Assembly (NCBI GenBank): GCA_012295275.1
Contig: CM022665.1
Location: 18,170,150-18,234,149 of the forward strand
Length of the DNA stretch: 64,000 nucleotides
Direction of reading: 5' to 3'
DNA from: Chrysomallon squamiferum
Taxonomy: Eukaryota; Mollusca; Gastropoda; Neomphalida; Peltospiridae
Positions 1-64,000 of this stretch are shown here, in pieces (position 1 is the first letter of the stretch; each line of letters starts with the position of its first letter). The notes under the pieces were generated by a model that saw nothing but the letters and a program-made list of their open reading frames with translations, was not told the origin of the DNA and did not search any database. Both the position numbers and the translations under genes were made by a program.

Positions 1-229
1 GCTAAATCTATTACTGCTGAATTTTTATTGTGTTATTCTGTGGTACTTACGCTTAAAAACTAAGATAACGTATTTTAATAATTAAAAGATTATCTAGAAA
101 GACTAAGTAACAAACTGGGCTGAATTAGTTTTGTATTATTTATCAACGCTATTTTCTTTTATAGTATATCGTCGAATCGTATGATTTAACTATATTATAT
201 GTTACCCTTGAGGGTTAATTCATGTAAAC

Positions 230-264
<35 letters not shown>

Positions 265-790
265 CAATTATCAATATTGAATTTTTGTTATATATATATA
301 ACAATTATCCATATTGAATTTTTGTTATATATATATAACAATTATCAATATTGAATTTTTGTTATATATATATAACAATTATCCATATTGAATTCTTATT
401 TGTGTTAGTGTTCTCTAGTGGATAGAGAATAGCCATTTAGTGATTTAAACTGTCTCAGATAATTAACACCTTGTCACGTGACGAGCCAACTTTTAGGTAT
501 TAATACCACACAGACTAGTCACCGTGACAGTAACTGTTTTATATTTTACATACATTAACCATCAATAGTAACATATAATTTAATCGTATGATTTGAACGA
601 TACAGTATAAAGACAAATAGCGTTGATAGATAATACTGTTTTAATTAAGCCCAGCTGGTTACGTTAACTTTCTAACGAAGCTTTTAGTTACTAAAATACG
701 TTATTTTGTACTTAGTTTTCAAGCGTAAGTAAGTACCACAGAATAATACAATAAAATATCCAACAGAAATATACTTGGCTATATTCTATC
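1..790. repeat. Diverged long inverted repeat (fold-back structure)
   Basis: The sequence at about 10-230 aligns, with substitutions and small indels, to the reverse complement of about 560-780. Shared blocks include TATTCTGTGGTACTTAC, ATCAACGCTATTT and ATCGTATGATTT, in the same order on both arms. The arms are about 200 bp and the loop about 330 bp. The left arm begins at the window edge, so the true outer boundary is unknown. This could be a non-autonomous fold-back transposon or an old inverted duplication. No coding sequence is visible inside. Confidence 0.75.
234..410. repeat. (AT)n followed by four 37-bp palindromic minisatellite units
   Basis: A TA dinucleotide run (about 234-262) leads into four direct repeats whose AACAATTATC blocks start at 263, 300, 337 and 374, a 37-bp period. 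Adjacent units share the perfect palindrome TTGTTATATATATATAACAA. Units alternate TCAATATTG and TCCATATTG, so the array looks like two copies of a 74-bp dimer. Confidence 0.85.
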
Positions 791-2470
791 AATCAACATG
801 TATATTACATAAAAAAGAAAAACCCCATTTAAACCATTACTACCACTGCCTGAGTAATCCTTTGTCTTGAGTACACCTACCTCAGACAACGTTTCGCAAA
901 ACGGCGCGCTGGTCAAAAGATCTCGTTTAAAACGCGCGCTGGATTTTCATAGGGCTCTCGCGGGCGTTCATGAAACACCTCTGCAGACAGCCTTTCTGAA
1001 TTTAGTTTGCAATTTTAAATGCTTATTTTGAGTTTGTTAATCCCAATGTTTCTTAGTTAATAAAATAACGGATCTTCTCCTAATTACATAATACAGCTTC
1101 TAAACAGCCGATTGACGTCTGCATACTATCTGCTATTTAGTTTTTGTGTAATTACCCACATTTTCCCCACAGTATTTAGCTAAACATTGAAGAACCGTAA
1201 AAATATTAACTTATAAACATGATTATACACTATAGCTTAATTAATATTACTGTAATATACTAAATATAAAATGCAGCAATCATTCTGCTTTAAATCGGCA
1301 TATAAAAATAAATGTTTTGTGAATATTATTTAAATATTTGTTAATTTCTAATTGTAGTCTCATCTGAAATGGATTTGATGAATTGTTTTGAGATGTTCAA
1401 GCAAACCTCCTCATTAGTATATTTCTACACTCTGTGATTTGTCTGACCAGACACAGAGCTTCTGATCAGTTTGTTGAAGATGTGTGCGGTTTTTAATCCA
1501 GTTGTAAATAAATAAGAAGTACTTGTAACTGAAAATAATGTCATTGCAGTTTTCTGTTCTCGTAAAATATTTGTAATGAAAAACCTTACACTGGAGTCTA
1601 TTGATGTAATGAAAATTTTTAGTCTGTTTATATAATTATTATTTCAAAAAGTCAAACGATGATTTCTGTGTGTAATATGTGTCTACTTTTAACATACAGA
1701 AAACTTTCAGTGAATTTATGATTGATAATGTTAACCCTACATGTCAGTCTGATATGATATCAGCCAAAGCTTTTATCATTTTCAAACATTGTTAAGCTGT
1801 GTAGATGTATTTTGAAGTCTGATAAATCACTTATCATTGTTTTGATAAAAATGCTATATATATTTCTGTTTTAAATGTATCTGTATCTTTACAGTCATAA
1901 AATTTTCGAAAGAGAATTATTCATACCCACTTTATTGGAGTGAATATATAAGAATAAGCATATTAAGCATTTCTCATTTTTATGTTTCAGAATTGTTTTT
2001 GTTGCACTTCATTCCAATGAACATATAAGATGGACACAAGTAAAAACATCGTCAGAAAATCATGTATAGAAACAACAGTCTCCATGTTACGCCAATGAAA
2101 TATAGTGGAGCAAAGTCGTCAAGCAAACAAATCATTCAGTATGTGCATTAAATATGTGTATTTATTTAATTATATTTTTTCACAAATATAGCATGTAGAA
2201 TTGAAGTTGTGTTGATGTATATCAATATATTCCTAATTTGTTACATTTTTAATCAATAAAATAGCTTGAAATAGTTACTGAATAATTAGCTGTTTCTCTG
2301 TGAAATTAATCATCATATGGTTTAAAAGTGGTTAAAGTAAATTATATACATTGCAAAATATTAATGAGCTATTCTCGTTCCTTATGATGAACTGGTCTAT
2401 TGGTCAAAGTGAAGAAAAAATTTAAAATTAAAAAAACATAGAAAAATTAAATAATAGTAATAAATAAATA
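791..2470. other. Intergenic, no gene recognised
   Basis: This is AT-rich sequence without a supportable exon. The only departure is a short CpG-rich patch at about 880-975 (several GCGCGC and CGCG words), which could be a promoter remnant or part of an old repeat. Nothing else could be assigned. Confidence 0.5.
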
Positions 2471-2476
2471 AAAGTA

Positions 2477-2538
<62 letters not shown>

Positions 2539-2890
2539 CAACAATAACAATAACAATAACAATAATAATAAATTAATTATCTTCAGTTCCCTAATGAAAA
2601 ACATGTAATATTTCCATACTTCTATAAACTTATTTAGCCAAAATATTATTATTCCAAAACATAAAAATAAAAATCAATAATTACAAAGACGTTGACATGT
2701 AGGGTGTAGGAAAAAATAGCACACGGAAGAAATGGCACTGCAAATTTGGAAAAAATGACACCCTATTTATTTTTTCTGTATATAATAAAAAATTAAAAAA
2801 ATAAAACACAAAAAAAGCAAACAAACAAAAATAACAACAACAAAAGAAAAAAAAAAACAAAAAAAACAACAAAAAACAAACAAAAAAACA
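2477..2890. repeat. (AAT)n/(AAC)n microsatellite and A/C-rich low complexity
   Basis: There is a run of AAT triplets at about 2477-2535 passing into AAC/AAT mixtures to 2570. A second A-rich block with interspersed C lies at about 2790-2895. Apparent open frames here are low-complexity artefacts. Confidence 0.9.
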
Positions 2891-3157
2891 ACAAAATAAT
2901 AAAATATATTTGAAAATTCAATTTATTCATGCAATATTGCTACATAGATGTATATTAATATACAGCATTGCTCAATCACTTGGTTTTGCTTAACAATATT
3001 ATATATCACATTATTATCACATTTAACAATATGATATACATAGCATCACTCAACCACTGGGTTTTGGTTACCATGAGGTTTCCAGAGGATGTTGTGACCA
3101 GCTCCTTGGAGGAATTCTTCTGTCCACACATGAAGATGAGACTGTAGACATGCTTAC

Positions 3158-3239
3158 ATGAAAACCACACGTTTGACTCGCTTGTCGGGAGGCTCACCAC
3201 GAGCAGCCTTGAGGAGAGTTGTGCTGACTTGGGCAGCAT
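3158..3239 (-). CDS. Candidate isolated exon, unidentified
   Basis: On the minus strand an 82-nt block is bounded by AAAGCAG upstream and GTAAGC downstream, a good acceptor and donor. Read with two bases completing the first codon, it encodes AAQVSTTLLKAARGEPPDKR followed by VKRVVF without a stop. It is richer in G and C than its surroundings. I do not recognise the family. No convincing partner exon in a compatible phase was found: the nearest acceptor-like site (about 3120) does not continue the frame. It could be one exon of a minus-strand gene extending left, a pseudo-exon, or chance. Confidence 0.25.
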
Positions 3240-3479
3240 CTGCTTTAAGCCAGTGAATTAGTTTCCACAGGTGCCATTTTTAACAGGTGCCTTTTCTCCG
3301 GTTCCATTTTTTCTGTACTCCATTAGAAACTGAACAAACTAGGACATTAGACCCAGTCACAATCTTTTTATTTTGCAAAAAGCACAAATAATTTTAAATA
3401 ACTGATTTTTCAAATGCATGCTTCCTTGAAAACAAACTGTCTGTTTAAACATTATGTATTTCGGAACTAATGTACAATG

Positions 3480-3770
3480 TCTTTTTACGACTGTGAGTCG
3501 CAATGGACATACGAACACAATGCTGTAATGCCGGATATTTGTACTGAATATTCGATTAAACTTTGAGTGAATAATTCAATTTTTCTTATATTTTTATTAC
3601 TTCCTTTAATGCAGACTTATCTGAAAATGGAGGAACAATACACTTTGAAAAGGGATGATCTGTTCTAAACGTCGTTGGAGGTGGGAGACGTCTATTCGGT
3701 CCTGGTTGGTTGTCGGTTACGGTTTCATTTTACCCAGAAAATTTAGGAAGATTGCAGACGGACGAAGTAG
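3480..3770 (+). promoter_or_regulatory. Possible promoter / 5' UTR exon of TRAF copy A
   Basis: A stretch of higher GC and CpG content ends near donor-like sites (GTAGGT at 3767, GTACAT at 3771). It lies 250 bp upstream of the acceptor (TTTTGCAG, ending 4019) that precedes the exon carrying the start codon. The coding exon begins 12 bases before the ATG after a splice acceptor, so a 5' UTR exon must lie upstream, and this is the best local candidate. Inferred only from position and composition. Confidence 0.3.
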
Positions 3771-4019
3771 GTACATCTATGAAATGTGTATCAATATCTT
3801 TCCACGAATATCGACAAATTGAAAGTAGCCTATGACAAATTTGTATTGTAAGTCAGAAGTGTTTTTGTTATTTTATTTTATTTTTTTGTTTTGTTTTTTT
3901 TTTTTAGTTTAGCAGAAAAACTAATAGTTTTAGATGAAATTGTTCGATTGGAATTTCTATAACAGGGCATAGAAGTGAAATAAATAAGAAAAATAAAGAC
4001 TTCTCATTATCTTTTGCAG

Positions 4020-4153
4020 ACTCTGAATGATATGGAAAGTCTCTCTTCAGTCAGTACTTCAAACGGACGAATTCCTGAGTTTACTCAACCTTTGGATGAA
4101 AGATACAAATGTTGTTACTGCAAGCAGGTTCTTCGTAATCCAGTCCAAACACG
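4020..4153 (+). CDS. TRAF3-like: TRAF copy A exon 1 (start codon, first half of RING)
   Basis: The acceptor TTTTGCAG ends at 4019 and the donor GTAAAT begins at 4154. ATG at 4032 opens MESLSSVSTSNGRIPEF; residues 27-30 (CCYC) are the first RING cysteine pair. It ends one base short of a complete codon (CG|G, Arg41). An earlier in-frame ATG is not present in the exon. Confidence 0.85.
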
Positions 4154-5355
4154 GTAAATGAAAATACACCTTACATCTGAAACTAAATTGCAGTCAGATT
4201 GTATCCAGTATTACTATTACTAAGTGTGAAATGATGATAATATTGCTTAAAAAGATATTTATAATTAAATCCTTTCCAAAACAAGGCAAATAAAAACTCA
4301 AAGATCCTTCTCAAACTAAGCTGCTATAAAATTGTAACTAGTATTACTACTAACATTTTCATCAAGTATGAAATGGCAATGATGTAGGTTAAACGCTGTT
4401 TACTTTCAAAACGAGGAAACTGAAAATACAAAGATCTATCTGAGACTATACTGTAAAAAGATTGTATACAGTATTACTATTTTGACAGTTTCATTAAATA
4501 TGAAATAGTGATGATGTACATATTTTAAGAAGCTATGTAAGATTAAATCACAGGTGAATACTTCCCCCAGCTACCATATTTACACGGGCCAGATCTAGCC
4601 CCCAAAATGTGCTAGATGAGTTGTTTTTATGTTTGATGCTATATTCTTTAAGGAAATTGTGTCTTGCATAATACAAAAATATAAATGCTTCTATGCTTAT
4701 TTTGCCAAAGGTTTGCTTATCTTTAGTTTTTTTTATAATTAATTCAACCTTTTTCTGTTTACATATTTTTATCTTTAAACAACAAGGTGTGGACATCGCC
4801 TGTGTGAGAAATGTAGAGATGAAATCTTTGCCAGTGGGGAGCCTGTAGCTTGTCCAGCTGGAGAGGACGATTGTGAAACTCTCGAACAAAATGAGGTGAG
4901 TTGAAATTTATTTACATTCTATTAGAAAACACCCCCCTGAAAATCCCCATTTTTAACAACCATCAGTGATAAATTAAACAATAATCTGGCAGTCTGTTTT
5001 CTTTTAATTCCAGTATCAATATTACTTTGATTGATTTGCAGATTTATCCAGATGTAAGCATACGAAGAGAAATTCAGAATCTTCCTGTTCGTTGTAGAAA
5101 CTACATTTTTGAATGCACCTTTACTGCTCCCTGGAAATATATTGAGGTTGGTTATAAAAATGTGGTAAAAAGGATTGAAACAATAATAAGGAAAATTAGA
5201 AAATGATTGTTGTTGGTGCTATTATTACAACTGTTACAAATAATATAAGGTGAAAAAAAATGTAGGAAAAAGGAAATAAATGATATAAGGAAAATTAGAA
5301 ATTAAAAGTTATAGCTGTTGCTATTACTGTTTTGTTACTGTTACTATTATTATTA

Positions 5356-5403
<48 letters not shown>

Positions 5404-8400
5404 AATAAAGTATAAGGAAAATTAGGAATTAAAAATTACTGTTGTTGCTATTTTCATTATTATTGTAATAAAATTGTTTTTATTCTTCCTGTTATATATT
5501 TTATGGGGACACGCTTGGCGAAATTTGAAAAACAAAATCGTTTTGACACGACCATTAACAAAAATTATTCAGGTTTCTATTCATTAAGTAAAAAATCCCA
5601 AATAAATTTAAATATCTCCCCAAAAATGCATTTTGTGAGACGCCTGTCACTGAAATTTACACATTTTAGTCAAATTCTGCGTTTATTTCCGGGTTTTATT
5701 TTCGACGCTTGTTTCTTCGAAACCTGCATACATCATGACTTTTTGATGCATTCTTATTGGTTAATACTTTGTTTCAGCATTATTATTGTTTACTTCCGTT
5801 CATTGATGTTCCCCTCCCCGTGCATAATGTTTTTGATTTAAATTTTCGAAATCATAGAGATTATCGTGGAAAGAAAACCATTACTAAACATAAATTTGGG
5901 AAGCGGAAGCTATCTTGCAATAAACAATTACAATGTGCACGAGAAAAATTGCAGAAAAAGCGAGGTCATTGAGGAAATGGAATTTAGTCGCTGCTGGAGA
6001 TTGGCAAGAACCAGGACCTTCCCCACCGACTTCCAAAACAAAACTGGAACATGTTTTGGAAATCGAAGATGAAGAAGCAGATGATCATCCATTTGTTACT
6101 GATGACAACTGTCTTTTTGTGCAGGTGGCGTGTCTGAAAAAAATTGGGAAAACCCAAAGAAAGCGTAGCCAGTGGGTTTGCAATGAAAGTGCTACAATAC
6201 AGTAGCAGCACTGGGTTTACAAAAGTGGGTGGAGCTGCTATGAAACTAATGCAGGATTTGGAACGAATCCACATGATGGAAAGAAAATTGCTGTAATCGA
6301 AAAAAAAGACAAAGCGAACTAAGACATTTGAAAAGGATTCAGCAACATGAAATGCTTGCTGCAGCTGAAGGTGAAATAACTCTTACTGGACTACACATAA
6401 AATAGCAATCATATGTATATAAATAAAGTTGTTTTAGATAAATGTTTCAGGTTTTTTCAGAAGGAAATACATACACACAGTTATCATTATACATAATATC
6501 ACCCATGTAACTAGATTAAGTGGAAATATAAAACTTTATTTGCTGTTTCCTCACATTTTATTTTTGGTACTTTTCTAAATTTTGGGGCAGCTGCTGCATG
6601 AAAACTATTTGAACTAGAGATCCCAAACTTGGAATATAATATTTTAGAAACAAACACTACAAAAAGACAGAAATTAACAATTCTTTTCATTTATAATGTG
6701 TCTAGTATGAAAAAATACAAGTAAAAAAACATAACATTATTTTGAAAAATGTATTTGTTTTGAAGCATGTATGTATATATATATATATATATATTGCCTT
6801 TTGTTGGTTTTGCTTGGAAAGGTGAAATTTGATATTAATATTAAAAAAGCCAAAAATAAAAGTAATCATTTAAAAAAAAAAAAAAAAAAAAAATTGGTAC
6901 TGGTGTTTTATGGTAACAAATGGGGATTATTTCCATCAAGTTTCAATTCTACAGCATAAAAAATAATGATTTTTGATTTTTGCCACACGTGTCCCCTTAA
7001 ATTCATCATTCAGTGAAAGATTGCTATTTTACAAAGAGCCAGTAATCTGTTTTTTTTTTTATTTTTATTTTCAGTATCCAATTTATCTTTTAAAACTGTA
7101 AACTTGAATCATTTATCAGAGCTGTTCTATCAGAAACATGAAGCTGTGTGTCAGTTCAAACCAGTGGAGTGTCCAAACAAGAAGTTTGGTTGTGAAACAT
7201 TTTTACCTGAGAACAAGATGAGTCCACATCAGCTTCAGTGTCCATTTCGTCAGACAAACTGTGAACGATGTGGACAAACATTATGTTTTAAATTCGTCAG
7301 AGTAATTATTCTGTTTCTTAAGTATTTTTATATCCGATATTAAAGTAAATAAATAAATAAATAAATAAATGTAATATAATGTAATCTAATCATGTATGCA
7401 TGTATATATAGCCTATAACATTTTTGTAAAATCTATAATCAAGAAATGTAATATTATTTTAAATAACTAGATTGACTCATATGAAAATATGCATATTTTC
7501 AACATAATTATCAAAGATTTTATTCTGTTATTATTACAAAAACACCTTTTTCATCTGATATATAATCTATCTGTCCACACACAGACACACACACACATTT
7601 ATATATAGACTAATACATTTTTATAAAATATATAATCATGAAATATAATGTTATTTATTACTTTTATGAAAATCTACATATGTTAGATATAATTATCAGA
7701 TTATTTATTGTTACTAAAGCATGTGTTTACCTGATATCTCAAGTGTGTGTGTGTGTGTGTGTGAATATGTTGCCCATAACATTTTTGGTAAAATATATAA
7801 ACAGAAATTTATTTTAAATGGCAAGGATTTACACATGGAAATTAACATTTATTGCACCTCATTATCAAAGTAATTCTATTAAAGGAATTTTTCTGAAAAA
7901 GAAAGAAAGAACAATCTTTTTGATACTGGTACAATATTTGACTAATTACATTATTTAAAATGAAAAAGATTATATATGCATTTATTTGGAATCCCCATTG
8001 CCAGTGACAGTTTTGTAAAATGTATAACTTGTAAAAGAAATAACCATTTTTGATCATTTGATTAATAATTTTAACTCTTAGAAATTGATTCACTCAATGA
8101 TTGTGATAAATTTTGTTTTGATTAATTCTCATAGAACTGTGGGATGCTGTAAATTGTTTTGAGTCCTTAACTCTTTAGTCATCTGAATAATACAGTATTA
8201 CTTTGGTTAAGAAGTGGATTATTTTAATTAATTTAAAAACGATTATTTTATATATGCATATTGACTGATAGACAGGGAATAGCTTGTTATGGTTTTACGT
8301 ATCAGTTTTATTCTGTGAAGAGTAAAATGGCCTGATTCAGCAAGGCTCAGTCAAGCTGTCATTTGAACAGAGGATGATAAAACTGATATCTTAAGGCAGT

Positions 8401-9685
8401 AACCAGTTATTTCTTTTATTCTTTTATTAAAAAAAATATACAAAAACTAAATGAAATTATGTGGTTTATTTTCAACGTGCCACTCTTGCAAGTAATAAAT
8501 TCATTTATATTAATGTTTCAGTCAGTTTACATGAAAACTAAATAATTCATAAACATACATACACACATATTCTGCAGATTTAACTTTTCTAAAAAAAAAA
8601 ATTATTATAATACATATGAAGTGGAGAAATTGCATTTCACAAAATACACATGTATCAGTATAATGTTTTGAAAATTATGTTTTGAAGTGTTAAGATAAAG
8701 TAAGGCTTAATATTTTTGAAAATAGAATGTTAATTTTAATTCAGAATAAAGTTCATAACATTATCATCATCATCATCATTTTGTTGGTTGTTAATTCAGA
8801 CATATTGGAAGAAAAATTAACACTTTAAATAATTTGCAGCAACATAAAGAAAATGATTGTCCAGAAGTTGATGTCATGTGTCCATACAATTGTACTGCTC
8901 AGATGATGAAACGAAAAGAGGTGAAATGTATTATTATTATTGTTATTGTTATTGTTATTATTATTATTATAAATGTTGTTATTATTAATTTTCTTATTGT
9001 TCTTCTTATTGTTCTTATTATTATAAATATTATTATTTTTATTATTACTACTGTTATTGTTATCATCATCATTATTATTATTATTATTTCATTGTTACTA
9101 CCATCAGGACAGGATTTAGTTATGATGGCTGAACTTTTGAGGCCTTCCTTAATTTGGATCCAAAATAGTAGGTTTTTTCTAGCTTGTAGGCAAATCAAAC
9201 AGTAACTAATAATTGTTGTTGCTGTATTGTTCTTGTTACTGTAGATCACCGTTGTTGTCGATGATGCTCTTATTATTACTATTATCACTATTATTGTTGT
9301 TATTGCTGCTGCTGTTATTATTATTCTATACATGAACTTTGTAACAGAAAGTGCAAAATTTCAATTTTGATAACATTCTTTTCTTTCACTTGTAGAACGT
9401 CATAAAAATTGTAATAATTTTGTTTGGCTGATAAACATGTAACCTTGAAATTTTATTAATATTAATTGTAGTAATAATAGTTGTAGTGGTAGTAAAAACA
9501 AATAATAAACAAACAAATAACAACAACAATTAAACCTTATTTTCAGTTAAGTGACCACTTGATGACCTGTCCAAAAAAGCCCCAGGAATGTAAATTTAAA
9601 CAAATTGGTTGTGATTTCACTGTGAGTATTTCTTTTAAATCTTTAGACTTTAGTATTATGTTATTAATTTCTTTCTTTTTCTTTC

Positions 9686-9737
<52 letters not shown>

Positions 9738-9959
9738 CTACTACTACTACTACTGTTATTATCATTCTGTTATCATCATTATTATTCAGATTCATTTTTA
9801 TTAAATAATATCTTTATTATGACAAACCAGGTTATTTCACCTTTTTTTCTCTCTGTATATCTATAAAAATTTGATTGAACAGTTTTATTGTTATTGTTAT
9901 TGTTATTGTTGTTATTTTTATTATTATTTTTATCATTTTTATCATTATTACTATTATCA

Positions 9960-9993
<34 letters not shown>

Positions 9994-12900
9994 TACTACT
10001 ACTACTACTACTATTATTATTATTATTACTGTTATCATCATTATTATTCAGATTCATTTTTATTAAATAATATCATTATTATGACAAACCAGGTTATTTC
10101 ACCTTTTTTTCTCTCTGTATATCTGTAAAAATTTGATTGAACAGTTTTACAAGGGGTTCATGAAAATTATTCTAACAGCAATAAATTAAAAACGCATTTA
10201 AAAATTTCTATGCAAATGGAACAGATTTTCAAGTGTATCCAATGTACAGATAAATGTATACATAATCTTTCTTTTCAGCTTTAGCCTGTACACCTAGGTA
10301 AAAAGAGAAAAAGAAAGGGTTATGGTGAATATTTGATATCCAGAGTTTTATTTTTTTAATTTGGTGGCAACATTCATAAAAATATATTTCACATAATCTT
10401 TAAGATCATTAATATTTCTCATTTAAAGTATTTATGAATGGAAAATGTCTATAATCTGGTATTTAACATAGAAATGTATAGACATATATAATTTTAAAAA
10501 TGTTTACAGTTACTAAGTTATTTTTATGGTCATTGTAAAGGGAAGTGCACAAGAAATGGCACATCATGAGAGTCATTTCATGTCCCATCATCTAGAACTA
10601 TTAACTGTCTTTACAAGCACAATGGACTTACAACATCTGGATACTAAACAGAAAATACAGGTAATAAAATTAAATACTAGATAAATATTATTTGATTTAT
10701 TTATTTATTATTATTGTTGTTGTTCGATATTAAACATGGTCAAATAATTATTGTTATTTTTATCATTATTTGTCATTATCATTATAATTTTCATTATTGT
10801 TGTTGGATATTAAACAGATTATAGACATAAAAATGTTTAGTTATTTATTGTTATTTTTAACATTATTGTTGTTGTTATTTTTAAATGTATTATTTATATT
10901 TTTGTTTTGAAAGGAATTGACAGCAGAGGGAGATGAATTAAAAAAACAGCTGGCTGATGCTCAAAAGGAAAATGAGAACCTAAAGAATTCTTTAAAACAT
11001 TTGGAGAAAACATTGAAGGATGTGAGGGTGAGAATTTATAATGCTTGTCATATTTCATGGCTAATGGTTAAATAATGTATTTACTGTAACTAAAATTGCT
11101 TGTTGTTTTTTTTGTTTTGTTTTTTTAAATTACTTTTTCATTTCAGTTGAAGTAGATAAAGTAAAGATATCGAAAAAGAATGCAGATATTTGTATTTGAT
11201 AACTATATACAGTTTTGGATACATACCAGGATTAATTGTGTATTATTTCCTTTCAGGTTAAGATGGTTGGCCACACTGAAAGGCTGATCCTTCTGGAGAG
11301 AAAGATGGAGGAGTTGCCACGTAAAGACACGTTTGAGGAACACTCCAGAGACATGGTGACACTGAAGGAAAAATTGAACCAGTTACAAGGACAGACATTA
11401 TCACTGGAAGGTGGTGCAACAGTTGCCAGATATGGAACTTTGAATGCAATGGCAGGTTGGCAAAAAGGAGATGCTTATCTTAACTCTATTCATCTTACCA
11501 TTTGCTTTTTATTAAAGGATAGGATGTTTTCAGTACTTGTTAGCCAGCTTCACTGATATGATGTATATATGTTACAGGAAATACGTATAATCAGGAAATG
11601 TGTATCATTCTGAAAATTTCAGAAAATGTTATTCACTCTTGAAACTGGGAATCATCCTCGGACTGTAGTTGATGGAGAATTTCAGGAACAAGGCTAGATG
11701 ATGACAGGCAAATGTGAACAAAATGGGCAACACTTAGTTCCATTGTGGAGACTGGAGTTCTTCTGAAAGAGAAGAAATCTGAGTCCAAAAGTCTATTCAG
11801 TTGTACTCCCTCTAGGAAATAAGCATGTCCTTACTGTGAGTTTGCTCTTTCTGTGGACCCTTGACCCTGTGAATTTCAAGGTTTCCCAGAGATCATCACC
11901 AACTCAAGCCAGATTACTTTCAGTTCAATGATTACCCATATTTTCTGACACTTTCAGGAATTATAGATATTTCCTGTAACATTTATATTGTAGCCCATTT
12001 TGCAGTGATTTCATTTTAAATGGAATATACTTCCACTAATGGAATGTATTTTATGAGACAATTTCCTAATCTAAACATTTAAATACTCAGAATATAACTA
12101 TAATATTATTTTCAGTAAGAAGTAGAAAAAGTTACGAATTCATGCTTGTATATTCAAACTCTGTCTGTTTCATATGCATACATACACTTACACATTCTCT
12201 TTAAGTTTGATTGGTTTTGGATACTGCTTGTGTCACTACTTATTTTACCATCACATTGCCAGTCAGATCATACTAACAGTCTGTTCTGATAATCATTAAT
12301 TTCAAGTTTTAAAATGTATACATATATATTAAACAATTCTTTAAATAACATGCTTCACACCATCACTGCTGCAAGGTATTAGGAGCCTGTTGCAAGAAAA
12401 TAAAAGAGACAGCAGATTTGAAGTAAATTACTTTATTGTCTCATGGAAATTTTTTTTTTGTAAAAATAGTATGATTACAAGTAGTTTATAGAGATTAACA
12501 CTGATTAATTTTTTGATTTTTCATGACAAGGAACGTAACTCCACTGATAAAATGTGACATTTTATGATTCCAATGTGATCCAGGTTTGGGTTCAGTGTTC
12601 TGTTCTTGCAATTGTGTACATGTTACAAACAGAAATAAGAATTACAAAAAAGACAAAATGTGATTTAAGAAATTCACTTTTAACAGGAAACAAAAGAAAA
12701 AAGGTGGAAGGTAAAACGTGAGCTTCATATTTTATTGTCATTCAAATCAATGCAAATTTGACTTGCAGTAGATGACAGTACTTTATTTACAATTTTAAAT
12801 GATTCTGTTGCTAATTGTTATGAGAAATTATAACCTACCATGTCAGCATCATTTAGAAAAAAATAATCAACATTTACTAATTTTATTGTTAATTGTATTT

Positions 12901-13965
12901 AGAACAATGGGATAAAAATAGACATAGTTTTTTTACATTTGTCTGCTATGCTTTTTTTCAGAGATGGAAATGCCTATAGACTCACTGAGTTGGAAATCTC
13001 CCACACATTTCATGCTGATCAGTGTTCAGTACTCTGATCTTTGACAATCTTTGATTGTTCAGGTTATTGTGAGTCAAATGGAGGATTCAACTTTGTTCTT
13101 GAGAAAATCCTTCAACAAATACTCATTTCCTTTGCAAACTAAATCAGGGCAATTCATTCAATACTCCTACATTACATTTTCTCATATTTAAAGCATCCAC
13201 TTTTCAGCCACAGCTGCAGTGTCATGCCACATAACAGAAGCAATTATTTGTGTGTTGCACCACAGTTTAACATCTTGTTTTGTTTTCACAGCAAATCCAT
13301 GAATTAACACTGCAAATATTTGAGGTTATGAAAATATCCAAAATTGTAACAACACAGGAAGAATTTGTACAGCCATATGCTACATTTTATACATGTTCAA
13401 AATAACTGATAATCAACACTTTGTTTTATTATTAGATGCTCTTACCACACAACTTGCAGCACATGATCGACAGATCGGTATTCATGATGTGAGAATAGCA
13501 GAAATGGACCTGAGATTCCAGATTCTTGAAACGGCCAACTATGACGGTGTACTGATATGGAAAATCAAAGATTACATGAAAAGAAAGCATGAAGCTATCA
13601 CCGGCCGGACCCTTTCCCTCTACAGCCAGCCATTTTACACATCCCGATACGGCTACAAGCTCTGTGCTCGGGTTTATCTCAATGGTGATGGTATGGGTAA
13701 ATCGACCCACATTTCGTTATTTTTTGTCCTCATGAGAGGTGAGTATGATGCACTGTTGCTGTGGCCATTTCAACGCAAGGTGACCCTGTACCTGCTGGAT
13801 CAAGGTCCAACCAAAAATGATGTGACAGACCACTTCCACCCAGATCCAAGCAGCAGCAGTTTCAAGCGGCCAACGTCTGAGATGAATATTGCATCTGGTT
13901 GTCCACTGTTTGCTTCTCATGCACTTTTGGAAAACCCAAGGAAAAATTACTTGAAAGATGCATAA
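4032..13965 (+). CDS. TRAF3-like: TRAF3-like TNF-receptor-associated factor (TRAF copy A), 10 coding exons
   Basis: Spliced exons 4032-4153, 4787-4895, 5042-5146, 7122-7301, 8840-8920, 9547-9621, 10541-10660, 10914-11027, 11257-11455 and 13436-13965 join in phase to 1635 nt (544 aa plus stop), close to the usual 550-570 aa of TRAF3/TRAF5. Domains in order: RING (about 27-70; CCYC, then CGHRLCEKC and ACP), TRAF-type zinc fingers (about 90-235; CQFKPVECPNKKFGC, CPFRQTNCERCG, CPYNC, CKFKQIGC), coiled coil (about 245-400; leucine/lysine/glutamate heptads in exons 7-10) and MATH/TRAF-C (404-544; YDGVLIWKIKDY, LCARVYLNGDGMGK, SLFFVLMRGEYDALL). TRAF proteins are cytoplasmic adaptors and, through RING, potential ubiquitin ligases that trimerise by the coiled coil and bind receptor tails by MATH. 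The MATH sequence resembles TRAF3 most. Oddity: the protein ends at LKDA, losing the last beta strand (DDTIYIKV-type) that the array copies still encode. The exon 4 acceptor is the least certain boundary. Gene or recent pseudogene cannot be settled from sequence alone. Confidence 0.88.
4787..4895 (+). CDS. TRAF3-like: TRAF copy A exon 2 (second half of RING)
   Basis: This exon completes the RING with CGHRLCEKCRDEIF and ACPAGEDDC. It is preceded by AACAAG and followed by the donor GTGAGT. Phase is complete at its end (GAG|GTGAGT). Confidence 0.87.
5042..5146 (+). CDS. TRAF3-like: TRAF copy A exon 3 (linker and start of zinc fingers)
   Basis: The acceptor TTTGCAG and donor GTTGGT bound 35 codons: IYPDVSIRREIQNLPVRC then NYIFECTF and APWKYIE. 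The motif DxxxRREIQNLPVRC is typical of the linker between RING and the first TRAF zinc finger. Confidence 0.83.
5346..5403. repeat. (TTA)n microsatellite in intron 3
   Basis: An uninterrupted run of ATT/TTA triplets. Confidence 0.95.
5505..6996. mobile_element. TIR-bounded DNA element (~1.49 kb) inside TRAF intron 3
   Basis: The left end GGGGACACGCTTGGCGAAAT and the reverse complement of the right end GGGGACACGTGTGGCAAAAA form imperfect terminal inverted repeats. TTA lies next to both ends (5501-5503 and 6997-6999), a possible 3-bp target duplication as in Harbinger-type elements, with one unexplained base on the left. Inside are short open frames, such as a 90-codon plus-strand one at 5933-6205 with acidic EDEEADDHPF, followed by lysine-rich remnants and stops. 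No DDE motif could be read. Probably a decayed or non-autonomous cut-and-paste element. Family uncertain. Confidence 0.6.
6771..6893. repeat. (TA)n and poly-A tracts
   Basis: A TA run at about 6774-6794 and a ~22-base A run at 6871-6892, within the intron 3 element. Confidence 0.9.
7122..7301 (+). CDS. TRAF3-like: TRAF copy A exon 4 (TRAF zinc fingers)
   Basis: Encodes HEAVCQFKPVECPNKKFGC, a MSPHQLQCPFRQ histidine/cysteine pair and NCERCGQTL. The donor GTAATT follows AGA at 7301. The start is inferred: the AG at 7120-7121 is the site giving phase 0 after exon 3, whereas the stronger polypyrimidine acceptor ending at 7074 leads into a stop in that phase. An alternative start or an unseen micro-exon is possible. 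Confidence 0.75.
7302..8839. other. Intron 4 of TRAF copy A
   Basis: AT-rich intron with short (AAAT)n at 7347-7371, (CA)n near 7582, (TG)n at 7743-7762 and (ATC)n at 8762-8780. No embedded gene or element was recognised. Confidence 0.7.
8840..8920 (+). CDS. TRAF3-like: TRAF copy A exon 5 (zinc finger)
   Basis: The acceptor AATTTGCAG and donor GTGAAA bound 27 codons with QHKENDCPEVDVMCPYNC, completing one TRAF finger and beginning the next. Both ends are phase 0. Confidence 0.85.
8930..9330. repeat. Interrupted (ATT)n/(GTT)n tracts in intron 5
   Basis: Long imperfect triplet runs on both sides of a unique stretch (about 9095-9220). The same unique stretch and flanking triplets occur in copy B (about 32680-32800), showing that copy B derives from this intron. 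Confidence 0.85.
9547..9621 (+). CDS. TRAF3-like: TRAF copy A exon 6 (zinc finger)
   Basis: The acceptor TTTTCAG and donor GTGAGT bound 25 codons, LSDHLMTCPKKPQECKFKQI then GCDFT, a further H-x3-C...C-x6-C finger piece. Copy B keeps this exon almost unchanged at 33139-33213. Confidence 0.87.
9733..10150. repeat. ~263-bp tandem duplication within intron 6
   Basis: The run from the (ACT)n block through CAGATTCATTTTTATTAAAT, ATGACAAACCAGGTTATTTC and TTTGATTGAACAGTTTTA occurs twice, offset by about 263 bp (CAGATTC at 9787 and 10050). Copy B has it once (about 33400-33545), so the duplication is specific to copy A. Confidence 0.85.
10541..10660 (+). CDS. TRAF3-like: TRAF copy A exon 7 (last finger His, start of coiled coil)
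   Basis: The acceptor TTGTAAAG and donor GTAATA bound 40 codons: GSAQEMAHHESHFMSHHLEL, then a polar stretch ending DTKQKIQ. It links the fingers to the helical region. Confidence 0.85.
10914..11027 (+). CDS. TRAF3-like: TRAF copy A exon 8 (coiled coil)
   Basis: 38 codons, rich in E, K and L with heptad-like leucines (ELKKQLADAQKENENLKNSL). Donor GTGAGA. The same exon in copy B has a 2-nt insertion and an immediate stop. Confidence 0.86.
11257..11455 (+). CDS. TRAF3-like: TRAF copy A exon 9 (coiled coil)
   Basis: The acceptor CCTTTCAG is followed by VKMVGHTERLILLERKMEEL and EEHSRDMVTLKEKLNQLQ. It ends one base into a codon (GCA G|GTTGGC), matching the two-base start of exon 10. Confidence 0.85.
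13436..13965 (+). CDS. TRAF3-like: TRAF copy A exon 10 (end of coiled coil, MATH/TRAF-C domain, stop)
   Basis: The acceptor TTATTATTAG begins 176 codons. The MATH domain starts at NYDGVLIWKIKDYMKRKHE and keeps the conserved core GRTLSLYSQPFY, CARVYLNGDGMGK, LFFVLMRGEYDALLLWPF, DPSSSSFKRPTSEMNIASGC and FASHALLENP. After KNYLKD the frame meets GCA TAA, about 15 residues before the usual end. The inverted copies in the 36-57 kb array read on as DDTIYIKVVVESIG and then stop, so copy A has a small deletion there. Confidence 0.87.
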
Positions 13966-14154
13966 AATGTTAACATTATTTTTGACAACCGTAAAGTTCG
14001 AACAGCTTTTCTTTAATTTTCAAATTACATTGCACAACCTGCCACTTCACAAACTATATTTGATGAGTAATGTGCGTTCTTATCAATTTATATATTATTG
14101 CACATTTATTCATTCATTCATTAATTCTCGTTTTAGAGATAATCATGGAATAAA
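13966..14154 (+). terminator. 3' UTR of TRAF copy A with poly-A signal candidate
   Basis: AATAAA at 14149-14154 follows the stop by about 185 bases. An (ATTC)n stretch lies at 14108-14124. The segment is represented in inverted orientation in each array unit. Confidence 0.45.
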
Positions 14155-16740
14155 ACTGATGTTTTAGTATGCTTTGTAGTTAGTAAGAATAATTTATATT
14201 TTTTTTTATTATTATTATTTTTATAATTTTAAAGTTATATTTCTTGTTACAGTCATTTATTGGTTTCATTTTATATTTTCTGATTCATACAGTACTATTT
14301 TTATTTCAAATGCAGAGAAAGCTTTCGACTTTGCTTATCAAGAATATTAGTCATCATGTTGATAGCTAAAAAAACACCTCAATTTTTTGATTAACACATG
14401 CATTTGCATAGTATACTGGAAAACAAAAATAATAATAACAATAATGATAAGAAAAAGTTTAAGAAATACAATAAAGTAAAATTTATTACGTAAATTTTTT
14501 TTTTTAATAAATGTCTTACTCTTTCAAGTATGAAATATAAAGTATAAATGTATGGTTCTAAAACAAAAACAAAAACAGCAATGTTCAGTACACTTCAGTG
14601 TTGCAGCTCACGAGATTAGTCATTACATTGAGATACATGTATGACTTAATTGTGTCATAATTTCATCTGAAGTTTTTATCACATGGAGTTAAGATTATTT
14701 ATCTGACATTTGTTTTTCATTCTGTTATATCTGATGACTAATTTTAACTTTCATCTGGAGCAGTCTTTTTATTTAGTGTCATTGCAAGTGAAAAGCTAAA
14801 TTAACCAGTGCTATACAAACAAATAAGTAAATAAATCATTAAATAAAAATGAAGAAACAGTACTGAAAACAAGACTGAATGGAAATGTTTTGCAGGATGG
14901 TGGGTGGGGTAAGAGATTTTACCATAGAGTAAGTATGAATGATGGAGTCATTGCTGATTCAAAGTAAGAGTCACACGTCTGAAATTCTGAAAGTCAAAAA
15001 AAGTCATGAAAAAAAAATACCATGCATTTTCTTTTTTATATATATAATTTTTTAACATCTGATCCCTAACGTTCAGTGTAGTAATTTGCAGATCGCTATT
15101 TTTGTGCATTCATTGTGTTAAGTATAACTGAATTCCACTGATATCCTGCTGCTGTTTTGCTAGAACAACTGGTTGTGAACTGTGGTAAAATCCCATTTTT
15201 AATTTTATTTATCATGTTACGATTAATAATGTAACAAGTGTTACACCCGTCTTTTTACTGTTGCATAGTATTTATATTTGTTTTGACAAAATATTTAATG
15301 AAATGTCAACCATTCTGGCATGTTTTCATTAAATGAAGAACATTTAGTCATTAAGAATTCTCATCAAATGACTATATCACAGTTTCTGAAACTAACAACA
15401 TAATTATTAGTTGGTATTTAGCATGTTTATATAAAGAGGTTTTTTTTTTATTTATAATAATTTTGTTCATAAATTTTAAATGTGAACTACTCCTAACATA
15501 CATTCTTTGTAAATAAGGGACAGAGTTCCATGATAATTGTGTCTTGTCAAATAATTATATTGCAATATCTGAAGCTGATAATTACTTTTTAATTTTTAAT
15601 TTTTTATTTTATAATTCTTCATTTTTAATGCGTTGTAACATTGAAAATTAATTTTATTTAATTCTAAAATCCATTGTTGTATAAATATAAATTAATATTT
15701 AAAAAATAAAAATGGTGTAAAAATATCGACAGTTAAAAAGTTAAATTTCAATTCATATTTACCATAGTTTTATTTGTACATTTTCTGATTCCTTTTTTCC
15801 TAATACACATTTATACTTTTTGAAATATATTTTCGCCTAATCAAATTTTATTTCATTGTTTGTGTGACTATATATTTTTTTAGTAGTATAATATATATAT
15901 TTATATATATGTATTTGTCAATATAATATAATTTTTGTTTAACAATATTATTTCTGTACATAGACACAGGTATTTATTACCATTAATAAATATTTCGATT
16001 TGCAGTGATCATGGTTTGGGTAGAGTTAATAATAATTAGATTCTGTTTTGCTTGTGGATATGGAATAAGAGACATTTGTACCAGATGATTTATACTGCGT
16101 TTATCACTAGTAGTAAAGTAGTCGCGTTAATTGTAATCTCTGTAGATCACGTGTCATGTTCGGGCGTTCGAAGACGTCCTTGACACAGAGCTGCTTCCGC
16201 TTTCTCGTTTTGTTTGGTTTCCATTGCGAGACGATCCATAGACATGTATATAAAAACGTCACATTAATTTAAATAAACTACTATCATAAGAATTCTGTTA
16301 CGTTACCTCGTCATGCCAAACATTTGATTCGCTGCATCACGATTTGTCACCTTTGAGATGTATACAATTACAATGTGCATAGTTTGCCATCCCTTCGTCG
16401 CTAACATACGTTTTTGCTTCCTTCCCCCCACCAGCTATACCCATATCTCCCTTTCTTCTCCTCTTACGAAAGTGCTGATATTATATTACATAACGTTTTG
16501 GGGCATTACAATAAACCTCGCCGAAGTTGTCACTTTCGGGACCAAGATTTTTCTGACTATTTAGAGATATGACGAGTAATAACTCATATTAATGAGTACT
16601 TTTAAATGCAAGTCGGTAAAATGACGACTTATCTTAGCGTGTTCTCTGAAGCTACCAAAATAATCCGCTTTGATTGGCGTTATATATGTGCTGTGGTTTA
16701 TATCTCTGGAGAATATCTTTGAGTTGTTCTGTTTTCCATT
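14155..16740. other. Region downstream of TRAF copy A, no gene recognised
   Basis: AT-rich. About 14535-15045 was copied in direct orientation into every 3.65-kb array unit (e.g. 36301-36830). About 16090-16520 is less AT-rich with several CpGs, but no exon could be supported there. Confidence 0.55.
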
Positions 16741-16742
16741 CT

Positions 16743-17212
16743 TCAAACTACTGATGTATTAACACCGCCAGATTCATCCGCTTTAAGCACTTTTCCGATT
16801 CCCCACCTTTCCTTAAAACGATCAGTCCAACTGTCATTCAGTTTCTCACCATCCTCGTGAACAAGTTTCTCGGCAAAGCCTCGTGCTTTTTGAAGTAGCA
16901 TTTCACCATTGATACGAACTTCAGGTCTAGCAGCCATTTGTCGAAACCATTTAATTAGCGCGGAGTCGACATCTTCAAACGTCACGTGCTTGATACGTGT
17001 CACACCGCCTTTTCTTGAATCGGGATGCTCACCCTTCTCGATGGCCTCGATCACCTTAGATTTGATTTTTAAAATGTTATTTATTATTGTGCGGGGGATC
17101 TTAAATCTCTCCGCCGTCAAACTCTTTTTCTCGCCAGGTTTGGCTTCACAATACTTATTTCATACTTCTTATAAGAATTGGTTATTAGCCGTCTTTTTCC
17201 GCTAGTCGCCAT
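16743..17212 (-). pseudogene. pogo/Tigger-type transposase, N-terminal fragment
   Basis: The minus strand reads MATSGKRRLITNSYKKYEI, then, after a frame shift near 17117-17160, GEKKSLTAERFKIPRTIINN (a psq-type helix-turn-helix) and IKHVTFEDVDSALIKWFRQM ... INGEMLLQKARGFAEKL (a CENP-B-type HTH). It ends SWTDRFKERWGIGKV followed by a stop. The DDE catalytic domain is missing, so this is a DNA-binding-domain remnant. It is the least damaged version in the window: array copies carry an extra 1-nt deletion (LND|IGLVVL for LND|SWTDRF). Domestication as a CENP-B-like protein is conceivable but unsupported, given the frame break. Confidence 0.75.
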
Positions 17213-17483
17213 TTTGTATACTGAAAAAGTCATTATCTTGAGCTCCGCTTTCCAAAATAATGTTAATTCAACCGACCCATATACGAGGCAAGTCACGTGC
17301 ATATCAATATCCCAACCATTTATTTCAATTGCAGCATCCTAGATCAAACTGTCGTGCCGTACGCGTGCAGTTTGGATGCTGCAGACGACTTGGGCGAGGT
17401 TTACTGTATTAACAAATGTATTATAGACAGAAACAATCGGACCCTCATTGGACAAAAGGTTCGGCTACTCCAAACAAGACTTG

Positions 17484-17506
17484 AAAAAAAAAAAAAATAC
17501 AATAAC

Positions 17507-17554
<48 letters not shown>

Positions 17555-17555
17555 T
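17484..17555. repeat. Poly-A and (AAT)n microsatellite
   Basis: An A run at about 17484-17497 followed by about 16 AAT triplets. Confidence 0.95.
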
Positions 17556-17559
17556 CATA

Positions 17560-18700
17560 CTGCTCATAAATTGTGGCATAACAGCTTCAAATTATTTCAT
17601 TAGGACTAAAAGATTTTATCATAATTTAACAGCAAGTGAATTTTTTTTTATATACGACAGGCAAAATATGTCTGACATTCTAGAAAATAAAATAACTGAA
17701 TAATCCTATCACCAGCGTTATACCCTTGTAATACAGAACTTTATTTGTTGGATGTGTATTTTACATTTGTATTATATTTGAAATAATAGCGTAGTGGTTT
17801 TAATATTCTTTGTGCTTTTTGTTTGTTTGTTTTTAATATTTTGTTCTCTTAGCCTTGTCACACATGTATTTTATATTCCTAATAAAAGTTGTTGTTTGTT
17901 ATTTCACTTGTGTTTGTTATGGTTATTCATACTCGATGTATATAATTAGTTCCAGTTTTTACTTGTTTCTAATAACTTCTTTTCCAAAGCACAAACTCCT
18001 GAAATATTCACATAATAAAATTATATGAAATGATGCACGTTTATGTGTATGTGGGTAGATACAGACAGACTGACATTTATATCATGAGCAGCAGCAGCAA
18101 AAACCGATGTCGGCTATAATGATTATTTTTTTAGATATGCAGATTTGAGTCATTTCAGAATTGATCATCCTCGTTTCTGATAACATGAGCATTAACGTTG
18201 AATGTGAAAACTGACAAAACAATAAAACAAATATGTGGAAAGTTTTCTCAGTGATATTTGGATGTACTGTTTTCTGTGTTTCTTTAACTTAGCAGATTGG
18301 TCATAACTTATTTATTATACCATAGATTACAATTTGGGTTATACCAACTTGTAGAATTCGCTGGTAGCTATTTTTTACTTATTATAAAATTTTATACTGT
18401 TGTAGTATTAATGTACAGTTTTCGAAAATGTCGGTAACGTTTACAATTTACCTAAATAGCTTACTTTAATACAGTTTAACATTTCGTAATTAACCTGTAT
18501 GCATCATTAAAGTAAGTAAATATGTTAACCATTCATTTCTCTAAATATTCCTATCAGTATGTCTTAATTAAATTTCTACTGTTAGTTAACAGTAATCCGA
18601 TTTCTGAAATCACCTAACAATTAACAATCATTAGCGAGAGACAAAAATAATTTTTGTCAGCTCCGCTCTGCTGACTTCATGGATGTCCGCGACGTGTTTA
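17560..18700. other. Intergenic, no gene recognised
   Basis: AT-rich sequence with frequent stops on both strands. No repeat family was recognised. Confidence 0.5.
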
Positions 18701-18714
18701 TTTAAGTAAAGACA

Positions 18715-18999
18715 AAAGAGCCCAAGGAATCACAGAGATCAATGACCTTCGGACTAAACGACAGTAGACATAGACTCGAAAACACTGTGAGTAACAAGTG
18801 CCATCAACTAGACAACGTCAGACACTATCTTTTCAACTGCACGAAGTACGACAAGGACAGACACAAACTAAACACAGCTCTAACAAAAATCAAAATCAAA
18901 TTTATTCCGGTTAACATTTTCAACCTTCCCAAACACTTAAAAAATCAAGTGGACAACCTAATAGTGCGATACGTGGAAGCAACAAAAATTAAAATATAA
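18715..18999 (+). pseudogene. C-terminal end of a non-LTR retrotransposon reverse transcriptase
   Basis: The frame ending at 18999 reads NKCHQLDNVRHYLFNC then KYDKDRHKLNTALTKI. C-x6-H-x4-C followed by a Tyr...Arg...Leu pattern is the zinc-finger-like tail of LINE polymerases (zf-RVT type). Only about 90 codons survive and nothing upstream continues the polymerase, as expected for a 5'-truncated LINE copy. Confidence 0.55.
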
Positions 19000-19387
19000 A
19001 AACAGAGACAGTTTACTAAAACTTGCTGAGGATGATGCGTCGGGGGATGCCTGCGTTGGGGGCAGTGGTTGGGTGTGAGATAGGAGACGACACCTGACAG
19101 TGCCGACTCCCCTCCTCCATCGTCGTAACCCCCTACACCGACATCCTTTCTGCTCGTCACTCTTACCAGATGTAACACCGCTGCTCCATAAAGTAAACAT
19201 ATCACTAAAACCTCTCTAACCCCGGAACCAACTGGTAACCTCCCTTTCGATAGATTTGTGGCCAAACAACACCAGATACGTGCCTGTACAACAGCGCGAC
19301 GCTAACAACAACAAAAACGTGCCCAACACGATGACACTACGAGCATTGTTTTTGTCTTTGCGTTAGATAACAGTAAAAACTAAAAAA

Positions 19388-19595
19388 AAAATATATATAT
19401 ACAAATAAGTAAAAAAATAAATAAATATAAGTAAATGAAAAACAGTAACCAATGCCCACTAAGAAATAAACAGTATAATAAACTTAACTGAAATAACGAT
19501 CATCGCTTCTATAAATATATATATATATGTATGTGTGTGTGTGAATGTATGTATGTATGTATGTATGTATGTGTGGGTATGTATATGTATGTGTA

Positions 19596-19634
<39 letters not shown>

Positions 19635-19640
19635 ATGTCT
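19388..19640. repeat. (TA)n, (TATG)n and (TG)n microsatellites
   Basis: Compound dinucleotide/tetranucleotide tracts, chiefly 19511-19630. Confidence 0.95.
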
Positions 19641-19845
19641 ATTTCACCCTTTTTGGATCTTATTAACTAAAAACTATGTAAGGTTTATTCCAAATTGCCC
19701 ACTTCAAATGCACCACCCCATTCCCCGTCCCCTTCCCCTTCCCCTCTCCTGTCACGGAACCCATCCCTGGCGATCCCAGAGATTGGATCCGTGATAGGCG
19801 TGCCTGAACTGAACCTTGAATTGGACGTGGGCACGTAAAAAGAAT

Positions 19846-19877
19846 TACCATACCATACCATACCATACCATACCACA
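19846..19877. repeat. (ATACC)n pentanucleotide repeat
   Basis: About six copies of TACCA/ATACC in tandem, preceded at 19718-19750 by a C-rich CCCCTT tract. Confidence 0.95.
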
Positions 19878-20232
19878 GAGACCACAAAGAACAAAGAGAA
19901 GACACGGGTGGAGATGGCGGCCATTGTTAGGAAATTATGTTGGTAAATATATTTTGAGTTATCTTTGTTTAAGTCGGAAGCAGGGACAAATCGTTATCCT
20001 GTTTCTGTATGCTCTGATTGATTTGTTGATCAATTTGATGTAAACTGCATATGCTCCGTAGAGAGTTTGAGTTTATATTTATTTCTAACAAAATCTGTTA
20101 GGGAAAATTAAAAGAATTAAGAATTACAGTATTTCATTTAACGTCCTCAACCACTATCTAATATGAATATTTTGTTTTGTTTTGGTGTTCATAGTGGATA
20201 CTTGATATTATATATAGTTTATATCTGCAGTA

Positions 20233-21125
20233 CAGTATACCCTCACCTATTCGCGGTTCCCCATTCGCGGCCCCGAATATTCGCGGGTTAGGCTCTTAAC
20301 CCTATCGCATCGTATGCTGGTATACCAGGCTAGCGTCATAACGTCATAAAAACAAATGCTCAGTAAACCGGGTTTTTGTAGGTCATAGAGACTTAAGTGC
20401 CTGAAGAGTAGGAATAATTACCTAAAGTGCTGTAAAGCAGCAGCTAAGCTGTGCCATACTGTACATTAGTGTTATCATCAACATCGTATGGCACTGCAAA
20501 TTTCATCATCATTTTATTATCATTCATTATTGGTGACAGCACAAACAATATCAAATTTTTTCAATTATTATTGCAATACAGTACGTATTTTTTTTATAAA
20601 TGCATACACTGTATGTACAGTGCATATTTTTTGTGACCGTGTATTAATAATGTTTTTAATTGCATATTATTACTGAATTGTATTATTATTACCTGAACTG
20701 TGCGTACTGTATTTATCTGTCTGTTTGCCTTTAAATTTGTTCCACTTTCTGTCAATTCTAATACATATGTTGTACGCATAGAAAATGACTTTACGGTACA
20801 GTAATACTGTATGGGTAACTATACTATGCGGTGTTACTGTCCTCCTGTACTTACGTTTCTTTCTGATTAAAATATTGTTTCAGTACAAAATTAAAATGTG
20901 TTTACATTATCATTACTACATTAGTGAAATACATAACTGCATGCAATATTACTACATTATTACTGTATTAATGAGTAAGAGTGTCTTTAGAAAGTGTTTG
21001 GGAAGCATTTAGTACCGTATATAATCTCATAATAGACGTTTTAAAACTGCATCCAATATTCGCGGTTTTTCGCTATTCGCGGGGGGGTAAAGAACGTAAC
21101 CCCCGCGAATAGCGAGGGAATACTG
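20233..21125. mobile_element. 893-bp Tigger/pogo-like MITE with TA target duplication
   Basis: The ends CAGTATACCCTCACCTATTC and (reverse complement) CAGTATTCCCTCGCTATTCG are terminal inverted repeats followed by further CGCGAAT words. The flanking TA is duplicated (20231-20232 and 21126-21127). The matching site in duplication copy 2 (about 25410) is uninterrupted, CTGCAGTATATGCAAAT, which fixes both boundaries. There is no transposase, so it is non-autonomous. The CCCTCGCTATTCGCGG-type terminus is characteristic of Tigger-related elements. Confidence 0.9.
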
Positions 21126-21977
21126 TATATGCAAATACATGTATCTATTATAATCAACCGTCACAGTTTCTTAATTACACAGTCAGAGGGTCCACCAAAG
21201 GCGCAAACCCTAGACAAGAAACGAACCATATTTTAACAGGGTCATTAGTACTTGAAAGTTAACATGTCTTATGTGCTGAGCCCCGTGACACCGTGCTACA
21301 AGAAGAAACCCAAGTCCCTGGGATAATTCACAGACTTGGAAATCTTCACACATTTCAGACGACCTGGATTGTGACGTAATGGTCAGCTGATTAACATGAA
21401 GGTTAAAATTTAACAGAATAAGAAAACGTAATATTAAACACATTTCGTACACACATTTACACAGTATACACACACTTACCCTGCAATCATTATAAATAGC
21501 AAGACAAGATGACTTCATAAAATATAACTTGTTGGGACTATATTTATTTTGATAAATTAATTGTTTATATAGATATATAAACTCACGCACACACACACAT
21601 ATAGGGTTTGAGCGATATTGTGACGTGAGCAAAATAATCGTACTCTTGTACTAAATTTCACCTTACTTTTAACATGCGGCTAAGTTCTTAGTCGTCTTCT
21701 TTTGTTTTAGAAATACATGTAACTTGGAAATGGAAAGTATCCGTTCATTTTGCCTCCATGTTGTCCACTGATCTCCGAGAAACGAGGAAGTTCATTGTAA
21801 ACAAACATACGAATAAAACTTCTGTTAAATGGTTTTGTTATCGTTATCACTAGTACAATTATATACATCGTTTATTATAGGAACATTATTATTTTTATCA
21901 TGATCATCGTCTTTATAGTTGCTACTAGTAAAGTATATAACGTTTATTACATATGATAAACCATTTCGGTACGTTAA

Positions 21978-22002
21978 TAATAATAATAATAATAATAATG
22001 TT
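21978..22002. repeat. (AAT)n microsatellite, short allele
   Basis: About eight triplets here, against about sixteen at the equivalent position 26242-26290 in duplication copy 2. Confidence 0.9.
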
Positions 22003-22199
22003 ATTAATTAATTAATTAATTAATTTATGTCTATCAAATTCAAACATTCACAAAATAAAAAATTAAGCAAAATAAAAATAATGAATTATAATCTCGTCAG
22101 TCTCAGTGTTGTCTGAATTATTATATTTTACGTTTCGTTGTTGAACTTCGATGACTACTTTTATTAATTAAAAAAACAAAACAAAAACAAACCTAAAAA

Positions 22200-22296
22200 A
22201 CATCATCTATGGGATTGCATCATACTGAAACTGAACAAGAAAACGTTTCATTCTATATATATTGCTTGTATCAGACTACTTTTATTAATTTGAGTG

Positions 22297-22331
<35 letters not shown>

Positions 22332-22660
22332 AACATCTATGAGGTTGCATCATACTGAAAGTGAAACTGAACAAGGAAACATTTCATTCTCTATATATTG
22401 CTGGTCTCAGACTACTTTTATTAATTTGACTAAAAAACAAAATAGCTAACAGAATGCTTCGTACTGAAAAAGAATGCTTCAGACTACTGAAACTGAAAAA
22501 GAAAACATTTCATTCTATATATACTGCTTGTATCAGACTACTTTTATTAATTTGAGTGAAAAAAACACAAACATCTATGAGGTTGCATCATACTGCAACT
22601 GAAACTGAACAAGGAAACATTTCATTCTATATATACTGCTTGTCTCAGACCTACAATGTT
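22200..22660. repeat. Four ~110-130-bp tandem units (duplication copy 1)
   Basis: Each unit has TGCATCATACTGAAACTGAA, AAACATTTCATTCTATATAT, a TTGCTTGTATCAGACTACTT-like block and TTTATTAATTTGAGTGAAAA. The poly-A of the first unit has grown to about 33 bases (22297-22329). More diverged units follow (about 22660-22760 and again 24240-24350). Confidence 0.85.
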
Positions 22661-24242
22661 ATTACATAGGTAGACTGAAACAGCTGTGAAATCATACTCT
22701 AACTAAACAAGGAAATATTTAGTAGCATATACTCCCACTGTCCCAGGCTAAAGTTTTATTATACAAATGACCATCATGTCTCAATTTGTTTTATATTTTT
22801 CTCAAGAACTCTTCAATCTTTACGTGAGTAAACGCTTTACTGACTGTTCAACCAGGTGTTACAAAAAGTGTTTGTGTGATGCTATAATAAAAAATGAATA
22901 AACAAACAAACAAACAAGCATAAATAAATAAATATGATTTCATCATTCTCGAGGTCGTACATTTTTGTTTAAAATAATTTTAAAATTTTAAATAATTAAA
23001 TAAATGAAATAAAATAATTTAGAATGGACGATAATATCAGATAAGATTTCAAAACTGTAACTACTTTATTTACAGCACATGAATATCGCAAAAATATTCA
23101 TATTAAAAAGTTGTGACTCTTAGTAAGAACTATAATATTATGTAAGAGAATATGTCTTCAGTGTTAAACTTCACGCGCATATCTGTAGTACATTCTTCCT
23201 ATACTGTAATCCTTCAATTTATGAGACTAAATTCATTGTCATTGTCATTAGGAGATGAAAATCGGTTGACCTGTAAGTCAACCAAATCTATCTATCTATC
23301 TATCTGTAACTATGGTTTGCATTTGTAAGGTAAGTAGATCATTTTGACATGCCTAGGGGGCTTGTATGTCTTAATGACCCAAATGGCTTGCCAGCAGGAC
23401 CTTTGGCTTCTAAAGGTGAGGTATCCTTAATAAAAACCTTGGGTACTGAAGTCAGAAGTATTGGGCCGCAAGTCACCCTCTAATAGACCACAATACTGTT
23501 CATCAACAGTTGATATGACTACATTTCTCAGCAATACTGACAGTGCTCGCTCTGTCATGACTCACCAGGCAAGTGTAGCGCCGGACTCCTTACCTCACGC
23601 GAGTCCATCTTCAGCTATTGAAGTCCTTCAAAACTGCATAAACCTGCAGCAGTTAACAACTACAACAACTCTTTTAGAAGCTGTACGACACAAGAAGTTA
23701 TCTACAGTGAACAGTATCATTCATAGTCACTGCTGGCCTTGATGTGTAGTCAACAAGTGAACGAACGAAAAAAAACAAATTATTTATATGTTCTCCATTC
23801 TTTCAATATAATGAAATTAACAGATATATCCGACTAGAGATAAAAGGAATGAAACCAGCATAAAATGTTTATAATTAAATATAATTATTCAGCGCACAAA
23901 AGAAAAAGTCTGTAGAAACGCCAACTGGTAAAACTCGGTCAGCCTGTCAGTGCGTGCTAAATCATGATATAATCTTCCTCGGCCATGACATTATCGATCT
24001 GTACCTAACATAGCAACCAATAAAAAAAACTGTTTTTGTTTCGGACTATGACAACCATAATCAAGAAGTGAAAAAAGAATCAACTTATTTATATGATTAT
24101 ATCCAGTTTTGTGGTACGCTAGCCTGGTTTGTATTAGATCTTACAGTCTGAAGTAAGTTTTTTTCTTTGTTTTGTTTTTATATACTGTCTTATTTAATCA
24201 ATTAGCCAACCAGTTAATCAGTTAACCGATCAGTTAATTTGA

Positions 24243-25196
24243 AAAAGTAAATATTGTATTCTATATATACTGCTTATCACAGACTACAGTATTATTAATC
24301 AGACAGAATGAAAAACAGCTAAGTGATTACGTCATAATGAAACTGAGTTATTCTTTAGCATAAGACAATCTTTTATTTTTGTGTAACTATATCATAATAA
24401 TCAGTTAGAACGCAGCCTAGAAAAGGTGCTAATTAATTACTGACTTAAAGCAACATGATTAAAGGTAGCTATAGAAGTTTTGTGTCTTTTGTTCTAGAAA
24501 TAATAAATTATAATAAAATCTGTAAAGCAGCGTAGTGTCACGGTGACAGTTTATTCCCGAATCTGGCAGTGAGATTATAACACATCGTAACTGGACACGC
24601 CAGTTGTTCCATTTCTGGCATGTATTGCTCACCCTTACTAATTGATATTCCGTCATCTTAATTGATGGCCCTTCACCTTAGCTGATGTTCCCGGTACCAC
24701 TGATGATTAATCGTACCATTGACGGTTGACTGTTGATCGGTGATCAAAGCAATAACAAAGGCAATTAATTACGGTCAAACATAACAAACATCATGACTGT
24801 ATAGTATTTATATAAGTAGTATTTCCAGTCTCCAAATCTTACGTTATAACATTAATTTCCTTGCAGCCTCTACTCTGGATACCCTTTTCATACATCTCTT
24901 AATTGATCTCGTTAACCCCACACGTCTAAATTGGTAGTATTTCCTGTCTCCAAATTTTACTGAGATATAACATTAATTTCATGTCTCCAAAGATTAATTT
25001 TCTTGCAATCTCTATTCCGGCTCACCTCTGCTCTTCACTGCTCATTAAAGTTAATCTCGTTAATCGCCCCCTCTGTTCTTCACACATCTCGTTATCCCCA
25101 TGCGTCTAAATTGGCCTTAATTGCTCACGCCAGTTTTCCCATTTCTGGAAGCGGATTAGAACACCTCACCGCTTACTTAATCTGGAGACTGCTCTG
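24243..25196. other. Spacer between the segmental duplication copies
   Basis: Contains an imperfect ~125-bp direct repeat (AGTCTCCAAATCTTAC/GTCTCCAAATTTTACTGA ... ATAACATTAATTTC ... ATCTCGTTAA... CGTCTAAATTGG) at about 24826-24940 and 24940-25115. The CACGCCAGTT...CCATTTCTGG block at 24596 and 25127 is also repeated. No gene is supported. Confidence 0.6.
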
Positions 25197-26237
25197 TTTG
25201 ATTTGTTGATCAATTTGATGTAACCTGCATATGCTCCGTAGAGAGTTTGAGTTTATATTTATTTCTAACAAAATCTGTTAGGGAAAATTAAAAGAATTAA
25301 GAATTACAGTATTTCATTTAACGTCCTCAACCACTATATAATATAAATATTTTGTTTTGTTTTGGTGTTCATAGTGGATACTTGATATTATATATAGTTT
25401 ATATCTGCAGTATATGCAAATACATGATTCTATTATAATCAACCGTCATAGTTTCTTAATTACACAGTCAGCGGGTCCACCAAAGGCGCAAACCCATGAC
25501 ACGAAACGAACCATATTTTAACAGAGTCATTAGTACTTGAAGGCTAACATGTCTTATGTGCTACAAGAAGAAACCCAAGTCCCTGGTATAATCCACAGAC
25601 TTGGAAATCTTCACACATTTCAGACGACCTGGATTGTGACGTAATGGTCAGCTGATTAACATGAAGGTTAAAATTTAACAGAATAAGAAAACGTAATATT
25701 AAACACATTTCGTACACACATTTACACAGTATACACACACTTACCCTGCAATCATTATAAATAGCAAGACAAGATGACTTCATAAAATATAACTTGTTGG
25801 GACTATATTTATTTTGATAAATTAATTGTTTATATAGATATATAAACTCACGCACACAGACACATATAGGGATTGAGCGATATTGTGACGTGAGCAAAAT
25901 AATCGTACTCTTGTACTAAATTTCACCTTACTTTTAACATGCGGCGAAGTTCTTAGTCGTCTTCTTTTGTTTTAGAAATACATGTAACTTGGAAATGGAA
26001 AGTATCCGTTCATTTTGCCTCCATGTTGTCCACTGATCTCCGAGAAACGAGGAAGTTCATTGTAAACAAACATACGAATAAAACTTCTGTTAAATGGTTT
26101 TGTTATCGTTATCACTAGTACAATTATATACATCGTTTATTATAGGAACATTATTATTTTTATCATCACCATCGTCTTTATAGTTGCTACTAGTAAAGTA
26201 TATAACGTTTATTACATATGATAAACCATTTCGGTAC

Positions 26238-26288
<51 letters not shown>

Positions 26289-28522
26289 TAATGTTATTAT
26301 TATTATTATAATTAATTTATTTATTTATGTCTATCAAATTCACACATTCACAAAAAAAAAAAAATAATGAATTATAATCTCGTCAGTCTCAGTGTTGTTT
26401 GAATTATTATATTTTACGTTTCGTTGTTGAACTTCGATGACTACTTTTATTAATTAAAAAAACAAAAACAAAAACAAACCTAAAAAACATCATCTATGGG
26501 ATTGCATCATACTGAAACTGAACAAGAAAACGTTTCATTCTATATATATTGCTGGTCTCAGACTACTTTTATTAATTTGAGTGAAAAAAAACAAAACAAA
26601 ACAACATCTATGAGGTTGCATCATACTGAAAGTGAAACTGAACAAGGAAACATTTCATTCTCTATATATTGCTGGTCTCAGACTACTTTTATTAATTTGA
26701 CTAAAAAACAAAATAGCTAACAGAATGCTTCATACTGAAACTGAAAAAGAAAACATTTCATTCTATATATACTGCTTGTATCAGACTACTTTTATTAATT
26801 TGAGTGAAAAAAACACAAACATCTATGAGATTGCATCATACTGCAACTGAAACTGAACAAGGAAACATTTCATTCTATATATACTGCTTGTCTCAGACCT
26901 ACAATGTTATTACATAGGTATACTGAAACAGCTGTGAAATCATACTCTAACTAAACAAGGAAATATTTAGTAGCATATACTCCCACTGTCCCAGGCTAAA
27001 GTTTTATTATACAAATAACCATCATGTCTCAACTTGTTTTATATTTTTCTCAAGAACTCTTCAATCTTTACGTGACTAAACGCTTTACTGACTGTTCAAC
27101 CAGGTGTTACAAAAAGTGTTTGTGTGATGCTATAATAAATAAATGAATTACGAAACAAACAAACAAGCATAAATAAATAAATATAATTTCATCATTCTCG
27201 AGGTCGTACATTTTTGTTTAAAATAATTTTAAAATTTTAAATAATTAAATAAATGAAATAAAATAATTTAGAATGGACGATAATATCAGATAAGATTTCA
27301 AAACTGTAACTACTTTATTTACAGCACATGAATATCGCAAAAATATTCATATTAAAAAGTTATGACTCTTAGTAAGAACTATAATATTATGTAAGAGAAT
27401 ATGTCTTCAGTGTTAAACTTCACGCGCATATCTGTAGTACATTCTTCCTATACTGTAATCCTTCAATTTATGAGACTAAATTCATTGTCATTGTCATTAG
27501 CAGATGAAAATCGGTTGACCTGTAAGTCAACCAAATCTATCTATCTATTTGTCTGTAACTGTGGTTTGCATTTGTAATGTAAGTAGTTCATTTTGACATG
27601 CCTAGGGGGCTTGTATGTCTTAATGACCCAAATGGCTTGCCAGCAGGACCTTTGGCTTCTTCTGGACTGGGTAGATGCTAAACAGATATGAACTGAAGGT
27701 GAGGTATCCATAACAAAAGCCTTGGGTACTGAAATCAGAAGTATTGGGCCGCAAGTCACCCTCTAATAGACCACAATACTGTTCATCAACAGCTGACATG
27801 ACTACATTTCTCAGCAATACTGACAGTGCTCGCTCTGTCATGACTCACCAGGCAAGTGTAGCGCCGGACTCCTTACCTCACGCGAGTCCATCTTCAGCTA
27901 TTGAAGTCCTTCAAAACTGCATAAACCTGCAGCAGTTAACAACTACAACAACTCTTTTAGAAGCTGTACGACACAAGAAGTGATCTACAGAGAACAGTAT
28001 TATTCATAGTCACTGCTGGCCTTGATGTGTAGTCAACAAGTGAACGAACGAAAAAAAACAAATTATTTATATGTTCTCCATTCTTTCAATATAATGAAAT
28101 TAACAGATATATCCGACTAGAGATAAAAGGAATGAACCCAGCAATAACTAAAATGTTTATAATAAAATATAATTATACAGCGCACAAAAGAAAAAGTCTG
28201 TAGAAACGCCAACTGGTAAAACTCGGTCAGCCTGTCAGTGCGTGCTAAATCATGATATAATCTTCCTCGGCCATGACATTATCGATCTGTACCTAACATA
28301 GCAACCAATAAAAAAAACTGTTTTTGTTTCGGACTCTGACAACCATAATCAAGAAGTGAAAAAAGAATCAACTTATTTATATGATTATATCCAGTTTTGT
28401 GGTACGCTAGTCTGGTTTTTATTAGATCTTACAATCTTAAGTAAGTTCTTTTGTTGGTTTTATATATTGTATTATTTAATCAATTAGCCGACAAGTTAAT
28501 CAGTGAACCTATCAATTAATTT
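25197..28522 (+). repeat. Segmental duplication, copy 2
   Basis: Direct-orientation partner of 20017-24242, keeping the empty site for the Tigger-like MITE. Homology fades after ATCAATTAGCCGAC...GTTAATCAGTGAACC near 28522. It includes its own set of the ~110-130-bp tandem units (about 26470-26920). Confidence 0.9.
26470..26920. repeat. Four ~110-130-bp tandem units (duplication copy 2)
   Basis: Same unit series as 22200-22660, without the poly-A expansion and with one unit start shortened. Confidence 0.85.
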
Positions 28523-28869
28523 GTCTACTTAATTATTTCGTATTGGTGTATTTGTCTGTTGTTACAATTTGTTAGTTTGATATGGTATATTTTTGTGTTA
28601 TTTTGTTTCTGCATTTATTTATTCATGCGTTTGTGTGTCTATTTGTTTGTCAAAGTATACATTTTGTGTTGTTATTGCAGACAGGACTAGTTCTCTGTTT
28701 TTTATTGTTGGTGCCAAGTTTTTAGGTGTATATTCAATTTTAATTCATCGAGTGAGATGGGCAGTCAAATAAATAATACTTCAAGTTTTTGGATAGACCA
28801 CAGCAGTTAATAAGGTTTTTGTTATCTAATTTGTTACAGGAATAATACTTGGTTGGATGGAAGGAAATA

Positions 28870-30280
28870 TACTCTCCCAAAAAAGAAACGCAAAATGGTT
28901 GATTTCTTATATAACTTGTGTAAACTGACACATATCGATGTACAAACTATTAATATAATGACATTTGGTGATTCAAACATAAATCTTTTGTTACAGGCGC
29001 CAAAAAGCAGGTCACACAAAATAAAGGCTATGATCGTGTTTATTAGCCAAAACGTACCCGCATGCAAACCACGTTACCAGTGCATGTGCACGTGCGGCAC
29101 ATGAAACTTGAATACGAGGGTTATAAAATTGCAAGGTTTTCGAATACTTCTGTTCGTTAATTTTGTTCTGACCCAACACCAAACAAATACCACGACTGAG
29201 TGAACCGCAACGAAACAACGCCATCGGCCGTTTACAAGCTGGCGAATCCTTCTTGGCCGTAGCCCTGGTGTTCCATGTATCCCCAAGCACCATCTTGAGA
29301 TTGTGCTATCAGTTCCAGCAACATTAAACAACATGTGACTGTCCCAGATCAGGTAGACAACGTGTTACCATCAGGACCCAGGACCGCTACATACGGGAAA
29401 GAATCACCACGGCAACCTCTACTGCTTCAGCAATACCAGATCTGCGTAGAATATCGGACCAGACAGTGCGCAATCGTTTACGCGAGGCAGGTATTCAAGC
29501 CAGACGGGTGTAAGAAGAGTGGTTTTGATTCAACAACATCGTTGACTACAACGTCAGTGGTGTCAAGTGCACAGAGTCTGGCCTCAGTTACGTTGGAGAA
29601 CTGTCTGGTTTAGTGACGAGGCTCGATTTCTGCTTCGTCGAGCTGATGGAAGACGTCGAGTTTACAGACGTCGTGGTGAACGTTTTGCTGCAAACTGCAT
29701 AGAGGAAGTGGACAGATTCAATGGTGGTAGTGTGATGGTGTTGGCAGCAATCTCATACACTGGCAGGACCAACCTGGTTCACATCCAAGGCAACTTAACG
29801 GCATAGAGATACTGTGATGAAATTTTGCAGCCACATGTCGCTCCAATTATGAATAATGGTAACGCTGTATTCCAGCACGACAATGCGAGACCACATGCAG
29901 CCAGACTTACAACAGCGTACTACACAATAACATTCAGGTCCTGCCCTGGCCCTCAGAATCTCCGGATTTGAACCCTATAGAGCATTTTTGGGTCGAGTTG
30001 CAGAGTGGGCCACCATTCCACAAGGTGTAATTTGTAATGTCATTATTGCTATTGGACGGAAATGTCAGGCAGTTCTGGACTGCCATGGTGGGCACACAAG
30101 GTATTGATATTATACTGTTATAACCTTTATCTTTAACCTTTTCAATGTAATAGCATTAATATTAATGAATTGCGAAAGTATGTGTAAAATGTGAACATTC
30201 TTCTGCTTTCTGTTGATCCATTAGATAGATATTCCCAATGTCAATAAAATCTACTTTTGGGTTTCTTTTTTGTTAGAGTA
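28870..30280 (+). mobile_element. Tc1-like transposon (~1.41 kb)
   Basis: The left end TACTCTCCCAAAAAAGAAAC and the reverse complement of the right end TACTCTAACAAAAAAGAAAC are matching terminal inverted repeats, continuing with CAAAA-type homology. TA occurs on both sides (28868-28869 and 30281-30282). Length and internal transposase remains fit the Tc1 family. Confidence 0.88.
29195..30035 (+). pseudogene. Tc1-like transposase (broken)
   Basis: Reading across frames gives an HTH part (NAIGRLQAGESFLAVALV then HVSPSTILRL, about 29216-29310), RYIRERITTATSTASAIPDL, the first catalytic block VWFSDEARFLLRRADGRRRV (about 29602), GGSVMVLAAISYTGRTNLV, the second block VFQHDNARPHAARLTTAY (about 29870) and PWPSESPDLNPIEHFWVEL (about 29946) with the third acidic residue. 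Stops (for example TAA near 29325, TAG near 29804) and at least two frameshifts break it. The DDE-type triad is recognisable but the protein cannot be made intact. Confidence 0.85.
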
Positions 30281-30304
30281 TATAATACCTATATATGAGA
30301 AGAA

Positions 30305-30790
30305 AGGTTGAGAACTTGATCCAAGAAATTACCGATATATTACATTACTAAGTTGTATAGGGAAATTATTTACATCTATAATTAATAATAGACTGACAGT
30401 TTTTCTGATCAAGTTGAATTACTGGAAAAATGTCAGTCAGGTTTTTGACAAGTTCAGGCTAGAACTGACATTTTCATACTACATATTTTATTTGAATTAT
30501 TAAAAAGAACGAAGAAAAATATGTGCTATGCTCTTATCGATTTTGAAAAAGCCTTTTATTTTGTATGGCATATTGGTTTATGTAAAAAGATATATATAAT
30601 AAATTATATCAACGGGAAATATTTCAGAATAACATTATGATGGTATAAAACCAAGAACTGTACATGGCAGCACTAAAATCAGTATATTTTCCTTGCAATA
30701 CTGAATTAAGGCAAGGGGAACATTTTTTACCTTTTTCTTTTTTACTACATTTAAACGATTTATCAAATTGTTTAGCCACATAAAACTAAA
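30305..30790 (+). pseudogene. Non-LTR retrotransposon reverse transcriptase fragment
   Basis: Across frames: NYRYITLLSCIGKLFTSIIN then NRLTVF (the N-Y/W-R-PI-LLS-x-GK-x-F motif), FELLKRTKKNMCYALIDFEK then AFYFVWH (palm motif with the first catalytic Asp), and QGEHFLPFSFLLHLNDLSNC (RQG-x-LSP-F-x-L-x-x-NDL). Several stops and frameshifts show it is dead. The YxDD motif was not found. Confidence 0.75.
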
Positions 30791-30799
30791 AGTACAGAA

Positions 30800-32123
30800 T
30801 CAGTAACATTCGCACTGCTTGACAATTACTATCACTATGTGACAGGGATTTGGCCAATTACGATGGAATAGAATTCATACAAAAATAAAAGGTTGTGTTA
30901 ATTTTCTTGTGAAAAACAGGAGATAATTTATATCAGTTGCACTGTTTTGAAATGTATTGTAAAAATGGACAGCATCCATGTCTCACAGAGATTGCTAGTA
31001 GGCTGTCCGCCTTATCTGTGGTCAAGTCTTTGGTTACGCAGGGTACATTTTACTGACTCTTCCCTGCCAAGTTCAACCTTGGCAGTGACATCAGTTTGAC
31101 TCATGGCTTCTGTTACTATCTGGCTTTGCTTGTCAAAACTTTGCTTGGCTTGCTGCTTCATCTGAGAACAGCACTTGACAGCTGCGACTTTTGTCTCCGA
31201 TGGATAATGATTATGAGCTGCAATTAACTTTGATCATCATTAACCAAGTTTGTGGTTAGGGTTGCCTTGCAATCAGTAGTGCGTTGCACCTTATGTTACG
31301 AGGCTTAGTTAACTGTTTAGTGTAGATGAAACCACTGAAAATTAACTTCTGACCGACTTTGTTGCATGTTATGACTTCCATCGTGAACAGAGCAAACTTT
31401 CTAACTAAAGCTAATGATATTTTCATTGGTATTTATAAGAAATACATCTGCTTGTAATAGAACTGCTCAATTTTTCAAAGAAGTTAATCCAAGGAAGCCA
31501 CTCCTTCAGAAGTTCCATTATGTTTTTTGTAAGCAGCACTTAATTGATTATCTTATTGTGATGGACTGAACTAAAAATATCAAGAAGAAGGGAAAGATAC
31601 ATAAACACTATGTCTGAGGTTTCTTTCTCTTTGTTTATACTTGAAGTACTTGGGCAATGCCACCAAGATACTTGGAACATTAATATACTGTAAATATTGT
31701 CATTGACGCTATTTTAAGGAACCCAGGACAGTAATTGTCTGTCAGTATTGTTCATCGGTATGAGATGTTATCTGTGTGACTGGGGTAAAAGATAGTTCAA
31801 GAACATGAGAAAATATCTGGCAAGGGAGAAAGACGTTTGGATCAATTATCTGAAATGTATTTACAGTTTTATCATCGATAACATATAATTATCTATCATG
31901 TTGTACAATGATACAGAGGAATTAAAGATATAACTGAAAACGAACTTGTGTATTTTTTGTGCGAGGATGCAATTATGGTGCCATTTTTTCCAACTTGCCT
32001 TTTATCCGGTGCCATTTTTTTCCGTACACAGATGCACAAGTACATTCATACATAATGTTACTGCGCATACAATACTTAAAATATTCTCAAGAATGATATC
32101 ATTATGTCAGTTCAATCATAACG

Positions 32124-32164
<41 letters not shown>

Positions 32165-32217
32165 AACCAAAAACAACCCCTCAAATACTTATACATATAT
32201 AGTTTTGGGTGAAATAT
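30800..32217. other. No gene recognised
   Basis: Less AT-rich at about 30990-31330, where short open frames on both strands do not match any family I recognise. The stretch GTGCCATTTTTTCC...CCGGTGCCATTTTTT (31978-32020) resembles 3268-3312. It ends with a (TA)n tract at 32127-32160. Confidence 0.45.
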
Positions 32218-32519
32218 TGGATGAAATTGTTTGATTGGAATTTCTATAACAGGGCATAGAAGTGAAATAAATAAGAAAAATAAAGACTTCTCATTATCTT
32301 TTGCAGACTGAATGATATGGAAAGTCTCTCTTCAGTCAGTACTTCAAACGGACTAATTCCTGAGTTTACTCAACCTTTGGATGAAAGATACAAATGTTGT
32401 TACTGCAAGCAGGTTCTTCGTAATCCAGTCCAAACACAGTAAATGAAAATACACCTTACATCTGAAACTAAATTGCAGTCAGATTGTATCCAGGATTACT
32501 ATTATTATCAACATCATCA

Positions 32520-32527
32520 TTACTATG

Positions 32528-32563
<36 letters not shown>

Positions 32564-32670
32564 AATGTTATTATTGTTATTATTAATTTTCTTATTGTTC
32601 TTATTATTATAAATATTATTATTTTTATTATTACTACTGTTATTGTTATCATCATCATCATTATTATTAT
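32520..32670. repeat. (ATT)n tract at the copy B deletion junction
   Basis: Triplet repeats lie directly after the point where intron 1 sequence ends and intron 5 sequence begins. Confidence 0.85.
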
Positions 32671-33036
32671 TATTTCATTGTTACTACCATCAGGACAGAA
32701 TTTAGTTATGATGGCTGAACTGTTGAGGCCTTCCCTAATTTGGATCCAAAATAGTAGGCTTTTTCTAGCTTGTAGGCAAATCAGACAGTAACTAATAATT
32801 GTTTTTGCTGTATTGTTATTATTACTGTAGATCACTGTTATTGTGATGCTCTTATTATTACTATTATCACTATTATTGTTGTTATTGCTGCTGCTGTTAT
32901 TATTATTATATACATGAACTTTGTAACAGAAAGTGCAAAATATCAATTTTGATAACATTCTTTTCTTTCACTTGTAGATTGTCATAAAGATTGTAATAAC
33001 TTTGTTTGGCGGATAAACATGTAACCTTGAAATATT

Positions 33037-33059
33037 ATTATTATTATTATTATTATTAT

Positions 33060-33097
<38 letters not shown>

Positions 33098-33098
33098 A
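33037..33098. repeat. (ATT)n(AGT)n compound microsatellite
   Basis: About eight ATT triplets followed by about twelve AGT triplets, expanded relative to copy A (about 9460-9495). Confidence 0.95.
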
Positions 33099-36000
33099 AA
33101 ACAAACAAACAACAACAACATTTAAATCTTATTTTCAGTTAAGTGACCACTTGATGACCTGTCCAAAAAAGCCTCAGGAATGTAAATTTAAACAAATTGG
33201 TTGTGATTTCACTGTGAGTATTTCTTTTAAATCTTTAAACTTTAGTATTATGTTATTCGTTTCTTTCTTTTTCTTTCTTATTTATTTACTTATTTCTCTA
33301 TCACTATTATTATTATTATTATTATTATTATTGTTATTATTTTGTATATCTATTGTCATTATTTTTATCATTATTACTATTATTATTACTACTACTACTA
33401 CTACTGTTATTATTATTATTACTGTTATCATCATTATTATTCAGATCCTTTTTTTATTAATTAACATCTTTATTATGACAAACCATATTATTCCATCTTT
33501 TTTTTCTCTCTATATATATCTGTAAAAATTTGTTTGAACAATTGAACAACGGGTTGATAAAAAAAACGATAAAAACGCACACAGGTTTATTGCAAATGGA
33601 ACAGATTTTCAAGTGTATCCAGTGTACAGATAAATGTATACATAATCTTTCTATTAAGCTTTAGCCTGTACATCTAGGTAAAAAAAATAAAATAAAGGGT
33701 TATGGTGAATATTCATAAAAATATATTTCACATAATCTTTAAGATCATTAATATTTCTCATTTAAAGTATTTATGAATGGAAAATGTCTATAATCTGGTA
33801 TTTAACATAGAAATGTATGGACATATAGATTTAAAAATGTTTACAGTTACTAAATTATTTTTATGGTCATTGTAAAGGGAAGTGCAGAAGAAATGGCACA
33901 TCATGAGAGTCATTTCATGTCCCATCATCTAGAACTATTAACTGTCTTTACAAATCCAATGGACTTACAACATCTGGATACTAAACAGAAAATACAGGTA
34001 ATAAAATTAAATACTAGATAAATATTATTTGATTTATTTATCTATTATTATTGTTGTTGTTCGATATTAAACATGGTCAAATAATTATTGTTATTTTTAT
34101 CATTATTTGTCATTATCATTATAATTTTCATTATTGTTGTTGGATATTAAACAGAAGATAGAGATACAAATATTTGTTTATTTATTGTTATTTTTAACAT
34201 TATTGTTGTTGTTATTTTTAAATGTATTATTCATATTTTTGTTTTGAAAGGAATTGACAGCAGAGAGAGAGATGAATTAAAAAAACAGCTGGCTGACGCT
34301 CAAAAGGAAAATGAGAACCTAAAGAATTCTTTAAAACATTTGGAGAAAACATTGAAGGATGTGAGGGTGAGAATTTATAATGCTTGTCATATTCCATGGC
34401 TAATGGTTAAATAATGTATTTACTGTAACTAAAATTGCTTGTTTTTTTAAATTACTTTTTCATTTCAGTTGAAGTAGATAAAGTAAAGATATCAAAAAAG
34501 AATGCAGATATTTGTATTTGATAACTATATACAGTTTTGGATACATACCAGGATTAATTGTGTATTATTTCCTTTCAGGTTAAGATGGTTGGCCACACTG
34601 AAAGGCTGATCCTTCTGGAGAGAAAGATGGAGGAGTTGCCACGTAAAGACACTTTTGAGGAACATGCCAGAGACATGGTGACACTGAAGGAAAAAATGAA
34701 CCAGTTACAACGACAGACATTATCACTGGAAGGTGGTGCAACAGTTGCCAGATATGGAACTTTGAATGCAATGGAGGGTTGGCAAAAAGGAGATGTATAT
34801 CTTAACTCTATTCATCTTACCATTTGCTTTTTATTAAAGGATAGGATGTTTTCAGTACTTGTTAGCCAGCTTCACTGATATGATGTATATATGTTACAGG
34901 AAATATGTATAATCAGGAAATGTGTATCATCCTGAAAATTTCAGAAAATGTTATTCACTCTTGAAACTGGGAATCATCCTCGGACTGTAGTTGATGGAGA
35001 ATTTCAGGAACAAGGCTAGATGATGACAGGCAAATGTGAACAAAATGGGCAACACTTAATTCCATTGTGGAGACTGGAGTTCTTCTGAAAGAGAAGAAAT
35101 TTGAGTCCAAGAGTCCATTCAGTTGTACTCCCTCTAGGAAATAAGCATGTCCTTACTGTGAGTTTGCTCTTTCTGTGGACCCTTGACTGTGTGTATTTCA
35201 AGGTTTCCCAGAGGTCATCATGAACTCAAGCCAGATTACTTTCAGTTCAATGATTAGACTTATTTTCTGACACTTTCAGGAATTATACATATTTCCTGTA
35301 ACATTTATGCTGTAGCCCATTTTGCAGTGATTTCATTTTAAATGGAATATACTTCCACTAATGGAATGTATTTTATGAGGCTATTTCCTAATCTAAACAT
35401 TTAAATACTCAGAATATAACTGTAATATTATTTTCAGTAAGAAGTAGAAAAAGTTACGAATTCATGCTTGTATATTCAAACTCTGTCTGTTTCATATGCA
35501 TACATACACTTACACATTCTCGTTAAGTTTGATTGGTTTTGGATACTGCCTGTGTCACTACTTATTTTACCATCACTTTGCCAGTCAGATCATACTAACA
35601 GTCTGTTCTGATAATCATTAATTTCAAGTTTTAAAATGTATACATATATATTAAACAATTCTTTAAATAACATGCTTCACACCATCACTGCTGAAAGGTA
35701 TTAGGAGCCTGTTGCAAGAAAATAAAAGAGACAGCAGATTTGAAGTAAATTACTTTATTGTCTCATGGAAATTTTGTTTTTGTAAAAACAGTATGATTAC
35801 AAGTAGTTTATAGAGATTAACACTGATTAATTTTCTTCTTTTGTTTCCTGTTAAAAAAAAATAAAATAAAAAAAAGTATAAAAAATAAAACGGTGGCTGA
35901 AAAAAGTCACAATTTAGTATAGGAAAACAAATCACAGGAAAAAAGTCACAATTTTTATATAAAAAAAACGTGTTGGTTTGTAGGGTATTGAATGCGGCAT

Positions 36001-36822
36001 CATAGTATGCTTGAGGTAATTGTTAAGCTTATTGATTAGATCAATTAGGTTAGATTAAAGAAATAGTCTTCATGCTGTGCAGGGGTGGTGCTTGGTTCTA
36101 GCTTATTCATTAGGATAGATTTAAACTAAGGGCTTCCTATTGTAAATGATTTATAAAATGTCGCAGGTTAAAAATGCGTTTCACTATGTATTCTCCAGCT
36201 TGCTCTAGTATCAGAAGTATGTTTAATATGGAAGTAATTCATAGCAATAAGGGTGATAACACAATCTGTTATGAGGGCTTCAAGTAATCCAAACATCAAC
36301 TTATAAAGTATAAATGTATGGTTCTAAAACAAAAACAAAAACAGCAATGTTCAGTACACTTCAGTGTTGCAGCTCATGAGATTAGTCATTACATTGAGAT
36401 ACATGTATGACTTAATTGTGTCATAATTTCATCTGAAGTTTTTATCACATGGAGTTAAGATTATTTATCTGACATTTGTTTTTCATTCTGTTATATCTGA
36501 TGACTAATTTTAACTTTCATCTGGAGCAGTTTTTATTTAGTGTCATTGCAAGTGAAAAGCTAAATTAACCAGTGCTATACAAACAAATAAGTAAATAAAT
36601 CATTAAATAAAAATGAAGAAACAGTACTGAAAACAAGACTGAATGGAAATGTTTTGCAGGATGGTGGGTGGGGTAAGAGATTTTACCATAGAGTAAGTAT
36701 GAATGATGGAGTCATTGCTGATTCAAAGTAAGAGTCACACGTCTGAAATTCTGAAAGTCAAAAAAAGTCATGAAAAAAAATACCATGCATTTTTTTTTTT
36801 TTTTTTTTTACTTTTATATTTT

Positions 36823-37201
36823 TTAATTCATCTGAAAAACCGCCAGATTCACCCGCTTTAAGCACTTTTCCGATTCCCCACGTTTCCTTAAAACGACCAA
36901 TCCAATGTCATTCAGTTTCTCACCATCCTCGTGAACAAGTTTCTCGGCAAAGCCTCGTGTTTTTTGAAGTAGCATTTCACCATTGATACGAACTTCAGGT
37001 CTAGCAGCCATTTGTCGAAACCATTTAATTAGCGCGGAGTCGACATCTTCAAACGTCACGTGCTTGATACGTGTCACACCGCCTTTTCTTGAATCGGGAT
37101 GCTCACCCTTCTCGATGGCCTCGATCACCTTAGATTTGATTTTTAAAATGTTATTTATTATTGTGCGGGGATCTTAAATCTCTCCGCCGTCAGACCCTTT
37201 C
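36823..37201 (-). pseudogene. Tigger transposase fragment, array unit 1
   Basis: psq/CENP-B HTH remnant with the shared 1-nt deletion after KLND and an extra deletion near 37170 that breaks the N-terminal frame. Confidence 0.75.
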
Positions 37202-38330
37202 TTCTTGCCAGGATTGATTTCACAATACATAATTATTTCATACTTCTTCTTATACTAAAAAGTCACATCTGAGCCGCTTCCCAAAATAATATGTTAATTC
37301 AACCAACCCACCCACACACGAGGCTAGTCACGTGCATTTCAGTATCCCAACACACAGCGCCAGTCTACATCCATGTCAATAGCTTGAAATAGCGGGTAGA
37401 TTGTGCGAGACTTTAGACGATTTTTCAACAAAGCGCTTTGACTTTTCCAAGAAACACTTTATTGATTTTTCCAAAATCGTGTCTGTGTATGTACATAACA
37501 CTAGTTGACGAGTGATTTCCTACTGACGACTTAACCTGCATCCTAACCGGACAGTTTTATTAATATTCAAGGAAAAGCAATGAAGTTATTTTCACTGAAT
37601 TGCACAGTGACTTGTTTAAAGCATCAAATGTATGGCTGGAAATTTTGTTTCTGTAAAAACAGTATGATTACAAGTAGTTTATAAATATTAACACTGATTA
37701 ATTTTCTGATTTTTTTCGCGACAAGGGTCTTAACTCCAATGATAAGATGTTATATTTTATGATTCCAGTGTGATCTAGTTTTGGTTTGGGTTCAGTGTTC
37801 TGTTCTTGCAGCTATATACACGTTGTAAATACATAAGAAGTTTACAAACATATACAGATGTTCAGTGAAACTTTGTTAATTCAAGCCGAAAGGGGTCAGG
37901 AAAATAGTTCACGATACTTGAGTGTTCGCATTTGAAATAAAAATAGTACTGTATAAATCAGAAAAAAAAAAAAAAAAAAAAAACAATAAATGACTGTAAC
38001 TTGAAGTATAACTTTAAAATTTAAAAAATCAAAATATAATAAAAAAATATATATAAATTGTTCTTACTAACTATAAAGCATGCTAAAACATCAGTGTTAA
38101 TCCATGATTATCTCTAAAACGAGAATTAATGAATGAATGAATGAATGTGCAATAATATATACCTTGATAAGAACGCACATTACTCATCAAATATAGTTTG
38201 TGAAGTGGCAGTGAGAAAACGTTTAAAATAATGTTAACATGCTTTTAAACTGTCACACACACTTCAGCTCTGTTGTGCTTAATGTAATTTGAAAATTAAA
38301 GTAAAAGTGACAGCAGCTGCTCGTAGAACT

Positions 38331-38732
38331 TTACGGTATGTCACTGCTGCCAATACTTTCAACAACCACTTTTATGTAAATTGTGTCATCTTTCAAGTAA
38401 TTTTTCTTTGGGTTTTCCAAAAGTGCATGTGAAGCAAACAGTGGACAACCAGATGCAATATTCATCTCAGACGTTGGCCGCTTGAAACTGCTGCTGCTTG
38501 GATCTGGGTGGAAGTGGTCTGTCACATCATTTTTGGTCGGACCTTGTAAAATGGCTGGGTGTAGAGGGAAAGGGTCCGGCCGGTGATAGCTTCATGCTTT
38601 CTTTTCATGTAGTCTTTGATTTTCCATATCAGTACACCGTCATAGTTGGCTGTTTCAAGAATCTGGAATCTCAGGTCCATTTCTGCTATTCTCAAATCAT
38701 AATGCCAATCTGTTAATCATCTGCTGCTACAT
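38331..38732 (-). pseudogene. Inverted TRAF MATH exon remnant, array unit 1
   Basis: The minus strand reads RIAEMDLRFQILETANYDGV, LIWKIKDYMKRKHEAITGR and LYTQPFY, then skips about 163 nt present in copy A (13639-13801) and shifts frame. DPSSSSFKRPTSEMNIASGC and KNYLKDDTIYIKVVVESIG follow in another frame and end at TAA. The exon start is also altered, with a stop soon after the acceptor. Confidence 0.85.
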
Positions 38733-40484
38733 CTAATAATAAAACAAAATGTTGATTATGAGTTATTTTGAACATGTATAAAATGTAGCATATGGCTGTA
38801 CAAATTCTTCCTGTGTTGTTACAATTTTAGATATTTTCATAACCTCAAATATCTGCAGTGTTAATTCATGGATTTGCTGTGAAAACGAAACAAGATGTTA
38901 AACTGTGGTGCAACACACAAATAATTGCTTCTGTTATGTGGCATGACACTGCAGCTGTGGCTGAAAAGTGGATGCTTTAAATATTGGTGCTGTAATGAGA
39001 AAATGTAATGTAGGAGTATTGAATGAATTGCCCTGATTTAGTTTGCAAAGGAAATGAGTACTTGTTGAAGGATTTTCTCAAGAACAAAGTTGAATCCTCC
39101 ATTTGACTCACAATAACCTGAACAACCAAAGATTGTCAAAGATCAGAGTATTGAACACTGATCAGCATGAAATGTGTGGGGGATTTCCAACTCAGTGAGT
39201 CTATAGGCATTTCTGCCTCTGAAGAAAAACATAGCAATACAAATGTAAAAAGAAATAATTAAGTATAGTTTTATCCCATTGTTCTAAATACAATTAACAA
39301 TAAAATCAGTAAATGTTAATTGTTTTTGCTAAATGATGCTGACATGGCAGGTTATAATTTCTCATAAAAATTAGTAACAGAATCATTTAGAATTGTAAAT
39401 AAAGTACTGTCATCTACTGCAAGTCAAATTTGCATTGATTTGAATGACGATCAAATATGAAGCTCACGTTTTACCTTCCTCCTTTCTTCTTTTGTTTCCT
39501 GTTAAAAAAAATAAAAAAAAAAAAGTATAAAAAATAAAACGGTGGCTGAAAAAAGTCACAATTTAGTATAGGAAAACAAATCACAGGAAAAAAAGTCACA
39601 ATTTTTATATAAAAAAAACGTGTTGGTTTGTAGGGTATTGAATGCGGCATCATAGTATGCTTGAGGTAATTGTTAAGCTTATTGATTAGATCAATTAGGT
39701 TAGATTAAAGAAATAGTCTTCATGCTGTGCAGGGGTGGTGCTTGGTTCTAGCTTATTCATTAGGATAGATTTAAACTAAGGGCTTCCTATTGTAAATGAT
39801 TTATAAAATGTCGCAGGTTAAAAATGCGTTTCACTATGTATTCTCCAGCTTGCTCTAGTATCAGAAGTATGTTTAATATGGAAGTAATTCATATAGCAAT
39901 AAGGGTGATAACACAATCTGTTATGAGGGCTTCAAGTAATCCAAACATCAACTTATAAAGTATAAATGTATGGTTCTAAAACAAAAACAAAAACAGCAAT
40001 GTTCAGTACACTTCAGTGTTGCAGCTCATGAGATTAGTCATTACATTGAGATACATGTATGACTTAATTGTGTCATAATTTCATCTGAAGTTTTTATCAC
40101 ATGGAGTTAAGATTATTTATCTGACATTTGTTTTTCATTCTGTTATATCTGATGACTAATTTTAACTTTCATCTGGAGCAGTCTTTTTATTTAGTGTCAT
40201 TGCAAGTGAAAAGCTAAATTAACCAGTGCTATACAAACAAATAAGTAAATAAATCATTAAATAAAAATGAAGAAACAGTACTGAAAACAAGACTGAATGG
40301 AAATGTTTTGCAGGATGGTGGGTGGGGTAAGAGATTTTACCATAGAGTAAGTATGAATGATGGAGTCATTGCTGATTGCTGATTCAAAGTAAGAGTCACA
40401 CGTCTGAAATTCTGAAAGTCAAAAAAAGTCATGAAAAAAAATACCATGCATTTTTTTTTTTTTTTTTTTTTACTTTTATATTTT

Positions 40485-40886
40485 TTAATTCATCTGAAAA
40501 ACCGCCAGATTCACCCGCTTTAAGCACTTTTCCGATTCCCCACGTTTCCTTAAAACGACCAATCCAATGTCATTCAGTTTCTCACCATCCTCGTGAACAA
40601 GTTTCTCGGCAAAGCCTCGTGTTTTTTGAAGTAGCATTTCACCATTGATACGAACTTCAGGTCTAGCAGCCATTTGTCGAAACCATTTAATTAGCGCGGA
40701 GTCGACATCTTCAAACGTCACGTGCTTGATACGTGTCACACCGCCTTTTCTTGAATCGGGATGCTCACCCTTCTCGATGGCCTCGATCACCTTAGATTTG
40801 ATTTTTAAAATGTTATTTATTATTGTGCGGGGGATCTTAAATCTCTCCGCCGTCAGACCCTTTCTTCTTGCCAGGATTGATTTCAC
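40485..40886 (-). pseudogene. Tigger transposase fragment, array unit 2
   Basis: 133-codon open frame, MKSILARRKGLTAERFKIPR ... then IGLVVLRKRGESEKC after the 1-nt deletion that destroys the SWTDRFKERWG segment. No catalytic domain. Confidence 0.78.
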
Positions 40887-41988
40887 AATACATAATTATT
40901 TCATACTTCTTCTTATACTAAAAAAGTCACATCTGAGCCGCTTCCCAAAATAATATGTTAATTCAACCAACCCACCCACACACGAGGCTAGTCACGTGCA
41001 TTTCAGTATCCCAACACACAGCGCCAGTCTACATCCATGTCAATAGCTTGAAATAGCGGGTAGATTGTGCGAGACTTTTAGACGATTTTTCAACAAAGCG
41101 CTTTGACTTTTCCAAGAAACACTTTATTGATTTTTCCAAAAATCGTGTCTGTGTATGTACATAACACTAGTTGACGAGTGATTTCCTACTGACGACTTAA
41201 CCTGCATCCTAACCGGACAGTTTTATTAATATTCAAGGAAAAGCAATGAAGTTATTTTCACTGAATTGCACAGTGACTTGTTTAAAGCATCAAATGTATG
41301 GCTGGAAATTTTGTTTCTGTAAAAACAGTATGATTACAAGTAGTTTATAAATATTAACACTGATTAATTTTCTGATTTTTCGCGACAAGGGTCTTAACTC
41401 CAATGATAAGATGTTATATTTTATGATTCCAGTGTGATCTAGTTTTGGTTTGGGTTCAGTGTTCTGTTCTTGCAGCTATATACACGTTGTAAATACATAA
41501 GAAGTTTACAAACATATACAGATGTTCAGTGAAACTTTGTTAATTCAAGCCGAAAGGGGTCAGGAAAATAGTTCACGATACTTGAGTGTTCGCATTTGAA
41601 ATAAAAATAGTACTGTATAAATCAAAAAAAAAAAAAAAAAAAACAATAAATGACTGTAACTTGAAGTATAACTTTAAAATTTAAAAAATCAAAATATAAT
41701 AAAAAATATATATAAATTGTTCTTACTAACTATAAAGCATGCTAAAACATCAGTGTTAATCCATGATTATCTCTAAAACGAGAATTAATGAATGAATGAA
41801 TGAATGTGCAATAATATATACCTTGATAAGAACGCACATTACTCATCAAATATAGTTTGTGAAGTGGCAGTGAGAAAACGTTTAAAATAATGTTAACATG
41901 CTTTAAACTGTCACACACACTTCAGCTCTGTTGTGCTTAATGTAATTTGAAAATTAAAGTAAAAGTGACAGCAGCTGCTCGTAGAACT

Positions 41989-42389
41989 TTACGGTATGTC
42001 ACTGCTGCCAATACTTTCAACAACCACTTTTATGTAAATTGTGTCATCTTTCAAGTAATTTTTCTTTGGGTTTTCCAAAAGTGCATGTGAAGCAAACAGT
42101 GGACAACCAGATGCAATATTCATCTCAGACGTTGGCCGCTTGAAACTGCTGCTGCTTGGATCTGGGTGGAAGTGGTCTGTCACATCATTTTGGTCGGACC
42201 TTGTAAAATGGCTGGGTGTAGAGGGAAAGGGTCCGGCCGGTGATAGCTTCATGCTTTCTTTTCATGTAGTCTTTGATTTTCCATATCAGTACACCGTCAT
42301 AGTTGGCTGTTTCAAGAATCTGGAATCTCAGGTCCATTTCTGCTATTCTCAAATCATAATGCCAATCTGTTAATCATCTGCTGCTACAT
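41989..42389 (-). pseudogene. Inverted TRAF MATH exon remnant, array unit 2
   Basis: Same 163-nt internal deletion. A one-base T loss beside it lets the C-terminal MATH frame read from MKLSPAGPFPSTPSHF into DHFHPDPSSSSFKRP, an out-of-frame artefact upstream. Confidence 0.85.
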
Positions 42390-44136
42390 CTAATCAAATA
42401 AAACAAAATGTTGATTATGAGTTATTTTGAACATGTATAAAATGTAGCATATGGCTGTACAAATTCTTCCTGTGTTGTTACAATTTTAGATATTTTCATA
42501 ACCTCAAATATCTGCAGTGTTAATTCATGGATTTGCTGTGAAAACGAAACAAGATGTTAAACTGTGGTGCAACACACAAATAATTGCTTCTGTTATGTGG
42601 CATGACACTGCAGCTGTGGCTGAAAAGTGGATGCTTTAAATATTGGTGCTGTAATGAGAAAATGTAATGTAGGAGTATTGAATGAATTGCCCTGATTTAG
42701 TTTGCAAAGGAAATGAGTACTTGTTGAAGGATTTTCTCAAGAACAAAGTTGAATCCTCCATTTGACTCACAATAACCTGAACAACCAAAGATTGTCAAAG
42801 ATCAGAGTATTGAACACTGATCAGCATGAAATGTGTGGGGGATTTCCAACTCAGTGAGTCTATAGGCATTTCTGCCTCTGAAGAAAAACATAGCAATACA
42901 AATGTAAAAAGAAATAATTAAGTATAGTTTTATCCCATTGTTCTAAATACAATTAACAATAAAATCAGTAAATGTTAATTGTTTTTGCTAAATGATGCTG
43001 ACATGGCAGGTTATAATTTCTCATAAAAATTAGTAACAGAATCATTTAGAATTGTAAATAAAGTACTGTCATCTACTGCAAGTCAAATTTGCATTGATTT
43101 GAATGACGATCAAATATGAAGCTCACGTTTTACCTTCCTCCTTTCTTCTTTTGTTTCCTGTTAAAAAAAAATAAAATAAAAAAAAGTATAAAAAATAAAA
43201 CGGTGGCTGAAAAAAGTCACAATTTAGTATAGGAAAACAAATCACAGGAAAAAAGTCACAATTTTTATATAAAAAAAACGTGTTGGTTTGTAGGGTATTG
43301 AATGCGGCATCATAGTATGCTTGAGGTAATTGTTAAGCTTATTGATTAGATCAATTAGGTTAGATTAAAGAAATAGTCTTCATGCTGTGTAGGGGGTGGT
43401 GCTTGGTTCTAGCTTATTCATTAGGATAGATTTAAACTAAGGGCTTCCTATTGTAAATGATTTATAAAATGTCGCAGGTTAAAAATGCGTTTCACTATGT
43501 ATTCTCCAGCTTGCTCTAGTATCAGAAGTATGTTTAATATGGAAGTAATTCATAGCAATAAGGGTGATAACACAATCTGTTATGAGGGCTTCAAGTAATC
43601 CAAACATCAACTTATAAAGTATAAATGTATGGTTCTAAAACAAAAACAAAAACAGCAATGTTCAGTACACTTCAGTGTTGCAGCTCATGAGATTAGTCAT
43701 TACATTGAGATACATGTATGACTTAATTGTGTCATAATTTCATCTGAAGTTTTTATCACATGGAGTTAAGATTATTTATCTGACATTTGTTTTTCATTCT
43801 GTTATATCTGATGACTAATTTTAACTTTCATCTGGAGCAGTCTTTTCATTTAGTGTCATTGCAAGTGAAAAGCTAAATTAACCAGTGCTATACAAACAAA
43901 TAAGTAAATAAATCATTAAATAAAAATGAAGAAACAGTACTGAAAACAAGACTGAATGGAAATGTTTTGCAGGATGGTGGGTGGGGTAAGAGATTTTACC
44001 ATAGAGTAAGTATGAATGATGGAGTCATTGCTGATTCAAAGTAAGAGTCACACGTCTGAAATTCTGAAAGTCAAAAAAAGTCATGAAAAAAAATACCATG
44101 CATTTTTGATTTTTTTTTTTTTTACTTTTATATTTT

Positions 44137-44541
44137 TTAATTCATCTGAAAAACCGCCAGATTCACCCGCTTTAAGCACTTTTCCGATTCCCCACGTTTC
44201 CTTAAAACGACCAATCCAATGTCATTCAGTTTCTCACCATCCTCGTGAACAAGTTTCTCGGCAAAGCCTCGTGTTTTTTGAAGTAGCATTTCACCATTGA
44301 TACGAACTTCAGGTCTAGCAGCCATTTGTCGAAACCATTTAATTAGCGCGGAGTCGACATCTTCAAACGTCACGTGCTTGATACGTGTCATCACCGCCTT
44401 TTTTCTTGAATCGGGATGCTCACCCTTCTCGATGGCCTCGATCACCTTAGATTTGATTTTTAAAATGTTATTTATTATTGTGCGGGGGATCTTAAATCTC
44501 TCCGCCGTCAGACCCTTTCTTCTTGCCAGGATTGATTTCAC
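44137..44541 (-). pseudogene. Tigger transposase fragment, array unit 3
   Basis: As in unit 2, but with HPDSRKKAVMTRIK in place of HPDSRKGGVTRIK through two compensating small insertions. Confidence 0.78.
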
Positions 44542-45650
44542 AATACATAATTATTTCATACTTCTTCTTATACTAAAAAAGTCACATCTGAGCCGCTTCC
44601 CAAAATAATATGTTAATTCAACCAACCCACCCACACACGAGGCTAGTCACGTGCATTTCAGTATCCCAACACACAGCGCCAGTCTACATCCATGTCAATA
44701 GCTTGAAATAGCGGGTAGATTGTGCGAGACTTTAGACGATTTTTCAACAAAGCGCTTTGACTTTTCCAAGAAACACTTTATTGATTTTTCCAAAATCGTG
44801 TCTGTGTATGTACATAACACTAGTTGACGAGTGATTTCCTACTGACGACTTAACCTGCATCCTAACCGGACAGTTTTATTAATATTCAAGGAAAAGCAAT
44901 GAAGTTATTTTCACTGAATTGCACAGTGACTTGTTTAAAGCATCAAATGTATGGCTGGAAATTTTGTTTCTGTAAAAACAGTATGATTACAAGTAGTTTA
45001 TAAATATTAACACTGATTAATTTTCTGATTTTTCGCGACAAGGGTCTTAACTCCAATGATAAGATGTTATATTTTATGATTCCAGTGTGATCTAGTTTTG
45101 GTTTGGGTTCAGTGTTCTGTTCTTGCAGCTATATACACGTTGTAAATACATAAGAAGTTTACAAACATATACAGATGTTCAGTGAAACTTTGTTAATTCA
45201 AGCCGAAAGGGGTCAGGAAAATAGTTCACGATACTTGAGTGTTCGCATTTGAAATAAAAATAGTACTGTATAAATCAGAAAAAAAAAAAAAAAAAAAAAA
45301 AAAAACAATAAATGACTGTAACTTGAAGTATAACTTTAAAATTTAAAAAATCAAAATATAATAAAAAATATATATAAATTGTTCTTACTAACTATAAAGC
45401 ATGCTAAAACATCAGTGTTAATCCATGATTATCTCTAAAACGAGAATTAATGAATGAATGAATGAATGTGCAATAATATATACCTTGATAAGAACGCACA
45501 TTACTCATCAAATATAGTTTGTGAAGTGGCAGTGAGAAAACGTTTAAAATAATGTTAACATGCTTTAAACTGTCACACACACTTCAGCTCTGTTGTGCTT
45601 AATGTAATTTGAAAATTAAAGTAAAAGTGACAGCAGCTGCTCGTAGAACT

Positions 45651-46052
45651 TTACGGTATGTCACTGCTGCCAATACTTTCAACAACCACTTTTATGTAAA
45701 TTGTGTCATCTTTCAAGTAATTTTTCTTTGGGTTTTCCAAAAGTGCATGTGAAGCAAACAGTGGACAACCAGATGCAATATTCATCTCAGACGTTGGCCG
45801 CTTGAAACTGCTGCTGCTTGGATCTGGGTGGAAGTGGTCTGTCACATCATTTTTGGTCGGACCTTGTAAAATGGCTGGGTGTAGAGGGAAAGGGTCCGGC
45901 CGGTGATAGCTTCATGCTTTCTTTTCATGTAGTCTTTGATTTTCCATATCAGTACACCGTCATAGTTGGCTGTTTCAAGAATCTGGAATCTCAGGTCCAT
46001 TTCTGCTATTCTCAAATCATAATGCCAATCTGTTAATCATCTGCTGCTACAT
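45651..46052 (-). pseudogene. Inverted TRAF MATH exon remnant, array unit 3
   Basis: Same structure as unit 1: 163-nt internal deletion, intact last strand and stop, altered exon start. Confidence 0.85.
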
Positions 46053-47794
46053 CTAATAATAAAACAAAATGTTGATTATGAGTTATTTTGAACATGTATA
46101 AAATGTAGCATATGGCTGTACAAATTCTTCCTGTGTTGTTACAATTTTAGATATTTTCATAACCTCAAATATCTGCAGTGTTAATTCATGGATTTGCTGT
46201 GAAAACGAAACAAGATGTTAAACTGTGGTGCAACACACAAATAATTGCTTCTGTTATGTGGCATGACACTGCAGCTGTGGCTGAAAAGTGGATGCTTTAA
46301 ATATTGGTGCTGTAATGAGAAAATGTAATGTAGGAGTATTGAATGAATTGCCCTGATTTAGTTTGCAAAGGAAATGAGTACTTGTTGAAGGATTTTCTCA
46401 AGAACAAAGTTGAATCCTCCATTTGACTCACAATAACCTGAACAACCAAAGATTGTCAAAGATCAGAGTATTGAACACTGATCAGCATGAAATGTGTGGG
46501 GGGATTTCCAACTCAGTGAGTCTATAGGCATTTCTGCCTCTGAAGAAAAACATAGCAATACAAATGTAAAAAGAAATAATTAAGTATAGTTTTATCCCAT
46601 TGTTCTAAATACAATTAACAATAAAATCAGTAAATGTTAATTGTTTTTGCTAAATGATGCTGACATGGCAGGTTATAATTTCTCATAAAAATTAGTAACA
46701 GAATCATTTAGAATTGTAAATAAAGTACTGTCATCTACTGCAAGTCAAATTTGCATTGATTTGAATGACGATCAAATATGAAGCTCACGTTTTACCTTCC
46801 TCCTTTCTTCTTTTGTTTCCTGTTAAAAAAAAATAAAATAAAAAAAAGTATAAAAAATAAAACGGTGGCTGAAAAAAGTCACAATTTAGTATAGGAAAAC
46901 AAATCACAGGAAAAAAGTCACAATTTTTATATAAAAAAAACGTGTTGGTTTGTAGGGTATTGAATGCGGCATCATAGTATGCTTGAGGTAATTGTTAAGC
47001 TTATTGATTAGATCAATTAGGTTAGATTAAAGAAATAGTCTTCATGCTGTGCAGGGGTGGTGCTTGGTTCTAGCTTATTCATTAGGATAGATTTAAACTA
47101 AGGGCTTCCTATTGTAAATGATTTATAAAATGTCGCAGGTTAAAAATGCGTTTCACTATGTATTCTCCAGCTTGCTCTAGTATCAGAAGTATGTTTAATA
47201 TGGAAGTAATTCATAGCAATAAGGGTGATAACACAATCTGTTATGAGGGCTTCAAGTAATCCAAACATCAACTTATAAAGTATAAATGTATGGTTCTAAA
47301 ACAAAAACAAAAACAGCAATGTTCAGTACACTTCAGTGTTGCAGCTCATGAGATTAGTCATTACATTGAGATACATGTATGACTTAATTGTGTCATAATT
47401 TCATCTGAAGTTTTTATCACATGGAGTTAAGATTATTTATCTGACATTTGTTTTTCATTCTGTTATATCTGATGACTAATTTTAACTTTCATCTGGAGCA
47501 GTCTTTTTATTTAGTGTCATTGCAAGTGAAAAGCTAAATTAACCAGTGCTATACAAACAAATAAGTAAATAAATCATTAAATAAAAATGAAGAAACAGTA
47601 CTGAAAACAAGACTGAATGGAAATGTTTTGCAGGATGGTGGGTGGGGTAAGAGATTTTACCATAGAGTAAGTATGAATGATGGAGTCATTGCTGATTCAA
47701 AGTAAGAGTCACACGTCTGAAATTCTGAAAGTCAAAAAAAGTCATGAAAAAAAATACCATGCATTTTTTTTTTTTTTTTTTACTTTTATATTTT

Positions 47795-48196
47795 TTAATT
47801 CATCTGAAAAACCGCCAGATTCACCCGCTTTAAGCACTTTTCCGATTCCCCACGTTTCCTTAAAACGACCAATCCAATGTCATTCAGTTTCTCACCATCC
47901 TCGTGAACAAGTTTCTCGGCAAAGCCTCGTGTTTTTTGAAGTAGCATTTCACCATTGATACGAACTTCAGGTCTAGCAGCCATTTGTCGAAACCATTTAA
48001 TTAGCGCGGAGTCGACATCTTCAAACGTCACGTGCTTGATACGTGTCACACCGCCTTTTCTTGAATCGGGATGCTCACCCTTCTCGATGGCCTCGATCAC
48101 CTTAGATTTGATTTTTAAAATGTTATTTATTATTGTGCGGGGGATCTTAAATCTCTCCGCCGTCAGACCCTTTCTTCTTGCCAGGATTGATTTCAC
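47795..48196 (-). pseudogene. Tigger transposase fragment, array unit 4
   Basis: Same 133-codon frame as unit 2. Confidence 0.78.
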
Positions 48197-49304
48197 AATA
48201 CATAATTATTTCATACTTCTTCTTATACTAAAAAAGTCACATCTGAGCCGCTTCCCAAAATAATATGTTAATTCAACCAACCCACCCACACACGAGGCTA
48301 GTCACGTGCATTTCAGTATCCCAACACACAGCGCCAGTCTACATCCATGTCAATAGCTTGAAATAGCGGGTAGATTGTGCGAGACTTTAGACGATTTTTC
48401 AACAACAAAGCGCTTTGACTTTTCCAAGAAACACTTTATTGATTTTTCCAAAATCGTGTCTGTGTATGTACATAACACTAGTTGACGAGTGATTTCCTAC
48501 TGACGACTTAACCTGCATCCTAACCGGACAGTTTTATTAATATTCAAGGAAAAGCAATGAAGTTATTTTCACTGAATTGCACAGTGACTTGTTTAAAGCA
48601 TCAAATGTATGGCTGGAAATTTTGTTTCTGTAAAAACAGTATGATTACAAGTAGTTTATAAATATTAACACTGATTAATTTTCTGATTTTTTTCGCGACA
48701 AGGGTCTTAACTCCAATGATAAGATGTTATATTTTATGATTCCAGTGTGATCTAGTTTTGGTTTGGGTTCAGTGTTCTGTTCTTGCAGCTATATACACGT
48801 TGTAAATACATAAGAAGTTTACAAACATATACAGATGTTCAGTGAAACTTTGTTAATTCAAGCCGAAAGGGGTCAGGAAAATAGTTCACGATACTTGAGT
48901 GTTCGCATTTGAAATAAAAATAGTACTGTATAAATCAGAAAAAAAAAAAAAAAAAAAACAATAAATGACTGTAACTTGAAGTATAACTTTAAAATTTAAA
49001 AAATCAAAAAATATAAAAAAAATATATATAAATTGTTCTTACTAACTATAAAGCATGCTAAAACATCAGTGTTAATCCATGATTATCTCTAAAACGAGAA
49101 TTAATGAATGAATGAATGAATGTGCAATAATATATACCTTGATAAGAACGCACATTACTCATCAAATATAGTTTGTGAAGTGGCAGTGAGAAAACGTTTA
49201 AAATAATGTTAACATGCTTTAAACTGTCACACACACTTCAGCTCTGTTGTGCTTAATGTAATTTGAAAATTAAAGTAAAAGTGACAGCAGCTGCTCGTAG
49301 AACT

Positions 49305-49706
49305 TTACGGTATGTCACTGCTGCCAATACTTTCAACAACCACTTTTATGTAAATTGTGTCATCTTTCAAGTAATTTTTCTTTGGGTTTTCCAAAAGTGC
49401 ATGTGAAGCAAACAGTGGACAACCAGATGCAATATTCATCTCAGACGTTGGCCGCTTGAAACTGCTGCTGCTTGGATCTGGGTGGAAGTGGTCTGTCACA
49501 TCATTTTTGGTCGGACCTTGTAAAATGGCTGGGTGTAGAGGGAAAGGGTCCGGCCGGTGATAGCTTCATGCTTTCTTTTCATGTAGTCTTTGATTTTCCA
49601 TATCAGTACACCGTCATAGTTGGCTGTTTCAAGAATCTGGAATCTCAGGTCCATTTCTGCTATTCTCAAATCATAATGCCAATCTGTTAATCATCTGCTG
49701 CTACAT
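49305..49706 (-). pseudogene. Inverted TRAF MATH exon remnant, array unit 4
   Basis: Same structure as unit 1. Confidence 0.85.
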
Positions 49707-51454
49707 CTAATAATAAAACAAAATGTTGATTATGAGTTATTTTGAACATGTATAAAATGTAGCATATGGCTGTACAAATTCTTCCTGTGTTGTTACAATT
49801 TTAGATATTTTCATAACCTCAAATATCTGCAGTGTTAATTCATGGATTTGCTGTGAAAACGAAACAAGATGTTAAACTGTGGTGCAACACACAAATAATT
49901 GCTTCTGTTATGTGGCATGACACTGCAGCTGTGGCTGAAAAGTGGATGCTTTAAATATTGGTGCTGTAATGAGAAAATGTAATGTAGGAGTATTGAATGA
50001 ATTGCCCTGATTTAGTTTGCAAAGGAAATGAGTACTTGTTGAAGGATTTTCTCAAGAACAAAGTTGAATCCTCCATTTGACTCACAATAACCTGAACAAC
50101 CAAAGATTGTCAAAGATCAGAGTATTGAACACTGATCAGCATGAAATGTGTGGGGGATTTCCAACTCAGTGAGTCTATAGGCATTTCTGCCTCTGAAGAA
50201 AAACATAGCAATACAAATGTAAAAAGAAATAATTAAGTATAGTTTTATCCCATTGTTCTAAATACAATTAACAATAAAATCAGTAAATGTTAATTGTTTT
50301 TTGCTAAATGATGCTGACATGGCAGGTTATAATTTCTCATAAAAATTAGTAACAGAATCATTTAGAATTGTAAATAAAGTACTGTCATCTACTGCAAGTC
50401 AAATTTGCATTGATTTGAATGACGATCAAATATGAAGCTCACGTTTTACCTTCCTCCTTTCTTCTTTTGTTTCCTGTTAAAAAAAAATAAAATAAAAAAA
50501 AGTATAAAAAATAAAACGGTGGCTGAAAAAAGTCACAATTTAGTATAGGAAAACAAATCACAGAAAAAAAAAGTCACAATTTTTATATAAAAAAAAACGT
50601 GTTGGTTTGTAGGGTATTGAATGCGGCATCATAGTATGCTTGAGGTAATTGTTAAGCTTATTGATTAGATCAATTAGGTTAGATTAAAGAAATAGTCTTC
50701 ATGCTGTGCAGGGGTGGTGCTTGGTTCTAGCTTATTCATTAGGATAGATTTAAACTAAGGGCTTCCTATTGTAAATGATTTATAAAATGTCGCAGGTTAA
50801 AAATGCGTTTCACTATGTATTCTCCAGCTTGCTCTAGTATCAGAAGTATGTTTAATATGGAAGTAATTCATAGCAATAAGGGTGATAACACAATCTGTTA
50901 TGAGGGCTTCAAGTAATCCAAACATCAACTTATAAAGTATAAATGTATGGTTCTAAAACAAAAACAAAACAGCAATGTTCAGTACACTTCAGTGTTGCAG
51001 CTCATGAGATTAGTCATTACATTGAGATACATGTATGACTTAATTGTGTCATAATTTCATCTGAAGTTTTTATCACATGGAGTTAAGATTATTTATCTGA
51101 CATTTGTTTTTCATTCTGTTATATCTGATGACTAATTTTAACTTTCATCTGGAGCAGTCTTTTCATTTAGTGTCATTGCAAGTGAAAAGCTAAATTAACC
51201 AGTGCTATACAAACAAATAAGTAAATAAATCATTAAATAAAAATGAAGAAACAGTACTGAAAAAACAAGACTGAATGGAAATGTTTTGCAGGATGGTGGG
51301 TGGGGTAAGAGATTTTACCATAGAGTAAGTATGAATGATGGAGTCATTGCTGATTCAAAGTAAGAGTCACACGTCTGAAATTCTGAAAGTCAAAAAAAGT
51401 CATGAAAAAAAATACCATGCATTTTTTTTTTTTTTTTTTTTACTTTTATATTTT

Positions 51455-51856
51455 TTAATTCATCTGAAAAACCGCCAGATTCACCCGCTTTAAGCACTTT
51501 TCCGATTCCCCACGTTTCCTTAAAACGACCAATCCAATGTCATTCAGTTTCTCACCATCCTCGTGAACAAGTTTCTCGGCAAAGCCTCGTGTTTTTTGAA
51601 GTAGCATTTCACCATTGATACGAACTTCAGGTCTAGCAGCCATTTGTCGAAACCATTTAATTAGCGCGGAGTCGACATCTTCAAACGTCACGTGCTTGAT
51701 ACGTGTCACACCGCCTTTTCTTGAATCGGGATGCTCACCCTTCTCGATGGCCTCGATCACCTTAGATTTGATTTTTAAAATGTTATTTATTATTGTGCGG
51801 GGGATCTTAAATCTCTCCGCCGTCAGACCCTTTCTTCTTGCCAGGATTGATTTCAC
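51455..51856 (-). pseudogene. Tigger transposase fragment, array unit 5
   Basis: Same 133-codon frame as unit 2. Confidence 0.78.
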
Positions 51857-52956
51857 AATACATAATTATTTCATACTTCTTCTTATACTAAAAAGTCACA
51901 TCTGAGCCGCTTCCCAAAATAATATGTTAATTCAACCAACCCACCCACACACGAGGCTAGTCACGTGCATTTCAGTATCCCAACACACAGCGCCAGTCTA
52001 CATCCATGTCAATAGCTTGAAATAGCGGGTAGATTGTGCGAGACTTTAGACGATTTTTCAACAAAGCGCTTTGACTTTTCCAAGAAACACTTTATTGATT
52101 TTTCCAAAATCGTGTCTGTGTATGTACATAACACTAGTTGACGAGTGATTTCCTACTGACGACTTAACCTGCATCCTAACCGGACAGTTTTATTAATATT
52201 CAAGGAAAAGCAATGAAGTTATTTTCACTGAATTGCACAGTGACTTGTTTAAAGCATCAAATGTATGGCTGGAAATTTTGTTTCTGTAAAAACAGTATGA
52301 TTACAAGTAGTTTATAAATATTAACACTGATTAATTTTCTGATTTTTCGCGACAAGGGTCTTAACTCCAATGATAAGATGTTATATTTTATGATTCCAGT
52401 GTGATCTAGTTTTGGTTTGGGTTCAGTGTTCTGTTCTTGCAGCTATATACACGTTGTAAATACATAAGAAGTTTACAAACATATACAGATGTTCAGTGAA
52501 ACTTTGTTAATTCAAGCCGAAAGGGGTCAGGAAAATAGTTCACGATACTTGAGTGTTCGCATTTGAAATAAAAATAGTACTGTATAAATCAGAAAAAAAA
52601 AAAAAAAAAAACAATAAATGACTGTAACTTGAAGTATAACTTTAAAATTTAAAAAATCAAAATATAATAAAAAATATATATAAATTGTTCTTACTAACTA
52701 TAAAGCATGCTAAAACATCAGTGTTAATCCATGATTATCTCTAAAACGAGAATTAATGAATGAATGAATGAATGTGCAATAATATATACCTTGATAAGAA
52801 CGCACATTACTCATCAAATATAGTTTGTGAAGTGGCAGTGAGAAAACGTTTAAAATAATGTTAACATGCTTTAAACTGTCACACACACTTCAGCTCTGTT
52901 GTGCTTAATGTAATTTGAAAATTAAAGTAAAAGTGACAGCAGCTGCTCGTAGAACT

Positions 52957-53356
52957 TTACGGTATGTCACTGCTGCCAATACTTTCAACAACCACTTTTA
53001 TGTAAATTGTGTCATCTTTCAAGTAATTTTTCTTTGGTTTTCCAAAAGTGCATGTGAAGCAAACAGTGGACAACCAGATGCAATATTCATCTCAGACGTT
53101 GGCCGCTTGAAACTGCTGCTGCTTGGATCTGGGTGGAAGTGGTCTGTCACATCATTTTGGTCGGACCTTGTAAAATGGCTGGGTGTAGAGGGAAAGGGTC
53201 CGGCCGGTGATAGCTTCATGCTTTCTTTTCATGTAGTCTTTGATTTTCCATATCAGTACACCGTCATAGTTGGCTGTTTCAAGAATCTGGAATCTCAGGT
53301 CCATTTCTGCTATTCTCAAATCATAATGCCAATCTGTTAATCATCTGCTGCTACAT
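52957..53356 (-). pseudogene. Inverted TRAF MATH exon remnant, array unit 5
   Basis: Same internal deletion, with two further single-base losses (ENPKK becomes ENQRK, and TTTTGG near 53157). A 141-codon plus-strand frame across it is purely antisense. Confidence 0.85.
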
Positions 53357-55098
53357 CTAATAATAAAACAAAATGTTGATTATGAGTTATTTTTTGAACA
53401 TGTATAAAATGTAGCATATGGCTGTACAAATTCTTCCTGTGTTGTTACAATTTTAGATATTTTCATAACCTCAAATATCTGCAGTGTTAATTCATGGATT
53501 TGCTGTGAAAACGAAACAAGATGTTAAACTGTGGTGCAACACACAAATAATTGCTTCTGTTATGTGGCATGACACTGCAGCTGTGGCTGAAAAGTGGATG
53601 CTTTAAATATTGGTGCTGTAATGAGAAAATGTAATGTAGGAGTATTGAATGAATTGCCCTGATTTAGTTTTGCAAAGGAAATGAGTACTTGTTGAAGGAT
53701 TTTCTCAAGAACAAAGTTGAATCCTCCATTTGACTCACAATAACCTGAACAACCAAAGATTGTCAAAGATCAGAGTATTGAACACTGATCAGCATGAAAT
53801 GTGTGGGGGATTTCCAACTCAGTGAGTCTATAGGCATTTCTGCCTCTGAAGAAAAACATAGCAATACAAATGTAAAAAGAAATAATTAAGTATAGTTTTA
53901 TCCCATTGTTCTAAATACAATTAACAATAAAATCAGTAAATGTTAATTGTTTTTGCTAAATGATGCTGACATGGCAGGTTATAATTTCTCATAAAAATTA
54001 GTAACAGAATCATTTAGAATTGTAAATAAAGTACTGTCATCTACTGCAAGTCAAATTTGCATTGATTTGAATGACGATCAAATATGAAGCTCACGTTTTA
54101 CCTTCCTCCTTTCTTCTTTTGTTTCCTGTTAAAAAAAAAAAAAATAAAAAAAAGTATAAAAAATAAAACGGTGGCTGAAAAAAGTCACAATTTAGTATAG
54201 GAAAACAAATCACAGGAAAAAGTCACAATTTTTATAAAAAAAACGTGTTGGTTTGTAGGGTATTGAATGCGGCATCATAGTATGCTTGAGGTAATTGTTA
54301 AGCTTATTGATTAGATCAATTAGGTTAGATTAAAGAAATAGTCTTCATGCTGTGCAGGGGTGGTGCTTGGTTCTAGCTTATTCATTAGGATAGATTTAAA
54401 CTAAGGGCTTCCTATTGTAAATGATTTATAAAATGTCAGGTTAAAAATGCGTTTCACTATGTATTCTCCAGCTTGCTCTAGTATCAGAAGTATGTTTAAT
54501 ATGGAAGTAATTCATAGCAATAAGGGTGATAACACAATCTGTTATGAGGGCTTCAAGTAATCCAAACATCAACTTATAAAGTATAAATGTATGGTTCTAA
54601 AACAAAAACAAAAACAGCAATGTTCAGTACACTTCAGTGTTGCAGCTCATGAGATTAGTCATTACATTGAGATACATGTATGACTTAATTGTGTCATAAT
54701 TTCATCTGAAGTTTTTATCACATGGAGTTAAGATTATTTATCTGACATTTGTTTTTCATTCTGTTATATCTGATGACTAATTTTAACTTTCATCTGGAGC
54801 AGTCTTTTCATTTAGTGTCATTGCAAGTGAAAAGCTAAATTAACCAGTGCTATACAAACAAATAAGTAAATAAATCATTAAATAAAAATGAAGAAACAGT
54901 ACTGAAAACAAGACTGAATGGAAATGTTTTGCAGGATGGTGGGTGGGGTAAGAGATTTTACCATAGAGTAAGTATGAATGATGGAGTCATTGCTGATTGC
55001 TGATTCAAAGTAAGAGTCACACGTCTGAAATTCTGAAAGTCAAAAAAAGTCATGAAAAAAAATACCATGCATTTTTTTTTTTTTTTTTTTTTATATTT

Positions 55099-55500
55099 TT
55101 AATTCATCTGAAAAACCGCCAGATTCACCCGCTTTAAGCACTTTTCCGATTCCCCACGTTTCCTTAAAACGACCAATCCAATGTCATTCAGTTTCTCACC
55201 ATCCTCGTGAACAAGTTTCTCGGCAAAGCCTCGTGTTTTTTGAAGTAGCATTTCACCATTGATACGAACTTCAGGTCTAGCAGCCATTTGTCGAAACCAT
55301 TTAATTAGCGCGGAGTCGACATCTTCAAACGTCACGTGCTTGATACGTGTCACACCGCCTTTTCTTGAATCGGGATGCTCACCCTTCTCGATGGCCTCGA
55401 TCACCTTAGATTTGATTTTTAAAATGTTATTTATTATTGTGCGGGGGATCTTAAATCTCTCCGCCGTCAGACCCTTTCTTCTTGCCAGGATTGATTTCAC
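55099..55500 (-). pseudogene. Tigger transposase fragment, array unit 6
   Basis: Same 133-codon frame as unit 2. Confidence 0.78.
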
Positions 55501-56604
55501 AATACATAATTATTTCATACTTCTTCTTATACTAAAAAAGTCACATCTGAGCCGCTTCCCAAAATAATATGTTAATTCAACCAACCCACCCACACACGAG
55601 GCTAGTCACGTGCATTTCAGTATCCCAACACACAGCGCCAGTCTACATCCATGTCAATAGCTTGAAATAGCGGGTAGATTGTGCGAGACTTTAGACGATT
55701 TTTCAACAAAGCGCTTTGACTTTTCCAAGAAACACTTTATTGATTTTTCCAAAAATCGTGTCTGTGTATGTACATAACACTAGTTGACGAGTGATTTCCT
55801 ACTGACGACTTAACCTGCATCCTAACCGGACAGTTTTATTAATATTCAAGGAAAAGCAATGAAGTTATTTTCACTGAATTGCACAGTGACTTGTTTAAAG
55901 CATCAAATGTATGGCTGGAAATTTTGTTTCTGTAAAAACAGTATGATTACAAGTAGTTTATAAATATTAACACTGATTAATTTTCTGATTTTTCGCGACA
56001 AGGGTCTTAACTCCAATGATAAGATGTTATATTTTATGATTCCAGTGTGATCTAGTTTTGGTTTGGGTTCAGTGTTCTGTTCTTGCAGCTATATACACGT
56101 TGTAAATACATAAGAAGTTTACAAACATATACAGATGTTCAGTGAAACTTTGTTAATTCAAGCCGAAAGGGGTCAGGAAAATAGTTCACGATACTTGAGT
56201 GTTCGCATTTGAAAAAAAAAAATAGTACTGTATAAAAAAAAAAAAAAAAAAAAAAAAAACAATAAATGACTGTAACTTGAAGTATAACTTTAAAATTTAA
56301 AAAATCAAAATATAATAAAAAATATATATAAATTGTTCTTACTAACTATAAAGCATGCTAAAACATCAGTGTTAATCCATGATTATCTCTAAAACGAGAA
56401 TTAATGAATGAATGAATGAATGTGCAATAATATATACCTTGATAAGAACGCACATTACTCATCAAATATAGTTTGTGAAGTGGCAGTGAGAAAACGTTTA
56501 AAATAATGTTAACATGCTTTAAACTGTCACACACACTTCAGCTCTGTTGTGCTTAATGTAATTTGAAAATTAAAGTAAAAGTGACAGCAGCTGCTCGTAG
56601 AACT

Positions 56605-57006
56605 TTACGGTATGTCACTGCTGCCAATACTTTCAACAACCACTTTTATGTAAATTGTGTCATCTTTCAAGTAATTTTTCTTTGGGTTTTCCAAAAGTGC
56701 ATGTGAAGCAAACAGTGGACAACCAGATGCAATATTCATCTCAGACGTTGGCCGCTTGAAACTGCTGCTGCTTGGATCTGGGTGGAAGTGGTCTGTCACA
56801 TCATTTTTGGTCGGACCTTGTAAAATGGCTGGGTGTAGAGGGAAAGGGTCCGGCCGGTGATAGCTTCATGCTTTCTTTTCATGTAGTCTTTGATTTTCCA
56901 TATCAGTACACCGTCATAGTTGGCTGTTTCAAGAATCTGGAATCTCAGGTCCATTTCTGCTATTCTCAAATCATAATGCCAATCTGTCAATCATCTGCTG
57001 CTACAT
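56605..57006 (-). pseudogene. Inverted TRAF MATH exon remnant, array unit 6
   Basis: Same deletion. It differs from the others by GATTGACAG for GATTAACAG near the exon start, leaving a longer open stretch (64 codons) through LIWKIKDYMKRKHEAITGR before the deletion junction. Confidence 0.85.
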
Positions 57007-57370
57007 CTAATAATAAAACAAAATGTTGATTATGAGTTATTTTGAACATGTATAAAATGTAGCATATGGCTGTACAAATTCTTCCTGTGTTGTTACAATT
57101 TTGGATATTTTCATAACCTCAAATATTTGCAGTGTTAATTCATGGATTTGCTGTGAAAACAAAACAAGATGTTAAACTGTGCTGCAACACACAAATAATT
57201 GCTTCTGTTATGTGGCATGACACTGCAGCTGTGGCCGAAAAGTGGATGCTTTAAATATTGGTGTTGTAATGAGAAAATGTAATGAATTGCCCTTATTTAG
57301 TTTGCAAAGGAAATCAGTATTTGTTGAAAGATTTTCTCAAGAACAAAGTTGAATCCTCCAGTTTACTCAC

Positions 57371-57505
57371 AATATCCTTTTTTCTTGCCAGGATTGATTT
57401 CACAATACATAATTATTTCATACTTCTTCTTATAAGAATTGGTTATACTAAAAAAGTCACTATTGTGAGCGCCGCTTCCCAAAATAATATGTTAATTCAA
57501 CCACT
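57371..57505. repeat. Extra fragment of the Tigger-flank sequence after the array
   Basis: TTTCTTGCCAGGATTGATTT through AATAATATGTTAATTCAACC repeats the unit's 37198-37310 portion but retains TATAAGAATTGGTTATA, which is present in the 17160-17190 ancestor and lost from all array units. It is thus an older relative of the unit, not a seventh unit. Confidence 0.8.
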
Positions 57506-58100
57506 ACTGATCCACTACTGAAGACAAGTATATATTAAAATGTTCTATCATTTTAATGCAAAGCTACTTTCCCCCAACTGGTTAGAACTGGACCCTCCAA
57601 GAAGCTTATACCTGCATGTTATTAATAAAACACACACATTACTTACTAGGTAAACCTAGAGTTTTTCCACTATTCTTCCAGGCATTTTCTTTTCTGTTGT
57701 TATCTTTGTACGTTGACAAAGAACAATCATAAAGAAATGGAAACATCTGAACAAGATCAATGAGTTGTTCATCTTTCTTTTCATGTACTGGGGAAATTAT
57801 CTTGTTTGAGATTGGTTAAAATATATTTTAGTCGCTCGTCTAGCGCGACACAAAAGAGAAAAAAATTCTATCGGTATTGTGTCACACGCTGAGCTAGCTA
57901 AAACTGACGCGTGTACGCGTATGGTTAGGATGCTCTAACTGAAATCAATGGTTTCTGAAAAACAAAACAAAAAAACCGTTCACGTCGCTCGCGTCCGGTT
58001 AGGATGCACCAGTAGGCGAGGTTTACTGTATTAACAAATGTATTATACACAGAAACACTCACCCCGCACTGGACGGTTTTCTTGATATGGGAGACAAAAG
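57506..58100. other. Array-to-minisatellite spacer
   Basis: No gene recognised. About 57830-58010 is CpG-richer with GTTAGGATGC twice. GCGAGGTTTACTGTATTAAC at about 58015-58045 matches 17395-17425, tying this flank to the one beside the Tigger fragment. Confidence 0.55.
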
Positions 58101-58104
58101 GTGC

Positions 58105-58141
<37 letters not shown>

Positions 58142-58142
58142 C
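58105..58142. repeat. (AAT)n microsatellite
   Basis: About twelve AAT triplets at the start of the minisatellite. Confidence 0.95.
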
Positions 58143-59640
58143 TACTAGTGTATTATTAGTGTAGAAATAGTGTACTAGTCTATTATTACTGTAGACATAG
58201 TCTGCTAGTGTATTAATACTGTAGTCCAGTAGTGTATTATTACTGTAGAAATAGTCTACTAGTGTATTATTAGTGTAAAAATAGTCTGTTAGTGTATTGT
58301 TATTGTAGAATTAGTCTACAAGTGTATTAATATTGTAGAAATAGCCTACTATTGTATTATTAAATAGTATAATAGTGTATTAGTATTATAGAAATGGTCT
58401 GTTAGGGTATTATTATTGTAGAAATAGCCTACTAGTGTATTATTACTGTATAAATAATCTACTGGTGTATTATTACTGTAGACATAGTCTATTAGTGTAT
58501 TAGTATTGAAGAAATAGTCTACTAGTCCATTAGTATTGTAAAAATAGTCTATTAGTGTATTATTAGTGTAAAAATAGTCTGTTAGTGTATTGTTATTGTA
58601 GAATTAGTCTACAAGTGTATTAATATTGTAGAAATAGCCTACTATTGTATTATTAAATAGTATAAAGTGTATTAGTATTATAGAAATGGTCTGTTAGGGT
58701 ATTAATATTGTAGAAATAGCCTACTAGTGTATTATTACTGTATAAATAATCTACTGGTGTATTATTACTGTAGACATAGTCTATTAGTGTATTAGTATTG
58801 AAGAAATAGTCTACTAGTCCATTAGTATTGTAAAAATAGTCTATTAGTGTATTATTAGTGTAAAAATAGTCTGTTAGTGTATTGTTATTGTAGAATTAGT
58901 CTACAAGTGTATTAATATTGTAGAAATAGCCTACTATTGTATTATTAAATAGTATAATAGTGTATTAGTATTATAGAAATGGTCTGTTAGGGTATTATTA
59001 TTGTAGAAATAGCCTACTAGTGTATTATTACTGTATAAATAATCTACTGGTGTATTATTACTGTAGACATAGTCTATTAGTGTATTAGTATTGAAGAAAT
59101 AGTCTGCTAATGTAATGGTGTTATAGAAATAGTCTATAAGTGTGTTAGTATATTAGAAATAGTCTAGTAGTGTATTATTAGTGTAAAAATAGTCTGTTAG
59201 TGTATTGTTATTGTAGAATTAGTCTACAAGTGTATTAATATTGTAGAAATAGTCTGCTAGGGTATTATTACTGTAGAAATAATCTACTAGTGTATTAGTA
59301 TTGTAGAAATAGTCAACTAATGTATTAGCATTGAAAAATAGTCTACTAGTGTATTATTTACTGTAGAAATAATCTACTAATGTATTAGTAGTGTAGAAGT
59401 AGTATATTAGTGATTAGTATTGTAGAAATATTTTACTAGGGTAGTTTTACTGTATAAATAGTCTGCATGTTCATTATCACTGTAGAAATAGTTTGCTAAT
59501 GTAATGGTGTTATAGAAATAGTCTATAAGTGTGTTAGTATATTAGAAATAGTCTAGTAGTGTATGATTACTGTATAAATAGTCTACTAGTGTATTATTAG
59601 TGTAGAAATAGTCTACTCGTGTATTATGACTGTAGAAACT
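58143..59640. repeat. ~30-bp minisatellite with ~293-bp higher-order repeat
   Basis: About fifty units of the form TAGTCTACTAGTGTATTATT + ACTGTAGAAA with variants. A ten-unit block recurs: GTCTGTTAGTGTATTGTTAT occurs at 58284, 58577 and 58869 (293 and 292 bp apart) and in altered form at 59192. No open frame. Confidence 0.93.
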
Positions 59641-59869
59641 GGTACTGTTGTTATGCTCAATATTGGTGCAGTTATTTTACTCATATGATGCTTTAAGATT
59701 AAATTTATAATTTTTTTCAATTTTTTTAAAATCTTTTTTATATATGTTGTTTGCTTGCATGTTTATTTTCTACCGTAGCATTTTTAAAAAATTATATTTA
59801 TTTATCTTGAATTTTTGATTTGTATTCATTTATTTAATTGGTTTTTTAGTTTAATTTTATTTTGTTTTA

Positions 59870-59950
59870 TTTAATTTAATTTAATTTAATTTAATTTAAT
59901 TTAATTTAATTTAATTTAATTTAATTTTATTTTATTTTATTTTATTTATT
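59870..59950. repeat. (TTTAA)n / (TTTTA)n pentanucleotide repeat
   Basis: About eleven TTTAA units passing into TTTTA units. Confidence 0.95.
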
Positions 59951-60499
59951 TATTTAATTTGTGTTTGGTTTGCTTTTGCTTTTTTATTTTTGATTAAAGA
60001 AAAAATATAAAAGTGTATAATGTGCAAGTATTAAATTTAAAAAATCATATTTTTATATTTTATATATTTATTTATTTTTGATAATAAAATAAAATAGTAT
60101 AATTAAACTATTTACCAAAGATATTTACAAAATAATGTACAAAATAATTTTCAAAATACAGTTTTGTTATAGAAGTAAACACACACCTGAATTTCAACAA
60201 AGTTGCTGTTACCTTTCATTTCAGTCAGTTATAGTTATATGTATACAAAGCCTTTTGAATCATTATTTTATTTATATTATTTCATTTGATTCTACAGTTT
60301 GTAGTAAATGTTTTAAATAATGGTAGATTCTTAATACAATATCTTCATGACTGACTTTTATTTATTTTAATTTATAATAATTAAGAAATAAACACATTAT
60401 TGGTAACTTGTAGCTGATACCTTTATTTCTTAATATAATTTACAGGTAACAAGATTTATCTATGGAATGAGTTCAGGAGACAATTGCTAAAATATTGTT

Positions 60500-60870
60500 C
60501 AAAATAATAATAACAGAAACAACAACAAAAATAACAACAACAACAACAACAATAAAAACAGTAAATAAATAAATAAATAAATAAAATTCCTAAATTCTAC
60601 TTATCATTGCATCATTATTGTGGAAGTTATCTACTCCAGTGTATTAATTTTTGTAGAAATAGTTGTGTACCATGTCCTGTTATTACAGAAAGTCTACTAT
60701 AGTGTATTATTACTGTAGATGTAATCTACTACAATGTATTAATTATTGCAGAAATAGCATTCTACAATGTCCTGTTATTACAGAACGTCTACTACGGTGT
60801 ATTATTATTGCAGAAGTAATCTACTACAAGTAATCTACCACAATGTAATCAACCAGTATGTCGTTTCCAC
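60500..60870. repeat. (AAC)n, (AAAT)n and outlying diverged minisatellite units
   Basis: AAC/AAAT runs at 60520-60585, then TCTACTNNNGTGTATTATTA-like units (about 60600-60850) related to the 58143-59640 minisatellite but separated from it by about 1 kb and more diverged, with a distinct CATGTCCTGTTATTACAGAA block occurring twice. Confidence 0.7.
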
Positions 60871-62638
60871 TGGGATGGTGCTGTCAAGAACAAGCTTCAT
60901 TCTGATAAGCCAGTTCTGTTACAGGCTGTGCAGGAATTAACCAAAATATAATAAAATAATAAACAAATAAATAAATAAATTAGATATCTTACTGAGGAAA
61001 TCGAAAACTCTGGAATTACGCAGAATATAAAATATAAATATTTTAAAGAAAATATTTGTAAAGTTTCAGATATTTCTGATCATTGTCAATCACCTGTGAA
61101 TGACAGTCTGTAGTCACACGAGATTTCTGCATATGAACAGCTGAAGATGTGAAATGTAGGACAATATTCAGGTAAAAGTAGTTGATTAAATTCCTGTGAA
61201 TTTTACAACCTATTTAATTATAAACTAACGTCTGACAACATTTCATGATAATTCTGTATATTGTTTTGTTCTATTTGTGTTGTCATTTAGTCTTTATAAA
61301 TATTCTCAGTTACTAAAACCTTTACATTAAATAAATAAATAAATAAATTTTAAAGCAATGAATTTATTCTAATTACTTAAAAAAAAAATGAAAAAAAAAA
61401 AAAGAAGAAAATAAGTCTTGTTTAATTTGTATTCTTTCTGGTTTTTATTTCTAAATAATTAAATGTTTATTTTAAAATTTCAAGTAAACAGTATGAAACT
61501 TTGGAGACTTAATGAACATCACAAATGCTAAATATATAAAAACTATTAAGAAAATATATCTCAAAAAATGAATTTCGAGCCCCGAGATAGTGATATACAA
61601 AATCTATTTTATTCGTAGCTGAGTCAATAGGTTTATGTAAACTTCATATTTCAGGGAATGTTTTTAGTTATGTGAAGTCCATATCTCAGATAATGTATTT
61701 ATGTCACTTCTCATACATAGCATGAAACTGCAGGTCTACATCAAATCAATGATGTTTAAAATGTTTTTTCTGGATAAAAAGAAAGTAATAAAAAAAAGAA
61801 GATTAATCAACGAAAACATGTCAGATGATTATGATTATGATTATTATTATTATTATTATTTAAAAAAGAAAAAAAGAAAAAGAATGAAGTAAGATTGAAA
61901 AACTAACATGTAGACATAAATTTATCTTTCAAAAACTAGTAGGGTTTCATAACCATGTCAGCTGATAATATGAAATTTCTTAATTGTTTATAAATACAGA
62001 AGTAAATTTAATAAGCAGATAAATATGTATGTGCGTGCATGCATGAGTGTGTGAAGTGATTGAGCTAGGTTGCATTTCGGTGACGTTTACTCTCTTATAG
62101 CAGAGTGCACGTGACATTAATGTGCCATTCAAACATGACTTTTACTCAATAGAGTTGTAACCAGTTTGGTATTTGAAAATGGAATATTTGACTTTTCTTC
62201 GATATTATGTCCCAAAACTCAAAAGCTTCCCTTTAACGTATTTGTTCTTTGAAGTTCTTAGGGATTTCTTTCATCTCAATGGGTCTCAAATTTTATTTAT
62301 TTATTTATTTATTTATTTACACTCTTAGCTCAAACATAATCTGTAAGTGTGTTTGTGAAAAAAATATGAATTTAATATAAATTAATTAAAATATATTAAT
62401 AAGTAATTTGTAATAAATAATTAGATAATTAGTTAAATGAGAAACTAGATATTTAATGTAAAAGCATAAATAAAAATAAAAATGTTTCTTACACCACTAT
62501 GAGAGAAACCATAAACGAGGTCTGGGGACTACCGTTAGTTAACGTAACAGTAAAATCTAAACAGATAAATACACAAATACGTATATATATGTATTAAAAC
62601 AATTCTATATATATATATATATATAAACAATATATATA

Positions 62639-62683
<45 letters not shown>

Positions 62684-63560
62684 CAAGTCTACAGTTATTT
62701 AAAATGATTATTTTACATAAAACTATATGTTTGTGAAACTCGACTTCAGTAAGGTTATTTAATTTATTTTCTTTGAAAATTAATATTGTATACATATACA
62801 TTTTCACAAATTGTTTTTAGAAAAGTGATTTGGCCAGAAAACAAACGACCGTCAATAATTATTTATTGAAATCGTTTTTAAACTATTTAATAAAAGAAGT
62901 AATTTTTTTTTCTTAAAATAGGAGTAATCTGTGTATTGATGATAAATATATTAGATATCAGGATGAATATTTCAGGAAGAGATGATTTTGATAAATGTAA
63001 CTTAATTTTACATAACGAACGCAGCTTATAAAAGATTCCATTTTTAAACACTAACACTAAAAAGTCTGGGAACTGAGAAGATATGAGCTTTTCGGCAATA
63101 TACATCCATTATTTCCATTATTTTTTAGTTTTTATTTAAATATGTCTTGACAGTTTATAACGAATGCATTGTCAGTCGTAAAAATAACTATTTCTGTGTA
63201 ATTACTTTCAACATTAATTCTGTAAAGACCAAATTTATTTACAAATTAATACAGTTATGATGAAATGTAAACTTCAAAAATATTTTGAGACACATGCATC
63301 CGCACGATATTTTCAGTCCAAAATAAACATACTTAATAAAATAAAATTTAGTTAAAGGAAAATATAATATTCATTAATAAAACAGAAAATATCATTTTCT
63401 TGTTAAACTAATCTGATTCTGATATAAATTACAAAATACATTAATATAAACATTTTTGTTGTGAAGTTTCTAAAGAGTTAATAACTATAAATAGTTAAAC
63501 TGGTTATAATATATTTTCAGGGAACTGTTAATTATACCATTTGACATGTATTGTATAAAT
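60871..63560. other. AT-rich sequence, no gene recognised
   Basis: Contains (TA)n at about 62605-62678, (TTTA)n at 62291-62320 and (ATT)n near 61830-61860. Open frames are short and low complexity. Confidence 0.55.
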
Positions 63561-63583
63561 AAACAAAATCGAAATGAAATTAC

Positions 63584-63664
63584 CTGTTTCATTATTCAGA
63601 CTACTGCTCAGGAGGATGTCAGATTCATCAGTTCCGATCTTCTTTTGTTTAACAATCCTGTTAC
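63584..63664 (-). CDS. Candidate 81-nt exon (paralogue of 63846-63926)
   Basis: On the minus strand the block is preceded by TGTTCGCTTAG and followed by GTAATTTCATTT. Completing the first codon with two bases, it encodes NRIVKQKKIGTDESDILLSS then SLNNET, ending one base into a codon, so it is symmetrical (phase 1-1). No stop. It aligns in length, flanks and part of its sequence with the block at 63846-63926, showing an exon-containing tandem duplication with a period of about 262 bp. Product unknown; probably internal exons of a minus-strand gene whose start lies beyond the right edge. Confidence 0.45.
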
Positions 63665-63845
63665 CTAAGCGAACAGTACATCAGAGCAAAATAAATGTTG
63701 TTCTTAAATACCAACTTCATTCTTTAGTTTTTAAAAGAAAACCGTTTTCAGGAAACAAAGGTATGTCAAATATAAAATTAAACAACTAGTTAACTGTTCC
63801 GTTTGATACGTATTTTATAAATAAACAAAAACTGAATGATATTAC

Positions 63846-63926
63846 CTATTTCACTTTTCATCCTACCGACCCCCAGGGAGCTAAATTCAGAGTTGCCAGT
63901 TTCTTCTTCTCCGGCAGCATTTTCAC
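63846..63926 (-). CDS. Candidate 81-nt exon (paralogue of 63584-63664)
   Basis: The minus-strand acceptor CAGCTCATGCAG and donor GTAATATCATTC bound 81 nt, phase 1-1, encoding ENAAGEEETGNSEFSSLGVG then RMKSEI. Intron sequence on both sides (AGTTGGT..TATTTAA, TTTTG..TGATGTAC, ATAAACAAAA) also matches the neighbouring copy. The encoded peptides differ strongly while length, phase and splice signals are kept, which argues for function or an old duplication. No family recognised. Confidence 0.45.
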
Positions 63927-64000
63927 CTGCATGAGCTGTACATCAAAACAAAATACTTTTTAAATAGCACCAACTCTTTCAGCAGGCATACGGGTGTCAA

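What the first reader, a model, noticed from the sequence alone, without database searches (positions are those of the whole stretch)
35830..57370. A 21.5-kb tandem array amplifies a chimera of an inverted TRAF exon and a Tigger transposase fragment
Six successive ~3.65-kb units share every junction, so one complex rearrangement (direct pieces of 14.5-15.0, 16.8-17.3 and 12.4-12.65 kb, plus an inverted 14.2-12.7 kb piece and unidentified DNA) preceded amplification. Units are nearly identical apart from homopolymer lengths and single indels, implying recent spread or homogenisation. A macrosatellite made from an innate-immune adaptor exon and a transposase DNA-binding domain is unusual.
Basis: partly seen in the sequence, partly recalled or inferred. 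Interest (0 to 1): 0.78.

Follow-up and report, generated by a model that had tools for sequence, protein, structure and literature searches.

The report
Tandem array of broken TRAF3 pieces
A damaged extra copy of an immune-signalling gene, with pieces of old jumping genes in it, has been repeated head to tail about six times in what looks like a deep-sea vent snail genome; this is an ordinary way for a genome to grow junk repeats, not a new kind of gene.

Summary
The array is real in the assembly: five full units of about 3.65 kb plus one truncated unit, 35832-57378. The genome is most probably Chrysomallon squamiferum (404,604,130 bp in 22 contigs; the paper has 15 linkage groups plus 7 unanchored contigs; an inference). 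Started elsewhere, the unit has the order of the nearby TRAF3-like gene: intron piece 12444-12648, an in-place inversion of about 12678-14313 carrying the MATH exon, a truncated dispersed repeat, 14536-15054, then a Tigger-like transposase fragment. A partial second copy of the gene lies just left of the array (32521-35842). Most shared blocks differ from the gene by about 2-8% substitutions and the Tigger fragments are sisters, so the source was a segmental duplication that already carried the transposon. One block differs by only 0.4%, suggesting gene conversion; another by 13.7%, unexplained. Units 1-5 differ mainly by indels (8 substitutions, 58 gaps over four adjacent pairs), as expected of nanopore consensus error. 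The exon is broken in all five units translated. Best reading: a small, probably functionless macrosatellite made by tandem duplication and unequal exchange. Copy number is unverified.

The parts
10535..13965 (+). Parental TRAF3-like gene (copy A): coiled-coil exons about 10535-10660, 10911-11036, 11254-11454 and MATH exon about 13435-13965; zinc-finger-like pieces lie upstream from ~7.0 kb
   Evidence: tblastn with the Gigantopelta aegis protein P0002; Pfam TRAF-mep_MATH 6.8e-44, zinc-finger matches upstream weak and below cut-off; best solved match TRAF3, 1kzz
12444..12648 (+). Parental block P1, present in the units; 26 of 190 substitutions from unit 2
12678..14313 (+). Parental block that is inverted in every unit
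14536..15054 (+). Parental block S; 2 substitutions in 501 from unit 2 over 14536-15037; its seven long matches in the searched genome are here and in the six units
16507..17316 (-). Tigger-like transposase fragment beside the parental gene; 16761-17316 is the part shared with the units
   Evidence: Pfam HTH_Tnp_Tc5 7.8e-12; extent by genomic copies; sister of the unit copies
32521..35842 (+). Partial second TRAF copy (B1) = A 8929-12520; holds the coiled-coil exons; runs into the array
35832..39482 (+). Unit 1
39483..43141 (+). Unit 2
43142..46803 (+). Unit 3
46804..50457 (+). Unit 4
50458..54109 (+). Unit 5
54110..57378 (+). Unit 6, truncated at offset ~3285 and diverged in its last ~400 bp
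35853..36302 (+). In unit 1 (repeated in the others): truncated dispersed repeat TE1, offset 22-471
   Evidence: 7.1% from the majority of 12 genomic copies
36302..36800 (+). In unit 1: block S
36836..37542 (-). In unit 1: Tigger-like fragment; 36836-37351 matches copy A's, the rest matches other genomic copies
   Evidence: Pfam on the unit 2 copy 21.2 bits, below the 22.2 cut-off
37637..37848 (+). In unit 1: block P1
37928..39507 (-). In unit 1: inverted block with the broken MATH exon; runs about 25 bp over the unit boundary used here
57376..57503 (+). Right-edge remnant of a further unit: 109 of 111 aligned bases equal to unit 2 offset ~1377-1487, with 17 extra bases, among them TTATAAGAATTGG, which the units lack and the fragment beside copy A resembles

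Best explanation
This is a small macrosatellite grown out of a dead segmental duplicate of a TRAF3-like gene. Shown: the 3.65-kb head-to-tail periodicity; a partial gene copy running into its left side; unit order equal to gene order with one in-place inversion; sister Tigger-like fragments; broken MATH exons; a diverged, truncated last unit. Inferred: (1) a stretch of the gene, from intron position ~8929 to at least the Tigger-like fragment at 17316, was duplicated about 24 kb downstream; (2) in that copy the MATH-exon segment was inverted and several stretches were lost; (3) a breakpoint joining the far side of the Tigger-like fragment to intron position ~12444 made a first tandem duplication; (4) unequal exchange between units expanded and homogenised it, while deletions of ~1.75 kb trimmed the partial units at both edges; (5) block S was recently exchanged with the parental gene by gene conversion. 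No product is expected from it.
For: Periodicity and junctions. Partial copy B1 = A 8929-12520 abutting the array. Left edge: B1's last 66 bases match unit offset 1821-1886 at 95.5%, then the sequence jumps to the unit start. Right edge: remnant of a further unit, 109 of 111 aligned bases. Divergence from A is similar for several blocks: 67/2206 (B1 core), 29/707 (inverted intron), 22/507 (Tigger). Tigger copies of A and of units 1 and 3 group together (support 0.978) at 8.8-9.3% over the whole alignment, against 15.2-20.6% to the 10 other fetched copies. The exon has stops in all three frames in 5 of 5 units translated. Unit 6 holds 14 private substitutions in alignment columns 2918-3325. Two of three pairs of informative within-array markers show all four combinations. 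For conversion of S: 2/501 against 22/507 for Tigger, Fisher P 3.6e-5, and against B1 core P 4.3e-4; longest substitution-free run 414 of 2554 positions, maximum 272 in 5000 permutations.
Against: P1 differs from A by 26/190, far more than its neighbours, and 14039-14313 by 21/274; B1's own parts range from 1.3% to 12.3% per 250 bp. One duplication date does not explain this. TE1 is 7.1% from the family majority, older than a ~4% duplication would allow for a later insertion, yet A has no TE1 at the matching place; A must have lost it or the source differed. S does not differ clearly from two short parts of the inverted block (Fisher P 0.087 and 0.038). In unit 6's tail 4 of 12 differences from unit 1 are shared with A and 8 are private, so the tail is not simply ancestral. 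The four-combination test rests on three markers, one in an A-rich stretch. A single recent template copy of S would look like conversion. Copy number and homogeneity rest on one R9 nanopore assembly.
Confidence: 0.8

Rival explanations
1. One reading: one complex template-switching event (chromoanasynthesis-like) assembled the unit from pieces of the gene locus, and only then was it amplified.
For: The units share their junctions. Missing stretches, an ~80-bp stretch without a match at the inversion (offset 2017-2097) and short shared bases at the edges fit replication-based repair as well as stepwise change.
Against: Blocks differ from the parent by 0.4% to 13.7%, which one recent event from one source does not give. 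Block order is otherwise that of the gene, and a collinear partial copy lies beside the array.
Confidence: 0.12
2. Assembly artefact: copy B1 and the array are the other haplotype, misjoined in tandem, or the unit number is wrong because nanopore reads did not span the array.
For: Highly heterozygous genome (1.38%), R9 nanopore reads of 3 kb and up, canu + smartdenovo. Adjacent interior units differ by 8 substitutions and 58 gaps, against 67 and 11 for A-B1, Fisher P 4e-20: consensus noise. B1 begins in an intron microsatellite next to a 293-bp repeat.
Against: No N in the window or in the 20 kb fetched on either side. A-B1 substitutions (3.0% in the core, 3.9% overall) exceed mean heterozygosity. 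In one search, which printed matches of 150 bp and more, the outer flanks of B1 and of the array do not continue as a copy of A's flanks, except for a transposon-end-like stretch with 18 mismatches in 148. Unit 6 and both edges differ in ways that a mechanical repetition would not produce.
Confidence: 0.12
3. The array is functional: transcribed from its + strand it gives antisense RNA to the MATH exon of the TRAF3-like gene, six-fold amplified, and tunes that gene through small RNA.
For: The exon segment is inverted relative to the parental gene in all six units and the exon pieces of unit 2 are 1.9-5.2% diverged. Tandem arrays made from a piece of a neighbouring gene can be transcribed (recalled for the Drosophila Hsp70 alpha-gamma element; the figure legend only names it as a non-coding RNA).
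Against: No expression or small-RNA data were available. No Rfam family reaches its gathering score in the window. Block S, the one unusually conserved part, lies outside the exon. Nothing shows selection.
Confidence: 0.04

Closest known systems
Human megasatellites made of interspersed transposable elements (PMC2588610; passages seen)
   Same: kb-scale units (one family has a 3.5-kb monomer) built from a repeating pattern of transposons, thought to have expanded by unequal crossing over
   Different: One of those families is spread over 11 chromosomes; here the array was seen at one place only, and the unit holds a gene fragment
Drosophila Hsp70B region (HDR16) and other duplicated transposon nests (PMC1794594; passages and figure legends seen)
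   Same: A nest of transposons tandemly amplified among duplicated genes
   Different: Different genes and transposons; no inverted exon is mentioned in the passages seen
Macrosatellite DXZ4 (PMC3081327; search listing with title and start of abstract only)
   Same: Head-to-tail array of large units
   Different: Its copy-number variation and expression are the subject of that paper; neither could be tested here
TRAF3 genes of molluscs (e.g. Gigantopelta aegis TRAF3-like, P0002)
   Same: Copy A's MATH exon is 86% identical over 83% of the query
   Different: The array copies are inverted fragments with stops and a ~163-bp gap and are not genes

Membership tests
Macrosatellite / megasatellite (kb-scale tandem repeat) | Head-to-tail repetition of a kb-scale unit at high identity | tested here: met
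   Five units of 3651-3662 bp and one of 3269 bp
Macrosatellite / megasatellite (kb-scale tandem repeat) | Copy number polymorphic between haplotypes | not testable with these tools
   One haploid assembly, no reads
Macrosatellite / megasatellite (kb-scale tandem repeat) | Homogenised interior with diverged edge | tested here: met
   Units 1-5 differ by 2-8 alignment substitutions, unit 6 by 22-26, many in its last 400 bp; short-read polishing may add to interior sameness
Segmental duplicate of a TRAF3-like gene | Collinear homology beyond single exons | tested here: met
   A 8929-12520 = 32521-35842 and, by blocks, A 12444-17316 in the units
Functional TRAF gene | Open MATH domain joined to upstream exons on one strand | tested here: not met
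   The array's MATH exon is on the opposite strand to B1, lacks ~163 bp and has stops in all three frames in 5 of 5 units translated
Tigger-like (Tc1/mariner, pogo) transposase | CENP-B/Tc5-type DNA-binding domain | tested here: met
   HTH_Tnp_Tc5 7.8e-12 beside copy A; 2.8e-4 and under the curated cut-off in unit 2
Tigger-like (Tc1/mariner, pogo) transposase | Catalytic DDE domain | not tested

The most novel reading that the evidence does not exclude
A dead, tandemly amplified fragment of TRAF3 is still in sequence contact with the gene 21-43 kb away: block S (and perhaps stretches of the Tigger fragment and of the inverted exon region) has been copied between gene and array by gene conversion, so the array acts as a reservoir that can feed sequence, or antisense RNA, into an immune-adaptor locus of a symbiont-hosting vent snail.
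Probability: 0.07. Interest if true: 0.5.

Novelty: new member of a known kind. Interest (0 to 1): 0.24.

Why it matters
It is a compact worked example of how a kb-scale satellite can start: segmental duplication, one inversion, transposon remnants and a tandem breakpoint, all readable because the parent and a flanking partial copy are still present. It also cautions that within-array indels in nanopore assemblies should not be read as unit history. Beyond that it is ordinary genome decay and carries no evident function.

Tried and rejected
Rejected: that the Tigger pieces of gene and array were independent insertions; the low BLAST identity (85%) is largely indels, and by substitutions they are sisters. 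Rejected: that TE1 is specific to the array; it is dispersed in the genome. Rejected: that block S is a dispersed repeat; of 13 matches the seven long ones are copy A and the six units, the other six are 33-51 bp (simple repeats and very common words are skipped by that tool). Looked for without result: tRNA (bacterial settings) and Rfam families at gathering score.

Led nowhere: counting MATH-domain genes in the genome (18 requests, none answered), searching for P1 and its left junction (3 requests) and for the right flank (2 requests) elsewhere in the genome. So it is not known whether copy A is the only TRAF3-like gene, or whether the unit junctions occur elsewhere. One search, with unit 1 as query, scored 39 of 369 candidates, did not list the array's own units, and outside the window showed only pieces of the two dispersed repeats; it is weak evidence against other copies. 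Paper searches gave context only; 'TRAF' occurs 0 times in the main text of the three snail genome papers looked at. No search was made for a published description of this particular array beyond these.
Full report
What is there. The window's self-comparison shows one tandem array at 35832-57378: units of 3651, 3659, 3662, 3654 and 3652 bp and a truncated one of 3269 bp. The window lies at 18.17-18.23 Mb of contig C1 of a genome of 404,604,130 bases in 22 contigs. The nearest named protein to the TRAF exon is TRAF3-like of the vent snail Gigantopelta aegis, 86% identical over 83% of the query. The scaly-foot snail paper reports 15 linkage groups and seven unanchored contigs, 22 in all, and a 407.8-Mb polished nanopore assembly before scaffolding (PMC7142155; passages, sections). 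I infer that the genome is Chrysomallon squamiferum; no call names it.

Unit anatomy, as offsets from 35832. 22-471: the left part of a dispersed repeat; that it is a DNA transposon with terminal inverted repeats is my reading of the alignment and was not tested. 472 to ~990: block S, equal to 14536-15037 beside the gene, up to 15054 in units 2 and 3. ~1013-1711: a transposase fragment on the minus strand; Pfam gives HTH_Tnp_Tc5 for the copy beside the gene (7.8e-12) and a sub-threshold match for unit 2. ~1806-2017: block P1, equal to 12444-12648. From 2097 on: the inverse of 14313-12678, lacking ~163 bp of the MATH exon; it runs about 25 bp over the unit boundary used here.

Why one inversion is enough. 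A tandem unit has no natural start. Started at P1, the order is 12444-12648, inverted 14313-12678, repeat TE1, 14536-15054, Tigger-like fragment equal to 16761-17316. That is the order beside the gene with the MATH segment flipped in place, about 15054-16761 absent, and TE1 where the gene has 14313-14536 (one search finds only a low-complexity match there). Immediately left of the array lies a collinear partial copy of the gene, 32521-35842 = 8929-12520, with its coiled-coil exons. Its last 66 bases match unit offset 1821-1886 at 95.5% and then the sequence jumps to the unit start: a partial unit with ~1.76 kb missing (inference). At the right edge unit 6 stops at offset ~3285 and is followed by 57376-57503, which equals unit offset ~1377-1487 at 109 of 111 aligned bases but has 17 extra bases, in part like the fragment beside copy A: a remnant of a further unit.

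Divergence. Substitutions against the gene: B1 core 67 of 2206 (3.0%), whole B1 flank 95 of 2436 (3.9%), inverted intron 29 of 707 (4.1%), exon parts 11 of 210 and 3 of 158, 14040-14180 3 of 107, 14039-14313 21 of 274 (7.7%), Tigger 22 of 507 (4.3%), S 2 of 501 (0.4%), P1 26 of 190 (13.7%); the outer B1 part, 8929-9884, 51 of 882. In a tree of 13 rows (copy A, units 1 and 3, ten other genomic copies) the Tigger fragments of gene and array group together with support 0.978; over the whole alignment they differ by 8.8-9.3%, against 15.2-20.6% to the ten others. So the transposon fragment was there before the duplication. S stands out (Fisher P 3.6e-5 against Tigger, 4.3e-4 against B1 core, but 0.087 and 0.038 against two short inverted sub-blocks), and the longest substitution-free run, 414 of 2554 compared positions, exceeds the maximum of 272 in 5000 permutations. 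Gene conversion is the simplest reading; a recent copy of S alone is not excluded. P1 is too diverged, and TE1 too old (7.1% from the majority of 12 copies, themselves 4.6-8.2%), for a single clean scenario; both are left unexplained.

Within the array. Pairs among units 1-5 show 2-8 substitutions and 8-16 gap events in the multiple alignment; unit 6 shows 22-26 substitutions, 14 of them in columns 2918-3325. In pairwise alignments the four adjacent interior pairs sum to 8 substitutions and 58 gaps, against 67 and 11 for A-B1 (Fisher P 4e-20) and 73 and 11 for another duplicated pair in the window. The blocks compared between gene and unit 2 are less clean as a yardstick: 116 substitutions and 39 listed gaps, ends included, still far from 8 to 58. 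Such an indel excess is what uncorrected nanopore error looks like, and the assembly was polished with Racon five times and Pilon twice, which can also pull near-identical units together. So the true divergence of units 1-5 may be near zero, but neither that nor the unit count is secure. Three informative markers remain; two of their three pairs show all four combinations, weak support for exchange between units.

Function. In 5 of 5 units translated the exon has stops in all three frames (unit 6 was not translated there, but its exon matches are split in the same way). B1 and copy A differ at 12 codons in 441 compared bases, 9 of them amino-acid changes, so at least one of them seems to evolve without much constraint; no formal rate test was run. 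No RNA family reaches its gathering score. I find no sign of function; antisense regulation of the neighbouring gene stays possible but unsupported.

Comparison. Human megasatellites with repeating patterns of interspersed transposons, including a 3.5-kb monomer family, are attributed to unequal crossing over (PMC2588610, passages), and Drosophila has tandem arrays of transposon nests among duplicated genes, for example at Hsp70B (PMC1794594, passages and legends). This array is a small member of that kind.

Noticed in passing
13955-14040: Copy A's MATH exon ends KDA-stop and lacks about the last 19 residues (DDTIYIKVVVE...) that G. aegis TRAF3-like and, oddly, the broken array copies keep; several small gaps cluster here, so it may be a real truncation or a consensus error.
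   Followed up: partly
21125-24241 and 25410-28523: A second tandem duplication, 3.1 kb, 73 substitutions and 11 gaps apart (2.3% by the indel-guarded count), lies between the gene and the array.
   Followed up: partly
58136-59638: A 1.5-kb minisatellite of about 51 copies of a 30-bp unit starts right after a TAA microsatellite, 0.75 kb from the array's right edge.
   Followed up: no
3930-4222 and 32217-32507: A 293-bp repeat, 97% alike, ends 14 bp before the left border of the partial gene copy B1.
   Followed up: no
12444-12648 and its copies in the units: This block is three to four times more diverged between gene and array than the B1 flank and inverted intron beside it (26 of 190).
   Followed up: partly
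17362-17539 and 57990-58141: A similar transposon-end-like stretch followed by an AAT microsatellite lies beyond both Tigger fragments, 18 mismatches in 148 aligned bases.
   Followed up: no
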